Source of the DNA: Verrucomicrobiia bacterium
GTDB taxonomy: Bacteria > Verrucomicrobiota > Verrucomicrobiia > Verrucomicrobiales > DEV007
Length of the DNA stretch: 64,000 nt
NCBI GenBank assembly: GCA_030425385.1
Contig: JAUIAH010000005.1
Location: 62,001 to 126,000, forward strand
Direction of reading: 5' to 3'
In this document: positions 1-64,000 of the stretch, piece by piece
Layout of the letters: each line of letters begins with the position of its first letter
Numbering within the stretch: position 1 is the first letter of the stretch
Notes under the pieces: model-generated
What the model saw: only the letters and a program-made list of their open reading frames with translations
The model's database searches: none
Told to the model about the DNA's origin: nothing
Translations under genes and position numbers: made by a program

Positions 1-489
1 ACGTGTGAGCGTGAAGTAATGGTCGCGAGCATTGAGGATCGTCGCGCAGACCCCATGGAAATTGCGCTGCGATTTCGACGCGACATAGACGCCGCCACCA
101 ATGGTAAAGCCCTCTGGATTCTGCACCGTGATGGCCGCTTCGCCAAAGTCGCCATCAGCCGCGAGAAGCGAGCGGTACTCGCGGTCTTTCTTCAACACCG
201 TCTTCTCCCCCGCGCCGCGAATGGTCACTCGACTGCGGAGATGAAGGGAGTCGCGCATGAGGTATTCGCCAGGGCCGATTTCAACGATGCCACCGCCGAG
301 GTTGCCGACGTAGTCCACGGCGGCCTGCAGCGCACGATTGTCCTTGCCTGTGATGTCCGCATCGCGATGCCCAACAGTGATGCGTACTGCGGGCTGGGCA
401 TGAAGGTCATTCTCGGCGTGCTTGCGACCGGCTTGGTCACTGTAAGCCGTCGTTGTGAGGAATGTTAGGAAGAATAGAAGGTTTCTCAT
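1..489 (-). CDS. secreted pectate-lyase-like beta-helix protein, N-terminal part (runs off window)
   Basis: Reading the minus strand from the ATG at 489 gives 163 open codons with no stop before the window edge, so the gene is cut by the window. The protein starts with a short hydrophobic export signal (RNLLFFLTFLTTTAYS). Near residues 50-110 comes the pattern typical of the pectate_lyase_3/GH28-like beta-helix start: ALQAAVDYVGNLGGGIVEI, then GEYLMRDSLHLRSRVTIRG. The ATG lies 8 bp after the stop of the upstream gene, so it is probably the third gene of a leftward operon of exported proteins. Family knowledge suggests a polysaccharide lyase or hydrolase, or a carbohydrate-binding helix. The catalytic part is not visible, so no substrate can be named. 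Confidence 0.8.
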   Translation of the reverse strand, partial: MRNLLFFLTFLTTTAYSDQAGRKHAENDLHAQPAVRITVGHRDADITGKDNRALQAAVDYVGNLGGGIVEIGPGEYLMRDSLHLRSRVTIRGAGEKTVLKKDREYRSLLAADGDFGEAAITVQNPEGFTIGGGVYVASKSQRNFHGVCATILNARDHYFTLTR

Positions 490-497
490 TGGAAGTG

Positions 498-2564
498 TCA
501 CTTGCTGGATGATTCGTGGAGTTCCCGTAATACCTGGAGATCGGTTTCTTTGCCGCCAGGATCAAAGTCGAGTGCGTTCTCGGCGGCGATCAGGGCTTGG
601 CGATTTGCTTCAATGCGAGTGCGCTCGCCGGGTTTCGCCGCGGCGACATAGATGGCGACGCGGCTGGCTTCATCGCGGATGATGATCGTGCTGTCGTTCA
701 CGGTAGCGTCTATTTCGCGGAGGCCATCGGCATCGACGCGAAAGACTTCATCAATGGCGTTGAGATAAGCGGGAATCTTAAATTGAAACGTCGTCTCCCG
801 CGGTGCGCCGAATTTAAAGACGCGCTCCTGTTTGTCCGCTTTGTAATCGAGATCAAGCGCAAACAACACCGCGCCGCGTGGCCCTGCGATCACGTCAAGA
901 TCCCAATCGGGTTTGCCGTCGCGTAGGATGCGCTGGTGACTAACGGCATCACCTTCCAAGTAATAGTGTTCGAGCATGCGGATCTCGCGCCCGACCCGTG
1001 TGATTGGGTCAATGAGATCTGGATAGGCTAACAATGATCGTAGGCTCAAGTTGAACCAATAGAGGGAAGTGATTCGGCTGCTGAGTCCGTGGTAGGCTTG
1101 AAGCCGGAGTTCATCGGAGGTCGGCGATGAACGTTCGCGCCCGCCGTAGCCGCGCCATCCATGATGAGCGCCTTGTGACCAATAGGCAACCGGGCGGGGC
1201 CGATTGAGTTCGCGTAGAGAACGAGACATTTCCCCGATCGTTTCCAAGGGCGCTCCCCAGCGAATCGACTCGCCGTCCCAGCGATCATAGCGACTCCATG
1301 AGTCGGGTGACGGCGCGGTCACGCGGTAAGCATCGTAGTGCGGGTAGTCGGACAGTCCGGCATAGAAGCGCCAGATTCGCTCTTCGCTATGCGTGACCGA
1401 CGTGGGCAGGCGTGTGGGTGCGTAGGGGGTAAAGGCCTTCCAAACGTCTTGTGGCGAAACGGGTGTGCCGCCGCCGTATTGGGGCTCGCCAAGGAACTCA
1501 ACTGCGTGGATACGTGGAAGCATCTCGTCTGTGTCGTAATGTGAGATCGGTTGCAGACGGTTCATGTATTTGAGCGGATAACGCTCAAAGAGGTCACTGT
1601 CAGAGTAACCAGAAACTTCCTGGTGCATGCCCGTATTCACATGCATGCGACGCAACGCCTTGAGATACGGTTCTGCCTGAAGCGTATTGATCGTTCCGAG
1701 TTTATCCGCCACCCAACCGCCACCGATGTCAAAGACCTCACGTTTGATCCGCTGATGAGCCCAGGCCGTGATCGATTGCTCATCGGCATCTGTTAGTCGA
1801 ACTTGCAATGCGGCGTACGTCAATGGAAGTGGCCCGGTGGAGACACGCGCGCCGCCGCGATCTTTGGCAGGAATCATGCTGTCCTGCGGAAAGCGAGCCA
1901 TCTCCGCACGGATCCAGGGTTGAGGCACTAGCGCTCTCCAAGTGGCATTGCTCTTGGGGAGCCACAGCCGACAGGCGTCTAATTTCACTGCGCCCTCGGT
2001 TTGATTGACGACATGGAAGACCATCGAGTCGGGTTGGACGCTGTCATCTTCACCAAGAAACGTCACGGCAGAGAGCCAGACGTTGGGCTTGTCGATCGGC
2101 ACCTTCAAGCGACTTGGCTGCGGGGCGTTGGGAAGTGTCAGTGTCAACTCTGCCTGCTTTCCAACTCCCCAAGGAGCGCGTTTGCCATTCCAGCTCCACA
2201 CCGTCATCGCACCTGGTGGAAGATCGAGCGGATCCGTCCAGGCTGATGGCAGGTCGTGCCAGGCCCAGGCATCGGTTTCCACGAGTTCTGCAGGTGTCTG
2301 ACCACGCAGACGGATCTCGGTCGATGCTGGGAATGTCAGCGTCTCCTTTGACGTGTTTCGGAGGAAGACCTCGACCCGCGCTCCGAGGCTAAAGTCCGCT
2401 TCCTTGCGGTAGCGCATCTCGGTGGACTGCACATGGGGGACGACATGCACACCCTCTAGAGAAATGCCCTCTTGGGCGTGAGTGCTCTCAAGGGATAGAC
2501 AAAGCGCGAAGAGCGCGAGCGGCATGCGCGCTGCCATGGATGTTAACAAAGAAGGAAAGTGCAT
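498..2564 (-). CDS. large secreted protein, possible glycoside-hydrolase-like
   Basis: This 688-residue protein has an export signal; the strongest version starts at the internal Met at 2537 (MPLALFALCLSLESTHAQ), so the true start may be 2537 rather than 2564. Residues about 30-260 look like beta-sandwich domains. The middle (about 270-560) is rich in Trp and Tyr with aromatic or acidic stretches such as FLGEPQYGGG and YWSQGAHHGWRGYGG, which resemble a TIM-barrel hydrolase. A beta-rich tail follows. I do not recognise the family and cannot assign catalytic residues. It sits between two beta-helix genes with short gaps (24 and 8 bp from the neighbouring start and stop), which fits an exported polysaccharide-processing operon. 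That role is inference. Confidence 0.7.
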   Translation of the reverse strand: MHFPSLLTSMAARMPLALFALCLSLESTHAQEGISLEGVHVVPHVQSTEMRYRKEADFSLGARVEVFLRNTSKETLTFPASTEIRLRGQTPAELVETDAWAWHDLPSAWTDPLDLPPGAMTVWSWNGKRAPWGVGKQAELTLTLPNAPQPSRLKVPIDKPNVWLSAVTFLGEDDSVQPDSMVFHVVNQTEGAVKLDACRLWLPKSNATWRALVPQPWIRAEMARFPQDSMIPAKDRGGARVSTGPLPLTYAALQVRLTDADEQSITAWAHQRIKREVFDIGGGWVADKLGTINTLQAEPYLKALRRMHVNTGMHQEVSGYSDSDLFERYPLKYMNRLQPISHYDTDEMLPRIHAVEFLGEPQYGGGTPVSPQDVWKAFTPYAPTRLPTSVTHSEERIWRFYAGLSDYPHYDAYRVTAPSPDSWSRYDRWDGESIRWGAPLETIGEMSRSLRELNRPRPVAYWSQGAHHGWRGYGGRERSSPTSDELRLQAYHGLSSRITSLYWFNLSLRSLLAYPDLIDPITRVGREIRMLEHYYLEGDAVSHQRILRDGKPDWDLDVIAGPRGAVLFALDLDYKADKQERVFKFGAPRETTFQFKIPAYLNAIDEVFRVDADGLREIDATVNDSTIIIRDEASRVAIYVAAAKPGERTRIEANRQALIAAENALDFDPGGKETDLQVLRELHESSSK

Positions 2565-2588
2565 GTTTCTCGTTCGAGATTACACACC

Positions 2589-4040
2589 CTAGCGATCCTT
2601 GGTCACGATCGATTTCGCCCCATGATCGCTCACCGGCTTGCGGTAACCCTCGATTCGGTTTCCGAGGATCGTGGCCTCACTGTTCTCTTTGGCTAGGATG
2701 CCATGGCCGCCGTTCTTGCCTTCGAGAACATTGTCAGTTGCGGTCAGTTTCCCGTCTAACAAGACGCCTGCGACACCGCCTCCTTTGATCTTGTTGCCGA
2801 TCAGGGAAGCTTTCGATCCGCCGAGGATCGCAACGATGGGCGGCATGCCGCCGGTTCTCTCGAACGTATTGTTCAGGAGGATCGCTTCGGCTCCATCCGG
2901 CATGCCCACGGCCACCAAGCGGTTGTCCAGACACGTATTCTCAAGAACGCGGGCGTTCGAGTCGCCACGGATCCCAATGCCAGCCGTTTCATTCTTCTCA
3001 AGACGATTCTGGAGTAGTAGGGGTTGGGCAGAGTTGACACCGATTCCAGCCGCTTTGTTCTCAAAGCAATCATTATCGACAATTAGAGCAGCACTATCAC
3101 TGCGACAACCAATGCCTGCGGCCTCGTTGCGGTAACACCGATTGCTTCGCACAATGGGTGCGGCTTCATCCTCCACGCCGATACCCGCCATCGCATTCTC
3201 ATAGCAATCATTATCCTCCACAATCGGTCGGGTCTTCGCCCCAGTGCGAATCCCAATACCTGCCCGACGATTTCCATAGCAGCGGTTATTCCGCAAGACA
3301 GGGCTCGAACCCTCACTCACACCGATGCCGGCTCTCACATTGCGATAGCAGCGGTTGTTCGTCACCAATGGGCTGGCGCCGTTGTGGCCGATCCCCGCGT
3401 AGAGGTTCTCGAAACAGGTGTTGCTGTCGATGAACGCGGTGGAGCCTTTCATTGACCCAATGCCGCCTCCCATGTTGCGATAGCAAACGTTGCCGGCAAC
3501 TCTCGGAGCCGTGGAGGTTCCCTCAACACCAACAATGGCAATGCCAGTGTCCCCATTGTGCCTGACAATGTTGTTGGTCACCGTGCAGTTGAGGCCAGTG
3601 ATCGCGATGGCGGGTTTGCCAAAGGTTCCAATGTGTTCGTGGGACTGGTTCTCCCCTTGTTCGTCCCAGTGCCTCTTCCATTGTTCCTCATCGTAGAGGC
3701 CGACCCGTGTGATGGTGAAACCGTCCAGCGTCGCACCCTCGGCCATCGTCACGCCCGGGGCGTCTCCGTTCTCGCCCCCACCATCGAGAATCGTGGTCTC
3801 GGCACGTATGAGGCCCAGCTTGCCTCTCTCGTTCCCGCCGACACTGCGCACCGTGATGCCCGGTTTCAGCACAAGGCGTTCCAGATATGTCCCGGCGGAG
3901 ACTTCGATGGTGTCACCAGCATCGACGGCGTCGATCGCGCTTTGGATGGTTTCGTAGTCGGTCGGCACACGGATGACGTCCGCGAAGGAGATCGACGCCG
4001 AGAGGAGCGCAAAGAGGATGAACGGCGGGAGGTTCTTCAT
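2589..4040 (-). CDS. secreted right-handed parallel beta-helix protein (NosD-like repeats)
   Basis: The start at 4040 is preferred because it gives a clean signal peptide (MKNLPPFILFALLSASISFA); the longer reading frame to 4130 adds a charged, unlikely leader. The mature protein (483 residues in all) opens with VPTDYETIQSAIDAVDAGD, the usual start of DUF1565/NosD-type helices. It then carries about twelve coils of roughly 23 residues with the consensus N-R-C-Y-x-N-x-x-A-G-I-G. Such proteins are periplasmic or surface beta-solenoids: polysaccharide lyases, epimerases or binding proteins. No catalytic triad is evident. It is the first gene of a leftward three-gene operon. Confidence 0.85.
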   Translation of the reverse strand: MKNLPPFILFALLSASISFADVIRVPTDYETIQSAIDAVDAGDTIEVSAGTYLERLVLKPGITVRSVGGNERGKLGLIRAETTILDGGGENGDAPGVTMAEGATLDGFTITRVGLYDEEQWKRHWDEQGENQSHEHIGTFGKPAIAITGLNCTVTNNIVRHNGDTGIAIVGVEGTSTAPRVAGNVCYRNMGGGIGSMKGSTAFIDSNTCFENLYAGIGHNGASPLVTNNRCYRNVRAGIGVSEGSSPVLRNNRCYGNRRAGIGIRTGAKTRPIVEDNDCYENAMAGIGVEDEAAPIVRSNRCYRNEAAGIGCRSDSAALIVDNDCFENKAAGIGVNSAQPLLLQNRLEKNETAGIGIRGDSNARVLENTCLDNRLVAVGMPDGAEAILLNNTFERTGGMPPIVAILGGSKASLIGNKIKGGGVAGVLLDGKLTATDNVLEGKNGGHGILAKENSEATILGNRIEGYRKPVSDHGAKSIVTKDR

Positions 4041-4264
4041 TGCCGCAGCATGGAATCCTGCCCGGAAATGGGAAGCTCGGAAGCGTTCTGAGCCCCTACT
4101 ACCTGGCTGCGTTCTTACCTCCATCTGCAAGAAATCGGTCTTTATCTCAAGCTAGAGGCGGTTCATCCCAAACCCGTCGTGGAGTGGACGGCATTGGGCT
4201 TTCTTTGCAAGGTCGCGGGAATTCCTCCTGGCGGCCCTGAACAAGCAAATACCTAAGAAATCCA

Positions 4265-5053
4265 ATGAATAGAACATCCCTAGTCATGGTAGCCGCCCTT
4301 GCGGTGGTCACCATTACCCCTGCAAGCGCCCAGCGGCTCTTTGGCCGCGGTGGCGAGAACTCTCCAAGCAAGACCGAACGCGAAGAAGCGCGCCAAGCTC
4401 TCATCGATGAATTCGATGCAGATGGCGATGGCGTCCTGAACAAGGCAGAGCGAGAAGCTGCCAAGGAAGCCCGCGCGGCTCTCAGAGCGGAGCGGCCCCA
4501 AATGCGCCAACGTGGTGCGCGGCGCGGTTCCTTTGCTGGTCGTCGGCCAATGTTTGGAGGTGACCGTGCGGCCCGCACCCAAGCGATCATTGATCGAATG
4601 AAAGCGGCCATCGAAAGCGGCGAGCTTCCCGAGGGCGTCACCCCTGAGCAAGCAGCGGAAGGCCTCGCCAAGCTTGAGAACGCTCTCGCAACAGGTGAGC
4701 GTCCCGACGGCGAACGCCCGGCGAATGTCGTGCGTCCCGAAGGTGCGGGTGCGCAGGGCGCTGGTTTCCCGGGCGGTGCCGCTCGCGTGCAGGCGATCAT
4801 TGATCGCATCAGTGCGGCCATCGAGTCCGGGAGCCTTCCCGAAGGTGTCAGCGCTGAGCAAGCGGCCGATCGCATCGCGATGCTTCAGCAAGCGCTTGAG
4901 ACTGGCGAGCGTCCCGAAGGCCAGCGTCCAGAAGGCGTTGGTCGTCCAGAAGGCGTTGGTCGTCCAGAAGGCGTTGGTCGTCCAGAAGGCGTTGGTCGTC
5001 CAGAAGGTGTTGGTCGTCCAGAGCGGTTCGGATTCGGTCGTGGTCGTCGCTAG
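4265..5053 (+). CDS. secreted EF-hand protein with tandem C-terminal repeats
   Basis: The protein has 262 residues with a signal peptide (TSLVMVAALAVVTITPASAQ). One EF-hand loop is visible near residue 52 (DADGDGVLNKAE), so calcium binding is likely. An internal duplication follows: two copies of a module with the pattern R-x-Q-A-I-I-D-R, then A-A-I-E-S-G-x-L-P-E-G-V, about 75 residues apart. The tail is a perfect run of the hexapeptide GRPEGV and ends RFGFGRGRR. The tail is basic and proline/glycine rich and probably extended. Function is unknown; an envelope or matrix Ca-binding role is a guess. It is divergent from the beta-helix operon, separated by about 220 bp. Confidence 0.8.
   Translation: MNRTSLVMVAALAVVTITPASAQRLFGRGGENSPSKTEREEARQALIDEFDADGDGVLNKAEREAAKEARAALRAERPQMRQRGARRGSFAGRRPMFGGDRAARTQAIIDRMKAAIESGELPEGVTPEQAAEGLAKLENALATGERPDGERPANVVRPEGAGAQGAGFPGGAARVQAIIDRISAAIESGSLPEGVSAEQAADRIAMLQQALETGERPEGQRPEGVGRPEGVGRPEGVGRPEGVGRPEGVGRPERFGFGRGRR
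4925..5014 (+). repeat. 18-bp tandem repeat, 5 copies
   Basis: Five consecutive copies of an 18-base unit (cgtccagaaggcgttggt) lie in frame in the 3' end of the EF-hand gene and encode RPEGVG. The fifth copy has one C-to-T change, and a partial sixth copy follows. Near-identity at DNA level indicates recent slippage expansion, so copy number probably varies between strains. Confidence 0.95.
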
Positions 5054-5088
5054 ATTAGCGTTAGATAACCCCAACCGATCATGTTAGG

Positions 5089-5113
5089 GGCGGGCTCGCT
5101 CGACGGGCCCGCC
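5089..5113 (+). terminator. probable transcription terminator hairpin
   Basis: A 7-bp perfect GC stem (ggcgggc / gcccgcc) with an 11-base loop lies about 35 bp after the stop of the EF-hand gene. The following T tract is poor (ttcatcc), so it may be a weak or factor-assisted terminator. Confidence 0.55.
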
Positions 5114-5150
5114 TTCATCCCTCACTTCGCCTGAAGATCTGGTTAAGCAC

Positions 5151-6116
5151 ATGAGTATTGATCACTCGATGACCCTTCGGCTGTTTGTTGGTCTGTTATG
5201 TTCTGTCATCAGCACCTTCGCGAGCGAGCTGTATTCCACCGACTTCTCTGACTTTCCCGTCGGTGAAGATCAGTTGGTCGGCCATGATGGTTGGGAGGGG
5301 ACGAATATTGGCCAGGGCGTGCATGGCATTGATGCCGAGGCCATCGCCGGTATCGGGCAAAGCGCTTACTTAGGTGCCGCTCCTCCGAGTCCGGGGACGG
5401 AAGCGGTCAGCGTCTTCCGCCCTCTCGCAAGCCCAGTGACATCTGAAGCTGTGGTCGAGTTTCAGACCGTGTTCGGCATTGCCGCTTCGACTCAGGGCGG
5501 AGAGGACATCTTCACCTTCACCTTCTACAATGCAGATGACGACTACCTAGCAGCCATCCAGTTTGATACCACTCTGTTAGACTATGGCATCTGGCAGGAC
5601 GATGGATCCGAGGCGGTTCACACCGGGGAGTCGTTTGAAATGGACGTTCTCTACCTGCTCACAGTCACCATTGATCTCTCCGCGAACCGATGGTCGGCTG
5701 ATCTGGACGGACTTCCGATCTTCACCGATGCTGACTTCACCCGCTCCGATGTGGACAAGACGCTAGGAAGCGTGGCGGCAGAATGGATCCTTGTCGATGT
5801 CAACAACCCGGGTGACAATTGGCTGCTGTTTGACGACTGGTCGCTAGAGCTGGTCAACGCTAGTCCTCCAATACCACCTTTCGCGATTTCTTCGATAGCG
5901 AGGCTTCCCACGGGTGAGACTCAGATCACTTGGGAGCCGGTCGAAGGAACAGCCACCTATCGAGTGCAGCATAGCGAGGACGGCATCCTTTGGCGGTCTG
6001 ATCTTCCTGGAGCGGATCGTATCCCCGGGACGGACTCAGAAACTTCGATGTCATTCGTCGATGAAACCGTTAGCAACCGCTCCGTTAGGTTTTACCGAGT
6101 GCAACGATTCGAATGA
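5151..6116 (+). CDS. secreted LamG/fibronectin-like protein
   Basis: The protein has 321 residues with a signal peptide ending near FASEL; the Met at 5169 (MTLRLFVGLLCSVIS) is an alternative start with a better signal. Residues about 25-235 form a beta-rich domain resembling concanavalin/LamG folds of verrucomicrobial exported proteins (YSTDFSDFPVG at the start, LLFDDWSLEL at the end). The last 85 residues (ITWEPVEGTATYRVQHSEDG) look like the fibronectin-type or 'YRVQ' C-terminal module common in this phylum. Its last four bases overlap the next start (ATGA), so the two genes are probably co-transcribed. Specific function is unknown. Confidence 0.75.
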   Translation: MSIDHSMTLRLFVGLLCSVISTFASELYSTDFSDFPVGEDQLVGHDGWEGTNIGQGVHGIDAEAIAGIGQSAYLGAAPPSPGTEAVSVFRPLASPVTSEAVVEFQTVFGIAASTQGGEDIFTFTFYNADDDYLAAIQFDTTLLDYGIWQDDGSEAVHTGESFEMDVLYLLTVTIDLSANRWSADLDGLPIFTDADFTRSDVDKTLGSVAAEWILVDVNNPGDNWLLFDDWSLELVNASPPIPPFAISSIARLPTGETQITWEPVEGTATYRVQHSEDGILWRSDLPGADRIPGTDSETSMSFVDETVSNRSVRFYRVQRFE

Positions 6117-7198
6117 TGACCATGATTGCTCGACGCAGCATTCTCGTGCTTACCCACCTTGCTCTTGCAGGGCTCGCATTCTTGTTCGGACGCTCTGGCA
6201 CCAGCGATGCCAGCTCATCGCCACGCCAGGTCAATGCAAGCAGTGGTTTCTCTCTGGTTGAATCAGAACCCAACGTTTCCGCCGGAGAAGATTCTCTCTC
6301 TACTCAGCTGGACTTTGTCGGTCGGGTGGGCCAAGAATCCTCGCGCATTGATCAGTTGGCGACGGCAGAGGTTCTCTCTGAGTTGAAAGATCGCCGCTAC
6401 TTGCCCGGGAATGCTAGCAACTTTCTCGCACAGCAACTGCTATTGGCCCGCTACGCCGCTTTGGATCCTGAAACAGCCCTGACATTTGTTGATTCGATGT
6501 CTGGTCTCGACCATGAGTTTGGCCTGCAAACGGTGATGCAGGCTTGGGCAGCCGACGATCCAACCGCTGCGGCAGCCTACTTTGTGGAGAATCGAGAGGA
6601 CTTTGGTGAAACGTGGGAAGATCAAGGCAGTGTGGCCGGGAATCTCGCCGCGGAATGGGCGAGGCAGTCTAGCGCAGATGCCATTGAGTGGGCAACGCGC
6701 CTACCGAAGCCCCTCCAAGGTGAAGTGGTTGCCCGCACCATTGCGGCGATTGCTCAAGAAGATCCGTTAGAGGCGGCAAACGCTGTCTTGGCGATGGAGC
6801 CAGGAGATGCCCAGCGCGAGGGTGTCAAGACGCTGGCGAGTCAGTGGGCCTATCAAGATCCCAATGCTGCTGCTGCGTGGGTTCAATCGAGCACCGAGGG
6901 AAAGGAGCAAGCGGAAGCTACCGCAAGCGTGACTCAGGCGTGGATGAGAGATGACCCGATGGGTGCCTCTGCCTGGGTCGCTGACTTACCAGAAGGCTCG
7001 ACCAAAGATGCCGCTATCTTGGCGATGACGGAGTCCCGCCACCTGCGCCGCGATCTCGAGGCGGCTGCGGTTTGGTCTTCGGCCATTCAGGATGAGCGTT
7101 TGCGCGATGAACTGCTTCGTTCCGTGACCACGCGTTGGCTTGCACAGGATCCCACCGCTGCCCGAGCCTGGCTGGAAACCCGAGAGCCCGCGCCGTAG
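6113..7198 (+). CDS. exported helical-repeat protein (WAxxDPxAAAxW repeats)
   Basis: The protein has 361 residues with an N-terminal hydrophobic segment (LVLTHLALAGLAFLFG) that could be a signal or anchor. The body has at least six alpha-helical repeats of about 30 residues built on the pattern W-A-x-x-D-P-x-A-A-A-x-W/Y, for example WAADDPTAAAAYF, WAYQDPNAAAAWV and WLAQDPTAARAWL. Solenoid repeats of this type are common in Verrucomicrobiota exported proteins, but I know of no assigned function. It overlaps the preceding gene by 4 bp and lies just upstream of a sensor kinase. Confidence 0.75.
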   Translation: MMTMIARRSILVLTHLALAGLAFLFGRSGTSDASSSPRQVNASSGFSLVESEPNVSAGEDSLSTQLDFVGRVGQESSRIDQLATAEVLSELKDRRYLPGNASNFLAQQLLLARYAALDPETALTFVDSMSGLDHEFGLQTVMQAWAADDPTAAAAYFVENREDFGETWEDQGSVAGNLAAEWARQSSADAIEWATRLPKPLQGEVVARTIAAIAQEDPLEAANAVLAMEPGDAQREGVKTLASQWAYQDPNAAAAWVQSSTEGKEQAEATASVTQAWMRDDPMGASAWVADLPEGSTKDAAILAMTESRHLRRDLEAAAVWSSAIQDERLRDELLRSVTTRWLAQDPTAARAWLETREPAP

Positions 7199-7246
7199 CC
7201 CGAGTTCCTAAAGGACAAGGTCGTGAATGTCCGATAGATTCTGCAA

Positions 7247-8443
7247 ATGTCTGTGTTGTTCCATCGCCGTTGGCTAGTGCCTCTCCTGATCTCGGTGGCG
7301 GCTTGGCTGCTCTTGTTAGTCTTGTTCGCCACGCAGGCAGTCATCGTTGGCGGATTGGAACTATGGGTCGCTGTTAAACTGGGGATCCGGCTTTGGATTG
7401 GGTGGGCAGCGTTGATTCCGCTCGTGGTCTTGCTGAGCACCCGTTTCCCTCTCGAGCGACGTCGCCTATTCGCCAACGCTGGCATTCACATGACAGCCTG
7501 CGCCGTGGCAATCGCAGCCAACCAGCTGATTGGGATGCTTCAACCGCCGGTGTCCTTCGGGATGGGTAGCAGACCTTCGGGCCCTCCACCATGGGTCGTT
7601 GAATCCTTGGGAGAAGACGTCCAGTTGAATGGCCCTCCCTTTGGAGCCCGACCTCCTTTCGAGGTAGGCCCTCCACGTCGCGGTCGGCCAGCCAAGGCGA
7701 TTCGAGGTGCCAGGATTGTCTTCGATTTCCTGATCTATTGGAGCGTCGTGTGTGCTTGTCAGGCCCTCCGTTGGTCTCGTCTCGCGCGCGAACGTGAACG
7801 CCAATCCATCGCTGCACAAGCCAGCGCTACGGAGGCGCGCTTGCAAGCGCTCCAGATGCAGCTGAATCCGCATTTCCTATTCAATGCCCTCAACGCCATC
7901 ACCACTCTCGTCCACACGGATTCCCAAGCTGCGGATGACATGTTAGGCGATCTTGGAGAACTGTTGCGTGTCTCCTTGGACAGCGCCGGTGAGCAGGAGG
8001 TTTCCTTGCGACGAGAGTTGGAATTCCTAAGCCGCTACCTGAGCGTGGAGCAAACCCGATTTGGCGACCGTTTGCAGATCGCCAAAGAGATCGCGCCAGA
8101 CACCCTGGACGCTTATGTCCCCACCTTTATACTCCAGCCGATTGTGGAGAACGCCGTACGCCACGGCATCGAACCGCTTTCTTCTTCTGGCACCATCACG
8201 CTGAAGAGTTCGCGGCACGGCAATCGTCTCCACCTTCAGATCGCGGATTCTGGGATAGGCTTGTCCGAGCATCCGAATCCAGGCGGCATCGGAGTGACCA
8301 ACACACGCAGTCGACTCGAACAGCTCTATGGCAAGCAAGCACGATTCGAGATCAGTAACAGAAAGGATGGTGGTTGTGAGGTGCAGATCGAAATTCCGTT
8401 CCGCACCGTGCCAGGCAACCCAGATAGCGAATCCATCACATGA
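7247..8443 (+). CDS. LytS-type sensor histidine kinase
   Basis: The protein has 398 residues. The N-terminal ~190 residues contain about four membrane segments (LISVAAWLLLLVLFATQAVIV; GWAALIPLVVLLSTRF; ACAVAIAANQLIGM; FDFLIYWSVVCACQALRW), with an unusual proline-rich extramembrane insert between the third and fourth. The cytoplasmic part has the His_kinase (PF06580) signature LNPHFLFNALNAITTL, whose His is the phospho-acceptor, and an HATPase with VENAVRHGIEPL and DSGIGL. The stop overlaps the start of the LytTR regulator by 4 bp, so they form a cognate pair. The signal sensed is unknown. Confidence 0.92.
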   Translation: MSVLFHRRWLVPLLISVAAWLLLLVLFATQAVIVGGLELWVAVKLGIRLWIGWAALIPLVVLLSTRFPLERRRLFANAGIHMTACAVAIAANQLIGMLQPPVSFGMGSRPSGPPPWVVESLGEDVQLNGPPFGARPPFEVGPPRRGRPAKAIRGARIVFDFLIYWSVVCACQALRWSRLARERERQSIAAQASATEARLQALQMQLNPHFLFNALNAITTLVHTDSQAADDMLGDLGELLRVSLDSAGEQEVSLRRELEFLSRYLSVEQTRFGDRLQIAKEIAPDTLDAYVPTFILQPIVENAVRHGIEPLSSSGTITLKSSRHGNRLHLQIADSGIGLSEHPNPGGIGVTNTRSRLEQLYGKQARFEISNRKDGGCEVQIEIPFRTVPGNPDSESIT

Positions 8444-9213
8444 GTATCAGCACCGTAATCGTGGATGACGAGCCCTTGGCACGAAAACGCGTTCGGCTTC
8501 TTTTAGACAAAGAAGATGACGTTGAGCTCATTGCGGAATGTGCCAGTGGCGAAGAAGCACTCTCGATCCTGGAGGAGCAAAGCATCGATCTCCTCTTCCT
8601 GGATGTGCAAATGCCAGGGATCGATGGTTTCGAAGTTCTTCAGCGAATTCCCGAGGAACAGCTGCCCGTCGTCATCTTCACCACCGCTTACGATCAGCAC
8701 GCACTCCGGGCCTTTGAATCACATGCCCTCGACTACCTTCTCAAGCCCTTCAAGACCGCGCGATTCTCTCAAGCCATGCAGCGGGCGCGCCAACGTCTCA
8801 AGGAGCGGGATAGCAACCAATCCGTGCATCGTTTGGTAGCGATGTTAGCAGAGCAGGACACCCGCCCGCCCGGTTCTACCAAGAAATACCTGACGCGACT
8901 CACGGTGAAGCACCAAGACAAAGTGCTTCTCGTCCAAGTGGCTGATGTCACATCTTTTGAATCTGCGGGCAACTACGTCGTCGCCGCCGAAGGCGACAAC
9001 AACCACTTGCTGCGCGAAACTTTGACCGCCTTGGAGAAGCAGCTCGATCCCGAGCAGTTCTTCCGTGTCAGCCGCAGTGCCATCGTCAACCTCGACTGCG
9101 TCCATAGGATCGAGACGATGTTCAAGGGCGAGCATGCCGTGGTTCTCAAGAGCGGCAAGCGCCTCACCATGACCCGCGGCTTGCGCGAGATGGAGAAAGC
9201 GTTGAAGCCTTGA
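8440..9213 (+). CDS. LytTR-family response regulator
   Basis: The protein has 257 residues. Residues 1-120 are a complete receiver: acidic pair D9/D10, phospho-acceptor D55 (LLFLDVQMPG), T in FTTAYD, and K in LLKPF. Residues about 150-257 are a LytTR DNA-binding domain (VADVTSFESAGNYVVAAEG, then FFRVSRSAIVNLDCVHRIE and LTMTRGLREMEKAL). LytTR regulators bind direct repeats upstream of envelope or exopolysaccharide genes. Targets here are unknown. Confidence 0.93.
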   Translation: MSISTVIVDDEPLARKRVRLLLDKEDDVELIAECASGEEALSILEEQSIDLLFLDVQMPGIDGFEVLQRIPEEQLPVVIFTTAYDQHALRAFESHALDYLLKPFKTARFSQAMQRARQRLKERDSNQSVHRLVAMLAEQDTRPPGSTKKYLTRLTVKHQDKVLLVQVADVTSFESAGNYVVAAEGDNNHLLRETLTALEKQLDPEQFFRVSRSAIVNLDCVHRIETMFKGEHAVVLKSGKRLTMTRGLREMEKALKP

Positions 9214-9424
9214 AGGAAGTCGACTCTAGTGAAACGGCTGCGGAAAAGTGGCGTAACCCATCGCTGAAGCTCCTTCGACGCAGAAGACATGCAGAGCCAC
9301 TAAGAACCTTCCAGCATTTGCTGTCCGAACGGCTTGAAACTTTTTTGTGATGTTGGCGAGCAAATGACGAATTACCCGGTGACCGCGCGGTTTGCGGCGG
9401 TCAGCACCGAGTTCTTCGTCCTTT

Positions 9425-10033
9425 ATGAAACGCTCCCAAGCCATCGATCTCTTCATTCACAAAGACAAAGTCGCGCTGTTCTGGTTCGCAGTCGCGCTAC
9501 TGGTGTCGGTCGGGTTCTGGTGGGAGCGGCAGCGACTGGTGAAGCAACTGATGGCGAAGCCGCAGTTCTTTGTGATGGATGCCAATCACACCTACTACTT
9601 GCCGTCGGCGATGGACTTCGGCAGTGCGAAGGAGGTGCATGCGGCGCAGACGCGTTTGGCGATGGAAGCCCTGTTTAATCGCGATCCGAGTGGGCCAGAT
9701 AGTCCCGAGCGACTGAAGCGGATTCTGGGGCGCGATGCCTATCGCAAGGCGCAGGAAACCTTCGGCAAGGAAGCCGACGAATTTGCCGACAAACAGATTC
9801 ACCAGAAGGTCGAGCTGGGCCCAATCCAAGTCTTGCAAGTGCGCGACGACTCCGTGCTCACGGGCGTCGAAGGCCAGCTGATCCGCAATGGCGTCTTTCG
9901 CGGGAAGGCCTTCACCGAGGTCTTGGCCGTGAAGGCCCAGTTCAAGTTCATCCTCAACCCTGACATGACGGCGAACGGTCGCTTTCCCACCGTGGCCATC
10001 GCCTTCGATTTCACCATGGAATCCAACACATGA
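9425..10033 (+). CDS. VirB8/TrbF-like type IV secretion protein
   Basis: The start at 9425 gives a short cytoplasmic leader, one membrane helix (ALFWFAVALLVSVGFWW, about residues 18-35) and a ~165-residue periplasmic domain. That topology is typical of VirB8/TrbF/TraE. Sequence similarity to a specific family is not obvious by eye. The assignment rests on topology and on position directly upstream of clear TrbG- and TrbI-like genes, with a 4-bp overlap into the next gene. It would be an inner-membrane assembly factor of the channel. Confidence 0.65.
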   Translation: MKRSQAIDLFIHKDKVALFWFAVALLVSVGFWWERQRLVKQLMAKPQFFVMDANHTYYLPSAMDFGSAKEVHAAQTRLAMEALFNRDPSGPDSPERLKRILGRDAYRKAQETFGKEADEFADKQIHQKVELGPIQVLQVRDDSVLTGVEGQLIRNGVFRGKAFTEVLAVKAQFKFILNPDMTANGRFPTVAIAFDFTMESNT

Positions 10034-11010
10034 AACCATCCTCACTCACACACCAACTCCTCAGTCTCTTGGTTGCCGTGCCTCTCGGCCACGCCCTCGC
10101 TGCCGATCCTGTGGAACAGCAAGCGCTCAAGACCGATGGCCCGTTGACGATTGGCGTCGGCAGCAAAGCGGTCACCACTTTGCAGTTTCCCCGTGCCGTG
10201 AACGGGATCTTTGGCTATGGGCTCACGACCGGAGCGGAGCCGGGAACCTATCATTACGCGCATCCCGAAGGCTCGCGCGTCCTGGCTTTGCGCAACCTTC
10301 TGCCTGGCAAAGAGACATTCCTGACGGTCTTGCTTGGACGCGAAGATCTTTACGTGCTCCACCTCAAGCCTTCGGCGGATCCGCCGGCGCTCGTGCGTTT
10401 GACTGAGCCAACCTCACATCATGCGCAAGCACGTCCCATCGATCCCGAAGCGGTTGAGGAGCGCAAGCTGGATCACGACACGGCCCGCCTGTTCAACCTC
10501 CTCAAGCTGGGCAAGAACGAGCGCACGTTTCGGATCGCCGTGCCGCACCTCTATCAAAATGTCGAATCGAAAGACGTCGAGCACCGATGGGACGATGACA
10601 AGGTTGCGACGGTGATCACACGGGTGCATCGCTTCCCGCAAGAAGATGCCATCTTCCTCAACGCACGAATCGAGAATCAAACAGCCAAGCCGCTTTACTT
10701 TGATCCCGGCTCGCTGCAAGTGAAGGTCGGCTCGCGCACCTATCCAACTGCCCTGGTGGATGCTTCCTCCGAGATTCCGGCAAAGGGAAACGTCAACGTA
10801 CACGCCATCATACGTGGTGGGATCGAAGGCGAACGCGCGCATCTCAGCATCAAGAACGAGTTCCAACTCGTCATGGCGGAATACACCGATTCGCCGGACA
10901 CCTTGGCATTGCGAGAGGCGCTCGGCACCATCCTGGAACCGCTCCCGGACGGGCCCGATGCTTCACTCTTTCCTGATCCGATTCCCGTGAAGAAAGGAGG
11001 CTCGAAATGA
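10030..11010 (+). CDS. TrbG/VirB9-like type IV secretion protein
   Basis: The protein has 326 residues with a signal peptide (LLSLLVAVPLGHALA). The mature part carries VirB9/TrbG-like features: an early beta segment (IGVGSKAVTTLQFPRAVNG), LYVLHLKP, and late strands AIFLNARIENQT and LQVKVGSRTYPTALVDA. VirB9 proteins form the outer-membrane core complex with VirB7 and VirB10. The gene overlaps both neighbours by 4 bp. A closely related but broken copy lies at about 61.2-62.1 kb. Confidence 0.75.
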   Translation: MKPSSLTHQLLSLLVAVPLGHALAADPVEQQALKTDGPLTIGVGSKAVTTLQFPRAVNGIFGYGLTTGAEPGTYHYAHPEGSRVLALRNLLPGKETFLTVLLGREDLYVLHLKPSADPPALVRLTEPTSHHAQARPIDPEAVEERKLDHDTARLFNLLKLGKNERTFRIAVPHLYQNVESKDVEHRWDDDKVATVITRVHRFPQEDAIFLNARIENQTAKPLYFDPGSLQVKVGSRTYPTALVDASSEIPAKGNVNVHAIIRGGIEGERAHLSIKNEFQLVMAEYTDSPDTLALREALGTILEPLPDGPDASLFPDPIPVKKGGSK

Positions 11011-12155
11011 TGGGTCGGATCATTGGCTTCTTTAAATCGCCTGCCGGAGCGGGCGTGCTGTTTCTGGTAGGGATGTTCGTGTTCTTCTACTTCGTCCGCC
11101 AATATCGCGAACGGAAGGCGGCCGAAGTCGCGTCGAGCGAACGCGTCAACGTGCTCGGTCAGATGTCCCCTGAGGACGCACCGCATGACCCCTCCCAGCC
11201 GCTCACCTCGCAATGGGTCGATCAAGGCAAGCTGCAGCGATTCGACGTGCCGCACGAGCAAGCCGATCCCCAGGCACCGCTTCCCACACCGACCGCCCAG
11301 CCGAACCAACGTCCAGCCTTGCCGCCTCTGGTACATGTGTTCCGCGAAGCCCCTGATGAACCTAACGAAACCACTGAGCGCTCGGCACCGCGTGTCTTTG
11401 CTCCCACTGGAATGCTCATTCCCTGCCAACTCGTCATCACCGTCGACTCCAGTGCGCTCGACACGCCGGTCGTGGGTATCGTCACCGATGATGTCTGGCA
11501 CAACCAGAATCTCATCGTCCCCGCAGGCACGGAGGTGCATGGCTTCGCCAAACGCGGACGGGTGCGTGATCGCATCGCCGTGACCGGCACCTGGACGTTT
11601 GTTTGGCAGGACGGCAAGGAAGGGCGCATCAATGGTATCGCCCTGGATCGCGACTACGATCCTGACGACGACAGCTTCACCATCACCGATGGCTCGGCTG
11701 GCATCCGCGGCACAGTTGAGAAGACCGATCAATACCTGGAGTTCAAGATGTTCGCTGCCTCCGCTCTGGCTGGCATGACTCAGAATGCCAAGAAGACCAC
11801 GAAGACGGTCTTCGGTGAATACGAGAACAACGGTATTCACAACGCCGTGCTCGATGGTGGTGAAGAGGTCGCTGAGCGCTACGCTCGCCTCATGCTCGAC
11901 CAGATCGAGGGCGATGGCCTCTTTGTCAGAGTGCCCGCCGGAACCGAATTCTACATCTATACCTTGCAGGTGTTCGAGCCGCGGCTCGCCAGTGTGGCCG
12001 GACTGCGCCAAGGCCAGCGCCCAATCAATTCCTGGCAGACCAATCAAACGGAAACGCCCACCACGCAATCGACACCCTCGCCAAGCCGCCAACGTGTCAT
12101 GCGCGAAGCGCTCGAAGAACGCGCTGAAATGGAGCGGCTCCTCAACGAATCCTAA
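11007..12155 (+). CDS. TrbI/VirB10-like type IV secretion protein
   Basis: The protein has 382 residues. A membrane helix (AGVLFLVGMFVFFYFV) near residues 13-30 is followed by a Pro/Gln-rich periplasmic linker (about 50-125). The C-terminal VirB10/TrbI-type beta barrel has LIPCQLVITVDSSALDTPVV, LIVPAGTEVHG, ALDRDYDPDDD and a final VRVPAGTEFYIYTLQVFEP. VirB10 spans both membranes and transmits energy to the outer core. ATG codons at 11007 and 11010 are both possible starts. Confidence 0.82.
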   Translation: MMGRIIGFFKSPAGAGVLFLVGMFVFFYFVRQYRERKAAEVASSERVNVLGQMSPEDAPHDPSQPLTSQWVDQGKLQRFDVPHEQADPQAPLPTPTAQPNQRPALPPLVHVFREAPDEPNETTERSAPRVFAPTGMLIPCQLVITVDSSALDTPVVGIVTDDVWHNQNLIVPAGTEVHGFAKRGRVRDRIAVTGTWTFVWQDGKEGRINGIALDRDYDPDDDSFTITDGSAGIRGTVEKTDQYLEFKMFAASALAGMTQNAKKTTKTVFGEYENNGIHNAVLDGGEEVAERYARLMLDQIEGDGLFVRVPAGTEFYIYTLQVFEPRLASVAGLRQGQRPINSWQTNQTETPTTQSTPSPSRQRVMREALEERAEMERLLNES

Positions 12156-12156
12156 C

Positions 12157-12801
12157 ATGAACGCCTTACTTCCATTGCACCTTGCTACCCTAGCGTTGTC
12201 AGCCTGCACGACAGCGCCAAAACCCACCACCGCGCCTCCCCTGCCGACAAAGCGATCCGCCCAAGTGCGACAAACCACCCTCCAGCCAAGCGACATCCGT
12301 CGCGTCCGCACGGGCGAATTCGTGAAGACCTATCACGTCGGACGTTCGGTCAAAGGTCGCCAGGGCCGCACCATGCATGAAGCGCACCGCGTCTACCGGC
12401 TGGAGAAACCGAGCCGCTGGAACTTGCTGCGCCATCAACCGCCATTGGCCAGCACCGGCCCGGTCAATCAAGTCGTCGATTCCGCCTTCAAACCAGCTCC
12501 CGAGTCCTCCGAGATTCGCGCCGAGCACAACCGGCAACGGGCTATCAGCGAGGAGTTCGAACAAGCTCGCGAGCGTTTGTCGGCAGCGGCGACACGAGCG
12601 GAAGCGCAACTGATGGATCGACACAATAGCGGGCGGGAAATCGCCGGGCTACGACAAGAAGTCGCCGCCTTGAAAGCGCAGAACGCAACCTTGAAAGCGC
12701 AAGTGCCCTCAGAATCTAACGAAGAGACGAACCAGCCTTCGCCCGCTCAGTCCTTGCGTCAGTGGGAAGCCAAGTTGGAGGACGATGAAAGCAAACGTTG
12801 A
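12157..12801 (+). CDS. lipoprotein of the type IV-like cluster
   Basis: The start at 12157 is 1 bp after the preceding stop and gives a lipobox (LATLALSAC, Cys17), so a lipid-anchored protein of 214 residues is predicted. The C-terminal third is a coiled coil (EEFEQARERLSAAATRAEAQ; IAGLRQEVAALKAQNATLKA). It may fill the place of the VirB7 lipoprotein, although it is much longer than classical VirB7. Its last 17 bases overlap the start of the AAA+ gene. Confidence 0.7.
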   Translation: MNALLPLHLATLALSACTTAPKPTTAPPLPTKRSAQVRQTTLQPSDIRRVRTGEFVKTYHVGRSVKGRQGRTMHEAHRVYRLEKPSRWNLLRHQPPLASTGPVNQVVDSAFKPAPESSEIRAEHNRQRAISEEFEQARERLSAAATRAEAQLMDRHNSGREIAGLRQEVAALKAQNATLKAQVPSESNEETNQPSPAQSLRQWEAKLEDDESKR

Positions 12802-13675
12802 ACGATTTCAGGCTTTGCGCGGCGTGTTAGAGCAGCAGATCCTTGGCCAAAGGGAAGTGATTCCATCGGTAGTGGATACCCTGCTCGATGGCGAACTGGG
12901 GCTCACGGGCGCGGGCCGTCCCAAGGGGAGCTTCCTCTTTCTCGGGCCGACTGGTGTCGGCAAGACGGAACTGACCGTGGCGTTCACGCGTCATCTCTTC
13001 GGCGACGAGCACTTGGTGCGCTTCGACATGAGCGAGTATCAGAATCAGGAAAGCGTCGGCATTCTGCTAGGACATTCGGAGCATGAGACCGGACTCGTGG
13101 CCCGTCGCCTGCGTGAAGTCGGAGGCAAAGGCACGGTGCTGCTCGACGAGATCGAGAAAGCCCATCCACGGGTTCTGGATTTGCTTCTGCAAATGCTCGA
13201 CGCGGCGCGACTCACGATGGCCAACGGCGAGACGGTGGATTTCAGTGAGTGCTACCTCGTGTGCACGTCCAACATCGCCGGAGCTGCCATCCTCGATGTC
13301 AGGCACAGTGTCAGGGCCACTTTGGTGCGCTTTGTCGAAGCCCAAGCGCAAGCAGCGCTTCGGCCCGAGATCTTCGCGCGCTTCCAAGTGGTATCGGTCT
13401 TTGATCGGCTCGGCTATGACGATCAACTGGCCATTGCCAGACATCTGCTAGAGCGCGAAATCCGTGAGCAATCGGAGCGGACAGGGATTGAAATCGACTA
13501 CGATGCCGGGCTGATCGCGCACCTCACGGGCGAAGGCTACCACCCCCGGTTGGGCGCTCGCCCCATGCGGCGATGCATCGAACGCTTTGTCCGGCAGGCG
13601 CTGCGCGAGCGCTTGCTCAAGGGCCAAACCGAGGGCATTTGCCTGCAACCTCCATCACTGACATCAGCGGCATGA
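12785..13675 (+). CDS. single-module AAA+ ATPase of ClpB/ClpA D2 type
   Basis: The protein has 296 residues. It contains only one AAA+ module, equivalent to the second (D2) ATPase domain of ClpB with its C-terminal small domain: GQREVI box, Walker A GPTGVGKT (54-61), RFDMSEYQ, Walker B VLLDEIEKAH, sensor CTSNIAG, and the C-terminal signature YHPRLGARPMRRCIERFV. The N-domain, D1 and the coiled-coil M-domain are absent, so it is far shorter than ClpB (~860 residues). It overlaps the lipoprotein gene by 17 bp and the sigma-factor gene by 4 bp, which ties it to the secretion cluster. Possible roles are substrate unfolding or motor function. That is inference. Confidence 0.85.
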   Translation: MKANVERFQALRGVLEQQILGQREVIPSVVDTLLDGELGLTGAGRPKGSFLFLGPTGVGKTELTVAFTRHLFGDEHLVRFDMSEYQNQESVGILLGHSEHETGLVARRLREVGGKGTVLLDEIEKAHPRVLDLLLQMLDAARLTMANGETVDFSECYLVCTSNIAGAAILDVRHSVRATLVRFVEAQAQAALRPEIFARFQVVSVFDRLGYDDQLAIARHLLEREIREQSERTGIEIDYDAGLIAHLTGEGYHPRLGARPMRRCIERFVRQALRERLLKGQTEGICLQPPSLTSAA

Positions 13676-14391
13676 GCACTCCCGATCCTCTCTTTCCCGA
13701 TACCCGCTGGAGTCTCGTCTCGCGCTGGCAACATCAGCCCGAGGTGGCTTCGCGAGCGCTCGAAGACCTCTGCCGTATCTATTGGTATCCCGTCTACGCC
13801 TATATCCGCAACTTGGGACGGGAACACCATGAAGCGGAAGACCTCACCCAAGCCTACTTCGCGTCGCTGATCGAACGCGGTGGATTGATGCAGGCCAGCC
13901 CAGATCGGGGCAAACTGCGCACCTTCTTCTGCATGACCGCCAAGCGATTCGTCGTCGATCACCATCGCCGAGAGCAACGACAACGACGCGGCGGCGAAGC
14001 GACTTTCATTCCGCTGGACGCTGAAGATGCCGACCAGCGCTACCGCTCGGAACCGGCCACGACTGACACACCGGAAACGCTCTTCGAAAAGCAGTGGGCC
14101 AACACGGTCATTGATCAAGCGTTAGGGAATCTGACGAAATACTACGAGCGGCGTGGCAAGCGCGAGTTGCTCACGGCCATGCTGCCCTACCTCAGTCGTC
14201 ACAATCGCGACGGCACCCAAGAGGACGTCGCTGCCAGCTTTGGACTCCAGGTGAATGCTTTCCGCATGCACATCACGCGGATGCGGCAACGCTATCAGGA
14301 ACGACTCCGGGCGGTGGTCGCTGACACTTTGACCGATCTCGATGAGCTGGAGGAGGAACTCGATCACCTCATGCGGATCTTCGAGCGATGA
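13672..14391 (+). CDS. ECF-type RNA polymerase sigma factor
   Basis: The start at 13672 overlaps the AAA+ stop by 4 bp and gives 239 residues (MSTPDPLFPDTRWSLVSRW, a start typical of a verrucomicrobial/planctomycete ECF group). Region 2 is LCRIYWYPVYAYIRNLG with AEDLTQAYFASLIERG. Region 4 is TQEDVAASFGLQVNAFRMHITRMRQRY. An acidic C-terminal tail (LDELEEELDHLMRIFE) follows. No anti-sigma factor lies beside it, but a Ser/Thr kinase is encoded 2 kb away on the other strand; such ECFs are often paired with kinases in these phyla. It probably controls this locus. Confidence 0.88.
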   Translation: MSTPDPLFPDTRWSLVSRWQHQPEVASRALEDLCRIYWYPVYAYIRNLGREHHEAEDLTQAYFASLIERGGLMQASPDRGKLRTFFCMTAKRFVVDHHRREQRQRRGGEATFIPLDAEDADQRYRSEPATTDTPETLFEKQWANTVIDQALGNLTKYYERRGKRELLTAMLPYLSRHNRDGTQEDVAASFGLQVNAFRMHITRMRQRYQERLRAVVADTLTDLDELEEELDHLMRIFER

Positions 14392-15110
14392 ACGACACTC
14401 GCTTGGCCTGGCTGGATCAGGCGCGTTGGGTGGCCATCGTGCTGATGGTCGTCGATCACGCCCTCGTGTTTCTCACTCCCGAGAGTCCAGCCGCAACGCT
14501 CTTGCGAACGACCGTCACCCGCTGCGCAGAACCACTGTTTGTCTTCGTCATGGCTTGGCTCGTCCTCGAACGCCGCCACGCCATGAAGTGGAAACGTTGG
14601 CTGCAGATCGTGGCTTTGTCAGGAATCACGTCAGCCATCCTGTCCGTGAGGCTCGGCTATGCCATGTTCGACGTTCTGGTCAGCATCGCCATCGTCAGTC
14701 CGTACTTGCACTGGTGGAGCCGAATGTCTCACAGAGCTACACCAACGCTCACCTATTTGTCCGGAGCCTTGGCTGTGATCCCACTGGAGTTCGGCGGTGT
14801 TGTCTTCGATTACTCACCACTCCTCTTGCTCTATCAGGTCGGCGTGGCGAGCTGGCTGCGAAGCCAACAGCTTGGGCACATCGTTGCGTCTACAGTCGTG
14901 GCTATGATCGCAACCTCCTGCGGTTCTGCGCTCGGCTGGGCAACCTTGCCCACCTTGTTGATCGTGCTCCTCGGTCACCCGGTGGCCATTGCGGTGCTCT
15001 TGCTCGTAAGGAACTGCAGTTGGGAGATTCCACCCGTTGCCCTGACACTCGCACATTGGCCGCTCACCACCTATGCGGGACACCTCTTCATCCTCGCACT
15101 CCTCCCATGA
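14388..15110 (+). CDS. TraX-like / acyltransferase-type membrane protein
   Basis: The protein has 240 residues with about seven hydrophobic segments. It starts with LDQARWVAIVLMVVDHALVF, the pattern of TraX and DUF1624-type acyltransferases in which an Asp-His pair sits at the end of the first helix. TraX acetylates pilin subunits in F-type conjugation, and heparan-N-acetyltransferase-like relatives acylate sugars. Its place between the sigma factor and the coupling-protein gene (overlaps of 4 and 4 bp) favours modification of a surface component of the secretion apparatus. The substrate is inferred only. Confidence 0.65.
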   Translation: MNDTRLAWLDQARWVAIVLMVVDHALVFLTPESPAATLLRTTVTRCAEPLFVFVMAWLVLERRHAMKWKRWLQIVALSGITSAILSVRLGYAMFDVLVSIAIVSPYLHWWSRMSHRATPTLTYLSGALAVIPLEFGGVVFDYSPLLLLYQVGVASWLRSQQLGHIVASTVVAMIATSCGSALGWATLPTLLIVLLGHPVAIAVLLLVRNCSWEIPPVALTLAHWPLTTYAGHLFILALLP

Positions 15111-16603
15111 TGCCACTGCTCAAACTTCTCGCGGGCCTGCTGCTTGGCGGTGCCGGTGTCGTTGCCTGGTTCACCCTTTCGGCACCGACGCAGCAACCGG
15201 TGAGCCTTGGCCTCGGCGTGCTCGGCTTCTTGTTGGTCATCTGGCCAACGCGAAAGGCGGTGTTGCAGTTGGGTGGGCTGCGCTGGACGGCAGAAGAACT
15301 CTGCCGGCACGTCCTGATCACCGGCGATACGGGTTGTGGCAAGACCTCGTCCGGCTTTCACGCGCTGCTCGTGCGAATGACGCAGCGCATTCCTGAATGG
15401 GGCGGGCTCGTGGTCGGTGTCAAAGGCGACGAAACCGAGTTCCTCGAGGAATTGCTCGACGCCCATGGGCGACAAGAGCACTTGGTGCATGTGCAAGTGC
15501 GGCCCGCCGATGCCGACGCTCACTGGAAGCCGCCGCACCGCTACAACTTGCTCAGCGATCGCTCACTCCCCTGGACAGCCCACGCCAAGGCCATCGTCGA
15601 CACGGCAGCCAGCCTCACGGCGGGGAGGCAAGACGCCTTCTTCAAGCCGATGGCACAGATGGCGTTGGCGAACGCTCTCACTTTGCTTCAAGCGCTTGGC
15701 CATCCCGTCACCCTGGTGCGAGCCTATCACTTGCTCACTTCAGACCGCATACTCAAAGTAGCCCTGGAGGAACTCGAACAACAGCAACCGACCGAAGATC
15801 TCATTCGTTTGTCAGACTTCTTTCACTCGACGTTCGTCGATGCCAAGGCGCACGAACAACGGGAGGGCATCGAAGGCACGATCAAGACCTACCTCGGTTT
15901 CTTTCTCGATCCAGCGTTGGTGGAAGTGTTCTCCAGTGACGAGCCCAACACCTTCGAGATCTCGGAGGTCGATGCTGGCGCGGTCATCGCCACGTCGATG
16001 CCACAGCGTTTTGTCAGTGAGCGGCGCTACATCAACACCTACCTGAAGATGCTCTTCTTCTACCACGCACTCCGACGCTACGAGTTGCCCAGTGCTGAGC
16101 AGCGCAAACGCAACCAGCTGCTCCTCGTTGCCGATGAATACCAAGACGTCGTTACGGCCAGCGAAGATGGCGTCAGCGATCACACCATCGTCGATCGCAT
16201 TCGTGGGGCGAAGTGCGCGATCATCGCCGGAATGCAGAGCGAAGTCTCGGCCGACCCAGCTATCGGGCGCGACAAACGCAAAGTGTTAGCCTTGAACTTC
16301 CGCACAAGACTCATCTTCCGCGCGGCTGACATGGAAGGGGCCACCGCCAGCGCCGATTTCATCGGCAAGAAGAAGGTGTGGAAGAAGTCGACCTCGTCGA
16401 AACCCTGGGGCAGTGGCGGCACCACCCACAGCCGCCGCGAGGACGAAGACTACAAGGTGAAACCTTCCGTGCTCATGAACCTGCGCGATCATACCGCCGT
16501 CATCGTGCATCCCTCGAAGCGCTTCATCCGCAAGCTTATCGCTCCGGTCGATGGCACTGGCAGAGTCGCGAAGTGGTTCCGGCGGTGGCGTGCGTTAGGA
16601 TGA
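15107..16603 (+). CDS. VirD4/TraD-like type IV coupling ATPase
   Basis: The start at 15107 overlaps the TraX-like stop and gives 498 residues. Two N-terminal membrane helices (about 4-24 and 32-47) are followed by Walker A GDTGCGKT (73-80), ILSDRSLPWTAHA-like sequence (NLLSDRSLPW), Walker B QLLLVADEYQDVV, and a TraG/TraD-like C-terminal part containing IIAGMQSEVSADP and RTRLIFRAAD. Coupling proteins recruit DNA-protein substrates to a type IV channel. No relaxase is visible in this window. The last 9 bases overlap the end of the convergent kinase gene. Confidence 0.8.
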   Translation: MMPLLKLLAGLLLGGAGVVAWFTLSAPTQQPVSLGLGVLGFLLVIWPTRKAVLQLGGLRWTAEELCRHVLITGDTGCGKTSSGFHALLVRMTQRIPEWGGLVVGVKGDETEFLEELLDAHGRQEHLVHVQVRPADADAHWKPPHRYNLLSDRSLPWTAHAKAIVDTAASLTAGRQDAFFKPMAQMALANALTLLQALGHPVTLVRAYHLLTSDRILKVALEELEQQQPTEDLIRLSDFFHSTFVDAKAHEQREGIEGTIKTYLGFFLDPALVEVFSSDEPNTFEISEVDAGAVIATSMPQRFVSERRYINTYLKMLFFYHALRRYELPSAEQRKRNQLLLVADEYQDVVTASEDGVSDHTIVDRIRGAKCAIIAGMQSEVSADPAIGRDKRKVLALNFRTRLIFRAADMEGATASADFIGKKKVWKKSTSSKPWGSGGTTHSRREDEDYKVKPSVLMNLRDHTAVIVHPSKRFIRKLIAPVDGTGRVAKWFRRWRALG

Positions 16604-18244
16604 CTTCAACAGCAGGGACACCGCCCGTTTGACCTCAGCGTTGTCCTGTCCTGGAACGTAGAGATCATCGCCGACGATCAAGGCCGCGAGCACTTCAAGG
16701 CGCGAGCGCGTGGTCGCATTCGCTATCTGCACAGGGCCAAACGCGGAGAAAAACGGATGCCGCTTCATGTCAGGGTGGCGCAACGCTTCGTAGATCGCGA
16801 CGCGACGCAAGGCTGCCTGTTCGTCCAAGTCGGCAATCGGCAAGGTTGGAACGCCTAGTTGCTCGCAGAATTGAGGGAAATCAGCGACTTTGGCAGGATC
16901 GAGTTGGAGGTGCTCGGGATCACGGACGAAGAGACCATTGCTTTCGATGAGTGAGAGAATCTTGCAGGCGGCGGCGAACTCTGGCGAACCATTAACGAAC
17001 GCAATTTGCCGATCAGGAAAATCAGGCAGTATGATCGCCAACGACTGCTGGGTAAGTTTGGTAATCAGTGCAACCGGAACGCCGTGCCTTCGCAAGGCTA
17101 CTTGAGTGGAAGCTGCGATGGGCACCTGATAGAGAGTCGGAACATCGATGGCTTCGATCTCGAAGGGGGCGGAACGTGTGACCGCGAAACGAACGAGTCG
17201 GTCATTGATAGGCAGCTCTACTTCATGCTTTCCGGATTCGGGAAGCGCCCGACGTGCCTCATCAATTGCCGCCCAGAAGGCGTTCTCTCCTCGTGATTGA
17301 AAGACCATGAATCCACTCACACCTGCCATAGCCAACCCTCCTGAGGCGAACACCAGCACTCTCCGCCGCGACAACTTCCTGGTCGATCCGAGCAAAGCCT
17401 CACGAAATGCCAATGCCGTGGGATAGCGTTGTGCCGGATCGCTTGCCAGCGCTTTGGCAACGACGTGATCGTAGGCCTTCAACTCGGGGCGTGTCGTGCT
17501 GAGCAATGGCACCGTTCCACCAGGCCATGTGCCGATCAGCATGTAATAGAGAACGGCACCCAAACTGAAGATGTCAGCGCGAGCATCCACCTTCTTGGAG
17601 GAGATCAGTTGCTCCGGAGCCATGAAGCCGTAGGTGCCCATCCGGTCATTGCTGCTGGTTAGCGAGGTGGAGATGCGTTGCGCTCCCAACACTTTGGCCA
17701 ACCCGAAATCGCAAAGCTTCGGAACGCCGTCTTCGGCGAGAAGAATGTTCCCCGGCTTGATGTCACGATGAACGATTCCGTTCTCATGCAGTGCCTGCAG
17801 CCCGAGACAGACATCGGCCATGATGCGCACGGCTTGTTCCGGTTCGAAACGGGTACCTTCAGCAATCTGGTCAGCGATCGATCCTCCCGTCACGTATTCC
17901 ATCACCATGAACGGGTAGTCCTCTGGCGTTTTCCCGAAATCAAGAAAGGTGACGATGTGAGGATTGGCCAAGCTCGCGATGGTGCGGGATTCGCGAAAGA
18001 ACCGCTTCTGGAGTTCTGGCGATTCCTTCAGCCAGTGCGGCAAGAGCTTCACCACGACTCGTTGGCCGTCGTCGTTGCGTGCGAGATAGACCCGCACTCC
18101 CGTTTCGGAGTGGGAAGTGATCAATCGATCCGGCTGGTACTTGCCCATGGTGCCAGCCAAGCGTGCCTCGCCTTCTTCCAGAGCGGACTCACCCGCGCTC
18201 CGGAGAAGATCACGAAAGTTGGCCATGGGATCGTCATTCTCCAT
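16595..18244 (-). CDS. membrane-anchored Hanks-type Ser/Thr protein kinase
   Basis: The protein has 549 residues. The kinase domain (about 40-285) has all key motifs: Lys66 in VVVKLLP, HRDIKPGN with Asp161, DFG at 179-181, and MAPEQL. A basic stretch and one membrane helix (VLVFASGGLAMAGVSGFMVF, about 293-313) follow. The ~235-residue C-terminal region is outside the membrane and has no family I recognise; it may be a sensor. The gene faces the coupling-protein gene end to end, and the nearby ECF factor could be a phosphorylation target. That link is inference from genomic habit in Verrucomicrobiota and Planctomycetota. Confidence 0.9.
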   Translation of the reverse strand: MENDDPMANFRDLLRSAGESALEEGEARLAGTMGKYQPDRLITSHSETGVRVYLARNDDGQRVVVKLLPHWLKESPELQKRFFRESRTIASLANPHIVTFLDFGKTPEDYPFMVMEYVTGGSIADQIAEGTRFEPEQAVRIMADVCLGLQALHENGIVHRDIKPGNILLAEDGVPKLCDFGLAKVLGAQRISTSLTSSNDRMGTYGFMAPEQLISSKKVDARADIFSLGAVLYYMLIGTWPGGTVPLLSTTRPELKAYDHVVAKALASDPAQRYPTALAFREALLGSTRKLSRRRVLVFASGGLAMAGVSGFMVFQSRGENAFWAAIDEARRALPESGKHEVELPINDRLVRFAVTRSAPFEIEAIDVPTLYQVPIAASTQVALRRHGVPVALITKLTQQSLAIILPDFPDRQIAFVNGSPEFAAACKILSLIESNGLFVRDPEHLQLDPAKVADFPQFCEQLGVPTLPIADLDEQAALRRVAIYEALRHPDMKRHPFFSAFGPVQIANATTRSRLEVLAALIVGDDLYVPGQDNAEVKRAVSLLLKSS

Positions 18245-18324
18245 TGAGCGGAAACTCTAATCGCCACAATGATAGACTTTGCGCCTAAACCATGCAATGC
18301 TGTTCGCCCTTCTGCGACAACGAG

Positions 18325-20160
18325 ATGCGCCATCCCAACATCCTTGCATTCGCATGCTGGCTAGGCTCAATCGCCGTTACCCAGGCGCAAACGCCATGGA
18401 TTCATTGGGAAGCCGGGTTCCACAACGACACCGGAAAGGCGGTTGTTTCCGTGCAAGCCGATTGGGCCGCGGACGGCATCCCTCAAAGCTACCACTACTG
18501 GAAAGAGAATCTCGAAGTGGCTGTTACCTGGCGGGCTGGAGACATCCTGACAACGAGGAATGACACGTTGATCTATGAGACAAGTTCCGCTTCAATTGAA
18601 CCAATCCAACTGGACGTTAAGCTCAGCCATCGTCTTGGCCGTGGCCCCATCCAATGGGTCGAATCGCAAGGGCCCACCAATGATGGGCGTATCGCGACAA
18701 GCGTGTCGGATGGTGCCGTCTGCGAATTAGAAGTATTCCTGAACGAAACAAAACTAACGGATCAAGAACAGCGACACCTTACTACCGGTGAGCCCGGGAG
18801 TGGAGAATGGGATCGCATACGACTGAACGTGAAATCCGTCGGTGCCACCTTGGAGACGGGCACTCGAGTCGAACTCCAAATCGCTGGCGCACCGATGGCA
18901 CGATCAACGCACAAGATCCCAAGCACCTCAGACCCACTGCCTTCAATCTTTGTGTTAGATGGCACACGCGAACTGAACTTCTGGGCCACGAAAACAAGGT
19001 TCGACCAATGCCAGCTCCAGTCGGATAGCTCCAAGTTTCTCGTGTCATCAGAGCATCAGTTTGAGAGGCAAGGCAACCATACCCGGATCGATCTCCTCCT
19101 CGGCCATGACGCAACGGTTCCTTCCTTCGAATTCGTCAATCTGCTGATGGAAGCTGACGGATTCACCAATCTGCAGCCAACGGTCCTACTCAACTTCCGG
19201 GAGTTCGAGGTACAGTCCGTAAAGAGCCTCCTTGCAGGTAGCTGGAACCGGTTCCCATCTCATCCGGCAGGCACCCGACCCGCAGGTCGCCCGCTTTGGG
19301 AATCCTCGTTGGCCCTCGCGGACAAGTCAGACATTCACGACTTGGGCCCCATCCTCGACCTGGAGAATGGGATCTTCGTTGCCAAACACATCAACGAACG
19401 CCGGATCCTCAGCGGCGCTGTTCGGCGGGAGATAGCGTCCCATCCAGCGATCTGGAAACAGCGTGAAGCCCAACCGATCCGTCTTTCGCTTCTTCAGGGA
19501 GAAGCGCTTGGCTCAGACAACCGATTCGACATAGACGTTGTCGGCTACGAAGTAGTCGATGGGATTGAGCGCCCCACACTCTGGCAATCAACAGAAACCG
19601 AATGGAAGCGAATCCACCTCCCCACGAAACGACTCACGGTAGGTGGTAGAGCTTTCGACATCAACAACACTGGTCTTATCTGCGGCTACACGGAAATCCT
19701 GCATGGAGGCGTGTCGAACCGAGTTCCATCCCTTTGGAAACAAGACGCCGAAGGCAACTACCAAAGCCACACACTGCCAGTTCCAGAGAATGCCATTCAT
19801 GCCGTGGCCGTCGCCATCAACCGCCGGGGAGTCGTCGTAGGCTGGTTCTCCGATGAAGACGGCAACGGTCGCGCATGCTACTGGGAACCGGGCACGGAAG
19901 GTGCCTCCTATCAATTTGTCGATCTGGATACGCTTGGCGTCGCACGCGGCATCAACGATCTGGATCAAATCGTCGGCGGCACCGACATCGACGCCTACCT
20001 GTGGCAGAGCGGCAAGCGCATCGACCTCTCCCAGATTCCCGGAGCCCCAGCACAAAGCCGCGCGCTCAGCATCAGTCACCTCGGGGAAGTCATGGTGTTG
20101 ACCGACAAAGGTGCGCGCCAATTGCTCGTACCGAAAACAACATTCACGCCAATCAAGTGA
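18325..20160 (+). CDS. secreted protein with C-terminal HAF-like repeats
   Basis: I chose the Met at 18325 because it gives a normal signal peptide (MRHPNILAFACWLGSIAVTQ); the frame extends to 18292 with a Cys-rich leader. The first ~380 residues are beta-rich and unrecognised. The last ~200 carry HAF/beta-propeller-like repeats (AFDINNTGLICGYTE, AVAINRRGVVVGWF, ARGINDLDQIVGG), a motif of extracellular proteins in which 'IN..G.IVG' recurs. It is divergent from the kinase gene by about 80 bp. Function is unknown. Confidence 0.72.
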   Translation: MRHPNILAFACWLGSIAVTQAQTPWIHWEAGFHNDTGKAVVSVQADWAADGIPQSYHYWKENLEVAVTWRAGDILTTRNDTLIYETSSASIEPIQLDVKLSHRLGRGPIQWVESQGPTNDGRIATSVSDGAVCELEVFLNETKLTDQEQRHLTTGEPGSGEWDRIRLNVKSVGATLETGTRVELQIAGAPMARSTHKIPSTSDPLPSIFVLDGTRELNFWATKTRFDQCQLQSDSSKFLVSSEHQFERQGNHTRIDLLLGHDATVPSFEFVNLLMEADGFTNLQPTVLLNFREFEVQSVKSLLAGSWNRFPSHPAGTRPAGRPLWESSLALADKSDIHDLGPILDLENGIFVAKHINERRILSGAVRREIASHPAIWKQREAQPIRLSLLQGEALGSDNRFDIDVVGYEVVDGIERPTLWQSTETEWKRIHLPTKRLTVGGRAFDINNTGLICGYTEILHGGVSNRVPSLWKQDAEGNYQSHTLPVPENAIHAVAVAINRRGVVVGWFSDEDGNGRACYWEPGTEGASYQFVDLDTLGVARGINDLDQIVGGTDIDAYLWQSGKRIDLSQIPGAPAQSRALSISHLGEVMVLTDKGARQLLVPKTTFTPIK

Positions 20161-20192
20161 ATCTCCCTGGTCAGGCCTTAAGAACTGACTGC

Positions 20193-20717
20193 TCACAGAT
20201 GGACGCTGAGGCCACTATTGGGCTTTGTCAGGGCGCACGTGAATGACGTTTGTTTGTTGCGCAGCTGCATCAGCAAAGAATTCGCGTCAATTGATGTGCC
20301 CTCTAGAAACTCAGACTCCGGGCGGGCTTCCGCACACTGCTTTGCACGGTAGATTGTCAGGGTTCGCGTCGAATCGTCTAAGGCTCTTCGGCAGAGTGCG
20401 GCGATGTAAAATCGATTGAACTGTCCATCTGCAAGGGTCTGCGAGGCTGTGTCTGGAACATGGGTGACGGTGTAGCCACCTGATGGAGTGGTTCGCTCCT
20501 CAAACCCCTTCATTCCCCCGCATGCCCAGATTCTGAATGCTAGCCAGTGCTCATCGTGAGATTCGGCGGCTTCCGTAAGCCAGGTGACCCAGTTCTCGGT
20601 TCCTGTGGAATTGAACCGTTTGCTGTAGTAGATCTGGCCAGTGCGGGCTGCAAGGTCAATTTCCTCCTTCATGAGGGTGCGGGTGCGGTCGTCAAGATCT
20701 CTATAGTTGAAGTTCAT
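20193..20717 (-). CDS. small protein of unknown function at the end of the ATPase-kinase-regulator operon
   Basis: The protein has 174 residues and no signal or membrane segment. It starts NFNYRDLDDRTRTLMKEEID and continues with an amphipathic helical region (NWVTWLTEAAESHDEHWLAFRIW) before a Gly/Thr-rich middle (GGYTVTHVPDTASQTLADGQFNRFY) and a helical end. I do not recognise the family. It lies 60 bp downstream of the response-regulator stop in the same direction, so it is probably co-transcribed and could be the effector or an accessory of that system. Upstream spacing and lack of overlap make this weaker than for the other three genes. Confidence 0.65.
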   Translation of the reverse strand: MNFNYRDLDDRTRTLMKEEIDLAARTGQIYYSKRFNSTGTENWVTWLTEAAESHDEHWLAFRIWACGGMKGFEERTTPSGGYTVTHVPDTASQTLADGQFNRFYIAALCRRALDDSTRTLTIYRAKQCAEARPESEFLEGTSIDANSLLMQLRNKQTSFTCALTKPNSGLSVHL

Positions 20718-20777
20718 TAGAAAGAACGAAAAAGATTACGTTAGTGAACCAGAGATCGGGGAATGATTGCCGACGTT

Positions 20778-21740
20778 TCAATCGGTGCCTTGCCTCAACT
20801 TGTAGGTGGCATTGGCTCCGCTTCCCTTTCTGTCTACTACCCCTTCGTCAGTCAATCTTGAGATAGCTTGCTTCACACGTTCCAAACCAACGCCTGACTC
20901 ATCTATGATCTGTTGGCGGGTCCCCTTCTTGACCCTTTTCACGGTCGAAACAACACGGCTCATGTCAGCCTCAATCTGACTCGTGGCAACAGTCTCATTT
21001 GCCACCTCCACTTCCATCCAGTCAACCAATGTGTAGCCGCGATCTCCCGTTTCGATGATGGCGTTCGATTCGCATCCAAGTTTGTCCTTACACCTTCGGC
21101 GGAAATCGCCGATTGCGCTCGGGATTGCATTGGTCTCAACACCTAGCAATTGAGCTAATCTCGCACTAGAAAAGGATGGGAACTTGCCGCCCTTCTTCTT
21201 CGCCAGAATCTTAACAATATCTCGAATATATCCGTTTCCCCTAGTTCCGCCGACGAGCTTGCCACAAATCTCGATGCCGTTGTCGTAGACGACCATTGAT
21301 CCCCCCTCAAAAGTACCGGATGAATTGGCCGATTCGATCCTTGGTTTCGCTCCTTCGTTGAGGTACTTGTCAATCTTGGGCTCGATCTTGTCTTCGTCGA
21401 AAGGTTTCCCTACGAAATTTGCAGCTCCAAGTTCCATCATCTCCCTTGCAAGCAGGTATCCATCAAGCCCATTTGCTGTAACGACAATTACTGGTGGAGG
21501 TGATTCGCCTGATACAATTCTTTGCAGCAGGTTCTTGCCGTGTTCGACGCGTGCGACGCCTTCGTATTTGACGGGGATTGCGAGATCGAGAAGCACAAGA
21601 TCGTACTTTCGAGTTTCCAAGTGTCTTATCGCCTTTTCTTGGGAGGCGCAGTCGTCATGTTCGTGGCCCATAGAGGAGACACGGTCTTTGAGTTCCTCTC
21701 TCACGTCCTCCTCGTCGTCTACGATTAGAATCTTGCTCAT
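20778..21740 (-). CDS. response regulator with two winged-helix-like domains
   Basis: The protein has 320 residues. The receiver (1-128) is intact: DD at 8-9, phospho-acceptor D52 (LVLLDLAIP), T in VVTANG, K in VGKPF. Unusually, a ~12-residue insert (KYEGVARVEHGKN) follows the acceptor strand. Residues about 165-245 look like a winged helix (FPSFSSARLAQLLGV ... IETGDRGYTLVDW). Residues about 255-320 look like a second one (GTRQQIIDESGVGLERVKQA ISRLTDEG). Its ATG overlaps the kinase stop by 4 bp. It may regulate the operon or act as a phospho-controlled switch for the ATPase. Confidence 0.85.
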   Translation of the reverse strand: MSKILIVDDEEDVREELKDRVSSMGHEHDDCASQEKAIRHLETRKYDLVLLDLAIPVKYEGVARVEHGKNLLQRIVSGESPPPVIVVTANGLDGYLLAREMMELGAANFVGKPFDEDKIEPKIDKYLNEGAKPRIESANSSGTFEGGSMVVYDNGIEICGKLVGGTRGNGYIRDIVKILAKKKGGKFPSFSSARLAQLLGVETNAIPSAIGDFRRRCKDKLGCESNAIIETGDRGYTLVDWMEVEVANETVATSQIEADMSRVVSTVKRVKKGTRQQIIDESGVGLERVKQAISRLTDEGVVDRKGSGANATYKLRQGTD

Positions 21741-22876
21741 GTCGATTTGGTGCGATTGCTAGCCTGTGGGATTCGAATCTCAACCTGCATTCCATTCTCC
21801 GGTCCGCTGGATAGGGTCAATTGTCCACCGTGAGCACTGACATATCGGCGACAGATTGGGAGTCCGTAACCCGAGCCGAAGCCCTCGGTCGACCCTGCAC
21901 GCTTTTTAGATGAGCCGCCCGGGATGAACTCCCGGAGCTTTTTTAGATCGCGAGGTTCGACCCCTTTGCCCGTGTCATGAACCGTAATTTCAAGGCACTG
22001 ATTCCTGACGCCTGCAGTGATGGTGACCTGACCGGGCTTCACTGAAGTTGGGGAAACTGCATGAGCCTCGATGCCGTTCTTGATGAGATTCGTGAGAACC
22101 ATAGCAATGTGAAATCGAGACACGTCGAAAACTAGGTCGTGCGGAACCTCGACCTTGCACTCGACACCATGGGTCTCGCGCCCGTGGCTCTTAAGTTGGT
22201 CAATGGCGCTCTTGACCGACTCCTGGCAAAGCTCGCGAATGTGTTCTGGCTTCAGCTTTAAGGCTAAGTCTTCAGAATAGTCTGACATCATCCTCACAAG
22301 GCCTTGGAGATAGCTTCTCCCGTTTTTGAATCGCTGTGCCCGTTGCTTAATGGCGGAGGATGCTGCATCACCCTTCAGTTCTTCCAAATCCACGTTCAGA
22401 TGCGTTAGGACATTTTTTATGTCATGGACGGCGCTCCTCAGGTGCAGCTCAACGAACTTTTCGGCCAGCTTCAAGGAAAGGTTGCGCGCATCAGAACCGA
22501 ACTTCGTCTCGATCGTCTCGAGCGCTCGTTGAATAATCGCTGGATTCGAACTTGCGAGACTCGATGCTGGGCTTCGGCGCTCGAGTGATCTCTTTGCCGT
22601 CTTGCTTACCAGTGCGTTTGAGTCTCCGGCGAGAACCGCGCTCAGGCTCCTGAACAAGTCGTCAGGAATCCAAGCAAGAGCTTCTGCGACTACCTTGCGT
22701 ACTTCCCATTTGGGATCGTTGGCATACTTCGAGAGAGCAAGTAGGGCCTCGGTATTAGCAGCATTCTCTCGGATAAGAGAGCAAGCCGTCTCAGCTTCCC
22801 GTTTGCGCTTGCTCCAGGAGGGGGGCTCTCCTTGTGTGCCTGATGTAGTGCCACGATCGGTCATCAATTCATCCAT
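21737..22876 (-). CDS. soluble histidine kinase with HEAT-like N-terminus
   Basis: The start at 22876 is chosen because it overlaps the upstream ATPase stop by 8 bp (translational coupling); it gives 379 residues and removes an unlikely upstream leader. Residues 25-110 contain helical HEAT-like repeats (LLALSKYANDPKWEVRKVVA; LSAVLAGDSNALVSKTAKRS). The dimerisation helix has H151 in AVHDIKNVLTHLN. The ATPase part has the N-box LTNLIKNGIEAH, HDTGKGVE and GFGSGYGLPICRRYVSAHGG. No membrane segment is present, so it should sense an internal signal or a partner protein, plausibly the ATPase. Confidence 0.88.
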   Translation of the reverse strand: MDELMTDRGTTSGTQGEPPSWSKRKREAETACSLIRENAANTEALLALSKYANDPKWEVRKVVAEALAWIPDDLFRSLSAVLAGDSNALVSKTAKRSLERRSPASSLASSNPAIIQRALETIETKFGSDARNLSLKLAEKFVELHLRSAVHDIKNVLTHLNVDLEELKGDAASSAIKQRAQRFKNGRSYLQGLVRMMSDYSEDLALKLKPEHIRELCQESVKSAIDQLKSHGRETHGVECKVEVPHDLVFDVSRFHIAMVLTNLIKNGIEAHAVSPTSVKPGQVTITAGVRNQCLEITVHDTGKGVEPRDLKKLREFIPGGSSKKRAGSTEGFGSGYGLPICRRYVSAHGGQLTLSSGPENGMQVEIRIPQASNRTKST

Positions 22877-24755
22877 TGTACCGCTCACCTCGAAGCCGGA
22901 AGGCATCCTTGCCGCCCTCGAGGAGATTAATAATCTCATCCCGGCAATCGTCAACCCCCCCACACATTTTTACGGCGCCTGAGTGACCATTGGATTGCAT
23001 GACGAGGACGAGCTCCGCTTCCCCCAGGACAGGAATGTTCGGGTTGTGGGTGACGAAGATCAGCTGCCGACGGGTCTTGACATTCCGAACGCTGGTCACA
23101 ATCGATTCGAAGACATAGCTGTTGTCGAGATTGTCCTCCGGTTGGTCGATCATCAGCGGGTTGGCGCTCTCAAGCATCAGAATTGGCAGGATCGCAGTGC
23201 ATTTCTGTCCGGTTGAAAGCTCCGATGACGCCTTGTAGACGTCGTTATCGCACAGCTCGATCAACGGCAAATCCTCGCTATCGACAACTTCCAGGGTCAT
23301 GAGCTGATCCGGCGGCGCAAGGCACTTGATGACGGTGGCAGCCTGCTTCAGATTGATGCCGGTGGCTCTCTGAAGGCCAGTTTGGTCTTCCTGGCGAACC
23401 ATCTCTCCAAGCTCCTGCGGAGATATGGCAGCGCTGATGGAGCCTGCAACAGATCTCTGTTGAATCCGCGATCCGCGCAGTGCTTCCTCCAAAACTCGAC
23501 GGAAGGCTTCTTGGTCTGCATTCTGAGTGACGGTGACACGAATGCTTGGCAGAAGCTGTTCGTTGAGGTGACTAGCCACCTTCTGGCGAATCTCGAACCT
23601 TCGGTCCCTCTCCTCGGAGAGCCTAGCCAGTAGAATCTCGCGTTGCGCAACGTGTTTCTTTATCAGGGTTTTGACTTCCTCAAGCCGCCCAGCTTTGGAA
23701 AGAAGTTCATTCTGCTGTTTTTCGAGCTTAATTCGCTCTGCGGATCGGGCTTGGTTCTGCTGCTGCGTTTCAAGTGTCTTTCGGAACTCTAGTTCTTGGG
23801 CAGCATGTCGTTTTTCGAGATCAGCGATCTCACCCCGCACCGATTGGTTAGTTGTCTTCAGAAGATCAACGACTTTTGCTAGCATATTCTTAGCCTCGCC
23901 GACTCCACTTCGGGTGGCGACCTGGATCCTGCTAACAATTTCACCGTTTGGTCCCTCCTTTAGATCACGCGGAATCTCTTCAGTTCCGCGGCTATCGATC
24001 ACATCAATGATTTCTTGAATCTCTTCCGCGAGACTCAGCAGGCCTGAGGCGGAATCGGCTACGATGCGTGTTTCACGATCCCTGGACGCTTTTTTAATAT
24101 GCGCTTGATTGACGATCGGAGCACTATCTCCCCCCTCATTCGAGAAACCCTTCAGTCTCTCTCTGATTCCTTCTAGCTGTATTAGTTCGCCTTCGAGGTT
24201 TGCTTGCTCGTCTGCCAAGGGAAGAATGGCCGAGGCGTTGGATTCAAGTGCCCTCACAGTTTCCCCGATCTTGGCGCGAACCGCTCGAAGATTCTCTTCT
24301 TCGAATTTATCAAGAAGATCGAGTTGGTAGTGAGGGGTTTCCGCAATGTACTCGATCTCGTTCTGGCTGTAGATGTCCGCCCGGAAGATCTGAGCAACCT
24401 GCGGAGACATGGGCAAAGTGTTACCGCTAGAATCGACTAGTATGGGATCCTCGTTTGCAGACCGACTGATCGTATAGACCAGGTCATCCTTCGTTTCGAT
24501 GGTCAATTCGACTCTCCCTCCGCTCAGGTTCGTGTCGATGAGCGATTGAACCCGCTTTTGGACGGGATCGCCTTTCCTTCCCGGCATCACATTTAGCGCG
24601 AATCTAACCATTTCCTGAACCGTGCTTTTCCCTGTGCCCCTTGGTCCGATAATGCAGTTCAATCCGCGATCAAATGAGAGGTTCAAGTCCTCAAGGAATC
24701 CGCTAGTGACTTCTATACTTCTGATGCGATGGGATGGCTCTTCGGATTGCAGCAT
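22869..24755 (-). CDS. SMC/TrlF-like AAA ATPase with coiled coil
   Basis: The protein has 628 residues. Walker A GPRGTGKS lies at 37-44. A long central coiled-coil region (about 145-430) is followed by an ABC-type signature LSTGQKC (~513), Walker B PLMIDQPEDNLD (~533) and the switch THNPNIPVLGEAELV (~569). The C-terminal block matches my memory of TrlF/PHP-AAA ATPases, but the N-terminal PHP phosphoesterase domain of those proteins is missing. It is therefore a stand-alone ATPase that could sense DNA ends or phage structures, as SMC-like ATPases do in several defence systems. It is the first gene of a leftward operon; its stop overlaps the kinase start. Confidence 0.88.
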   Translation of the reverse strand: MLQSEEPSHRIRSIEVTSGFLEDLNLSFDRGLNCIIGPRGTGKSTVQEMVRFALNVMPGRKGDPVQKRVQSLIDTNLSGGRVELTIETKDDLVYTISRSANEDPILVDSSGNTLPMSPQVAQIFRADIYSQNEIEYIAETPHYQLDLLDKFEEENLRAVRAKIGETVRALESNASAILPLADEQANLEGELIQLEGIRERLKGFSNEGGDSAPIVNQAHIKKASRDRETRIVADSASGLLSLAEEIQEIIDVIDSRGTEEIPRDLKEGPNGEIVSRIQVATRSGVGEAKNMLAKVVDLLKTTNQSVRGEIADLEKRHAAQELEFRKTLETQQQNQARSAERIKLEKQQNELLSKAGRLEEVKTLIKKHVAQREILLARLSEERDRRFEIRQKVASHLNEQLLPSIRVTVTQNADQEAFRRVLEEALRGSRIQQRSVAGSISAAISPQELGEMVRQEDQTGLQRATGINLKQAATVIKCLAPPDQLMTLEVVDSEDLPLIELCDNDVYKASSELSTGQKCTAILPILMLESANPLMIDQPEDNLDNSYVFESIVTSVRNVKTRRQLIFVTHNPNIPVLGEAELVLVMQSNGHSGAVKMCGGVDDCRDEIINLLEGGKDAFRLRGERYNG

Positions 24756-24807
24756 GTTTCAGTCTAACAGAGTGAGCCGCCTTGTCGTGCGAAGACTGCT
24801 CGTAGCC

Positions 24808-24857
24808 CACATAGGGTAGAGTGCCCTATGTGTGCCCTATGTGATCCCGACATAGGG
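24808..24857. promoter_or_regulatory. fourfold CATAGGG/CCCTATG inverted-repeat operator
   Basis: Four copies of one half-site occur in 50 bp: CACATAGGG at 24808-24816, CCCTATGTG at 24824-24832, CCCTATGTG at 24835-24843 and ACATAGGG at 24850-24857. They form two inverted pairs with 7- and 6-base spacers. They lie 53-102 bp upstream of the ATPase start, where a promoter and operator are expected. A dimeric regulator, perhaps the operon's own winged-helix response regulator, is the natural candidate to bind it. Confidence 0.7.
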
Positions 24858-25405
24858 AAACACTTGCCCCAGGACTGCCCTAGATGGGGGGGCATAGGCC
24901 TCTCATCCCCAAGGTGACGCCCAAGCGCCGGGGGGCGAAGTTCGGTGCGTTGCGACCAAATTCATCTCTGTGCCGTTAGATTATCGCGCCAACAAACATG
25001 ACCACCATGAACTCGTCTTTAAGCCTTGTCACCCTAGATTTTATCTCTTCGGGGAGGGAGCTATTCCGCCTCGATCCTAACCGGGCTCACAGGTCGATTC
25101 CGCCTTGTCGGGTCTTGGACGCGGCACCTTCGAACAGTGCGGTCAGCGTGTTTCAGGCACGTCAGTCCCCACCTTCTGGCGGAGAAGCAATCAGAACTGA
25201 GATACTCCCTGCTCGCCGGAGCGATCGCGCTTCTCAGCTGCTGGATATCACTCTGTCAGGCGATGAAGACAACGCCGAGTGCGCTGCATGGGAGCTGGGC
25301 AATGAACTCCGGGGGAGTTCGTTTACTAACACTCTTTCCTCCACCGTTGCTGCTAGGTAGAGGACTATTCAGATACGCAGCACCAACTAAACACAAAGTA
25401 TAGTA
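24858..25405. other. divergent intergenic region without a convincing gene
   Basis: Between the operator repeats and the ubiquitin-like operon there are only overlapping frames of 88-120 codons (24998-25360 and 25137-25403) that lack family features and have low-complexity, unbalanced composition. It may hold the promoter of the rightward operon and remnants of a regulator gene. I see no hairpin terminator. Confidence 0.4.
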
Positions 25406-26179
25406 ATGATAAACGAAAGCAAAAACAATGATCTAGAGTCGGACGAGATCGAGGATCTTGAAGTCTGTGCTAGAGAGGGGCGAAAGCCGAGGGTAGGTCA
25501 ACGATACCGAGCCCTTTTCGCGAACGGGGATCTTAGATTCAATGCAATCGTCATCGATGATCCGGTGCCGTTGGGGAGACAGATTCTAGCAAGCGGAGGG
25601 GTCGATGAAGTGCATGGCTACTCCCTCTTCGCCATCCTCAAATCCGGCGATTTTGAAGACGTTCGCCTCGACGAACCGTTTGACCTTCGTGCGCGAGGAG
25701 TGGAGCGATTCGTAGCATTCCAGACAGACAGCGACTACAAGCTTACTCTGCGTGGAGATCAGCTCAGATGGGGAAAGCCTGCGATCAGCGGAGCCGCTCT
25801 CTATAAACTGGCTAAAGTTGCCGACGACGAGGCCGTCTTTCTTGAAGTCCGTGGTGGTCAAGATCGATTGACCGAACCTAACGAACTGATCGATCTCACC
25901 GATCCCGGGATTGAACGATTCGTGGTCGCGCCAAAGCCAGCTTCGACATTTGAAATCATCGTCAATTCGAGACCGCGAGTCGTCGATAGCCAATACGTCA
26001 CTTTCGAGCAGGTGGTGCAACTCGCATACCCAAACTGCAATGAACCGAATGTGACGTTTTCCATGACCTATCGGCACGCTGCGTCGAAGCCGCACGCAGG
26101 GGAGCTCGGTCCAGGTGGAAGCGTGCAAGTCAAAACGAAGGGAACCATCTTCAATGTCACAAAAACCGTTCAGTCTTAG
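25406..26179 (+). CDS. multi-ubiquitin-like (poly-beta-grasp) protein
   Basis: The protein has 257 residues with three ubiquitin-like beta-grasp units: about 28-105, about 107-180 (YKLTLRGDQLRWGKPAISGA ... GIERFVVAP) and about 183-257 (FEIIVNSRPRVVDSQYVTFE ... GTIFNVTKTVQS). The last unit closely follows the Multi_ubiq (PF14452) pattern: F-E-I-I-V-N, F-E-Q-V-V-Q-L-A-Y-P, then M-T-Y-R and the G-x-S-V-x-V-K turn. It ends without a Gly-Gly tail, as usual for this family. Its 3' end overlaps the E1 gene by 26 bp. It is probably the modifier used by the E1 next door. Confidence 0.87.
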   Translation: MINESKNNDLESDEIEDLEVCAREGRKPRVGQRYRALFANGDLRFNAIVIDDPVPLGRQILASGGVDEVHGYSLFAILKSGDFEDVRLDEPFDLRARGVERFVAFQTDSDYKLTLRGDQLRWGKPAISGAALYKLAKVADDEAVFLEVRGGQDRLTEPNELIDLTDPGIERFVVAPKPASTFEIIVNSRPRVVDSQYVTFEQVVQLAYPNCNEPNVTFSMTYRHAASKPHAGELGPGGSVQVKTKGTIFNVTKTVQS

Positions 26180-27344
26180 TCCCGACCTCAAGCGCCTTCG
26201 CGACGAGGGGTACTTCGTTCAGATCCGCGGTGGCTTCCTCGTTATGCGTAAGGTGCCCTACATCGACGCACAGCGTCAGGTGCAGAATGGCACTCTGATT
26301 TCGAGTCTGGCGCTCGCGGGAGACGTGACACAGAGGCCAGACACGCACGTAGTCTTCTTCGATGGAGAATATCCCTGCAGGCCCGACGGCGCGCCGATTG
26401 AACAGATCAAGAACTCAAGTCAACGCTTTGATCTCGGGAACGGCATCATCGCTAGGCACCGGTTCTCAAGCAAGCCCACCGGAGGATACACGGACTATCA
26501 CCACAAGATGACTACCTACGCCTCGATACTCTCAGGGCCGGCAGCGGTTCTAGATCCGGATGCAAACCCAAGAGCATTTGGTGCTCCGGAGGAGGAAGAT
26601 GCGAGCATGTTTAACTATACGGAAACGGCTTCTGACAGAGCCGGGATTGGAGTGCTGACCGCCTTGCTGACATCAGAACGAATTGCGATCATCGGACTGG
26701 GCGGCACAGGATCGTACGTACTCGATATCGTCGCGAAGACACCTGTTCGAGAAATTCATCTCTTCGATGGCGATGAATTCTTGCAGCACAATGCTTTTCG
26801 GGCACCCGGGGCTCCATCGATAGATGAACTGCGTGAGGCACCGAAGAAGGTCGACTATTTCAAAAGCATCTATTCGCGAATGCATCGAGGAATCGCTACT
26901 CATCCTCAACATCTCGATGAGACCAATCTGCATCTCTTGGCGGGCATTTCGTTTGCCTTCATCAACATGGATGCGGGCGAAGCGAAGAAGCGTATCGTCG
27001 AAAAACTTGAAAGACTCGGCGTCCCTTTCGTGGATGTCGGCATGGGGCTTGAGTTGGTTGACGGCTCACTCGGAGGAATCTTGCGGGTCACTACGAGCAT
27101 ACCCGAGAAGCGAGATCACGTTCACAATGGCTGCGTTTCCTTTGAGGATGGCGATGATGATCTCTATTCGTCCAACATCCAAGTCGCCGACCTCAACGCG
27201 TTGAATGCAATCATGGCAACTATCAAATGGAAAAAGCTCCGCGGATTCTATCGCGATCTCGAAAAGGAACTTCACAGTACTTACACTACGGACGGCAATC
27301 TGCTACTGAACAGCCACACCGATGATGCAGCACAGACATCTTAA
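26154..27344 (+). CDS. E1-like ThiF adenylyltransferase with DUF6791-type N-terminus
   Basis: The start at 26154 (MSQKPFSLSPDLKRL) overlaps the upstream Ubl gene and gives 396 residues. Residues about 1-155 match the N-terminal region seen on ThiF proteins of multi-ubiquitin operons (FVQIRGGFLVMRKVPYID; GYTDYHHKMTTYA). A Rossmann E1 core follows, with IAIIGLGGTGSYVLDIV (nucleotide loop 181-187), LFDGDEFLQHNAFRAPGA and FVDVGMGLELV. Near the end is a conserved Cys in VHNGCVSFEDGDDD and SNIQVADLNALNA. E1/ThiF enzymes adenylate ubiquitin-like proteins. No E2 or JAB gene is seen nearby. Confidence 0.9.
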   Translation: MSQKPFSLSPDLKRLRDEGYFVQIRGGFLVMRKVPYIDAQRQVQNGTLISSLALAGDVTQRPDTHVVFFDGEYPCRPDGAPIEQIKNSSQRFDLGNGIIARHRFSSKPTGGYTDYHHKMTTYASILSGPAAVLDPDANPRAFGAPEEEDASMFNYTETASDRAGIGVLTALLTSERIAIIGLGGTGSYVLDIVAKTPVREIHLFDGDEFLQHNAFRAPGAPSIDELREAPKKVDYFKSIYSRMHRGIATHPQHLDETNLHLLAGISFAFINMDAGEAKKRIVEKLERLGVPFVDVGMGLELVDGSLGGILRVTTSIPEKRDHVHNGCVSFEDGDDDLYSSNIQVADLNALNAIMATIKWKKLRGFYRDLEKELHSTYTTDGNLLLNSHTDDAAQTS

Positions 27345-27789
27345 GAATCGATTCGTGCAGCACATACCGGACTGTCTTGAGCCAGGCGTGCTGTATGTTT
27401 CAATGGAATTTGGAACTGCGGCTCATTGTTGCTGCTGCGGATGTGGCGAAGAGGTGGTGACACCGTTTTCTCCGACGGACTGGAAGATGATTTTCGATGG
27501 AGAATCGGTATCGCTAATGCCGTCCATCGGAAACTGGAACTCGCCTTGCCGTTCTCACTACTGGATCGAGCAAGGTGAAGTGTGTGAAGCGAAACCTTGG
27601 ACACCATGCCAGATTGATGCTGAACGACAACGAAACGTAGCAGCAAAGAGGGAGTATTATATCGAAACGGTAATCCAGGACGGAGAAATCAGTCCCAGCT
27701 CTCCAGCTGCCGTCGGTGAGACGTCGTTCTGGTCACGAATTAGATGTTGGCTCAGGCGTAGGCGGGCATCTCTGCGGGGGATATTCTGA
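27322..27789 (+). CDS. DUF6527-like protein of the Ubl operon
   Basis: The protein has 155 residues (start 27322 or 27325) and overlaps the E1 gene by about 20 bp. A cysteine cluster (HCCCCGCGEEVVTPFSPTDW) and a second Cys/His site (SPCRSHYWI) form a likely metal site and match the DUF6527 family as I remember it, which accompanies ThiF/multi-ubiquitin genes. The C-terminal 30 residues are basic (WSRIRCWLRRRRASLRG). Its biochemical role is not established to my knowledge; conjugation factor or target are both possible. Confidence 0.75.
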   Translation: MMQHRHLKNRFVQHIPDCLEPGVLYVSMEFGTAAHCCCCGCGEEVVTPFSPTDWKMIFDGESVSLMPSIGNWNSPCRSHYWIEQGEVCEAKPWTPCQIDAERQRNVAAKREYYIETVIQDGEISPSSPAAVGETSFWSRIRCWLRRRRASLRGIF

Positions 27790-27861
27790 TTGCAAAATCG
27801 TTGAAGATCTGTGGGTCGCCTTCTCGGTGCATTACAAACGTATCAGCACATTGCAGATCGA

Positions 27862-28221
27862 TTAAGCCGATCTCGCTTCGTCATTCTTGGTCCTGGGCGA
27901 AACATTTTTCCGGGCCAGCAGCCCACCCAAGCCAACCGTAGCGCGTCCCTTCTTATCGACGTAGTGCTGGGCTGCGATATGAATGTCGGCGTGACGGAGG
28001 AACCGACTGGCGGCGAACAATCCACTATTTTGACAGACAATGCTGCCCGCCTCCTTCCGCAGGGCGTGCATAGGTATCTGGTCATCGAAGCCGTTCTCTC
28101 TGAGCCAAGCCTTCAGGTGCTGGAAGACAAACATTGCTCGGTAGTGAGAGTAGTTCGAGCCCAGCTGGAGTGCGGTGGCGCTTTCGATGACGAACTCGCC
28201 CTTTGCCCGAGCGCGGAAGCC
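27862..28221 (-). pseudogene. tail of a second tyrosine recombinase (truncated duplicate)
   Basis: On the minus strand about 119 codons are almost identical to the C-terminus of the intact integrase 1 kb to the right: GFRARAKGEFVIESATA, HALRKEAGSIVCQNSGLFAA, SRFLRHADIHIAAQHYVDK. Only the last catalytic residues (HxxR, His, Tyr) remain; the core-binding part and the first catalytic Arg are absent. Upstream of position 28221 the match ends abruptly in unrelated sequence. It is a truncated copy from an earlier or tandem integration event. Confidence 0.88.
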
Positions 28222-28440
28222 GCCTTGGGTAAAGCCGCGGCGCAGTTCCCAGACGGTCCGATCAACTGGCAGGGTGTGGGACAAGTCAGAAATTCGCTGG
28301 GCGATGGGGAGTCATCGATTGAGGCTTACAAAAAGTGTCTCGCGCTCCAGCCACCTGATGGTGTCGCCGAGCAAGCCGAAGCTGGAATCAATCGCCACAC
28401 CGGACGCGACCTGCGGCCCAAGGATTCGCAAGGTAAGGAG
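28222..28440 (+). pseudogene. TPR-protein fragment (possible)
   Basis: In the plus-strand frame of this stretch about 60 residues resemble a tetratricopeptide repeat end: WQGVGQVRNSLGDGESSIEA then YKKCLALQPPDGVAEQAEAG. There is no start and no full repeat set, and it abuts the broken integrase tail. Best read as a scrap of a TPR gene left by recombination. Confidence 0.45.
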
Positions 28441-28738
28441 ATGCTACGCATGGACGCTGACAGACGCCGTGATGTACATGCGCGAAACCCTCGATGCCTT
28501 CGGGAAGATGTCTCCGGAGGAACTCCGCCTGGCCGCCTACGAACTCGCCATGGCCGGGCAATGCGGCCTGAACCTGAAAGACGCCGAGACCACCTACCAA
28601 CTGCGCTGCTTATCTGGAGAGTCTACCGCGATGCGCATCGTCAGCAGCATGTACGCCGCGTTCCAACTCATCATGCCGGGAACGGATGTGGGGATCGACC
28701 TCTCGCGGGAGTATCAGCTGGCCAAGACTGGCGGTTGA
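28441..28738 (+). pseudogene. C-terminal fragment of an unrecognised gene
   Basis: About 97 codons are open to the stop at 28738, including MYMRETLDAFGKMSPEELRL, AAYELAMAGQCGLNLKDAET and PGTDVGIDLSREYQLAKTGG. Amino-acid composition looks like real protein, but there is no proper start, and the fragment is in a different frame from the TPR scrap just upstream. I do not recognise the family. It may instead be a short intact gene starting at the Met at 28473. Confidence 0.45.
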
Positions 28739-28812
28739 TGGAACCGTTGGCTCCGATGTCGCTCGATCTTCTGATCGCCAAGTTAAGCGATTCCTGGAGA
28801 CTTCAGGGTTTG

Positions 28813-30150
28813 TCAGGCCGATTTCGCTCCGTCGGAATTCGATTTCAGCGATTGTCGGTCAACATTCGTGGCGAGCAAGCTTCCCAGTCCGACCGTCACG
28901 CGTTCCCGTTTGTCGACGTAGTGTTGGGCCGTGATATGAATGTCAGCGTGGCGAAGGAACCGGCTGGCGGCGAACAAGCCGCTATTCTGGCAGACAATGC
29001 TTCCAGCCTCCTTCCGAAGGGCGTGTAAGGGCTTCTGATCGTCGAGCCCGTTTTCGCGAAGCCAAGCGGTGAGTCGCTGGAAGACGAGCATCGCACGGTA
29101 GTGAGAGTAGCTCGAACCCAGTTGAGGCGCGGTGGCGCTTTCAATGACGAACTCTCCCTTTGCTCGCGCGCGGAAGCCGCGAAGCAAGTCGACGATCTCC
29201 GGGTCGATTTCCAGGACGCCCATGGACTGCTCGGTCTTCGGCACATGATAGGGCGTCGCCTCGATGCTGATGGTTCCAGAATCGAAATCGACCTGTCGCC
29301 AAAGGAGCGTATCGATCTCCTTTCGTCGCAGGCCTGCAAACAGGGCAAGGAGGAATGCTTTGTAGACTTCCAGGCGTAGCTCGAACTCAGAAACGCTCTC
29401 GTCCTCTCCCTTGGGCCCTCCCAGGCAGCTGCCCGCCTTACCGATCAACTCTTTGACGTCGATTCGGGACACGTATCGCATCGATGTTCTCGGGAACAAC
29501 GAGACCCCTGCAAGAGGAAGCGGCTCGGGAAGAATCAGCTCCTTGGAAATATAGGGTCGAATCTTCCGCCCAAAGAGTGCCTTGGACTTTCGCATAAAGC
29601 TGTTGGCGGTGATCTTCGCTGAACGTTGCTTTACGGGATCGTTCCCAGCGCGCTTCACGTAGTCGAGTTTCCAGCGGTGCACCTTTTGCGCATCAATTTG
29701 CTCAAGGTGAATCTGGTCAACATTCTCACGCCACTGCTTCATCACCGGTACGTGGCGGCTGGCAGGTCGATTGCCGGTGATGTCCCCCACGATCTTTCGG
29801 AACGACGTCGCGTAGTCTTGAAAGGTGCGAGCGCCGATGTCTGCGACCGCGCTTGCCTCCTCGATGTACTCTCCAACCGTCGCCGAACGCGGAGCCGCGA
29901 ACGACTCCGGCTTGAATTCGGCCAAGGTGGCTTCCCAACCGTTTGCCTGAAGGCTCAGATAGATCTTCTGTGCCCGCTTGGCTGCCGCATCTCTGTTAGG
30001 GGTCTGAAGAGGAAAGCGAACGCGCTTGCCACGGAAGGCAATCTGGACGGAGAAATCAGGGGAATATGTCCCTTTGGAAGACTTCGTTTTGCATACTTTC
30101 TCACGCCAGTAGCGAAGGTCGGATCGTGGGTAAGGTTTGTCTGAATTCAT
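28813..30150 (-). CDS. tyrosine recombinase / island integrase
   Basis: The protein has 445 residues. A core-binding region (about 100-190) is followed by a complete catalytic domain: Arg in ALFAGLRRKEIDTLLW, Lys region IEATPYHVPKT, HALRKEAG (HxxR), a His, and Tyr in AQHYVDK. The protein is longer than minimal integrases, with an N-terminal arm-type domain (VQIAFRGKRVRFPLQTPNRD). It is transcribed away from a tRNA-Leu fragment only ~170 bp upstream, the standard arrangement for an integrase beside its attachment site. It most likely inserted the island to its left. Confidence 0.93.
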   Translation of the reverse strand: MNSDKPYPRSDLRYWREKVCKTKSSKGTYSPDFSVQIAFRGKRVRFPLQTPNRDAAAKRAQKIYLSLQANGWEATLAEFKPESFAAPRSATVGEYIEEASAVADIGARTFQDYATSFRKIVGDITGNRPASRHVPVMKQWRENVDQIHLEQIDAQKVHRWKLDYVKRAGNDPVKQRSAKITANSFMRKSKALFGRKIRPYISKELILPEPLPLAGVSLFPRTSMRYVSRIDVKELIGKAGSCLGGPKGEDESVSEFELRLEVYKAFLLALFAGLRRKEIDTLLWRQVDFDSGTISIEATPYHVPKTEQSMGVLEIDPEIVDLLRGFRARAKGEFVIESATAPQLGSSYSHYRAMLVFQRLTAWLRENGLDDQKPLHALRKEAGSIVCQNSGLFAASRFLRHADIHITAQHYVDKRERVTVGLGSLLATNVDRQSLKSNSDGAKSA

Positions 30151-30151
30151 G

Positions 30152-30178
30152 GTGCACAGCTGTGCACATACTGTGCAC
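30152..30178. promoter_or_regulatory. GTGCAC palindrome at the integrase start
   Basis: A perfect 16-bp palindrome (GTGCACAGCTGTGCAC, 30152-30167) is followed by a third half-site TGTGCAC at 30172-30178. It abuts the integrase start codon. It could be an operator repressing integrase or an arm-type binding site for recombination. Confidence 0.6.
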
Positions 30179-30321
30179 TTTTGAGGTTCTGAACGTTTTC
30201 AACGTGAACCAAACTGAGCATTAAGTCAAACCCGTAAAATGCTTGCTATCATCAGGTTACAACCCAAATTGAGTGTAACTGCGCCTAACTAATTTCACCT
30301 GTTCTAACCCCCACTTTTTCA

Positions 30322-30373
<52 letters not shown>

Positions 30374-30548
30374 GCGCCCCCGTGAGATGGCGGCTATTTG
30401 TTAGGAGAATTGACGGTGCTCAGAAGGCTATGGGACCGCAAATGCCCGGCGGCAGATTAGAAAGTTCCTGACTTCCTGTGTGGCATTCCGTGAAAGGGGG
30501 TGACCACTCTCATTCTGTCACGATATCCCACCCAATTAGTCCCAGATC

Positions 30549-33500
30549 ATGACCCTTCACCGATCCCACCTTTCGACCTCTCACCACCCTGGGAGACTTC
30601 ATTTCTTTGTCGCTTTCGCCGTGGCCTTGGCCGTTTGCTCCCCGCTCGGAGCCTTGGCCCAAGACCCATCACCTCAAGAACAATACATGGTCGAAGTCAT
30701 CAATCGCGCCCGCGCCAATCCTACGGCAGAGGCCGCCAAGCATGGGATTACCCTGAATGAGGGCGTTCCTGCCTCCAAAGAAATTTCGACCTCACCGAAG
30801 GGCCCCTTGGCGTTCAACGCCAAGATCACTCAAGCGTCTGAGAATCACCTCGCTTGGATGAACAGCGCCAGCGGCGCGTTTTCCCATGTCTCCAAGGGAA
30901 GTGCCACAGGGGGAAATCAGCTGGAGCGGCTTCAGTATGTCGGTCTCCTCTTCATCGCTGGAAATGATCCCAACGCGACTGGACGCAACTGGGAAAACCT
31001 TGCTGCCGGCTATCCCACGGGTGCCGCTGGCGTCGACAAGTTGCATGAGATCCTGTTCGTGGATAAAAACGTCCCGAACCGTGGCCACCGGACCAACTTG
31101 ATGCAGGCAACCGCGAAGGAGATTGGCATCGCTCTTGGTGACACTTCCAAGATCCCCGGCATTTCCCCACCCATCCCCTACGGAGTCGTTCAGAACTTGA
31201 TGGAAGGTCCGCAGAATGGCGCCAAGCTCACCGGCGTTGCCATCGATGACAACGATGGGAACCAATTCTACACCGTCGGCGAGGGACTGGGTGACGTGGA
31301 CGTGGAAATCGTAGGCACCGAACTCAAGACCAAGACGTGGGCTGCGGGTGGCTACAACCTCGATATCAAATCGCTCACAGACGGCGCCACCTACACCGCA
31401 CGCTTCACACGCGATGGCAAGACCTTGGAAAAGCCATTCACGCACCGCGCTGGCACTAACGTGAAGGTCGATGCCTACGCCGCCGACTTCGCCGCGGCCC
31501 CTGTCGTCACCCCCGCCCCCACCATCACGGCCTTCACAGCCTCCTCCAGCGCCATCACCTGTGGTCAGGCCACGACTCTCTCATGGACCACCAAGGATGC
31601 GGCGATGGTGACCCTCAATGGGACCGATGTGACCAATGCCGGTGGCTCCATGCAAATGTCACCTAGCAAGGACACCAAGTACACCCTCACCGTTCAGAAC
31701 GAAACCGGGAACGCTAGCAAAGAGTTGAGCGTGGCTGTCAGTTTGTTAGCCGAGTTCTCCGCAAGCGCTTCGAACATCAATACCGGTGACTCCCTTTCTC
31801 TTTCCTGGAATGTGTGTCCCGGGGCCACGGTGGCGATTGCCCCTGGCTATGCGAATCTCGCAGCTGAAACCAATGCTCAAGGTGCCGGGAGCCTGAGTCT
31901 GAAACCCACCCAGGACACGACTTATACCCTAACGACCACCTACGAAGGCCAGACAGCCACGCAACAAGTCGCCGTGACCGTCAAACAACCTGTCGTGGTC
32001 GATCCGGATCCGCCTGTGGACCCACCGGTAACCGCTCCTAGCATTGCCTCCTTCGCCGCTGCCAAGAGTGCGATCACCTGTGGTGAGTCCACCCTGTTGA
32101 GTTGGAAGCTCACGGGCGGTGCGACATCAGCAACGATCACGGGCCTTGGCGACGTCCTCCCCATGACGAACGCGGAAGGCGACGGCTCTATCCAGGTATC
32201 GCCAGCCAGCACCACCCAGTATGCCTTGACGGTTGGGAACGAGGGCGGCAACGCCACCGCAAGCGCCCAAGTGCGGGTCAACTTGATTGTAGACCTGAGC
32301 GCGAACAGCACCAGCATCACCGAGGGTGACCCCGTTACCCTCACCTGGAATGTGTGCCCAGGGGCCACCGTCGCGATCACTCCTGGCTTTGCCAATCTCG
32401 CCGCCGAGACCAATGCCCAGGGCGCTGGTAGTATCAGCGTGAAGCCTAACACCGACACCACTTATACTCTCACCACCACCCTGGCAGGCACGACCGCAAC
32501 CGCCGCCGTCTCTATCGCCGTGAAGGTGGCAGAGGTAACTGAGTATGTGCAGCATTTCCAGGCTGCCAATGGCACCACCGATCTGGGTGACGGTTCTATT
32601 ATCTCCAGCAACGACGGCACCAATCAAGTGATCGATGGCGCGCTTCGGATGACACAATCCGGGACCGGCGACACGGCCTCTTCATTCGTCATCCCCGTCA
32701 CTGGCTTCCACAATGGCTGGACCGCGACCTTTGACTTTACCGTGACGCATACCGGTGACAACACGCCGGCCGATGGCTTCTCTTTCAACTACGGCGAGAT
32801 TCCCTCTGGAGCCAATTACGGTGATCCCGCAGAAGAAGGCTACGCCGCTGGGGTCCCGCATGTCTCCTTCCAAGTCGATACCTGGCAATGGGATGATCCG
32901 AATCAAGACGCCGGTCTTGGAATCGGTGTGAATGGTGAGGAATTTGTCAGGGAACCTGCCTGGGGCGAATATGCCAATTTCAAGCCTAGCGAAAGCGTCA
33001 GTGGCCAAGCAACCATCTCCTGGGATCCTGTGTTAGGCGCCAGTTTCGGAACCACTGGTCTCCGCACGAACGCAGCCTTCACTTCTGTGCCCACGTGGGG
33101 GTTCTCGGGAGACGCGGCCTACGGCTTCTCTATCCTCGCCCGCACCGGCGGCCACACCGAGACCGTTGAAATCGATAATTTGAGGATTGTCGCAGGGTCG
33201 GTGAGTGCCCCTCCCTTGGACTTACCCACGTTCCTGAAGACCTCGAAGGCACGGTCTCGTTTCACCAATAACCCCCACTCGCTCTACGCCTTCTGGGAAT
33301 TTGATGACATCGATAATGCGTTCAACGATATCGCGGTCGATAGCGTTGGCCTCACTGTGGGCAATCTTGCCGGTGCCGTGTTAACAGCCGATGCCGGAGG
33401 CCGCTCGGGCCAGCCTGGAGACCACGCACTCGACGTTTCTGGTGGCACCATGTGGACTTGGGGCGCCAAGGAAATGCTCTCCCTCAATCGCGCTCAAGCA

Positions 33501-34187
33501 CTCGATAAGGTGACCTTCTCCTTCTGGCAGAAGCTCAACAGCATCGCCGATACGGGCGTGATCTATGCCTGGGCAGACGAAACTGGAAACGCTGCTGGAG
33601 CTGAGGTGAACGCTCCTTGGGGAGATGGCGTCCTCTACTTCGCGACCAACGGCTGCTGCGACGATACTCAGAATATTGGTGGCAATCCTCCCGCTGGACA
33701 TGACTTCACGAGCGGCGGCTGGCATCATTATGCCTTTGTCAAAGATGGTCCGACCAAGTCCGTATGGGTGAATGGTGTGAAAGCCTTCGAAGGCCAGAAC
33801 ACGGCACCGCTTCCCTTCGGCTTTAACGAGCTATCGATCGGTGTCGACTATGGCGCAGGACCGCCTGACGGCCTTATCGATGAAGTGGCCATCTTCGCCT
33901 CTGCCCTGCCATCGGAAGCCATCGCCCAACTCGCTAGCGGCGCCAAAGCCACCAATCTCATTGGCGGCGGCGAACGCCCCGTCATCAGCCGTGTCACCGG
34001 TGATAAGAGTAAAGTCATCATTTCGCTCAAAGGCACTGCGGGTAAGACGTATACCGTCGAACACTCGATCGATATGCGTGCCTGGACCACCATCGGCTCC
34101 GGTCTCTCAGGTGACATTAATTACGAAGACACCAATGCCGGTCGTGTGGGAAGAGCCGGCGGCTACTACCGAGTCGTCGAAGACTAA
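30549..34187 (+). CDS. large secreted CAP-domain protein with Ig-like and lectin domains
   Basis: The protein has 1212 residues with a signal peptide (FFVAFAVALAVCSPLGALAQ). A CAP/SCP-type domain (about 45-220) has EQYMVEVINRARANP, a His in GAFSHVSKG, GRNWENLAAG and HRTNLMQ. A short beta domain and four Ig-like repeats (about 325-660) follow, each with SxxxITCG or SWNVCPGA; two are near copies (NLAAETNAQGAGS). Next come an L-type-lectin-like region (about 670-880) and a LamG-like domain (about 910-1130) with GGWHHYAFVKDG. The end is a 'YTVEHSIDM...YYRVVED' module. It is probably a surface adhesin or hydrolase. A strong terminator follows. Confidence 0.85.
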   Translation: MTLHRSHLSTSHHPGRLHFFVAFAVALAVCSPLGALAQDPSPQEQYMVEVINRARANPTAEAAKHGITLNEGVPASKEISTSPKGPLAFNAKITQASENHLAWMNSASGAFSHVSKGSATGGNQLERLQYVGLLFIAGNDPNATGRNWENLAAGYPTGAAGVDKLHEILFVDKNVPNRGHRTNLMQATAKEIGIALGDTSKIPGISPPIPYGVVQNLMEGPQNGAKLTGVAIDDNDGNQFYTVGEGLGDVDVEIVGTELKTKTWAAGGYNLDIKSLTDGATYTARFTRDGKTLEKPFTHRAGTNVKVDAYAADFAAAPVVTPAPTITAFTASSSAITCGQATTLSWTTKDAAMVTLNGTDVTNAGGSMQMSPSKDTKYTLTVQNETGNASKELSVAVSLLAEFSASASNINTGDSLSLSWNVCPGATVAIAPGYANLAAETNAQGAGSLSLKPTQDTTYTLTTTYEGQTATQQVAVTVKQPVVVDPDPPVDPPVTAPSIASFAAAKSAITCGESTLLSWKLTGGATSATITGLGDVLPMTNAEGDGSIQVSPASTTQYALTVGNEGGNATASAQVRVNLIVDLSANSTSITEGDPVTLTWNVCPGATVAITPGFANLAAETNAQGAGSISVKPNTDTTYTLTTTLAGTTATAAVSIAVKVAEVTEYVQHFQAANGTTDLGDGSIISSNDGTNQVIDGALRMTQSGTGDTASSFVIPVTGFHNGWTATFDFTVTHTGDNTPADGFSFNYGEIPSGANYGDPAEEGYAAGVPHVSFQVDTWQWDDPNQDAGLGIGVNGEEFVREPAWGEYANFKPSESVSGQATISWDPVLGASFGTTGLRTNAAFTSVPTWGFSGDAAYGFSILARTGGHTETVEIDNLRIVAGSVSAPPLDLPTFLKTSKARSRFTNNPHSLYAFWEFDDIDNAFNDIAVDSVGLTVGNLAGAVLTADAGGRSGQPGDHALDVSGGTMWTWGAKEMLSLNRAQALDKVTFSFWQKLNSIADTGVIYAWADETGNAAGAEVNAPWGDGVLYFATNGCCDDTQNIGGNPPAGHDFTSGGWHHYAFVKDGPTKSVWVNGVKAFEGQNTAPLPFGFNELSIGVDYGAGPPDGLIDEVAIFASALPSEAIAQLASGAKATNLIGGGERPVISRVTGDKSKVIISLKGTAGKTYTVEHSIDMRAWTTIGSGLSGDINYEDTNAGRVGRAGGYYRVVED

Positions 34188-34227
34188 CCTTCATCTCATC
34201 CATCTCACCAAGTCACATCGTATCATC

Positions 34228-34259
34228 GGGGCGCCTCTAAAGCAGGCGCCCCGTTTTTT
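34228..34259 (+). terminator. rho-independent terminator
   Basis: A 9-bp perfect stem (GGGGCGCCT at 34228-34236, AGGCGCCCC at 34244-34252) with a 7-base loop is followed by G and six T. It lies 40 bp after the CAP-protein stop. Confidence 0.93.
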
Positions 34260-34347
34260 CTGAGTGTGTCAGAAACCCCACATTTCCTCCTGACCTGCGG
34301 GCATGAATCTCGTGGTAGCCAGCAGCAAGCCCTCTTTCCATCCTCCC

Positions 34348-36813
34348 ATGAAACCCATTCTCGTCATCATCTCTCTCGCGCTCAGTTTGCCTGCACTCGC
34401 CATTGAGTGGCTGATTGAGCCTCTATCTCAGGATGAAACCCGCATCGCCTGGGCCACCGACACCTTCAAAGACTATGTGCTTGAGCATAGCCCGGATATG
34501 AAGACGTGGACGGAGGAAACGCCATTCAGCGCGACTGGGCTCACCTTTACCAAGAACTTCGACTTGGATGGCAACGATCGGATGTTTTATCGTCTCAAGG
34601 AGGCGGACATCACGCCGCCGACAGTGACGTCGACCTATCCCGCTGATGGGGACATCGCCATTCGCCCCACGCACCCCATTGTCGTTGAATTCTTTGACGA
34701 AACGGAAATCGATCCATCGACCTTCGAACTGACAATCACTGCGCCAGGGTTCACGGAAACCGTGACTATTGCGAATACAGGAAACGTAATAGTCAAAGAC
34801 TTCGAGTACTATTGCGCATTCATATATGAAGCGGATAGCGCCTTCGCCGCCATGGACGAGAGCGTTTCCGTTTCCGCAAAAGTGAGCGATATCCATAGCA
34901 ACGAACAGACCGTTACTTGGTCGTTCCAAACGCAATTGGAAACCATTCTAAAAGCCAATACGTTCGTCTTCGGGGGAGTAGAGGCTCAGGGTCTTGGGCA
35001 AGCTCTGGACCCAGATGATATCTATATGAAGGAAAGACTTGGCCAGGCGATCGTGAATGGCAGGGAGACTTGGGAGATTGCTTTAGTGGATCCTACCGGC
35101 GTGCTCATCGTGGGCGATGACCTGATCGACGCGCAGGCAATCCACGGTCGATTGAGCGTGGGTGACCAGATCATGAATACCACGACCAAATTTCTTCATC
35201 AGGTATTCACCAAGAGGATCACGGCAATTGGACAACTCCTCACAGATACCGATCCAGACACAGGAGATCCGATCTATGGGTTTATCATCCAAGCGGCTGA
35301 TATCGCGATCGATGAATGCTTCGACCAGCTTTCCTGCAGCATTGATGCTGCAGCTATCCGGTTTGATGTCATCGAGTTTGAAGATGAAGATAACGAAGGC
35401 AATCCATTATACTTCTGGGAACTCGATGTGACCTCGGAAGAGGATCTCGAGAACGATCCCGGTGACGCGCTCTTGCAGAACCCAGACGTCGCGCGTCTTG
35501 GGGCCTTGGTGGAGAAGTTTGGCAACAAGATCGGCAAGACGGTCGAGAAGGGATTCAACAAAGTGAAGGACGCTGTGGAGAGTGGTGTTCGCCGTGGCGC
35601 CAATGCGGTGAAGAATGTGGTGCGCCGTCTAACCACGATTAACCGGACATTCTCCTCTCCCAATTTCACTGCCCGTCTGGATTTCAATCCTACCTTCACC
35701 GTCTCGGCCTCGGGAGCCATCGGAGGAAATGGGACTGTGCAAGGATCCATTGAGGCCGGGCTGACTGAGAGCTATTTCCAGGTCAGCAGCAATGTGACTG
35801 GTCATCTGGAGAAGCGCCTTCTTGGGGGAGGCCGGGCGCGTGCACGGGTGACCGTCACTCCTGCCATCGAAGCGCAGTGCAAGCCGTTCATTCAGGCCAA
35901 TATCACGGGAACGTATGAGAAGAGTCTGGAAATCATTCCCAAGAAAGTCATTGGGAACTATCATATTCCCGTCGGACCCATTTCCATTCCAGTGACAGCG
36001 AGTGCAGGGGTTGACTTTGAGCTGAGTGGCGAGGCATCGCTCACGGGAAGGGCGGAAACAGGGTTTCGCTATGATAAGAGCATGAGCTTCACCTATTCGT
36101 TCGACAATCAGCGATCCAACCGGCACGAAACGAAATGGAGTATCACCGGTGGCGGCTTTCAGAAACTCCCGTTGGACCTGAATGCTAGTGGCGAAGTCAC
36201 CGTGAAGGCTGCTTTAAAGCCCTATCTGAATGCCGGGTTTGGCTATCAAACGAGCGTTAGCTTTGCCAATCTGGCGGCTGGCCTCCGTGCTGAACTCGAG
36301 CCTTACGCACAGATCAAGGGAACCGTCGAGGGAAGCTACCATAGTGACAGGATCGTCGAAGCGACCCTCACAGGGAAACTATGTGCGGAAGCGGGTTTGG
36401 ACTTCGGTATTGGCTATTTCTACAATCTCTTCGGGTTTGAGGGGAGCGACACCCCTCTCACCCTCCCCATTGTTCCAGCGATCGAGCTCTTCTGCGTGGA
36501 ACTCGGCTATGATCTCGCCATTGCCGTTCTCGTGGGCAGGGAGTGCAAGACGAAACTCGGTGCGGACATCGTGTGCGCCCCGGACACGCCGAGCGCCATT
36601 GCCTCCAACTTGAGACAACTGAGTTACCAGTGGATCAAACGATCCGGCAGTGTGTTTGATCCCGACACCCCGATCCCGGGGCAGAATTCACGAGAACTCC
36701 GACTGGGCACGGCGACCGATTACCATCGAGACGATGTGTGGCCCTACTACAAGGTCGAGATCTCAGACGGTGTCACGACGAGAGAACAAAGTTTCAAACT
36801 CACCGTCGAGTAG
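34348..36813 (+). CDS. large secreted protein with Ig-like domain, function unknown
   Basis: The start at 34348 gives a clean signal peptide (MKPILVIISLALSLPALA); the frame extends upstream to 34303. The protein has 821 residues. After a 'YVLEHSPDMKTW' module, an SbsA/Big_5-type Ig-like domain follows (TPPTVTSTYPADGDIAIRPT). The middle carries a charged helical stretch (KIGKTVEKGFNKVKDAVESG). The C-terminal half is a long repetitive beta region with alternating pattern (GNGTVQGSIEAGLTESYFQV), which suggests a beta-solenoid or barrel-like fold. No enzyme motif is seen. Confidence 0.75.
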   Translation: MKPILVIISLALSLPALAIEWLIEPLSQDETRIAWATDTFKDYVLEHSPDMKTWTEETPFSATGLTFTKNFDLDGNDRMFYRLKEADITPPTVTSTYPADGDIAIRPTHPIVVEFFDETEIDPSTFELTITAPGFTETVTIANTGNVIVKDFEYYCAFIYEADSAFAAMDESVSVSAKVSDIHSNEQTVTWSFQTQLETILKANTFVFGGVEAQGLGQALDPDDIYMKERLGQAIVNGRETWEIALVDPTGVLIVGDDLIDAQAIHGRLSVGDQIMNTTTKFLHQVFTKRITAIGQLLTDTDPDTGDPIYGFIIQAADIAIDECFDQLSCSIDAAAIRFDVIEFEDEDNEGNPLYFWELDVTSEEDLENDPGDALLQNPDVARLGALVEKFGNKIGKTVEKGFNKVKDAVESGVRRGANAVKNVVRRLTTINRTFSSPNFTARLDFNPTFTVSASGAIGGNGTVQGSIEAGLTESYFQVSSNVTGHLEKRLLGGGRARARVTVTPAIEAQCKPFIQANITGTYEKSLEIIPKKVIGNYHIPVGPISIPVTASAGVDFELSGEASLTGRAETGFRYDKSMSFTYSFDNQRSNRHETKWSITGGGFQKLPLDLNASGEVTVKAALKPYLNAGFGYQTSVSFANLAAGLRAELEPYAQIKGTVEGSYHSDRIVEATLTGKLCAEAGLDFGIGYFYNLFGFEGSDTPLTLPIVPAIELFCVELGYDLAIAVLVGRECKTKLGADIVCAPDTPSAIASNLRQLSYQWIKRSGSVFDPDTPIPGQNSRELRLGTATDYHRDDVWPYYKVEISDGVTTREQSFKLTVE

Positions 36814-36946
36814 TACTCCGGTAAGCACGGCCCTTGCCGCCATCCTCACGGTTCTTGTGGTTCCGAGTGTTTTTAAGGTGAACTAGGCTGCATGTCATGG
36901 TAGACGCGTTCAATGCTACTCAACTCGATTTCGACTCCGTGTTAGG

Positions 36947-38197
36947 ATGGAACGCCTCTTTGCTACCTACCAGATCGAAACCCCGCTGGAAGTCGCCGAA
37001 GCGGCAGCCATGTTGGCGGGAGAACAGTCTTGCGGCACCTTCATCAAGATTCCGGGTGAGACGGATGCGTTGAAAGAACGCTTCGCCGCCCGAGTGGAGT
37101 CGATCACGGAGCAGGAATCCGTCACAGAACCGAGTCTTCCCGGTGGCAAGCCGTCGCCGGACGGACGCTTTCGAAGGGCGGAGATTGTCGTGTCCTGGCC
37201 GTTGGAGAATTTCGGCGCCAACTTGCCGACGCTCGTGTCCACGGTGCAGGGCAATCTCTACGAGCTGCGTCAATTCACGGGCTTGAAGCTGGTTGATCTG
37301 AAGATTCCCCCGTGCTTTGCCGAGCCCTTTCCTGGCCCACGGTTTGGAGTGCCAGGATGCCGGGAGTTGACCGGCGTTGAGGGTCGGCCGTTGATTGGGA
37401 CGATCATCAAACCCAGTGTCGGGCTCACTCCCGACGAGACCGCAACGTTGGTAGAGACTCTGGTGCAGGCAGGGATCGACTTCATCAAAGATGATGAACT
37501 GATGGCCAATCCTCCTCATTCGCCCTTCGCGGCTCGGGTAGAGGCGGTGATGCGAGTGATCAACACCCACGCGGATCGTACAGGGAAGAAGGTCATGTTC
37601 GCATTCAATATCACGGATGAATTGGAGGCCATGCAGCGGCACTATGATAGGGTCGTGGCCGCCGGAGGGACTTGTGTGATGGTTAGTCTCAACAGCGTCG
37701 GCTTGGTGGCTGGGAAAGTGATCGCAGATCGTGGGCAACTTCCCATTCATGGACATCGCAATGGATGGGGCATGCTGAATCGCGAGCCTGCCATAGGCAT
37801 CGAGTTTCCTGCCTACAACAAGCTGTGGCGACTCGCAGGTGTGGATCAGATGCATGTCAATGGCATCGATAACAAATTCTGGGAAAGTGATGATGCGGTC
37901 GTCCGATCAATCGACGATTGTCAGGAACCATTTCTCAACGGGGCATGCCCGTTGCCGGTGGTTTCATCTGGACAATGGGGAGGGCAAGCTCCCGAAACGT
38001 GGCGGCGCACGCAGACGGTTGATTTGCTTTACCAAGCCGGGGGAGGAATCGCCGCGCATCCCGATGGGCCAGCGGCGGGCGTCAAGGCCTTGCAACGCTG
38101 GTGGGAGGTCGCAGTTGATGGATGGAGTATGGAAGAAGCCGTGTCCCGCGATGCTTTGTTAGAACGATCTTGGGAGACCTTTGGTAAGAAGGGATGA
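36947..38197 (+). CDS. RuBisCO-like protein (OiaX-type candidate)
   Basis: The protein has 416 residues and belongs to the RuBisCO large-subunit superfamily. It keeps GTIIKPSVGL (Lys155), the metal/carbamate motif K181-D-D-E184 (GIDFIKDDELMANPP) and HGHRNGWG, but lacks several residues of true CO2-fixing enzymes. The N-terminal domain is short. It overlaps the DUF1537 kinase gene by 4 bp. In D-apiose/apionate catabolism, RuBisCO-like OiaX acts after the DUF1537 kinase OiaK, so a transcarboxylase/hydrolase or decarboxylase of a phosphorylated 3-oxo sugar acid is the best guess. The exact substrate is not shown by sequence. Confidence 0.85.
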   Translation: MERLFATYQIETPLEVAEAAAMLAGEQSCGTFIKIPGETDALKERFAARVESITEQESVTEPSLPGGKPSPDGRFRRAEIVVSWPLENFGANLPTLVSTVQGNLYELRQFTGLKLVDLKIPPCFAEPFPGPRFGVPGCRELTGVEGRPLIGTIIKPSVGLTPDETATLVETLVQAGIDFIKDDELMANPPHSPFAARVEAVMRVINTHADRTGKKVMFAFNITDELEAMQRHYDRVVAAGGTCVMVSLNSVGLVAGKVIADRGQLPIHGHRNGWGMLNREPAIGIEFPAYNKLWRLAGVDQMHVNGIDNKFWESDDAVVRSIDDCQEPFLNGACPLPVVSSGQWGGQAPETWRRTQTVDLLYQAGGGIAAHPDGPAAGVKALQRWWEVAVDGWSMEEAVSRDALLERSWETFGKKG

Positions 38198-39558
38198 TCC
38201 TTCCGAATCTCAAGCTCGCCTTCTACGGAGACGATTTCACGGGGTCGACGGATGCGTTAGAATCGCTTTCACGCGCAGGTGCCCGGACGGTCTTGTTTCT
38301 CGATCCGCCAACTCCATCCCAACTGGCGGCATTCCCCAAAGTCGACGCGATTGGGATTGCTGGCATGACTCGGGCCTTGCCGCCAGAAGCGATGGCGGCA
38401 GCCTTGCATCCCGCATTGGTGGCTTTGAAAGATTTCCGCCCACCAATCGTCCATTACAAGGTGTGCTCGACCTTCGATTCCTCTCCTGAGATGGGCAGCA
38501 TTGGACGAGCGATTGAGGTGGGGATGGAGGTCTTCGAGACCCCATTCGTCCCGGTGGTTGTCGGGGCACCTTCGTTAGGGCGTCACTGCGTATTTGGCAA
38601 TCTGTTTGCCCGCTATGGCATCGGAAGCCAAGGGGCGATTCATCGGCTGGATCGACATCCCGCAATGGCACGCCATCCGGTGACGCCTGCGGATGAAGCC
38701 GATCTTCTCCGCCATCTGGCAAAGCAAACAGATCTCTCCATGGCTTTGTTAGACATTTTAACCTTGAGGGAAGGCGAGGACGTCGCCAGGGCCAGCTTAT
38801 CCGCCATTCTGGACAGCCAGCCTGACATTGTGTTGATAGATCTTCTTGACGAGGAGCAATTGGAAACCATCGGCACCTTACTCGATCGGCACGCGAGTCC
38901 TCACAAAACGCTCTTTGCCGTGGGTTCCTCTGGAGTGGGTGCTGCTCTGGGCGCCCACTGGGGGGCGACTGGCCAATGGATCGCGCGCAAGGAGTGGCCC
39001 GCAATGTCTGAGGCGAGTCCGCTACTCATCTTGTCCGGAAGCGCCTCGCCCGTCACTGCGGAGCAGATTCGGACCGCGGTGCATGCTGGATTCAAAGAGA
39101 TCGCCCTGGATACCACCGCGCTCCTTCAGGGATTCACGCCCGATCCAGGCCCGATCAACGACATATTAGCAAGCGGACACTCTGTCATCGTCCACACGTG
39201 TTGCGGGCCAGACGATCCGCGTCTTCAAGCTGATACCGCCACTGTCGATACCGCTCAAGTGTTAGGCGAGACGCTTGGGCGTCTTGCCCGTGAGGCAGCG
39301 GCGGCTGGATGCACCAAACGGATTGGCTTTGCGGGGGGTGACAGTTCCAGTCATGCCGCCCGGGCCCTTGGACTAGTCGCCGTGGCCATGATCACGCCAC
39401 ACGTGCCTGGCGCGCCCCTTTGCCGGGCCTACTCGGCGGATGCGGCGGTAGATGGGTTGGAGGTGAATTTCAAAGGAGGCCAAGTCGGAGACGCTGATTA
39501 CATGGTGAGTCTTGCCAAGGGACCTTCGACACCGTTCAATCCCTCCACGTCTTCATGA
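38194..39558 (+). CDS. four-carbon/sugar-acid kinase, DUF1537 family (OiaK/OtnK-like)
   Basis: The protein has 454 residues. The N-terminal DUF1537 domain has FYGDDFTGSTDALESL near residues 9-24 and HYKVCSTFDSSPEMGSIG. The C-terminal nucleotide-binding half has LILSGSASPVTAEQI, RIGFAGGDSSSHAARAL and LEVNFKGGQVGD, the usual ATP-site signature. Family members phosphorylate erythronate, threonate, 3-oxo-isoapionate and related acids. Tight coupling (4-bp overlaps) to the RuBisCO-like gene and a racemase-like gene points to a sugar-acid pathway, with 3-oxo-isoapionate as a leading but unproven substrate. Confidence 0.9.
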   Translation: MILPNLKLAFYGDDFTGSTDALESLSRAGARTVLFLDPPTPSQLAAFPKVDAIGIAGMTRALPPEAMAAALHPALVALKDFRPPIVHYKVCSTFDSSPEMGSIGRAIEVGMEVFETPFVPVVVGAPSLGRHCVFGNLFARYGIGSQGAIHRLDRHPAMARHPVTPADEADLLRHLAKQTDLSMALLDILTLREGEDVARASLSAILDSQPDIVLIDLLDEEQLETIGTLLDRHASPHKTLFAVGSSGVGAALGAHWGATGQWIARKEWPAMSEASPLLILSGSASPVTAEQIRTAVHAGFKEIALDTTALLQGFTPDPGPINDILASGHSVIVHTCCGPDDPRLQADTATVDTAQVLGETLGRLAREAAAAGCTKRIGFAGGDSSSHAARALGLVAVAMITPHVPGAPLCRAYSADAAVDGLEVNFKGGQVGDADYMVSLAKGPSTPFNPSTSS

Positions 39559-40220
39559 ATGCACCCACTCTCGGTTTCGTCCACACCTCGGCCACGCTAG
39601 TCCCCGTCTTTCAAGAGCTGGTCCGGGTCCATCTCCCTGACATCACCACTTTCAACATCGTTGACGACAGCTTGATCCAGGACGTCATCCGGCGGGGCAC
39701 GCTCACGCCTGAAACTGGGCGTCGCGTGGTCGAACATGTGGGCTCCGCAGCACGCGCGGGCGCGGATCACATTCTCGTCACTTGTTCCTCCATCGGGCGC
39801 GCGGTGGAAACGGCCGCTAACATCACACCAGTACCGGTGCTCCGCGTGGATCAACCCATGGCCGATGAAGCCGTCAGAACCGGCGCACGGATTGGGGTTG
39901 TCGCCACCCTACCGACGACGCTCGAGCCCACCGCCGATCTCGTGCGCCGCCGTGCCGTCGTGGCCCAGCGCGACATCACCCTGACCGATCGCCTTTGTGA
40001 GGGAGCCTTCGAAGCACTCATGAGCGGGGACGGCGCTACCCACGATGCGATGGTCGCCGAGGCCTTGCGGGAATTGAGTGAAACAGTCGACGTCATTCTG
40101 TTAGCCCAGGCATCAATGGCGCGCGTCGTGGAGGGTCTCCCCACTGAGGAGAAGAAAGTACCGATCCTCGCCAGCCCACCGCTCGCCATGGCTTACCTCG
40201 CTCACATGCTCGGTCAATGA
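39555..40220 (+). CDS. Asp/Glu/hydantoin racemase superfamily protein
   Basis: The protein has 221 residues. It has the two-domain racemase pattern with TLGFVHTSATLVPVFQ at the start and a catalytic Cys in ILVTCSSIGRAVE. A second conserved Cys is not obvious (ILLAQASMARV stands where it is expected), so the activity may be that of a decarboxylase, isomerase or one-base racemase. It overlaps both neighbours by 4 bp and should act on an intermediate of the same sugar-acid pathway. Confidence 0.8.
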   Translation: MNAPTLGFVHTSATLVPVFQELVRVHLPDITTFNIVDDSLIQDVIRRGTLTPETGRRVVEHVGSAARAGADHILVTCSSIGRAVETAANITPVPVLRVDQPMADEAVRTGARIGVVATLPTTLEPTADLVRRRAVVAQRDITLTDRLCEGAFEALMSGDGATHDAMVAEALRELSETVDVILLAQASMARVVEGLPTEEKKVPILASPPLAMAYLAHMLGQ

Positions 40221-41500
40221 TAGTGCGGCTCCGGCAGGGCTTACTTCTCGTTTCCCTCATCGCCTTGGTGCTCCTAGGAGTCGGGTTGGCAATGGGAAAT
40301 GCCGTTCTTTGGAAATCGGCAGCCGTGATGGCAGCTATCGGCCTGGCCGTTGGAATCGGTGCGTTTGAGATTTCCAAAGGGTTTCAATACACCCTTTGGA
40401 TTGTGACTGCGTTCCTCACGGGCATGCTCTTTCCTCAACACTTTCAGCAATTCAAGGACTTCAAATGGGCTGGATTGCTGATTGTCCAGGCGGTCATGTT
40501 TGGGATGGGCACGCAAATGAAGCTAGCGGACTTCACCGGGGTCCTCAGGATGCCCAAGAGCGTGGTCATCGGCTTGGTCTGTCAGTTTACCATCATGCCA
40601 TTGATAGGCTTTGGCTTGGCGAAAGCGCTTGGGTTTCCTCCAGAGATTGCCGCGGGCATGGTGCTCATTGGTTCCTGCTCAAGTGGGCTCGCCTCAAACG
40701 TCATGGTGTATCTGGCAAAGGCCAACCTCGCCTTATCGATCACCCTAACATCTGTCGCCACTCTGCTCGCACCATTGATGACCCCTCTGTGGATGAAATG
40801 GCTGGCCGGAGAGATGGTCGACGTGAAGTTCCTCTCCATGATGACGACCGTGGTGAAGATTGTCATCGTCCCGGTGGGAGCTGCGCTTCTCCACGACTAC
40901 CTGCGCCAAGGTTCGACCCGAGGAAAGCAGGTCGTCTACGGGATCGCTGCGGTGGCAGCAGCATGGGTCCTCTTCCTAATCTTGGGTGGATGGCAACTTC
41001 TTACGGACCGCGTTGATGGGAACACACGCTTACTCGGTTTCGTGCTGCCGGGATACCTCGTGAGCACCTTTCTCGTGGGCACGCTCTATCACATGGTCGC
41101 CAATGCCTTTCCTCGTATCGAAGCGGCGATGCCCTATGCCTCGATGGCGGGCATCGTCTATTTCACCACGGTGGCCACGGCTGCTGGCCAGGCATCTCTT
41201 CTCCAAGTTGGAATGCTCCTCTTTCTCGCCGCGATTCTCCACAACGCCGCGGGCTATGTCTTGGGCTATTCATTGAGTCGCCTCATGCAACTCGATCGGA
41301 ACGACGCCCGCACCATCGCCTTCGAAGTTGGATTGCAGAATGGTGGCATGGCCTCTGGCATCGCTCTTTCCATGGGCAAGCTCGGAACAGTAGGCCTTGC
41401 CTCTGCCATCTTCAGTCCATGGATGAATGTGTCAGGATCCATCCTAGCCAACCTGTGGAAGCGGCGACCGGTTCCCACGGCATCCGCTGTCGACAAATAG
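40217..41500 (+). CDS. bile-acid:sodium symporter family transporter
   Basis: The protein has 427 residues with ten or more membrane helices. SBF-family motifs are seen in GMVLIGSCSSGLASNVMVYLAKANLALSITLTSV (given here as the region around residues 148-185) and EVGLQNGGMASGIAL. The N-terminus adds two helices compared with minimal SBF proteins. Family members import organic anions with sodium. As the last gene of the RuBisCO-like operon it probably imports the sugar acid or a related carboxylate. Confidence 0.88.
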   Translation: MIVRLRQGLLLVSLIALVLLGVGLAMGNAVLWKSAAVMAAIGLAVGIGAFEISKGFQYTLWIVTAFLTGMLFPQHFQQFKDFKWAGLLIVQAVMFGMGTQMKLADFTGVLRMPKSVVIGLVCQFTIMPLIGFGLAKALGFPPEIAAGMVLIGSCSSGLASNVMVYLAKANLALSITLTSVATLLAPLMTPLWMKWLAGEMVDVKFLSMMTTVVKIVIVPVGAALLHDYLRQGSTRGKQVVYGIAAVAAAWVLFLILGGWQLLTDRVDGNTRLLGFVLPGYLVSTFLVGTLYHMVANAFPRIEAAMPYASMAGIVYFTTVATAAGQASLLQVGMLLFLAAILHNAAGYVLGYSLSRLMQLDRNDARTIAFEVGLQNGGMASGIALSMGKLGTVGLASAIFSPWMNVSGSILANLWKRRPVPTASAVDK

Positions 41501-41529
41501 GTAGGTAGGCAAGCCAAGGATTCATCGCG

Positions 41530-41886
41530 TCACGCCCCCATCCAACACGTACCAGCATCTGGCCGTGTCCAGTCGGGTTCACGAAGGACGTAGGCAAGGA
41601 CCGTCGTGCCTTTGTGAGGAGGCAACAGGTCGATGGGCACCTTTTCGTATTCGTCACTCTCATAGCGGTCGAGATCCACCAGACAGCTCTCGCTCACTTC
41701 CCAAATCTCGCCCTCAATGGAAAGCCCCTGATCCTCACAGATCGCTAATCCTGGATACCATCCTAGATCCAGCAACCGGTAACTGGGAACCGTTGTAGCC
41801 TCACCGAGAAAGCGCTGCTCACTGAGCATGGGATGGGCGCGGTGCCCGCGCTTCAGGGTCCCATAGATGAACAAACGGACGCCCAT
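41530..41886 (-). CDS. gamma-glutamylcyclotransferase-like protein
   Basis: The protein has 118 residues with the family start FIYGTLKRGHRAHPML and LGWYPGLAICEDQGLSIEGE. A Glu is followed by LDRYES in LVDLDRYESDEYEKVPI. These small proteins cleave gamma-glutamyl amines or are AIG2-like of unknown substrate. The ATG is 6 bp after the panB stop, so both are probably in one transcript. Confidence 0.85.
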   Translation of the reverse strand: MGVRLFIYGTLKRGHRAHPMLSEQRFLGEATTVPSYRLLDLGWYPGLAICEDQGLSIEGEIWEVSESCLVDLDRYESDEYEKVPIDLLPPHKGTTVLAYVLREPDWTRPDAGTCWMGA

Positions 41887-41892
41887 GCTCTG

Positions 41893-42666
41893 TCAGGAGG
41901 CGCTATCCACCGCCCGCACTTCATCAATGTAGGCCCGCACCGCGTTTGAAATCGACTCTGCGACGTGGGTCTTGGGTTTGGCGAAGGGCGGGCAGAACCA
42001 GGGAAACATCCCAATCAAATCATGCGTGACCAGAATCTGACCATCACAGCCAGACCCCGCCCCGATCCCGATGGTCGGGATAGACACGGCTTCCGTGATA
42101 GTGCGGGCGACCCGTTTGAACATGCTTTCGAGGACAATGGCACGCACCCCCAACTTTTCTAACAGTTGCGCTTCGTCTAACAGGCGGGCTGCCTCTTCGT
42201 CCGTCTTGCCTTTCTTCTTGTAGCGGCCTTCTTCTTGGATGTGCTGAGGCAACATCCCCAAATGTCCCACCACGGGGATCCCGTCCGCGATCAAAGCGCG
42301 AATCTGCTCCTGGATGGCTCGCCCTCCTTCAAGTTTCACCGCATCCGCCCCATCGTCCATCAATTGCCGGGCGGAGGCGAGCGCTTGCTCCGGCGTTTCG
42401 TAGGTTTTGTAGGGAAGATCTCCCAGGAGAATCGCACGCTTCACCCCACGGCGCACGGCTCGCGTGTGATGTCGCATTTCCGCTAGGCTAACATGCGTGG
42501 TGTCTTCATAGCCCAAGACGACCATGCCGAGCGAATCTCCCACCAGGATGAGATCAATCCCAGCCTCGTCCAAGAGCCGACCCGTGGGATAATCATAGGC
42601 CGTCAGCGTCGCCAGTGGCAGGCCACCGTCACGCACCTTGCGCAGGCGATCGAGTAGAGGATTCAT
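41893..42666 (-). CDS. panB: 3-methyl-2-oxobutanoate hydroxymethyltransferase
   Basis: The start at 42666 (MNPLLDRLRKVRDGG) is chosen over the longer frame because it matches the usual length (257 residues) of PanB. Conserved segments: LTAYDYPTGRLLDEAGID, LVGDSLGMVVLGYEDT (metal Asp), AILLGDLPYKTYETP, DGADAVKLEGG, VVGHLGMLPQHIQEEG and TIGIGAGSGCDGQILVTHDLIG. It makes ketopantoate in the pantothenate/CoA pathway. It follows hflX by about 40 bp in the same direction. Confidence 0.97.
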   Translation of the reverse strand: MNPLLDRLRKVRDGGLPLATLTAYDYPTGRLLDEAGIDLILVGDSLGMVVLGYEDTTHVSLAEMRHHTRAVRRGVKRAILLGDLPYKTYETPEQALASARQLMDDGADAVKLEGGRAIQEQIRALIADGIPVVGHLGMLPQHIQEEGRYKKKGKTDEEAARLLDEAQLLEKLGVRAIVLESMFKRVARTITEAVSIPTIGIGAGSGCDGQILVTHDLIGMFPWFCPPFAKPKTHVAESISNAVRAYIDEVRAVDSAS

Positions 42667-42707
42667 GCCGGGACTAGAAGCATGCCTTGGCAGACGGCGC
42701 AACGAAG

Positions 42708-44024
42708 TTAGGAAACGGGCTCAGACATCGCCGCGCCATCAGCAGAGGGCGCCCTCTCGATGAACGGGGCCACGACCTCTTCGAGCGCTTTGGGTAACAC
42801 GGCTTGCACAAGGATGTCGTTCCCCTCATAATCACAAGAAATCACTTTGCCATCCCGATGCAAACGCGAGACCACCTCCGCACGACTCTGCGGGATCCGC
42901 AAGTGGATCCGCGCCACGCGATTGGCTAACATGGCACTCATCCGATGTTGCAACTCGTCGAGTCCCTGCCCCGAGTGTACGGAAACGAAGCAGGCCTCTG
43001 GGAAATGCCGCTCTAACTCTTTGCGCTGCGCGGGATCCTCAATGAGATCGATCTTGTTGAGCACGAGAAGCCGTCGCTTCTCTTCGGCGCCTAGTTCTGT
43101 GAGGACTTCATGAGTGGTCTGATAGGTGGCATAGACCTCCGGATCGCTTGCATCTAACAGATGAATCAAGAAATCCGCCAGGAGCGCTTCTTCCAAGGTC
43201 GCCTTGAACGCCTCCACCAGGCGGTGAGGAAGGCGCCGAATGAAACCCACCGTATCCGTGAGCAAGAGCGGCTGACCATCGGGCAACTCGATCCGGCGAG
43301 TCGTGGTATCGAGCGTGGCGAAGAGCTTGTCTTCGGCTAACACTTGCGCTCCTGTGAGGGCATTCAAGAGAGATGACTTGCCTGCATTCGTATAGCCCAC
43401 GATCGAGGCATGGGGCACCGGCATGCGCTCACGTTCTTTCCGCTGGGTGGTCCGCTGCTTGCGCACATCCTCCAATTGCGCCTTCACGCGATCAATGCGT
43501 TTCCGAGCAAGACGACGATCCGTCTCTAACTGTTTCTCCCCTTCTCCACGAGCCCCCACGCCACCGCCTTGCCGATCCAGGTGCGTCCACATCCGAGCGA
43601 GACGTGGCAACGAGTATTCCATCCGCGCAAGCTGGACTTGCAAACGCGCTTCCTTGGTCTGCGCCCGCTCATTGAAGATGTCGAGGATCACCTCTTGGCG
43701 ATCGATGACACAGAGATTGGTCTCCGCCTCCCACGCCCGTTGTTGCGCGGGTGTCAGCTCGTTATCGAAGACGATGCAATCGCACTCCATGTCTTTCGCG
43801 AAATCCATGATCTCAGAAGCTTTGCCGGTCCCCATCAGATAGCGCGCGTGATGCTTGGGTGCCTTGACGAGGAGCTGATCCACCACGCCAATGCCCAACG
43901 TCTTCACAAGTTCACGCAATTCATCTAACAGACTTTCCGATTCCTCGGCCTCACTCTTGTCAAAGTAGACGCTGACGAGCAGGGCGCGCTCGACCATGTT
44001 AGGTTTCTCTCGGATCTCAAACAT
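42708..44024 (-). CDS. hflX: ribosome-associated GTPase HflX
   Basis: The protein has 438 residues; ATG codons at 44024 and 43997 are both possible. The HflX N-domain has LMGTGKASEI, CIVFDNELTPAQQRAWE and VIDRQEVILDIF. A Gly-rich linker (LDRQGGGVGARGEGEKQLETD) leads to the G domain with GYTNAGKSS (G1), FATLDTTTR (G2), LTDTVGF (G3) and LNKIDLI (G4). HflX binds the 50S subunit and rescues or splits stalled ribosomes under stress. Confidence 0.97.
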   Translation of the reverse strand: MFEIREKPNMVERALLVSVYFDKSEAEESESLLDELRELVKTLGIGVVDQLLVKAPKHHARYLMGTGKASEIMDFAKDMECDCIVFDNELTPAQQRAWEAETNLCVIDRQEVILDIFNERAQTKEARLQVQLARMEYSLPRLARMWTHLDRQGGGVGARGEGEKQLETDRRLARKRIDRVKAQLEDVRKQRTTQRKERERMPVPHASIVGYTNAGKSSLLNALTGAQVLAEDKLFATLDTTTRRIELPDGQPLLLTDTVGFIRRLPHRLVEAFKATLEEALLADFLIHLLDASDPEVYATYQTTHEVLTELGAEEKRRLLVLNKIDLIEDPAQRKELERHFPEACFVSVHSGQGLDELQHRMSAMLANRVARIHLRIPQSRAEVVSRLHRDGKVISCDYEGNDILVQAVLPKALEEVVAPFIERAPSADGAAMSEPVS

Positions 44025-44046
44025 CGGAGAACAGCGTAGTCGAGAT

Positions 44047-44592
44047 TCAGGATTTCACCACCCGATCCAACGCATCGAGGAGCACGAGCAATTTCACAAA
44101 GGCCTTCTCAGCTTCTTCCCGAGACAGATCCTCTTCCTCGTGGGCGACGAGCAGTGCCTCGGCCGCATGTCCCAAGAGGGAAAGCTGAGGAAGATCGAAC
44201 CGCTCCACCAGCATCTCGAGCGCGTTGGCGAGGGGTTCGGCCTGGGCCTGCTTGCCTTTGAGAAACGCACCCACCGAGGCCTCTCGTTTCGCGGAATGCC
44301 GCTGGATCATGACGTCGTCGACCAGCGCCACCTTGTGTGGTCCTCGAGGGTACTCTCGCCAGGCGATCACTTCATGGATCGTGGTGCCCAGGTAGAGAAT
44401 GGTTTCCACCGCCTTCTCGGAAACGGTCTCACCCATTCCCGTGGTCAGCCATTTGAAGAGCGGAACCTGATCCTGACTGAACTGCTTCATGATCGCCAGC
44501 GTCACCTCGGGGGGCTCGCTGGTGACCCGCATCCAGACCACTTTGATCAAATCCTCGTCGAGCTCTCGCATCGCGAAAGAATTCGCCGCCAA
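44047..44592 (-). CDS. conserved-looking cytoplasmic protein, unknown
   Basis: The protein has 181 residues, mostly helical and acidic, without signal or membrane parts. Readable segments are ELDEDLIKVVWMRVTSEPPE, VETILYLGTTIHEVIAWREY and LLVLLDALDRVV. I do not recognise the family. It lies 23 bp upstream of hflX in the same direction and may start that transcript. Confidence 0.65.
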   Translation of the reverse strand: MAANSFAMRELDEDLIKVVWMRVTSEPPEVTLAIMKQFSQDQVPLFKWLTTGMGETVSEKAVETILYLGTTIHEVIAWREYPRGPHKVALVDDVMIQRHSAKREASVGAFLKGKQAQAEPLANALEMLVERFDLPQLSLLGHAAEALLVAHEEEDLSREEAEKAFVKLLVLLDALDRVVKS

Positions 44593-44741
44593 CCGTCATC
44601 TGGCCAGAAACAATTCTCGCGATTGCGAATAAATGCCCGCCTCACGCCCTCTTCGCGAAATGCGTGTGGACCATCCGACTCTCACTACTAGAATCTTTAT
44701 CAAATTCGATTCACAGAATTTCTTTAAATTGTTGTTTCATC

Positions 44742-45662
44742 ATGAAATTCAACACCCTCAAACTTCTTATCGGCACCGCATGCGGATTACTTTCATCAGG
44801 CTACGCGGACGTGATTCAGTGGGCCGGCTCCCAGGGCACACTCGGCAAGGCCTTCGATGACTCCACCGACAGTTTCACGGTGAGCACGAGCACCAATGCG
44901 GTGACCTTTCAACTGGAGCACAATAGCACCTCGAGCGGGATGGATTCCGCCTCCCAGTGGTCGATCAATCGTTGGCCGCCACCCCCGTCATTCACGGAAG
45001 GCGACTTCAACGTTGTCACCAACGCCAACAACGACATCGTCCTCGGGCTTTACGGATTCTATGGGGAGAATGGCTTCACCGCGAGCACGCCTCCCAATGA
45101 AATCACCATTCCCGTGGAAGGCGATACGGTGAGCTACACCCTGAGTATCGGTTTCGAGGCGCCCGTCTCCACCTTGAGCTTCGACATGAACGGCATCAAT
45201 GCCCTCACGAAAACCACGGGGTTCAACAGCCAAGACTTCATGCTCGTTGAAGCATTTCTCGGCACCAGCGCGGCAGGTTCACCGCAGTATTCCAACGAAG
45301 GTCCCGGCTTTGTCCGCCAGGGAGATGAATTGATCGGTGATTGGTTCAACCGCATCGGCCTCGACAACCCCGAGCCCTACGACCTCGCAGATCAACACGT
45401 CACCGACGAAGGCTCGGTCACGCTGACATTCACTGATCCCGTCGACCGTGTGGACCTCACCATGACGAATGTGGCCAAGAACGAGGTCGGGCCCTTCTCG
45501 CCTGGCTTTGACGAACCGGCGACGCCCGATACGGAAGAGCGCCTGCAGACCTGGGCCTACTCCGTTGGCGACCTCACCTTCACGACGATCCCAGAGCCGT
45601 CGACAACCCTCCTCGCTGGACTGAGCCTCTTCTTGTTAGGTTTCCGCCGTCGGCGTCGCTAA
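44742..45662 (+). CDS. PEP-CTERM exported protein
   Basis: The start at 44742 gives a signal peptide (KLLIGTACGLLSSGYA); the frame is open to 44664. The protein has 306 residues. The C-terminus has the PEP-CTERM sorting signal: TIPEPSTTLLAGLSLFLLGF then RRRRR. A beta-rich body (FQLEHNSTSSGMD ... SLTFTDPVDRVDLTM) has no enzyme motif. PEP-CTERM proteins are processed by exosortase and linked to exopolysaccharide production; no exosortase is in this window. A terminator follows. Confidence 0.88.
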   Translation: MKFNTLKLLIGTACGLLSSGYADVIQWAGSQGTLGKAFDDSTDSFTVSTSTNAVTFQLEHNSTSSGMDSASQWSINRWPPPPSFTEGDFNVVTNANNDIVLGLYGFYGENGFTASTPPNEITIPVEGDTVSYTLSIGFEAPVSTLSFDMNGINALTKTTGFNSQDFMLVEAFLGTSAAGSPQYSNEGPGFVRQGDELIGDWFNRIGLDNPEPYDLADQHVTDEGSVTLTFTDPVDRVDLTMTNVAKNEVGPFSPGFDEPATPDTEERLQTWAYSVGDLTFTTIPEPSTTLLAGLSLFLLGFRRRRR

Positions 45663-45729
45663 CAACCATTCGACTTTTCTTAGCTGTTTCCTCTGGCTGG
45701 TTGTGCACTCCATCACGGAGTGCCACCTT

Positions 45730-45762
45730 GAAAGGCGGTGATCCTCGGGGTCACCGCCTTTC
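45730..45762 (+). terminator. rho-independent terminator
   Basis: A 12-bp stem (gaaaggcggtga / tcaccgcctttc) with a loop of about 9 bases lies about 68 bp after the PEP-CTERM stop. The stem's own TTTC run plus TTAA gives a modest T tract. Confidence 0.75.
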
Positions 45763-45835
45763 TTAATCCACGATCCACGATGAAGGTAGAATCCTACGAC
45801 TTGGGTGCGAAGACCCTTTTCCTTAACGTGCTGCC

Positions 45836-48085
45836 GTGAAGGCTTTGTTTGCATTCTTCGTGCTCACGGTTTCCGCCCAGTGCCAAACCGATCTCGACGC
45901 TTGGCGTCTACTTCACTTTCCCCAAACGGCGAATGATCCTAGCAAAGAAGCAACCAGCTGGGGAAACCAGGCCGACCCCGACGCCGATGGCTACATCAAT
46001 CTTCTTGAGTTTCTTCAAGACACGGATCCCAATGCTTTCTCGGACCCACTCATCCCCGATAGCCCGAGCGTCCTCTCCTTTCCCTGGCGGGAGACTGATC
46101 ATCCGGTAGCCCTCCAGGTTGAGACCTCTTGGGACGCTCAAACGTGGTTGCCCGGAGTCATCCTCTCTCCCGAGATCGAAATTCCGGTCACAGCCACCTC
46201 CCATATCGTGAACCGCCAGATGGAGGGATCAGTGGAACGCATCTTGGTGCGCGCCGCCTCTACGGGCGAGGATTCACGTGGCTTTCTCCGGGTGCGAGCC
46301 ATCGATGCTGCGGATCTCTTCCCACCCCTAACAGACGCGCAACCTTTTCGTATCGACGACGGCTTCCTCACTGCCCCCATCTTGCAATCGCCCTCTTCTG
46401 AGACGGTAAACGTCGTGTGGTACACGGCCTTTCTCGGCTCAGACCATACCCTGATCTACGGCGATCATCTCGACCACAGAGCGACCGCGACTTCGACGAA
46501 GCTCACGCGCATGCTGGAGGACACCGATTCCCAGCTCCATCCCGCCTCCGTCAATCAGTTAGGATTTCCCTCCGCCAGCGGTGTGCGCCATCGGTCCGTT
46601 TGGAAACATCAAGCCACGGCAACTAACCTCACTCCCGGCCTTCGCGTCCCCTACCTAGTCGAAAGTGTTCGCGACGATGGCGAGCACTTTCGCAGTCGAG
46701 CCTACAGCCTACAGCCCCTTCCTGCACCTGGCCACCCTCTCAAGATTCTCCTAACATCCGATCAGCAGAACCGCCCCATGTCGGCGGCAAACTATCAGAA
46801 AGCCTATGAGACGGTCGGGCCACTAGACGCAGTGCTCTTCGCGGGAGACTTTGTTGATTATCCTAACAGAGCATCGGAATGGTTCGATCGCAATTCCACG
46901 ACCCGCCCAGCCTTCTATCCGACTATGCAAGGACGATGGGACCAGATCCATTCGGCTTCTCCCTATCGTGGAGGGCCAATCCTCCAGCATGCTACCCTCT
47001 TGAGCGCTCTGGGAAACCACGAGGTGGCGGGGCGTTGGCGACCTAACCAGCATGACATTACTACCATGTATACGGATTCCCAGCCCCGTTGGCGTGCTGA
47101 GATGCTCTATGAGAATGCGCTCGGCTCGGGCCATCCCGAGGCAGCCACCTGTATCCGCGATCACTCCTTTGAAACCATCACTTACGACGAGATGTGGCCC
47201 TCTCCCCAGCCAGGATTACCCTACTGGTCACGCTGTTATGGGGACATCTTTATCATTAGTCTTCACGTCAACCGCATCTGGCGTCTTTGGGGAAGCGATC
47301 GGAAAGGCAAGGAAGGTGAGGACCCTGCTGATGTGAACAACCCCGATGCCTGGGGATTCGGAGATCATCTCTTCGAGCCATTCGGCCCAGGCAGCGCCCA
47401 GTACCAGTGGCTTGAGCAGGTGTTAGAAAGTGAAGCCTGCCAGCAAGCGCGTTTCCGTATCGTCATGGCCCATCAGACGATGTTCGGACTAGGCGACAAT
47501 GCCTATCCTGTGCTCGCGCCCTCAGACGTGACGATCCGATTTGACCATGGTTCCGGAGAAGAAGTGTCACAGCTCACCTACCCGATCTCCAAAGAAACGT
47601 GGGACTCCGACATTGCGCCGTTGTTAGGATCCATCATTTCGATCGACTATCACTATGCCGACGACGCAGATGTGTGGCGAAACGCAATAGAGCCCCTGCT
47701 GATAGACGCGGGCATCGACCTAGTGCTCACTGGTCATTCGCATTTATGGAATCGATCAAAGGTCGGGCCCATGCACTATCTGGAAACGTCCAACGTGGGT
47801 GACAGCTTCGGGGCTCGCTATGATGACCTCGACGGAAGCAAGACCTGGCCTGGCACGTCCTTTCCTGCTGGAGATCCTCACGGGCGGCCCAGCATCGCGC
47901 CCAACATCCTGAATCCACTTCAAGAACTAGAAGGCTACGATCACCCGCTCCCGTTCGTCTCCAGCAATCGGCACACGGTATTCTCGATATTCGATACAGC
48001 TGAAGGAGCCGTGAAGAGCTATGTCTTCGACACCATGGAGCCGTCCAGCGCTGTGCGCCTATTCGATCAGTTCATGTTAGAATGA
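45836..48085 (+). CDS. secreted calcineurin-like metallophosphatase
   Basis: It starts with GTG and a signal peptide (MKALFAFFVLTVSAQ). The protein has 749 residues. The N-terminal ~230 residues resemble the beta-sandwich of purple acid phosphatase-like proteins. The phosphoesterase domain (about 300-690) has FAGDFVDY, LSALGNHEVAG, VMAHQ and LTGHSHLWNR. The first motif reads LLTSDQQ, so the usual His of D-x-H is Gln, which may change metal binding. It probably acts on extracellular phosphoesters. The stop is 24 bp from the stop of the convergent gene. Confidence 0.88.
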   Translation: MKALFAFFVLTVSAQCQTDLDAWRLLHFPQTANDPSKEATSWGNQADPDADGYINLLEFLQDTDPNAFSDPLIPDSPSVLSFPWRETDHPVALQVETSWDAQTWLPGVILSPEIEIPVTATSHIVNRQMEGSVERILVRAASTGEDSRGFLRVRAIDAADLFPPLTDAQPFRIDDGFLTAPILQSPSSETVNVVWYTAFLGSDHTLIYGDHLDHRATATSTKLTRMLEDTDSQLHPASVNQLGFPSASGVRHRSVWKHQATATNLTPGLRVPYLVESVRDDGEHFRSRAYSLQPLPAPGHPLKILLTSDQQNRPMSAANYQKAYETVGPLDAVLFAGDFVDYPNRASEWFDRNSTTRPAFYPTMQGRWDQIHSASPYRGGPILQHATLLSALGNHEVAGRWRPNQHDITTMYTDSQPRWRAEMLYENALGSGHPEAATCIRDHSFETITYDEMWPSPQPGLPYWSRCYGDIFIISLHVNRIWRLWGSDRKGKEGEDPADVNNPDAWGFGDHLFEPFGPGSAQYQWLEQVLESEACQQARFRIVMAHQTMFGLGDNAYPVLAPSDVTIRFDHGSGEEVSQLTYPISKETWDSDIAPLLGSIISIDYHYADDADVWRNAIEPLLIDAGIDLVLTGHSHLWNRSKVGPMHYLETSNVGDSFGARYDDLDGSKTWPGTSFPAGDPHGRPSIAPNILNPLQELEGYDHPLPFVSSNRHTVFSIFDTAEGAVKSYVFDTMEPSSAVRLFDQFMLE

Positions 48086-48109
48086 CCGAATCCAGACAGT
48101 GTTGTTAGC

Positions 48110-48880
48110 CTACGCTGCGGAATCGCGGATATTATCCAGCATGTTGCAGAACTCGCGCGACTCCTTCTTCACCGTGCGCAATCGCTCTTGAATGTCTTCC
48201 TTCAGGTCGTCTTCAAGGAGGAGGATCTCAGCGAACCCATTGACGGCCGCCAGCAGATTACGGAAATCGTGACGCACTTGCCGATCACGCACAGAGTCAG
48301 GCAGATCCTGCCCCGGCGTCACTTGATCCGCGGCAAGCCGTTCCCGCAGAGAAGTCGACGCATCGCGCATGCTCTCGATGGCCACCGGTCCCTGCTCGCC
48401 CAAGTCAGGCATGCGGGTCTCAAGCCAGCGGACGCCCTCACAGAGGGAGTCGGCGAGGGACCCGAAAGAAGGATTCGTGGCAGTGGTTTCCATAGGATGA
48501 ATACAAGTAATGGAATTACGAGACCGCTCAAGAAGTTCCGTTACCTTTCGTAATACCTGCTCATGATTGAAAGGTCTTACCAGAACTGCGTCGCAACCCG
48601 CTTCCTCGGCGGCTCCCCGCGCATTCACCTGAGGGACAAATCCGATCACGCCCACATTTGCGGATCGTGGGCGGCATTTGATCTCTGCCACCGTGGTGTA
48701 GCCCGTCTCGCCTGGATCATCGAGATTGACGAGAAAGAACTCGAAATCATACTCCCTGGCGAAGCTTACCGCCTGGCGGGCCGTGGTGACAGTGGCCACT
48801 GCAAAGCCCGACGCTTGCAGAAACTGGGAAAGGTGCACCGCTTCGCGGCAATCGGTTTCGTAGATCAGGATGCGGGTCAT
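48110..48880 (-). CDS. pseudo-receiver fused to a histidine-kinase dimerisation helix
   Basis: The protein has 256 residues. Residues 1-122 have the receiver fold (RILIYETDCREAVHLSQFLQ) but lack key residues: the acidic pair is ET, the acceptor position in FFLVNLDDPG is Asn, and the conserved Lys is Arg (LVRPF). Residues about 195-256 look like a DHp domain with an H-box (VRHDFRNLLAAVNGFAEILL), and no ATPase domain follows. It resembles phosphotransfer or decoy proteins in kinase networks. No partner gene is adjacent. An AT-rich patch upstream (48927-48950) could hold the promoter. Confidence 0.75.
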   Translation of the reverse strand: MTRILIYETDCREAVHLSQFLQASGFAVATVTTARQAVSFAREYDFEFFLVNLDDPGETGYTTVAEIKCRPRSANVGVIGFVPQVNARGAAEEAGCDAVLVRPFNHEQVLRKVTELLERSRNSITCIHPMETTATNPSFGSLADSLCEGVRWLETRMPDLGEQGPVAIESMRDASTSLRERLAADQVTPGQDLPDSVRDRQVRHDFRNLLAAVNGFAEILLLEDDLKEDIQERLRTVKKESREFCNMLDNIRDSAA

Positions 48881-49228
48881 CGGCTGCAGAGTTCCTTGAA
48901 ACGTAGCACGCCTCGAGAGTGAAATCTATGGAAATTATAATAAATATTGTGAGCGCATAGAGGGCTTTTCACGTGCACTCACATCCCTGACACCCATTCG
49001 CAAGGCTGCGACGCCTCCTTGATCAATGAGGGCAAGGAATTCTTTCACATTCGCTGAAAGAAGGCTCAGCCAGAACCGTATCCTTAGCGTTATCCAGGTA
49101 ACGCATTGATTCTGTTTGTTTGTTGTCCGTTCCGAGTGATGCCGTCGGGGGATGCGCGGAACGAGGAACGTTCTTTGGAGGAGGCGGGGTATCTCGCCCC
49201 GCCTCTTTCGGGGAAAGAAAGGTCCCCT
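48881..49228. other. intergenic region with AT-rich patch
   Basis: No gene is seen. The patch at about 48928-48950 (gaaattataataaatattgtg) contains TATAAT on both strands and is the likely promoter of the leftward pseudo-receiver gene. The hairpin at 49181-49205 is listed separately. Confidence 0.45.
49181..49205. terminator. hairpin after the DapA-family gene
   Basis: A 9-bp perfect stem (GAGGCGGGG / CCCCGCCTC) with a 7-base loop lies 24 bp beyond the leftward gene's stop. The T tract is poor on the minus strand (a short TTT follows on the plus strand), so its direction and strength are uncertain. Confidence 0.5.
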
Positions 49229-50128
49229 CTACGCCGGACGAGTCGCCGCGCAGGTGTGGATGATGCGCAAGGCCTCTTCCCGCTCGTCACCCACCAAAGG
49301 CAAGCGGGGCGCCCGCACCGTCTCCGTCCCGTAACCCATCTCAGACGACGCTAGCTTGATATATTGAACGAGTTTGGGGACGCTATCAAAGTGCAACATG
49401 GGCATGTACCATCGGTAGACCTCCAAAGCCCGTTGATAATCTCCGGCCATGGCGGCGTCCCATAGAAGACCGTTCTCCCTTGGAAATGCATCCACGAGTC
49501 CAGAGATCCACCCTGAACACCCTAACATGATACTTTCCAGGGCGACATCATCCAACCCGGCAAAGATCAAGTAGCGATCTCCCAACGCGTTGAAGAGATC
49601 CGTGATACGACGCACGTCTCCCGCAGCTTCTTTGATGCAGACGATATTCTCCACATCTGCCAACTCTTGAAACATCGCTGGCGTGATATCCACTCGATAC
49701 ACCGGAGGGTTGTTGTAGCACATGATCGGAAGACTCGTGGCCGCAGCGATCGTGCGAAAGTGTTGTACCGTCTCTCGAGCATCGGAATGGTAGACCATGC
49801 CCGGCATGACCATCAGGCCATCCACGCCGACAGACTCTGCCGCCTGCGCCGTCTCACAAGCTGTCTGAGTGGTAAACTCCGCCACGCCATTCAGAAGCGG
49901 CACCGTGTCCCCCACGACTTCCTTCGTCGCCTTCAATACCGCCACCTTCTCTTCAGGGGAAATGGAACAGTTCTCCCCAATCGTCCCTAACATGATAATC
50001 CCATGGACCCCATTCTCAAGCAACGCCTCAACATGCTTCTGCGTCGCTGGGAGATCGAGGGAGAAATCTTCGTGAAACTGTGTGGGTACGGCGGGAAAGA
50101 CGCCCCGCCAATCAACATTCATGGCCAT
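49229..50128 (-). CDS. dihydrodipicolinate synthase/N-acetylneuraminate lyase family protein
   Basis: The protein has 299 residues (start 50128 or 50122). Family marks: GIIMLGTIGENCSISPEEK near the start (GTIGE instead of GTTGE), Tyr in IMCYNNPPVYRVD and the Schiff-base Lys in ENIVCIKEAAGDV. The GTIGE and active-site differences, and the absence of lysine genes nearby, favour a sugar-acid or keto-acid aldolase over DapA itself. The substrate is not determined by sequence. Confidence 0.87.
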   Translation of the reverse strand: MAMNVDWRGVFPAVPTQFHEDFSLDLPATQKHVEALLENGVHGIIMLGTIGENCSISPEEKVAVLKATKEVVGDTVPLLNGVAEFTTQTACETAQAAESVGVDGLMVMPGMVYHSDARETVQHFRTIAAATSLPIMCYNNPPVYRVDITPAMFQELADVENIVCIKEAAGDVRRITDLFNALGDRYLIFAGLDDVALESIMLGCSGWISGLVDAFPRENGLLWDAAMAGDYQRALEVYRWYMPMLHFDSVPKLVQYIKLASSEMGYGTETVRAPRLPLVGDEREEALRIIHTCAATRPA

Positions 50129-50225
50129 GCGCTCAGACTCGCGGGCCCCTGCACGAGTGTCAAGGCGGGGAAGTCCCCAAGAACTCCCCTTGAATCACCA
50201 CGCTGCTTTCGGATACATCTGCACG

Positions 50226-50876
50226 ATGATGCGTTCTTCACTCTCTCTTCTCATCCTAACACCCATCCTCGCCTGTCTCCTTCTCCACGACGGGCAGGCA
50301 GAGGAACCCAAGGCGTCCACCACCCAAGTCCTCTTCGATGGCAGCACGCTTGATGCCTGGGAAAGCATCGGATCTGCCAAGTGGAAGATCGAGGGAAACG
50401 TGCTCGTGGGCGGCCAAGACGGGGACCCCAAGCGGAGCGGCCTGCTATACACCAAGGCCAGCTTTCAAGACTTCGACCTCACCTTGGAATTCATGATCGA
50501 TGAACACGGGAAGTACAACAGCGGTGTCTACCTGCGCAACACACCTGACCAACCTCGGCGCACAGGCTATCAAATCAACATCGGCCGTGGTGCTGCAGAC
50601 GAACCCGTGGGCCTCTACCTCAACGACTGGCTCGACAAAGGCGATGCCGACGACACGATCCGAAAGAAACTCGACTGGAATCACCTCCGCATCCGCGCCC
50701 AAGGCCCACACATCGAAGCCTGGTTGAACGGAACCAAGATCGTCGACTACACGGACCCAGACCCCAAACCCGCCTTGCTGCAGAAAGGCACCATCGCCCT
50801 GCAGACTTACGGCGCAGAAGGACACGATGGGTGGGTCAAGTTTCGGAGCATCCAAATCAGGCCGTTAGATAAATGA
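50226..50876 (+). CDS. secreted DUF1080 protein (3-keto-disaccharide hydrolase type)
   Basis: ATG codons at 50226 and 50229 give a signal peptide (SLSLLILTPILACLLLHDGQ); the long upstream frame to 50082 overlaps the divergent gene and is rejected. The 216-residue protein has the DUF1080 pattern: LFDGSTLDAWES, KWKIEGNVLVGG, FDLTLEFMIDEHGKYNSGVY, LDWNHLRIRAQG and GWVKFRSIQIRPL. Members are concanavalin-like folds that bind or cleave oxidised disaccharides. It is very common in Verrucomicrobiota and Planctomycetota. Confidence 0.9.
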   Translation: MMRSSLSLLILTPILACLLLHDGQAEEPKASTTQVLFDGSTLDAWESIGSAKWKIEGNVLVGGQDGDPKRSGLLYTKASFQDFDLTLEFMIDEHGKYNSGVYLRNTPDQPRRTGYQINIGRGAADEPVGLYLNDWLDKGDADDTIRKKLDWNHLRIRAQGPHIEAWLNGTKIVDYTDPDPKPALLQKGTIALQTYGAEGHDGWVKFRSIQIRPLDK

Positions 50877-50915
50877 TATACTCGTTCCCATCGCCCCAGG
50901 GGGACTGAAGGGACT

Positions 50916-51320
50916 CTACTCATTGAGGGTCCTAGACACCGCATCGAGCGGAGAGGAAACCACGCTCCCATGCATTTCCGAGCGGAGCCATTCCGCGGGA
51001 TAGCTGACGACCAGGAAGCAAAGCGATATCCTGGCAGTGATGTCAAACGCATGTGTCACGGCCACATGCAGGTAGAAGGCACCTACCAGGGGCAACGCCC
51101 AAACGGTCATCATGTCTCCCTCGCCAGCCGTGAGCCACCGGACTCCAGAGACCGCAGCAAGCGCGAAGAAGAATCCCGCTCCTAGCAATTTCCAAAGCAA
51201 ATGCGCATCCTCGCATTGCTTGAGAATCGTCCGGCGAACCATCCAGGCAGGCAACGCTAACAAACTCCCCACAAGAAGAATGTCCATTAGGAAGGTGATG
51301 AAGAGCCAGCTTGAAACCAT
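50916..51320 (-). CDS. small membrane protein, unknown
   Basis: The protein has 134 residues and about four hydrophobic helices: LFITFLMDILLVGSLLALPA, LLGAGFFFALAAVSGV, VWALPLVGAFYLHVAV and ISLCFLVVSYPAEWL. No family is recognised. It converges on the DUF1080 gene with a 40-bp gap. Confidence 0.6.
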   Translation of the reverse strand: MVSSWLFITFLMDILLVGSLLALPAWMVRRTILKQCEDAHLLWKLLGAGFFFALAAVSGVRWLTAGEGDMMTVWALPLVGAFYLHVAVTHAFDITARISLCFLVVSYPAEWLRSEMHGSVVSSPLDAVSRTLNE

Positions 51321-51471
51321 CGATTCGCCCCTGAGACACTTTCGCGGCTTTCCTCTCGTCCGTCAATAGGCTGGATCCAGCCAAGCACGCCCCCACAGAA
51401 ACAGACGATACCCCACGCGTTCTTGATGGTATTGGAAGCCCGACCCCTGTTCGACGAGGTGGGATGCATGC

Positions 51472-51855
51472 ATGAGATTCGAGCGCGAACCCTATCGCTA
51501 CAAATCGGAGGACGCCACGCGGGAAACCATCGCGCAGTATCGCGAGAAGAAAGCCGAGGTCGTCGAGCGTCGCGATGCCTTGCGTGAAGAGATCAGCCAA
51601 ACGGTGAACTCCTTGGAAAGTGCCGAGACTGATAGCGAAGTGAAGAAGCTCATCGGGCAACAAACCGAACTGCAAGCCATCGATCAGGAATTGGAAATCG
51701 CCCAGGCCGATGCCGAAGCGCGGGCCTTGGAAAACGAGAACCAACGCATCGCCGAAGCCAAAGCACGGGGCGAAGAAAGCGCCCGCCGCTTTGAAGCCGC
51801 CAACCGCGCCGATGTCCAAACCTACCGCCTCGACCAATCCGCCTACGGCTGGTGA
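51472..51855 (+). pseudogene. coiled-coil TrbJ/VirB5-like fragment
   Basis: The reading frame gives 127 residues, almost all charged helix (YREKKAEVVERRDALREEIS, LIGQQTELQAIDQELEIAQA), ending RLDQSAYGW. The frame is also open ~45 bases upstream of this ATG without another start. There is no signal peptide, so it looks like the C-terminal part of a VirB5/TrbJ-type protein. The link rests on coiled-coil character and on type IV pieces farther right (VirB6-like, TrbG-like) in the expected order. It could also be an unrelated intact small coiled-coil gene. Confidence 0.45.
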
Positions 51856-51931
51856 AGCCGGAAATTATCAGTTCAAAAATCAGAAATCATCAATCGTAAA
51901 TCATCAATCAAGCGTCAGCGCCCCCCTTCTC

Positions 51932-52027
51932 ATGTTCCAACGCAACCGCATCGAACTCACTAGCGACATCACCAAACCGCCACGCACCAATTCGGTAGGG
52001 GAAACCGGAAGGAATGAAGAACGATGA
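51932..52027 (+). pseudogene. short ORF, possible N-terminal scrap of the next type IV gene
   Basis: Thirty-one codons (MFQRNRIELTSDITKPPRTN ...) follow the coiled-coil frame. A duplicated short sequence (aaatcatcaatc) lies between them. No family is recognisable; its position suggests the start of the next transfer gene, cut off where the VapBC pair begins. Confidence 0.25.
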
Positions 52028-52126
52028 TGGTCTATCCCGTTGGAAACGCGACAGATACTTGCCGGAGCATGTTGAATGATGAATTCTGAAGTGTTTGCCA
52101 GTTCCGTGATCTGCCGTTCGACGACC

Positions 52127-52561
52127 TCAGGCAACCAAGGGATTGTGAGTCTTGAGTTCCGGAAACTTAGAAAAATCCCGATCAGCCGTCCAAAGTTCGG
52201 CCACTCCGTGGTTCAGGCAGAGAGCGGCGATCCTAGCATCATGGACACGCCCTCCAGCAATCTTAGCATTGATACAAAGATTTCCGAGCCGCTCCAAATA
52301 CCCCGGGCCTTCGTGGAGAAAGCGAAGGGTATTGGAATTCTGCCAGCCCTCGATGGCTTTGAACGCCACCTCTTGGGGAGTCGGCGGGCTGTAGATCCGA
52401 GGATGGGTCACGATAGCCAAGAACTCATGAACGGAACTCCATGCAATCGCCCACGGACGCCCACTGCTTGCCAGATCGTTGAGCGCCGAAACGGACTTGT
52501 CATGCCACTCGGAGTCTTCCCGATGTGCGTAGACAAGGATGTTCGTGTCGATCGCGATCAT
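52127..52561 (-). CDS. vapC: PIN-domain toxin VapC
   Basis: The protein has 144 residues. PIN-domain acidic residues are present: MIAIDTNILVYAHRED (Asp5), VHEFLAIVTHP, a C-terminal Asp in GRVHDARIAALC and ELWTADRDFSKFP. The toxin is expected to cleave RNA. Its start is directly adjacent to the antitoxin stop. The pair is placed inside remnants of a type IV locus. Confidence 0.92.
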   Translation of the reverse strand: MIAIDTNILVYAHREDSEWHDKSVSALNDLASSGRPWAIAWSSVHEFLAIVTHPRIYSPPTPQEVAFKAIEGWQNSNTLRFLHEGPGYLERLGNLCINAKIAGGRVHDARIAALCLNHGVAELWTADRDFSKFPELKTHNPLVA

Positions 52562-52801
52562 CTAAGAGTCGTTGTAAATGGCGTCGCGAATGGAGTCCCA
52601 GCCCTTGTCCCGGAACTCTGGTTGCAGTCCCTTCCCTTTGAAGGTCACCCATTCGATCTGACCCGATTCGGGCGATTCCGCCTGGTCCAGAACTCTGCGC
52701 AATCCTTCCTCGATCAAGCGCCTCAGCGTCGTCTCCGATTCCTCCGCAAACGCCTTCGCTCGCAAGAGCACATCGTCAGCAATATCCACAGTAGTCTTCA
52801 T
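52562..52801 (-). CDS. vapB: VapB-type antitoxin
   Basis: The start at 52801 (MKTTVDIADDVLLRAKAFAE) is chosen because it is the typical ribbon-helix-helix start; the frame to 52879 adds an unlikely leader. The protein has 79 residues. The RHH part ends near LRRLIEEGLRRVLDQ, followed by a toxin-binding tail (GWDSIRDAIY). It would neutralise VapC and repress its own promoter. Confidence 0.88.
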   Translation of the reverse strand: MKTTVDIADDVLLRAKAFAEESETTLRRLIEEGLRRVLDQAESPESGQIEWVTFKGKGLQPEFRDKGWDSIRDAIYNDS

Positions 52802-52878
52802 ATGGGTAACCATATTCACCGATACGGGCTGGTCAATTTGAAAAAGAAGAACCCATTCAGAGCGGTCTTCAAGAAACA

Positions 52879-53147
52879 AGGCAGGACCAACTCTTCACAA
52901 AGCCCTCGTCTACTTTGGCATCGCCCTTGCCCCGATCTTCCTCCCCATGCTCATGCTGAATGCCACGCGAGGCATCGCTGTGCGCTATGTGTTAGGGCTA
53001 TTCTCCCTCATCCTCTGGCCCCTCGGCTGGGCCGTGGCCAACCTCATGACCCAATCCCTCATGGAAGCCGCCGCCCACCACACGCCCTATGAATACGGAG
53101 GCGTCCTCTGCCAAACACCCCTTGATAGAGCATCTTCTCGTGACTGA
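52879..53147 (+). pseudogene. VirB6/TrbL-like membrane fragment
   Basis: The plus-strand frame is open from about 52879 to the stop at 53147 without a proper start. It reads LHKALVYFGIALAPIFLPML, then VRYVLGLFSLILWPLGWAVA and MTQSLMEAAAHHTPYEYGG, two or three membrane helices with the style of VirB6/TrbL polytopic proteins. It looks like an internal piece of such a gene. VapB starts in its 5' end and the restriction cassette lies 46 bp after its stop. Confidence 0.55.
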
Positions 53148-53193
53148 TACCCATTGACGGTCTGACCGCAGCCACCTATGCCAGCAGGGCGCC

Positions 53194-55179
53194 ATGATCG
53201 ATCCCGCCCAACTCAAGAAACTCGAAGACGATCTGTGGGAAGCTGCGGATCAGCTACGGGCCAATTCCAAGCTGACTTCAACCGAGTATTACATGCCGGT
53301 GCTGGGGGTGATCTTCCTCCGCCATGCCACGAACCGCTTCAATGTGGCGCATGCGGAGGTCGAGCAGGAGATCACGCATCGGGAGCCGGTGCAGGCGGAT
53401 TATGTGAAACGGCGGGCCTTGTTCCTGCCTGAGAAGGCGCGGTTTGATGCCATTGTCGATCTGCCCAAGTCTCGCAATCTGGGCAAGGCGGTGAATGCGG
53501 CGATGAAGGCGATTGAGGAATCCTTCGAGCCACTCAAGGGCGCGCTGCCGAGGGACTATGAGATCTTTGAGAGGGATTTGTTAGACGATCTCTTGAAGAT
53601 CTTTAATCGCGAGACGCTGAAAGAAGCCAGTGGGGATGTCTTTGGTAGAATTTACGAATACTTCCTCATGAAGTTTGCCATGCAAGGGGCGCAAGATGCG
53701 GGCGAGTTCTTCACACCGCCGTCGCTCGTGCAGACAATCGTCAATGTCATCGAGCCGGACCATGGCAATGTCTTTGATCCCGCTTGTGGTTCCGGTGGCA
53801 TGTTTGTGCAGTCGAGTCACTTCATCGAGAGCGAAGGGAAAGACACGGCCAAGGTGGCGACCTTCTATGGTCAGGAGAAGACGGCCGCGACCATTCGTTT
53901 GGCCAAGATGAACCTCGCGGTGCATGGGTTAGAGGGGAAGATCCTGGAGGCCAACACCTTTTATCAGGATGAGCACACCCTGGTAGGGAATGCCGACTTC
54001 GTCATGGCCAATCCGCCTTTCAATGTCGACATGGTGGATGCGGAGAAGATTGAGGGCGATTTGCGGCTGCCGTTTGGTCTGCCGGGGGTGAACAAGAAGA
54101 AGAAGGTGAGCAATGCCAATTACCTCTGGGCGTCCTACTTCTATACCTATCTCAATGAGAAAGGCCGGGCCGGCTTTGTCATGTCCTCACAATCATCCAG
54201 CGCGGGTGGGCAGGAAATGGAGGTGCGGCGCAAGATCATCCAGACGGGCCATGTGGATGTCATGATCGCCATTCGTGGCGGGTTCTTCTACACGCGGACC
54301 GTTCCCTGTGAACTCTGGTTCTATGACAAGGGCAAAGCGAAGAAGCGTCAGAACACGGTGCTCATGCTAGACGCGCGCAACGTGCATCAGAAGATGACGC
54401 GCACGGTCTATGAATTCGCCCCAGAGCAATTGCAGAACCTCACTGCCATTGTCTGGCTCTACCGCGGCGAAACGAAGCGTTTCAAGAAACTGTTAGCTGG
54501 TTACGCGGCCGAGTGCGCCTCCTTCCGCGACACCATTGCCGAACATTGCCAGCCCGTGGATACGGAATTGGCGAAACTGCGAGATCGTGTCGGTGCCTTG
54601 AAAGCCGATGAAACCAGCACGCGGATGGATGCTACCTATCAAACGCTCACGCTGCCGCTGGATGCCATGGCCGCTAATCTGAAGGGCGGGAAGTTTGCCG
54701 ATTCAGAATCGCATTCCAAATTGGCAGGTGCCTGCCGGAAGCTGCGCCAAGTCGTTCAGGAAACCAAGCGCAGTCTCGAAGGCATTCTCAAAGAAGTGCT
54801 CAAGTTAGACCCAAAGAAGAAAGACGATTGGCGCGCTGTGTTTGGGCAAATGCAAACGGGGCTGAACAGTCTTCAAGTCTCGCTCACCGAGAACGAGACC
54901 ACCACCCGCCACTACCTCTGGCTCCGCGACCGCTTTCCCGATGATGAATATGTGGATGTGGAAGGCCTCTGTAAAGCAGTCGATCTACCCGAAATCGAAG
55001 AGAATGATTGGAGTTTAACACCCGGCCGTTACGTGGGCGTGGCTCCCGAGGAAGATGATCCGGATTTCGATTTCGACACGCGGATGAAGGAGATTCATGA
55101 GGAACTGGCGGTGTTGAACGGTGAGGCCGCAAAGCTGACAAAGACGATTCATGCAAACTGGAACAATATGATGCCCTAA
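53194..55179 (+). CDS. hsdM: type I restriction-modification DNA methylase subunit M
   Basis: The protein has 661 residues. An HsdM N-terminal domain (LWEAADQLRANSKLTSTEYY) precedes the N6-adenine methylase with motif I NVFDPACGSGGMFVQSSHF and motif IV VMANPPFNVD. A C-terminal helical region (about 430-600) with charged coiled coil is longer than in minimal HsdM. It methylates the recognition site together with HsdS. Its TAA overlaps the hsdS ATG by one base (TAATG). Confidence 0.97.
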   Translation: MIDPAQLKKLEDDLWEAADQLRANSKLTSTEYYMPVLGVIFLRHATNRFNVAHAEVEQEITHREPVQADYVKRRALFLPEKARFDAIVDLPKSRNLGKAVNAAMKAIEESFEPLKGALPRDYEIFERDLLDDLLKIFNRETLKEASGDVFGRIYEYFLMKFAMQGAQDAGEFFTPPSLVQTIVNVIEPDHGNVFDPACGSGGMFVQSSHFIESEGKDTAKVATFYGQEKTAATIRLAKMNLAVHGLEGKILEANTFYQDEHTLVGNADFVMANPPFNVDMVDAEKIEGDLRLPFGLPGVNKKKKVSNANYLWASYFYTYLNEKGRAGFVMSSQSSSAGGQEMEVRRKIIQTGHVDVMIAIRGGFFYTRTVPCELWFYDKGKAKKRQNTVLMLDARNVHQKMTRTVYEFAPEQLQNLTAIVWLYRGETKRFKKLLAGYAAECASFRDTIAEHCQPVDTELAKLRDRVGALKADETSTRMDATYQTLTLPLDAMAANLKGGKFADSESHSKLAGACRKLRQVVQETKRSLEGILKEVLKLDPKKKDDWRAVFGQMQTGLNSLQVSLTENETTTRHYLWLRDRFPDDEYVDVEGLCKAVDLPEIEENDWSLTPGRYVGVAPEEDDPDFDFDTRMKEIHEELAVLNGEAAKLTKTIHANWNNMMP

Positions 55180-56315
55180 TGACACTTCGCCCTGCGATTA
55201 TTTCAGATCTCTGTGTCCTTCAAAGGGGGTTTGACATCAGTAAAGCTGAGCAGACTGATGGGCCGTTTCCTGTGATCTCATCTGGTGGCTTTGGAAGCAC
55301 TCATACAGAATTTAAAGTCCAAGGGCCGGGCGTCATGGTTGGAAGGAAGGGTACTCTGGGAACCGTCCATTTTACAAACAGAAATTATTGGCCACATAGC
55401 ACAGTGTTATGGGTTAAAGACTTTAGAGGAAACTCGCCGAAATTCGTCTACTACTTTCTGAAGACCCTTCGACTTGAGAGGCTAGATGCAGGAGCAGCTA
55501 ATCCAACGCTGAATCGAAATCACGTTCATCCACTAAAGATTCGGATACCCAAACCGGTCGACCAGCAGAAGATTGCGGATGTTCTCTCAAGCTACGACGA
55601 TCTAATAGAGAACAATCGGCGGCGGATGGCGTTGTTGGAGGAAGCGGCGCGACAACTCTACCGCGAATGGTTCGTCCGCCTCCGCTTCCCCGGTCATGAG
55701 TCGACTCCCATTCGCAACGGCGTGCCCCAGGGGTGGGAAAAGCATACGCTTAAGGAGCTATGCTCTAGCATCAGTTACGGGTATACTACGAGCGCCTCAA
55801 AGGAGAACACAGGCGCAAAGTTTCTCCGAATCACTGACATTGTTCATGAATTCATCGATTGGAGTGCAGTTCCTTATTGTGAAACTCCTCCGAGTAATTC
55901 TGATCAATATCTCCTTAGCGAAGGAGACGTCGTTGTAGCAAGGACCGGTGCTACTACCGGATATGCCAAGAGAATTGGCAGTAATGCTCCTCCGTCGGTG
56001 TTTGCTTCCTATCTCATTCGCCTAAAGCCTTCGGAAAAAGTTTCCGATACTTTGCTAGGAGTCTTTGTGGAATCACAAAGTTTCAAAGACTATATCTGGG
56101 CTAACATTGCTGGCGCTGCTCAACCGAATGCCAACGCCAAGACGATTGGTCGCGCGCGTTTGCTAGTGCCGACTCCGCCGATTCAAGAAATTTTTCATTC
56201 GCAGGTAAAGGTGATGTATTCTCAGAGAGATAATCTGCTTCAACAGAACGCCCTCCTAGCAGAGGCCCGCGATCACCTGCTCCCCCGCTTGATGCGAGGC
56301 GAGATCGAGGTTTAA
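55179..56315 (+). CDS. hsdS: type I restriction-modification specificity subunit S
   Basis: The protein has 378 residues with two target-recognition domains: about 5-130 (LQRGFDISKAEQTDGPFPVI ... IRIPKPVDQQKI) and about 195-345 (HTLKELCSSISYGYTTSASK ... LLVPTPPIQEIF). Each is followed by the usual helical spacer (LSSYDDLIENNRRRMALLEE; NALLAEARDHLLPRLMRGEI). It decides the DNA site for methylation and cleavage. The DNA sequence recognised cannot be read from the protein by eye. Confidence 0.96.
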   Translation: MTLRPAIISDLCVLQRGFDISKAEQTDGPFPVISSGGFGSTHTEFKVQGPGVMVGRKGTLGTVHFTNRNYWPHSTVLWVKDFRGNSPKFVYYFLKTLRLERLDAGAANPTLNRNHVHPLKIRIPKPVDQQKIADVLSSYDDLIENNRRRMALLEEAARQLYREWFVRLRFPGHESTPIRNGVPQGWEKHTLKELCSSISYGYTTSASKENTGAKFLRITDIVHEFIDWSAVPYCETPPSNSDQYLLSEGDVVVARTGATTGYAKRIGSNAPPSVFASYLIRLKPSEKVSDTLLGVFVESQSFKDYIWANIAGAAQPNANAKTIGRARLLVPTPPIQEIFHSQVKVMYSQRDNLLQQNALLAEARDHLLPRLMRGEIEV

Positions 56316-56334
56316 GAGTGTTCGTCCTCACACT

Positions 56335-56856
56335 ATGCCGAAACGCATCTTCATCATTGCTGGTCCGAATGGCGCGGGCAAGACGACGTTTGCCAACAGT
56401 TACCTGAGCAAAGAGACGGCGCAGATCCCTTTTCTCAATGCAGACAACATCGCAGCCGAGATGTGTCCCGACGACCCAGAGAGCGTTGCCATAGCTGCGG
56501 GCCGAAGGCTGTTAGAGTTGATCGCGGTGCAGGTCACGGCAGGTGGGAGTTTCGTGGTGGAAACCACGCTCAGCGGTCGCACCTATGCCAGAGCCATTCC
56601 ACGCTGGCGAAACCAGGGCTATGAAGTGATCCTCTTCTTTCTGCGGCTTCCGGATGCCGATACGGCGGTGGCCCGGGTCGCGGAACGGATTCGCCAGGGA
56701 GGGCACGCCATTCCGCCCGATACCATCCGCCGCCGGTTTGCGGCTGGTTGGCGAAACTTTGAGGATCTCTACAAACCTTTGGTGGATGCCTGGGCAGTTT
56801 ATGATAGTTTTCAGAATCCACCCCGCATCCTGGAGAGAGGATCCCTGCAGCCATGA
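56335..56856 (+). CDS. zeta-toxin family kinase-like protein
   Basis: The protein has 173 residues. It has Walker A IIAGPNGAGKTTFANSYL, FLNADNIAAEM, VETTLSGRTYARAI and FFLRLPDADTAVARVAERIR, the pattern of small zeta-toxin/AAA_33 proteins that phosphorylate UDP-N-acetylglucosamine or related sugars. Its stop overlaps the next small gene by 4 bp. It stands between hsdS and hsdR, an unusual place. Confidence 0.85.
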   Translation: MPKRIFIIAGPNGAGKTTFANSYLSKETAQIPFLNADNIAAEMCPDDPESVAIAAGRRLLELIAVQVTAGGSFVVETTLSGRTYARAIPRWRNQGYEVILFFLRLPDADTAVARVAERIRQGGHAIPPDTIRRRFAAGWRNFEDLYKPLVDAWAVYDSFQNPPRILERGSLQP

Positions 56857-57011
56857 CTGAGCCTTCGCTACTTGAGATCGATCTCGATGAGGTCATTGAT
56901 CGTGCCACCATCGCCATGGTCCAGGCTGCCGAGGAGGCGCGCCGTCTGGCCGAGGAGACAGGCACGGAATTTATCGCGCGCCCAGCGGACAAGATTGTTT
57001 ACGAAACCTGA
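56853..57011 (+). CDS. small antitoxin-like partner of the zeta toxin
   Basis: A 52-codon gene missing from most ORF lists because it is short: MTEPSLLEIDLDEVIDRATI and so on, ending in EFIARPADKIVYET. It is acidic and helical and overlaps the toxin stop by 4 bp (ATGA), the typical toxin-antitoxin coupling, here with toxin first. Antitoxin function is inferred from position and composition. Confidence 0.7.
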   Translation: MTEPSLLEIDLDEVIDRATIAMVQAAEEARRLAEETGTEFIARPADKIVYET

Positions 57012-57111
57012 GCCGATGGAGTCTTTGGTGGTGCGTGAGGGGCCTGAGGACTAGGAACTGCTTGTATAAGGCAGGTTGAATTCGGTGAACGCGTGAGGTA
57101 GCTTAGAAGCC

Positions 57112-57543
57112 ATGACGAGCTGTTCAAACGAGGCAGAAGCCTACTTCACCAACATGTTCGTGCCTGTGTCTTCAGAGCTCGAACGCTTGGGATCGATTTA
57201 TCCCAACGGCGATTCTGAAGAGGCCTGTGTGGCCTTCACTGAAGAAGTGGCGCTGCACAAGGCGACGGTGAAACTGGCTTACCGGCACATCGTTACTTGC
57301 CTGAAAGGCAGCTCGGACCTTGATGAGATGATTCGCTGCTGGAATATTCTCATCCGGTTCATTGATCAGAGTCTGGACATTGTTAGAGATCTTCGTGAGC
57401 GCTTTCCTTATTGCGGCACTCCTGATCTTTATAATGAGCTGTTAGAGTATCGGACAGCGGCGACACAACGAAGGGACGAGGCGCAGGAGGAACGCGAATG
57501 CGTTGGCGAGGTGCCAGGGGGATTGTTCGGGACGGATGGCTGA
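57112..57543 (+). CDS. small protein inside the restriction cassette, unknown
   Basis: The protein has 143 residues, helical and acidic (EAYFTNMFVPVSSELERLGS; LAYRHIVTCLKGSSDLDEMI; YRTAATQRRDEAQEERECVG). No family is recognised. It overlaps the next small gene by 8 bp, so both are probably translated together. It sits between the zeta pair and hsdR and may be an accessory of either. Confidence 0.65.
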   Translation: MTSCSNEAEAYFTNMFVPVSSELERLGSIYPNGDSEEACVAFTEEVALHKATVKLAYRHIVTCLKGSSDLDEMIRCWNILIRFIDQSLDIVRDLRERFPYCGTPDLYNELLEYRTAATQRRDEAQEERECVGEVPGGLFGTDG

Positions 57544-57793
57544 GGAATCCAAAGGTCTGATCACAACGGAGACAGTCGCAAAGCTCGCTGCGCTCTTTGA
57601 GCGCTATCATGACGCGCTCGATCCCGACGCCCCGAGCGCGAGAGAAGCCGAGGTTGACTTCAATCGTGAAGCTGAAAAGCTACACACTCTAGCAAAGGAG
57701 AAAGGATTCGAAGTACCTCTTTCGAAATTCAAGGCGCATCTTCGTATCAATGTCGATTGTACCTCAGTAAGAATTAGAATTAGAATTAGTTAG
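57536..57793 (+). CDS. small protein upstream of hsdR, unknown
   Basis: The start at 57536 overlaps the previous stop by 8 bp; the frame to 57503 is less likely. It has 85 residues: ITTETVAKLAALFERYHDAL, EVDFNREAEKLHTLAKEKGF, then a basic, beta-like end (RINVDCTSVRIRIRIS). The last 20 bases include a repeated gaattagaattag stretch, so the C-terminus may be eroded or slippage-prone. Function unknown. Confidence 0.6.
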   Translation: MAEESKGLITTETVAKLAALFERYHDALDPDAPSAREAEVDFNREAEKLHTLAKEKGFEVPLSKFKAHLRINVDCTSVRIRIRIS

Positions 57794-57816
57794 CCCGCTC
57801 GCTTAGCGAATAGATC

Positions 57817-60800
57817 TTGATCACCGATATCAACAGCGAGGACCGGCTGGTTCAGGAAACCTTTGCCAATCATCTCGAAACGGAGCTGGGTTGGGAGAAC
57901 GTCTTCGCTTGGAATCAGGAGACGTTTGGACAGACAGGAACGCTCGGCCGTGAAAGCACGAAGGATGTGGTTCTGAAGCCGCATTTGGAAGCCGCGCTGC
58001 GGAAGTTCAATCCGGAAGCGCCGGATCATGCGATCGCCGAAGCGTTAGAGAAATTGACGCGAGTCGACTTCTCGCGCTCGATGCTCCAGCACAATGAGGA
58101 ATTCTATCGTTGGTGCCGCGATGGCGTGCCAGTGACCGTCCGCAGTGATGAAGGGCAAACGGAACATCCAGATCTCCGGGTGATTGATTTCGAACGGCCT
58201 GAGGAGAATCGCTTTGTGGCGGTGCGCGAGTTGAAGGTCACGGGACTGCGGGCGCCAGAATACAATCGTCGCGCTGACATCGTCTGTTTCGTCAACGGCT
58301 TGCCGCTTGTCTTCATTGAACTGAAAGCGGTCTATTTGAATATCCGTCAGGGTTACGATGGGAACATCAGCGATTACAAAGACACCATTCCGCATGTCTT
58401 TCATCACAATGCCTTTCTCATCGTGAGCAATGGGGATCGAGCAAAGTATGGGTCCATCACCAGCGAATGGCCGCATTTTTACGAATGGAAGCGGCAGAAG
58501 GAAGAGGAGGAAGGCGACGTGGATGCGCGCGTCTTGCTCAACGGCATGCTGGCGAAAGAGCGTTTGTTGGACTTGTTTGAGAACTTCATTCTCTTTGATG
58601 GCAGCCGCTCGGGAGGCGTGCGCAAAGTGGTGGCGCGCAATCATCAGTGGATGGGCGTGAACAAGGCGGTAGGATCCGTCGAGCGGCAGCAAGAACTGAA
58701 GAAGCGCTATCCGCCCGATAAGCGGCTTGTTTACTCTGAAGAGCCGCCACGGGAGAACCTGGCGCTACTCGATCAGGCAGAGGCGGCACCAAAGGCCAAG
58801 CCGGAGAAGTATTTGCGACTGGCGCACAAAGATCTGGGACGGTTGGGCGTCTTCTGGCACACGCAGGGAAGTGGGAAGTCGTACTCCATGCTCTTCTTTG
58901 CCGAGAAGGTACGGCGACGCGTGGCGGGTGATTTCACCTTTGTGCTGATGACAGATCGCACAGACTTGGATGATCAGATCTACAAGACGTTCACCGGCTG
59001 TGGGGCTGCGGAACAGATTCATCCACGCGTCTCCAAAGGCTCGGAGATGGAGAAGGTTTTGCAGGGGAATCATCGCTATGTCTTCAGCCTGATCCACAAG
59101 TTCAATCAGCCGGTCGATCCTAACAAACCGTATTCGAAACGGGATGATATCATTGTCATCTCCGATGAGGCGCATCGCACTCAAGGTGGCAGGCTGGCGC
59201 GCAACATGCGGCTTGCCTTGCCTAATGCTTCATTCATCGGCTTCACAGGGACGCCACTTTTCAAGCAGGATGAGCTGACTCGGCGGATCTTCGGAAGTTA
59301 TGTTTCTCGTTATGACTTCAAGCGCTCCGAACAAGATGGAGCCACCGTCAAGTTGCTCTATGAGAATCGCGGCGAGAAGTTAGGCCTCACGACGACTGAG
59401 CTGAATGACTCGATCGCCGAACGTATCGACATGGCAGACCTCTCGCCTGAGGAAGAGATGCGGCTAGAGAATCTACTAGGCAAAGACTACGAGATCATCA
59501 CGGCTGATGAACGGCTCTGGCAGATCGCCGAAGACTTCGTGGAACACGCCTCGATGCGGTGGCAAGCCGGGAAAGCTCTCTTTGTCTGCATTGACAAGGT
59601 CACTTGTGGGCGGCTCTACGAAATGATTATCCCGCTCTGGCAACGAAAGATTGACCAGCTGCGAATGGAGTTGCGTGAGCTTGACCGGTATCGCATGCGT
59701 CGTCGTGAGACCCGCGACCAACCCGAGGATCCCAAGAAGCGACAGCAGATCGACCGGCTCAAGGATCAGATCGCCTGGATGGAGACGACGATCATTTCTA
59801 TCGTGATGAGTGAATCACAAGGCGAGGTGGGCGAGTTTCGGAAATGGGGCATGGACGTGGTGCCTCATCGGGCACTGATCAAGCAGGGCTTTGAGGATGC
59901 CGCCGGCGAAACCGTTGCCATGGATGACGCTTTCAAAGATCCAGAGCATCCTTTCCGCATCGGCATCGTCTGTGCGATGTGGCTGACGGGCTTCGATGTG
60001 GAGTGCCTGTCCACGCTCTATCTCGATAAACCGCTTAAGGCGCACACATTGATGCAGGCCATTGCGAGGGCGAATCGAGTTTTTCCAGGCAAAGCTTGCG
60101 GCGTCATCGTCGACTACAACGGGATGCTGAAGAGCCTTCGCAAAGCCATGGCGACGTACGCTCTTGGTGAAGACGAAGGAGGCACGGGTAGCGATGGCGA
60201 ATCGAATCCAGAAGAAGACGAGGAGATCCTGCCACCAATTGGCGATTTGATGAATGATTTGCGGGAGGCTATCGAACTTACGGAAGCACATCTTGCTGGT
60301 CTTGGTTTCGATGTGAAACGGTTGGAAGGTGTGAAAGGATTCGATAAGATCCAAGTGCTGCGTGACGCGACGAACGCTTTATTTGCTTCAGACGAAGCTC
60401 GTAAGCGCTTTGAGATCATGGCGAGAGCGGTGATTTCGCGATTCAATGCCTTGATCACTGAGCGAGCCGCCTACAAGTTCGCCAAGCGTCGTGATAACAT
60501 TGAAACTATTCTCCACAAGCTGCATCGCGAGCGTGATTTGGCCGATGTACACGCCGCGCTGCAGGAATTGCATAGGGTGGTGAATCAGGCTATCGGGACG
60601 CGAGTTGAGGACTCGCAGGATCACCCTGCCTCCAAGGTCTACGATCTGAGCAAGATCGATCTGGAAAAGCTGCGAGACGAATTTGCAACGACGCCCCGCA
60701 AGAACACCGCCGTGCAGGAGATCCGGTCGCTCGTGGAAGAGAAGCTTCGGCAGATGTTAGCGAGGAACCCGCTGCGGATGGATTTTAACGCCAAGTATCA

Positions 60801-61230
60801 AGAAATCATCGCAGAGTACAATCGTGAGAAAGATCGCGTCACCATCGAGCAAACTTTCGAGCAGTTGACCGACCTGATGGCGGCGATGACCGAGGAAGAT
60901 GCCCGAGCTGCCCGAGAGGGTTTAGAGGAGGACGAGTTGGCCGTGTTCGATCTCATGCAGAAAGAGCGGCTAACAAAGGCTGATCGCGAGCGGGTGAAAC
61001 AGGCCAGCCGGGAGTTGCTCGCCGAGCTCCGCAGAATTCTCTCTGGGGTGAAAGGATGGAATGAGAAGGAAGCGACTCGCGCCGAAGTTGAAACGACGAT
61101 TCTCGATCATGTTTACCGGGAACTCGGGGAGAGTTATTCGTCCGACGATAAACAGTCGATTGCTAAGAGTGTCTACGATCATCTCTTCCAGCAAAGTTTA
61201 GCGGGAAAGTTTCCTAATGCTGCAGCTTAA
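57817..61230 (+). CDS. hsdR: type I restriction endonuclease subunit R
   Basis: The gene begins with TTG (57817) and encodes 1137 residues, a normal HsdR length. The nuclease domain has PD-(D/E)xK elements (PLVFIELKAVYLN, E-x-K). The motor has Walker A WHTQGSGKSYSM, motif II ISDEAHRTQGG, motif III GFTGTPLF, and the later helicase motif LMQAIARANRVFPGK. A helical C-terminal part binds HsdM. It translocates DNA and cuts unmethylated targets. The end is followed at once by a broken TrbG copy. Confidence 0.97.
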   Translation: MITDINSEDRLVQETFANHLETELGWENVFAWNQETFGQTGTLGRESTKDVVLKPHLEAALRKFNPEAPDHAIAEALEKLTRVDFSRSMLQHNEEFYRWCRDGVPVTVRSDEGQTEHPDLRVIDFERPEENRFVAVRELKVTGLRAPEYNRRADIVCFVNGLPLVFIELKAVYLNIRQGYDGNISDYKDTIPHVFHHNAFLIVSNGDRAKYGSITSEWPHFYEWKRQKEEEEGDVDARVLLNGMLAKERLLDLFENFILFDGSRSGGVRKVVARNHQWMGVNKAVGSVERQQELKKRYPPDKRLVYSEEPPRENLALLDQAEAAPKAKPEKYLRLAHKDLGRLGVFWHTQGSGKSYSMLFFAEKVRRRVAGDFTFVLMTDRTDLDDQIYKTFTGCGAAEQIHPRVSKGSEMEKVLQGNHRYVFSLIHKFNQPVDPNKPYSKRDDIIVISDEAHRTQGGRLARNMRLALPNASFIGFTGTPLFKQDELTRRIFGSYVSRYDFKRSEQDGATVKLLYENRGEKLGLTTTELNDSIAERIDMADLSPEEEMRLENLLGKDYEIITADERLWQIAEDFVEHASMRWQAGKALFVCIDKVTCGRLYEMIIPLWQRKIDQLRMELRELDRYRMRRRETRDQPEDPKKRQQIDRLKDQIAWMETTIISIVMSESQGEVGEFRKWGMDVVPHRALIKQGFEDAAGETVAMDDAFKDPEHPFRIGIVCAMWLTGFDVECLSTLYLDKPLKAHTLMQAIARANRVFPGKACGVIVDYNGMLKSLRKAMATYALGEDEGGTGSDGESNPEEDEEILPPIGDLMNDLREAIELTEAHLAGLGFDVKRLEGVKGFDKIQVLRDATNALFASDEARKRFEIMARAVISRFNALITERAAYKFAKRRDNIETILHKLHRERDLADVHAALQELHRVVNQAIGTRVEDSQDHPASKVYDLSKIDLEKLRDEFATTPRKNTAVQEIRSLVEEKLRQMLARNPLRMDFNAKYQEIIAEYNREKDRVTIEQTFEQLTDLMAAMTEEDARAAREGLEEDELAVFDLMQKERLTKADRERVKQASRELLAELRRILSGVKGWNEKEATRAEVETTILDHVYRELGESYSSDDKQSIAKSVYDHLFQQSLAGKFPNAAA

Positions 61231-61247
61231 CACCGTTTCCGTGGTCG

Positions 61248-62120
61248 ATGACGACCATGGCGGGGCGTTGGCTGGTTTCGCTTTGGCTGAGTGCTTGGCT
61301 GGTCTGCAAGGGAGTGGCCTCGCCAATTGTGCACGCAGGCTGACGACGGACAAGCCGCTGACGATGGGGATCGGGAACAAGGCGGTGACGACCTTGCAGT
61401 TTCCCCGGCCGTTGCAGGGGATCTTTGGCTATGGGCTGACGACGGGTGAGGTGCCGGGGACCTATCATTATGCGCATCCACAAGCGTCGCGGGTCTTGGC
61501 CTTGCGCAATCTGATGCCGGACAAGGAGACGTTTCTGACGGTCTTGTTAGACGCGGAGGATCTGTATGTCTTGCATTTGAAACCGACGAATGATCCGGCG
61601 GTGCTGGTGCGCTTGAGTGAGAGCTCAGGCACGGCGGCGTCGCTTTCGGCGGTGCGGCCGGTGGATGCGGAAAGCTTGGCCAAGAGGCGGCTGGATCACA
61701 GCACGGCACGGCTTTTCAACCTGCTGAAGCTGGGCAAGAACGCGCGGACGTTTCGCGTGGCGGTGCCGCATCTCTACGAGGATGTGGAATCGCGCACGGT
61801 CAGCTATCGGCGTGATGACGGCAAGGTGGCGACGGTGGTGACGAAGCTGCATCGGTTTCCGAAGGAAGACGCGCTCTTCATCGATGCGCGGATCGAGAAC
61901 CAGAGCGACACGGCGATCTATTTCGATCCGGGATCGGTCCAAGTGAAGGTGGGTTCGCGCACCTATCCGACGGCCTTGGTCGATGCGGCTTCGGAGGTGC
62001 CTGCCGGTGGGCGGATCGCGCTGCATGCGATCGTGCGTGGTGGCTTGGAAGGTGAGCGGGCGCATTTGAGCATCAAGAATGCAGTGCAGTTGATCATGGC
62101 GGCCTACGCGGCGACGCCGG
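61248..62120 (+). pseudogene. frameshifted TrbG/VirB9-like paralogue
   Basis: The stretch from about 61340 to 62115 translates to a close relative of the TrbG-like protein at 10030-11010: KAVTTLQFPRPLQGIFGYGL, HPQASRVLALRNL, RTYPTALVDAASEVPAGG, RAHLSIKNAVQL. The signal peptide is in a different frame: ATG at 61248 reads MTTMAGRWLVSLWLSAWLVC and stops at about 61340. A frameshift therefore separates signal and body. The C-terminal ~30 residues are also missing, and unrelated toxin remnants follow. The body still has an open frame from 61217, but without an export signal. Confidence 0.85.
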
Positions 62121-62141
62121 ATGATCAGCCCACAGTTAATG

Positions 62142-62459
62142 TTAGTCTGCAGCTAGAGCGGCGATATGCGTATCGGTCGTCAGGTTTCCGCCTGTTGCCC
62201 CAGCTTCCAGCATGGCTTTGAGATTGTCCCAATGCGTCCCGGCCGGGGCGATCAGGTCAACATTAGGTTGCCCAAGCCAACCTTCAATCACGTCGATGGT
62301 TTGTTCCAGTGTGAGGGGAATTGAGAAGACGGTGGATGCGTGGAGATGCGAATAAATCCTAAGAGAACCACATGCCCAATCCTTACAGGGATTCTTCCGA
62401 TTTCGCAGATTCTCAATCGACTGCGCAAGATCATCATCAATGGATAGCGTCGTCCTCAC
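62142..62459 (-). pseudogene. VapB-VapC deletion remnant
   Basis: One 105-codon frame starts like a ribbon-helix-helix antitoxin (MRTTLSIDDDLAQSIENL). After about 10 residues it continues as the middle of a PIN-domain toxin (TVFSIPLTLEQTIDVIEGWL, GQPNVDLIAPAGTHWDNLKA, TTDTHIAALA). The antitoxin C-terminus, the toxin start with its first catalytic Asp, and the toxin end are all missing. An internal deletion fused the pair in frame, so neither activity should remain. Confidence 0.8.
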
Positions 62460-62619
62460 TTTGACAGCTTATGGCATCAAATGGGAGAAAGCCCTCGCGG
62501 ATTGCCCCCTTCATATGCAGCTTCGGCGAGTTCTGCTGACATCTTGACGGCACCATCGGGCAGGCCCTTCACCACCCTGACACAAACTCGTGTCCCTCTT
62601 GCCCTTTCCTTCTGAGGCC

Positions 62620-63481
<862 letters not shown>

Positions 63482-63489
<8 letters not shown>

Positions 63490-63907
63490 TCGATCCCTCC
63501 CCTTTCGGTTTCTGGACGATGCCGAGACTTTCGACTCCGTGCGCTTTGGCCGTGACCATGACTTCCACAAAGATCCCGTAGTGCGCCAAGCGATCTCCGC
63601 GTACTTCTGCACGCGTGTTCCCTGTGGCTGCGATTCGCTTCTCCACAGCCTCACCAAAGGTCTCCAAACTCACCGTTTCCCCATCGAGCATGACTTGCCC
63701 GTCCTTCTGAATGACGATCGCGAGCCGATCTGGTTGTGGATCGACCGGCGAAGCCTCCTCCTTGGTCTGTGGCAGTTCGACCATGGACTCCGGCTTGGTG
63801 AACTGGCTACTCACCATGAGAAAGATGAGCAACTGAAAGACCACATCGATCAATGGAGTGAGATCGATGGAGCTATCGATGCGCCGCTCTCGCTTGACTA
63901 GCGTCAT
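63482..63907 (-). CDS. exbD: ExbD/TolR biopolymer transport protein
   Basis: The protein has 141 residues with one N-terminal membrane helix containing the conserved Asp ([20 protein letters not shown]). A periplasmic domain follows with [26 protein letters not shown] and [17 protein letters not shown]. With ExbB it forms the proton-driven motor for TonB. The start is 1 bp after the upstream stop, and the stop overlaps tonB. Confidence 0.93.
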
Positions 63908-63908
63908 A

Positions 63909-64000
63909 TCAGGAAGGCTCCTTGGGAATGGAGAAGCACCATTCGTGCAAGTGCGAGGCTACTTCGTTGAAATCGTGCACCAGTTTATCAATACGCGCTT
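63909..64000 (-). CDS. C-terminal end of the gene upstream of exbD (probably exbB/tolQ or a second exbD)
   Basis: The window edge cuts a leftward gene whose last 29 codons read ARIDKLVHDFNEVASHLHEW CFSIPKEPS, then stop (TGA at 63911-63909). It ends 1 bp before the exbD start, so it is in the same operon. The end RIDKLVHDFNEVASHL fits the cytoplasmic helix of MotA/TolQ/ExbB proteins, but the stretch is too short to be certain. Confidence 0.55.
   Translation of the reverse strand, partial: ARIDKLVHDFNEVASHLHEWCFSIPKEPS

Follow-up and report, generated by a model that had tools for sequence, protein, structure and literature searches.

VirB11 is typical of the VirB/VirD4-type (type IVA, Trb/Trw-like) type IV secretion systems (T4SSs) and is absent in F; the F T4SS is not known to include a Clp-like ATPase. 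In the HSP100 proteins ClpB and ClpC, a pore-loop motif grips the substrate. Work on R388 has shown that the MOBF relaxase TrwC has to be unfolded for passage through the T4SS, and by that account the unfoldase responsible "remains unclear" (PMC5826034). A 2025 review of T4SSs mentions neither Clp nor an unfoldase (PMC12857230), and our literature search on T4SSs and integrative and conjugative elements (ICEs) of Verrucomicrobia, and on Clp with T4SSs, found no description.

We analysed a 64,000-nucleotide stretch of a Verrucomicrobiota genome (the window) that carries part of a T4SS. The system resembles those of type IVA ICEs in its VirB2, VirB3, VirB4, VirB5 (TrbJ), VirB6 (TrbL), VirB8, VirB9, VirB10 and VirD4, and also in a MOBF relaxase (here on sister elements), a tyrosine integrase and a tRNA 3'-end attachment site. 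Unlike them, it has no detectable VirB11, carries an extra Clp-type AAA+ ATPase and a conserved lipoprotein, and has its operons separated by cargo, ECF sigma genes of its own and one promoter sequence common to the operons. It is like the F-plasmid T4SS (MPF-F) in the sister elements' MOBF relaxase, in TraX and in its lack of VirB11, but has parts of the TrbI, TrbL and TrbJ types. It would represent a conjugation system from a poorly studied phylum in which a MOBF relaxase and a Clp-type ATPase occur together and VirB11 is not detectable, and its putative private promoter would make the regulon predictable from sequence. Since the Clp-family protein co-evolves with VirB4, the question of which unfoldase acts on the relaxase in conjugation becomes testable by deletion. 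The locus also illustrates how, seen through a short window, a transfer region split by cargo can be mistaken for a minimal machine of a new kind.

Results

The window lies on contig C48; C39, C27 and C35 denote other contigs of the same genome. We verified eight intact genes on the + strand, separated by 1-bp gaps or overlapping by 4-17 bp, as the first-pass annotation had described. Pfam matches above curated cut-offs confirmed the five identities proposed for genes 3 and 5-8: VirB10/TrbI (gene 3, 382 aa, 11007..12155; TrbI, 59 bits, cut-off 35), a single-module Clp/HSP100 D2-type AAA+ ATPase (gene 5, 296 aa, 12785..13675; AAA_2 and ClpB_D2-small, with alignments), an ECF-type sigma factor (gene 6, 239 aa, 13672..14391; Sigma70_r2, 34.9 bits, and Sigma70_ECF, 30.1 bits, both above cut-off), a TraX-like membrane acyltransferase (gene 7, 240 aa, 14388..15110; TraX, 30.1 bits, cut-off 25) and a VirD4/TrwB coupling ATPase (gene 8, 498 aa, 15107..16603; TrwB_AAD_bind, 51.5 bits, and TraG-D_C, 27.4 bits, both above cut-off).

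Gene 1 (202 aa, 9425..10033, +) and gene 2 (326 aa, 10030..11010, +) had no significant Pfam match. Because searching PDB sequences with profiles of VirB8 and of VirB9 gave nothing useful, their identification needed structures predicted with AF2 and compared with Foldseek. The gene 1 model (pLDDT 81) consists of an N-terminal TM helix and an NTF2-like periplasmic domain, and its best matches were CagV, DotI/IcmL, TrwG and VirB8 (E 1e-5); homologues occur across the order. The gene 2 model (pLDDT 68) matched chains of the F-plasmid outer-membrane core complex, DotH, the X. citri core complex and R388 TrwF/VirB9, with the F core-complex chain as the best match (best E 4e-11). These models support the earlier assignment of the two proteins as VirB8-like and VirB9-like. 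Gene 4 (214 aa, 12157..12801, +), in the VirB7 position and left unnamed in the first-pass annotation, encodes a lipoprotein; in the alignment its lipobox Cys is invariant and the motif MHEAH.VYR.E is conserved. It was present in 30 of the 388 genomes of the phylum; its matches in the PDB were dismissed as coiled-coil noise.

A Ser/Thr protein kinase gene (16595..18244, -; Pfam Pkinase) travels with the operon on C48 as well as on C39, and a 622-aa gene with weak DUF3466 similarity (18292..20160, +) closes the block common to the two contigs. The window block 9339-20149 is duplicated on C39. Between the copies, dN/dS was 0.02-0.09 for seven of the eight genes, TraX being the exception, and 0.035-0.11 for the remaining T4SS parts; judged from these ratios, the T4SS genes are under purifying selection. 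The low values may predate the present host, with both copies then still mobile elsewhere. The VirB2 gene on C39 carries a premature stop.

The first-pass annotation had noted no VirB4, VirB6 or relaxase. This holds for the eight-gene interval and, apart from decayed fragments at 51.5-62 kb, for the window, but not for the contig or the genome. VirB2, VirB3, VirB4 and the VirB5/VirB6 block are intact on C48; they lie outside the window, 48-65 kb upstream on the same strand. The PF03135 profile (VirB4 N-terminal domain) had zero matches in the genome, and a VirB4 sequence search against the PDB returned no match. VirB4 was reached only via a paralogue, the first negative being a failure of sensitivity, and genome-level absence was rejected: its P-loop domain scored 34.5 bits with PF19044 (cut-off 25.8), and three intact VirB4 genes were found (C48:7396-10092, C39:91667-94342 and C27:110107-112785). 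On C48, operon 1 (6.6-10.9 kb, window's strand) encodes VirB2, VirB3, VirB4 and an ECF sigma factor. Operon 2 (19.7-23.3 kb, same strand) encodes a Gly-zipper lipoprotein, two small proteins, TrbJ/VirB5, SSB and TrbL/VirB6 (22205-23341, whose C27 homologue exceeds the Pfam TrbL cut-off). The homologues of VirB2, the Gly-zipper lipoprotein, VirB5, SSB and VirB6 are all intact on this contig. A transposase-like gene adjoins TrbL there. The eight window genes form operon 3, 48 kb from operon 2, and operons 1 and 2 are 9 kb apart. All three blocks are common to C48 and C39; their outer limits agree and the intervening material differs. The 48-kb gap could be a rearrangement instead of ICE cargo.

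A promoter-like element, TGTGAT-N16-CGAATTAC, lies 50 bp upstream of the VirB8 gene (9346..9375, +). We found 14 exact matches to TGTGAT-N16-CGAATT in the 8-Mb genome and 0 to the reversed pattern used as a control; the spacer was 16 in all 14, although 14-18 had been allowed. On C39 and C48, the matches precede transfer operons in every case, including those of VirB2, the Gly-zipper lipoprotein, the relaxase and parA. On C27, a CGTGAT variant precedes the contig's own operons, but there is none ahead of VirB8, which there comes directly after TrbL. This distribution supports control of the transfer operons by an element-encoded ECF sigma factor via the shared promoter. The split operons could be co-expressed, since the element's own ECF sigma factors would read this common promoter, and the proposal that the machinery is switched on by its own sigma factor is plausible.

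Two sister elements, on C39 and C27, contain the same T4SS parts together with a MOBF/TrwC relaxase with a helicase domain, ParA-like genes (an assignment tested on the C39 copy), SSB, DUF932, an integrase and defence cargo. No relaxase gene was found on C48, and PF03432 relaxases were absent from the genome. Contig C35 breaks at the expected place of the relaxase, and the relaxase-type promoter alone remains at the contig edge. In a same-genus relative, the relaxase, VirD4, Clp, VirB10-B8, TrbL, TrbJ and VirB3-B4 lie inside 16 kb, and contiguous complete clusters occur in the same genus (G003) and among members of the order. VirB6 lies beside the same genes in the C27 paralogue, G011 and G003, and VirB4 does so too in C27 and G003. 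The first-pass annotation had named a full VirB4/VirB6 set directly adjacent in close relatives as what would refute its own proposal and show the window copy to be merely a decayed conjugation locus. The neighbours bear out the first half of this and so speak against the proposal; the copy is nevertheless not merely decayed, the genes being intact and, TraX aside, showing low dN/dS. Scanning the collection with VirD4 yielded two contigs only.

The window includes the element's right end, which carries a tyrosine recombinase (integrase) gene (28813..30150, -; Phage_integrase PF00589 at 28816-30150, 37.8 bits, cut-off 27.1) and a candidate attR (30321..30373, +), a 53-bp copy, 52 of them identical, of the tRNA-Leu(TAA) 3' end. 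The intact tRNA-Leu(TAA) gene was located at C35:3352-3438, adjoining a parA module. The att repeat suggests that C35 and C48 join, outside the assembly.

The Clp-like AAA+ ATPase is the real novelty of the element. In line with the first-pass annotation's view of a lineage-specific machine, it belongs with this machinery as a companion specific to the lineage, accompanying the T4SS lineage in most clusters examined across the phylum, and it tracks VirB4 (r = 0.96, 23 clusters). As in the D2 module of ClpB and ClpC, AAA_2 and ClpB_D2-small are present and the catalytic residues are conserved across the whole module; Walker A/B, sensor 1, the Arg finger and sensor 2 were invariant in 15 of 15 sequences. 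It differs from ClpB and ClpC in being a single module of about 300 aa without the N domain, D1 or the GYVG segment. The aromatic pore loop 1 (GYVG) was absent in all 23 T4SS-linked copies, in which a five-residue segment is missing, and present in the genome's own ClpB- and ClpC-like proteins. The protein is therefore probably not a canonical threading unfoldase, and the suggestion that an unfoldase powers or feeds the machine is weakened. We infer that it uses ATP to remodel either the assembly or the relaxase-DNA substrate.

Like the VirB11 traffic ATPase, the Clp-like protein is an ATPase encoded beside T4SS core genes, but the two belong to different ATPase families. The VirB11 profile TIGR02788 gave nothing over cut-off in 142 genomes; the best sub-threshold candidate, in G011, was rejected, its neighbours pointing to a Tad/CpaF-type locus. 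The strict form of "Clp replaces VirB11" was set aside: the Clp-like gene and a recognised VirB11 are both missing from G140 and from two clusters of G011, so the Clp-like protein is not a simple one-for-one replacement. More speculatively, and on balance rather unlikely, in conjugation machines of the Verrucomicrobiota type the pore-loop-less Clp ring might have become a dedicated T4SS part that does VirB11's job, or that prepares the relaxase for export by unfolding or remodelling it, in an element whose several operons are all switched by an ECF sigma factor through a private promoter.

Discussion

Gene content, gene order, intactness, purifying selection, the shared promoter sequence, the integrase and the tRNA repeat argue that the window cluster is probably the third and final transfer operon in an ICE of about 100 kb inserted in tRNA-Leu(TAA). 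Operon 1 would provide the pilin and channel motor, operon 2 the stalk and inner-membrane platform, and operon 3 the periplasmic/outer-membrane core (VirB8, VirB9, VirB10 and the lipoprotein), along with VirD4, which would load the DNA, and TraX, a likely pilin acetylase. Cargo would lie between the operons, each started by a TGTGAT-N16-CGAATT promoter. Transfer itself would depend on a relaxase encoded across the contig gap.

The element could instead be immobile or decaying, its genes still open and transfer lost via splitting and relaxase loss. The 48-kb and 9-kb distances between operons, the missing relaxase on C48, the transposase-like gene next to TrbL and the truly decayed copy with VirB5/VirB6/VirB9 fragments at 51.5-62 kb of the window are all in keeping with this. 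However, all T4SS genes on C48 are intact with low dN/dS, the detached operon has an element promoter of its own, and integrase and tRNA repeat are both there; we regard immobility as unlikely. A T4SS comparable to the bacteria-killing one of X. citri, which would target other cells with protein effectors or toxins, would have the VirB8/9/10/D4 core in common, and the X. citri core-complex chain was among those matched by the VirB9 model, but the MOBF relaxase-helicase, parA, SSB, DUF932, integrase and defence cargo of the sister elements fit DNA transfer and make this very unlikely. The first-pass proposal was a lineage-specific reduced export machine that works without VirB4, VirB6 or a relaxase and secretes proteins by means of VirB8/9/10, VirD4 and a Clp unfoldase. 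It has next to no chance of being correct and is, as worded, already refuted. Those three parts are indeed lacking among the eight genes, and the whole block recurs as one unit on C39, with purifying selection acting on it. But VirB4, VirB5 and VirB6 accompany the C48 copy and the C39 copy alike, intact and sharing contig and strand with it, the sister elements carry these parts and a MOBF relaxase, the homologous clusters of relatives are complete and contiguous, and a common promoter ties the operons together.

The window operon encodes modelled VirB8 and VirB9 proteins and is maintained

The eight-gene cluster described by the first-pass annotation holds in its coordinates (9425–16603), strand (+) and spacing, with 1-bp gaps or short overlaps between genes. 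TrbI, the Clp-type AAA+ protein, the ECF sigma factor, TraX and the TrwB-type coupling ATPase were all over the cut-off in Pfam. The products of genes 1 and 2 were unrecognised by the sequence libraries used. The gene 1 model (pLDDT 81) gave CagV, DotI/IcmL and VirB8 chains as its best structural matches, bearing out the proposed VirB8-like identity; the gene 2 model (pLDDT 68) matched T4SS outer-membrane core-complex chains, including those of F, DotH and R388 VirB9. At the level of predicted structure, gene 1 was confirmed as VirB8 and gene 2 as VirB9. Gene 4 encodes a lipoprotein in a VirB7-like position.

We compared the window contig (C48) with C39, a contig of the same genome carrying a sister element. 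For the window genes, dS was 0.17–0.35 and dN/dS 0.02–0.09, except for TraX (0.34); dN/dS was 0.035 for VirB4 and up to 0.11 for the remaining T4SS genes. No window gene contained an internal stop. With no internal stops and low dN/dS, the reading of a merely decayed locus fails, and the operon is, as judged from its sequence, maintained. Low dN/dS does not prove function in the present host, because the selection on both copies may have acted in other hosts, before they entered this one. The C39 VirB2 pilin gene (C39:94771–95046) has a premature stop, giving 69 instead of 92 aa; the C48 and C27 copies are intact.

The missing T4SS parts lie on the same contig

The cluster had been read as a reduced export machine lacking VirB4, VirB6 and relaxase. 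On C27, a second contig with a sister element, a paralogous cluster carries ahead of VirB8 a VirB3-like gene, a 920-aa ORF with the VirB4 P-loop domain, a TrbJ-like gene, SSB and TrbL/VirB6. Searching its own genome with this VirB4 identified intact copies on C27, C39 and C48, the last sharing its strand with the window operon. C48 and C39 share three blocks in the same order and orientation, with differing sequence between them: VirB2-B3-B4-sigma (C48 6.4–10.9 kb, 94% identity), Gly-zipper lipoprotein to TrbL (19.7–23.2 kb, 93%) and window 9339–20149 (71.3–82.1 kb, 91%). The block limits are nearly identical, and the window therefore shows one of three operons; VirB4 and TrbL sit on C48 outside it, and the reduced-machine reading falls.

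The operon probably belongs to an integrative and conjugative element

C39 and C27 carry, in related order, a MOBF/TrwC relaxase with a helicase domain, ParA-like genes, DUF932, SSB and a tyrosine integrase. The window integrase (28813–30150) lies at the right end of the element, and a 53-bp copy of the tRNA-Leu(TAA) 3' end stands 171 bp past it, the layout that an insertion into a tRNA gene is expected to leave. The intact tRNA-Leu(TAA) is at C35:3352–3438, adjoining a parA module that shares 94% identity with its C39 counterpart. From this arrangement, C35 and C48 appear to lie on either side of a single contig gap, a join that we infer, and the relaxase would be expected inside it. The window operon probably belongs to this ICE and is part of a conjugation system of known kind. 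What is unusual about the system is its co-evolving Clp-type ATPase, together with a putative regulon under a private promoter; no precedent for either in such a system was found in the literature searched.

Cargo in the gaps and flanks includes a BREX system on the C39 contig, AbiEii and a type IIG-like restriction enzyme; C27 carries apparent metal-efflux genes. The BREX genes (BrxL, PglZ, PglX, BrxC and BrxA; C39:32712–53701) lie next to the gene of a very large protein with matches to PADLOC Hhe/PDC-S37 models. An AbiEii-type toxin-antitoxin pair (C39:88136–90083) is inserted between the VirB4 and VirB5 operons, and another, identified by eye, lies next to the C27 integrase (C27:50818–52262).

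A Clp-like ATPase co-evolves with the T4SS

In most of the clusters examined, the single-module AAA+ gene either follows the lipoprotein gene or lies upstream of the VirB2-B4 operon. It occurs on C48, C39 and C27, in the same-genus relative G003, in all fetched clusters of family f4 and in others elsewhere in the phylum; the lipoprotein profile matched 30 of 388 genomes (25 genera). Across 23 clusters, Clp distances tracked VirB4 distances (r = 0.957; reached by 0 of 2000 permutations) as well as VirB10 distances did (r = 0.949, 23 clusters). No VirB11 was over the cut-off in 142 genomes. In the stretches read, clusters of G140 and two of G011, both other genomes in the comparison, had neither Clp nor lipoprotein, so both are lineage-specific additions.

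Compared with ClpB and ClpC, the Clp-like copies keep the ATPase residues, invariant in the alignment, but their GYVG pore loop is deleted in 23 of 23 T4SS-linked copies; the ClpB- and ClpC-like proteins of the own genome retain it. We read the protein as a putative ATPase that remodels either the transfer apparatus or the relaxase-DNA substrate; a threading unfoldase activity is less likely. Three large proteins (open frames of 764–1147 aa) with Clp-D2-like modules, also without GYVG, are clustered at C39:211215–218676, away from T4SS genes.

A putative private promoter precedes the element operons

Upstream of VirB8, TGTGATGTTGGCGAGCAAATGACGAATTAC was found at window 9346–9375. The 8-Mb genome contains 14 matches to the pattern TGTGAT-N(14–18)-CGAATTAC, against none in the reversed control, and the spacer was 16 bases in every match, though 14–18 were permitted. 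On C39 and C48 the sites stand before VirB2, the Gly-zipper lipoprotein, VirB8, the relaxase and the parA operon, and close variants (CGAACTAC) precede the kinase. Another four, arranged as divergent pairs, are located where C35 and C53 begin, and a single site on C6 has ICE genes nearby. The C27 version, CGTGAT-N16-CGAAT (0 in reversed sequence), precedes the relaxase, kinase, parA, VirB2 and Gly-zipper genes. No copy stands ahead of C27 VirB8, which directly follows TrbL; thus, the detached operon of C48 and C39 has its own promoter copy. The spacer length and exclusivity fit an ECF-type promoter. C48 and C39 each encode two ECF sigmas within operons bearing the promoter, and these are the putative readers of it.

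Other transfer regions

Outside the ICE, right of the tRNA repeat, lies a decayed transfer region, whose fragments at window 51478–53114 (VirB5, SSB and VirB6) and 61217–62221 (VirB9) are separated by a type I restriction-modification system (53194–61230). The window gene at 62620–63657 (−) encodes a TonB-like protein whose Glu-Pro repeat is very long. In G003, the compact cluster on C566 has VirB3 and VirB4 apparently fused in one 1011-aa ORF (16089–19124 of the stretch read). C6:512000–526173 and C53:1–9889 are parts of one or more further elements of the same family, which are cut off by contig ends close to the relaxase.

Follow-up and report, generated by a model that had tools for sequence, protein, structure and literature searches.

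Conjugation of the ubiquitin type is regarded as depending on E2 enzymes and on a C-terminal glycine. The stretch of DNA analysed here (the window; 64,000 nucleotides from a Verrucomicrobiia bacterium) holds a compact operon that encodes a ubiquitin-like (Ubl) modifier, an E1 enzyme and a DUF6527 protein and that has neither an E2 nor a JAB gene, which raises the question of how such a modifier could be matured and passed on. The reading that we prefer, with a probability of about one half, is that the locus is a complete, mobile relative of the Bub operons that manages without E2 and JAB. A Ubl ending in serine would be adenylated by the E1, the DUF6791 domain at the E1 N-terminus would act in cis, and the DUF6527 protein would serve as adaptor or target. 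A compact, widespread and plasmid-borne set of this kind, devoid of both E2 and glycine, would show how little conjugation needs; its size of three proteins would make it easy to rebuild in vitro, and the serine end would offer a sharp test between protein conjugation and MccB-like chemistry.

The operon lacks E2 and JAB genes

The three open reading frames (Table 1) lie on the same strand and overlap head to tail, by 26 nt between the Ubl and E1 genes and by 23 nt between the E1 and DUF6527 genes when the ATG at position 26154 is taken as the E1 start. The E1 most likely begins at this ATG and not at the upstream GTG at position 26115, because its homologues begin there. Pfam places the first protein in Multi_ubiq (189.6 bits, three stretches), the second in DUF6791 (199.6 bits) and ThiF (30.9 bits), and the third in DUF6527 (81.9 bits); the E1 is also a member of the NCBIfam family PRK06153 (NF004802), scoring 702.8 bits where the cut-off is 601. 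These family matches are far above chance, and the three genes recur together in other genomes. A first-pass annotation made from the letters of the window had described three overlapping genes for a triple beta-grasp protein, an E1 with a DUF6791-like N-terminus and a cysteine-rich DUF6527-like protein, and the reading frames, the Pfam assignments and residues C37, C39, C41 and C76 of the third protein bear this out on all points. The source genome (8.0 Mb in 74 contigs) contains one Multi_ubiq locus.

Table 1. Features of the operon, in window coordinates
Feature	Position	Strand	Evidence
Ubl: triple beta-grasp Multi_ubiq protein, 257 aa, C-terminus ...NVTKTVQS	25406..26179	+	Pfam PF14452, three stretches
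E1: DUF6791 (residues 10-158) and ThiF adenylation domain, 396 aa	26154..27344	+	Pfam PF20590, PF00899; NCBIfam NF004802
DUF6791 part of E1, residues 1-158	26154..26627	+	Conservation; predicted secondary structure
26-nt overlap of Ubl end and E1 start; Ser codon TCT, stop TAG	26154..26179	+	Sequence
Codon of E1 Tyr338	27165..27167	+	hhalign with BubCD Tyr370; conservation
DUF6527 protein, 155 aa; C37, C39, C41, C76, H79; basic, Trp-bearing C-terminal tail	27322..27789	+	Pfam PF20137

The same annotation had seen no E2 or JAB gene near the operon, and the absence reaches well beyond the immediate flanks. Neither the HMM for Prok-E2_E nor that for the JAB N-domain gave a match anywhere in the 64-kb window. 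Prok-E2_E was not found in the source genome either, by a search that gives matches in other genomes, and the one Prok-JAB match in this genome, on another contig, is a distant one that stands at the cut-off (25.1 bits). A constant E2 partner gene of the set in other genomes, which would have spoken against an E2-less system, was not encountered: Prok-E2_E or JAB was matched in 0 of 53 other DUF6791 loci (L004-L032, L034, L035, L066-L071, L074-L076 and L077-L089, with L104 left out), scanned with at most about 8 kb of flanking sequence, some contigs being shorter. At the level of whole genomes, Prok-E2_E is nowhere to be found in 17 of 20 that carry DUF6791; the remaining three have it, but not on the contig of the operon. 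Absence of E2 and JAB is the rule of this operon type.

Two types of Multi_ubiq operon

Multi_ubiq operons come in two types. In the JAB type, a JAB is either part of the E1 or encoded alongside it, and a Prok-E2_E-like protein is either free-standing or fused behind the Ubl. The DUF6791 type has neither, and DUF6791 occupies the place of JAB in the E1, being mutually exclusive with both JAB and E2. The neighbourhood survey of Multi_ubiq, ThiF and DUF6527 loci that had been suggested at the outset separates DUF6791-type loci without a Prok-E2_E match (53 of 53) from JAB-type loci with E2. The 13 of 13 matches of our E2 and JAB HMMs in JAB-type loci arise largely by construction, these loci having served as training set; seven of these loci, a small sample, were found via Multi_ubiq and not via an E2 query, and all but L093 and L094 (that is, five) have their Prok-E2_E confirmed by Pfam. 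As judged by their ThiF domains, the E1s of the two types part in a single split with a support of 100/100 (49 versus 11 rows). Both types occur on plasmid pXBB1-8 of Acinetobacter johnsonii, with a single operon each (L071, DUF6791 type; L099, JAB type).

The JAB-less layout as such is not new and fits one that has been in print since 2006, in passages describing operon type 6e, footnote b: a polyUbl with two or three repeats, an E1 in which an N-terminal domain of uncharacterised function replaces JAB, and a protein thought likely to be a zinc finger (Iyer, Burroughs and Aravind 2006, PMC1779556). Mesorhizobium is among the examples named there, and the N-terminal domain was guessed to act like JAB (Iyer et al. 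2006, PMC1779556). We infer that this domain is DUF6791. The window operon shares with the published type the tandem Ubl, here with three Multi_ubiq stretches, and the non-JAB N-terminus of the E1; the passages concerned make no mention of a missing E1 cysteine or of exclusivity with E2.

The JAB-type operons are the Bub operons of the Corbett group, and the proteins of one of them (L073) match the Citrobacter BubA, BubB and BubCD structures (PDB 9ea4, 9eae, 9eav) almost end to end. Bub operons have in common with the DUF6791 type a multi-Ubl protein and a ThiF-type E1 (Z 23.4), a DUF6527 protein in most of the JAB-type loci surveyed, helix-turn-helix (HTH) and ImmA/IrrE neighbours in some, and carriage on plasmids. 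Whereas Bub has the Prok-E2_E protein BubB, an E1 with a fused JAB domain and a glycine at the processing junction, the window set has DUF6791, a serine end and neither E2 nor JAB.

The modifier ends in serine

Ubiquitin-type tags normally need a C-terminal glycine. The window Ubl ends in TVQS, that is, in serine, with no glycine at a processing junction. Its C-terminal residue is shared by all readable DUF6791-type loci (Ser in 54 of 54, mostly as T-x-x-S), a count that excludes L074, on whose contig no sequence precedes the E1, as well as the incomplete viral contigs L105-L107, and in which near-identical alphaproteobacterial loci are over-represented. Among solved structures, the one closest to the window Ubl is PDB 9cd2 ('ZDHYS365 multi-ubiquitin domain protein'; 8.2e-34), a structure of the Ubl alone, and it likewise terminates in serine (VTQTDKS). 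In contrast, 12 of 14 JAB-type Ubls, all except those of L093 and L094, have a glycine at the processing junction, where it follows a short motif (TTEG, TTAG, STEG, INPG, INNG or VNNG) at the end of the Ubl or at the junction to a fused E2; the solved BubA chains in the alignment terminate at this glycine.

The serine codon falls within the overlap with the E1 gene. It is TCN in 50 of 50 loci and AGY in none, and the residue read across it in the E1 frame, from its second and third bases and the base that follows, is Arg in 33, Leu in 8, His in 8 and Pro in 1 (n = 50). Arg, Leu, His and Pro are the four outcomes of CNT, with a shared C at codon position one, and the exclusive use of TCN is not independent codon evidence. 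A serine forced by the E1 overlap is disfavoured by these dissimilar E1-frame residues, which point to the Ubl frame. Because the E1-frame residues differ exactly where the serine codon is free, the codon pattern would indicate selection on the serine of the Ubl.

The Ubl would accordingly be translated with its final serine C-terminus, so that no JAB would be needed for maturation; we strongly infer that translation alone matures it. The serine end appears to be the point that is new here, in a layout otherwise already outlined: it is unmentioned in the relevant passages of Iyer et al. (2006, PMC1779556), and the first-pass annotation had remarked on neither this end nor the lack of an invariant E1 cysteine. 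A literature search for the phrase 'C-terminal serine' paired with E1 did not find it among the matches listed, and DUF6527, DUF6791 and PRK06153 gave no literature by those names. The serine end suggests an unusual attachment chemistry.

An E1 with a conserved nucleotide site and no invariant cysteine

In the AlphaFold2 model of the E1 (mean pLDDT 81.6), the ThiF part superimposes on BubCD (9ea4) with Z 23.4 and an r.m.s.d. of 3.0 over 223 aligned residues; UBA5, PaaA (5ff5) and MccB (3h5a) are also among the best Foldseek matches. The adenylation residues G181, G183, G184, G186, D207, R216 and K232 are invariant in 50 of 50 E1s, a set that excludes the truncated L030 and the frameshifted L032. 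The protein has a ThiF/MoeB-type adenylating fold with the residues of the nucleotide site in place, and its ThiF domain would likely adenylate the serine carboxylate of the Ubl.

What follows adenylation is less clear-cut. One alternative does without protein conjugation: the serine end of the Ubl would instead be modified in the manner of MccB or PaaA, for example to a nucleotide or small-molecule adduct. It accords with a non-glycine, residue-specific end in 54 of 54 loci, with the joint absence of E2, protease and invariant cysteine, and with the presence of PaaA and MccB among the best structural matches of the E1, with which they share the adenylation fold. MccB acts on a C-terminal Asn; MccB and PaaA have a non-glycine substrate end, use short peptides as substrates and differ in their N-terminal parts. 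However, BubCD and UBA5 rank equal to or above PaaA and MccB among the E1 matches, and the closest operon relatives are the Bub systems, which reportedly conjugate proteins (title of Ye et al. 2026). We consider this alternative unlikely.

The conserved catalytic cysteine expected of a thioester E1 is absent across the 50 E1 sequences: none of their cysteines is invariant, and the best column, C75 in DUF6791, holds Cys in 42. This residue, which the model puts in the loop after strand 66-70, might be an E2-like thioester cysteine that has been lost or replaced in some lineages. Its conservation and location would suit such a role, but it is replaced by His in six sequences, Tyr in one and Phe in one, and close relatives mix Cys (L067) and His (L066, L068) in operons that are otherwise intact; a thioester at C75 is quite unlikely as the general route, though conceivable in the majority of members that keep the cysteine.

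In the preferred reading, by comparison, transfer without need for a thioester is plausible because no E1 cysteine is invariant. The acyl group would pass to the acceptor straight from AMP, or via an oxyester on an invariant hydroxyl. Conjugation directly from the E1, as also considered in the first-pass annotation, may apply. As carriers of such an oxyester we can name, speculatively, Tyr338 in the crossover loop of the E1 or Ser105 in DUF6791. The latter belongs to a set of DUF6791 residues, H65, P74, S105, K107 and Y122, that are invariant in 50 of 50 sequences (K118 in 49 of 50). Tyr338 is found in the aligned column in 48 of 50, the Tyr of L069 being one place off and the annotated E1 of L089 being cut short. 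Aligning the ThiF profiles of both operon types with hhalign (probability 99.5%) pairs it with Tyr370 of Citrobacter BubCD, a residue that is mutated in PDB entry 9eav according to the entry title, and by this analogy Tyr338 may matter. A fully thioester-free Ubl system, with an invariant serine end, a cysteine-independent E1, transfer either direct or via a Tyr or Ser oxyester, and a DUF6791 domain that would be E2-like yet without catalytic cysteine, is put forward here as a tentative proposal.

DUF6791 as a candidate E2 substitute

The fused DUF6791 domain would hold the place of JAB and do the job of the E2 in cis by docking the Ubl, the acceptor or both. That it stands in for JAB and E2 is likely as a matter of placement and putative as a matter of function. 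The idea that the E1 N-terminus may replace the E2 had been raised in the first-pass annotation, and it stands in part: the complementary distribution of DUF6791 and E2 and a predicted order of helix, four strands and helix favour it, whereas E2 homology at the sequence level is not apparent. An hhalign comparison of DUF6791 with 13 Prok-E2_E domains gave a probability of 0.9% (P 0.059, 26 columns), and one with JAB gave 0.2%. Pfam scans of 19 DUF6791 members returned DUF6791 itself in all and an E2 family in none, and a profile search of the PDB with DUF6791 gave no E2 match. The invariant catalytic cysteine of E2 (UBC) domains has no equivalent, C75 reaching only the 42 of 50 given above.

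The AlphaFold2 model predicts for residues 11-140 (blocks of pLDDT 80-95) a helix, four strands, two further strands and a long helix. The E2/RWD domain has a similar order of helices and strands, and an E2 likeness of DUF6791 may be guessed from this predicted order. The match list of the E1 model is filled by the ThiF domain (residues 156-393) and so says nothing on the fold of DUF6791. Among the proteins of the operon, DUF6791 is a better candidate for an E2 substitute than DUF6527.

An unrelated E2 and protease might alternatively act in trans. The source genome does hold its one distant Prok-JAB, and searches with UQ_con (18 genomes) and Prok-E2_B (source genome) gave no match anywhere, controls included, which leaves some room for such enzymes. 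Set against this are the compactness of the operon, its mobility between phyla and the lack of Prok-E2_E in 17 of 20 genomes; we regard supply in trans as very unlikely.

The DUF6527 protein

A DUF6527 protein is found in 52 of 53 DUF6791-type loci. C37, C39 and C41 are present in 45 of 46 DUF6527 sequences (one has a gap), and C76 and H79 in all 46. The window protein has C37-x3-C41 followed by C76-x2-H79, a spacing of cysteines and histidine that reads as a zinc site and comes close to the metal motif printed for type 6e, C-x3-C-x35-38-H-x2-C (Iyer et al. 2006, PMC1779556), with the last pair in the other order; the Synechocystis DUF6527 protein (L072) fits the printed motif. The model of the protein (pLDDT 75) lacks an E2-like helix-first order, and against the PDB no chain among 996 aligned reached Z 5, the best having Z 2.4, a missing match that does not make the fold new. 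An hhalign comparison of DUF6791 with DUF6527 (6.1% over 13 columns) was taken as chance.

DUF6527 had also been proposed to replace the E2, which is now disfavoured because the protein is common to both operon types, being present in the E2-bearing operons L072, L073, L090, L092, L099 and L100. Nor does it seem at all probable that DUF6527 accepts the Ubl on a cysteine, as an E2 or a ligase would, since its invariant or nearly invariant C37, C39, C41, C76 and H79 and its near-constant presence in the loci, which would suit this role, are opposed by its occurrence in E2-bearing operons, by the lack of a PDB match and by the zinc-like spacing, as proposed for such a protein by Iyer et al. (2006, PMC1779556).

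At the C-terminus, Trp occurs in the last 25 residues of 42 of 46 DUF6527 proteins (4 of 50 for the E1 as control), and the net charge of the tail is at least +2 in 41 of 46. The hydrophobic moment of the tail is mostly no higher than that of shuffled sequences (P = 0.44 for the window), and a membrane helix at this tail is only suggested by the sequence. In the preferred reading, DUF6527 would act as an adaptor or a target, perhaps at the membrane, a role that is speculative.

Distribution and genomic context

The three-gene set is widespread but sporadic. A genome scan returned 29 loci that are spread over several phyla and show identities of 53-73%, with the E1 and the Ubl in 29 of 29 and DUF6527 in 28 of 29, the one miss being due to a truncated contig; DUF6791 occurs in only 3 of 288 genomes of the phylum of the window. 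Among plasmid records, 116 contain a homologue. In 19 plasmid loci of the DUF6791 type that were analysed in detail, E1, Ubl and DUF6527 are present throughout, although the Ubl of L082 and the DUF6527 of L067 are unannotated and the DUF6527 of L081 is split by an IS element. A viral collection yielded the E1 relatives L074-L076 and L104-L107, of which L105-L107 are partial (L107 with only 21 residues), and one Prok-E2_E contig (L108); L102 and L103 repeat L074 and L075. No E1 match was found in phage records.

Of the 53 loci, 29 have a match to an HMM for ImmA/IrrE peptidases with an E value no higher than 1e-4. In many plasmids the peptidase gene is paired with an HTH gene, and the pair points away from the operon. 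In a large alphaproteobacterial group, ImmA/IrrE is instead the N-terminal part of a helicase-nuclease of the UvrD kind (L007; in the others there is only a weak HMM match). For the Bub operons, passages of a recent report state that 219 of 544 adjoin CapW or CapH and CapP, which are DNA-damage-responsive, and that no protection against phages has been demonstrated for Bub (EMBO J 2026). The operon may belong to a stress or defence context. In the 64-kb window, HMMs found no module of HTH and ImmA/IrrE genes. The opposite strand of the window encodes a TrlF-like ATPase, a kinase and a regulator.

Neighbourhood of the operon and signs of mobility

The tyrosine recombinase near the window operon and its partial copy are signs of a mobile island adjoining the operon, and a DNA repeat was also detected for this recombinase pair. 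In the divergent cluster beside the operon, the TrlF-like AAA ATPase is devoid of the N-terminal part and matches NF045780 with 303.5 bits, against a cut-off of 350.

Features adjoining the window operon and related loci
Feature	Location	Strand or orientation	Remarks
TrlF-like AAA ATPase, HEAT-repeat histidine kinase and response regulator	window 20778-24755	-	divergent cluster
Tyrosine recombinase and partial second copy close by	window 27862-28284 and 28813-30150	-	72% identity, 140 aa
HNH-SAVED protein gene	L020:9629-11032		adjoins DUF6527
IrrE-like peptidase domain, UvrD helicase and PD-(D/E)XK nuclease	L007:3743-7195	upstream, co-directional	one fused gene

Among the related operons of the DUF6791 type, which encode neither E2 nor JAB, other alphaproteobacterial loci carry a comparable long ORF at the position of the L007 fusion gene, with a weak ImmA match. 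In L084 and L088, a RES/Xre toxin-antitoxin pair upstream of the modifier gene replaces the HTH and ImmA/IrrE pair. The HNH-SAVED protein of L020 has a make-up known from CBASS effectors.

Comparison with the JAB type

The DUF6527 proteins of the two operon types differ in their termini: those of the DUF6791 type bear a basic, Trp-containing C-terminal stretch, whereas those of the JAB type (L073, L092, L099 and L100) have a hydrophobic N-terminal stretch rich in aromatics. Both types occur together on a single Acinetobacter plasmid, as the DUF6791-type locus L071 and the JAB/E2-type locus L099.
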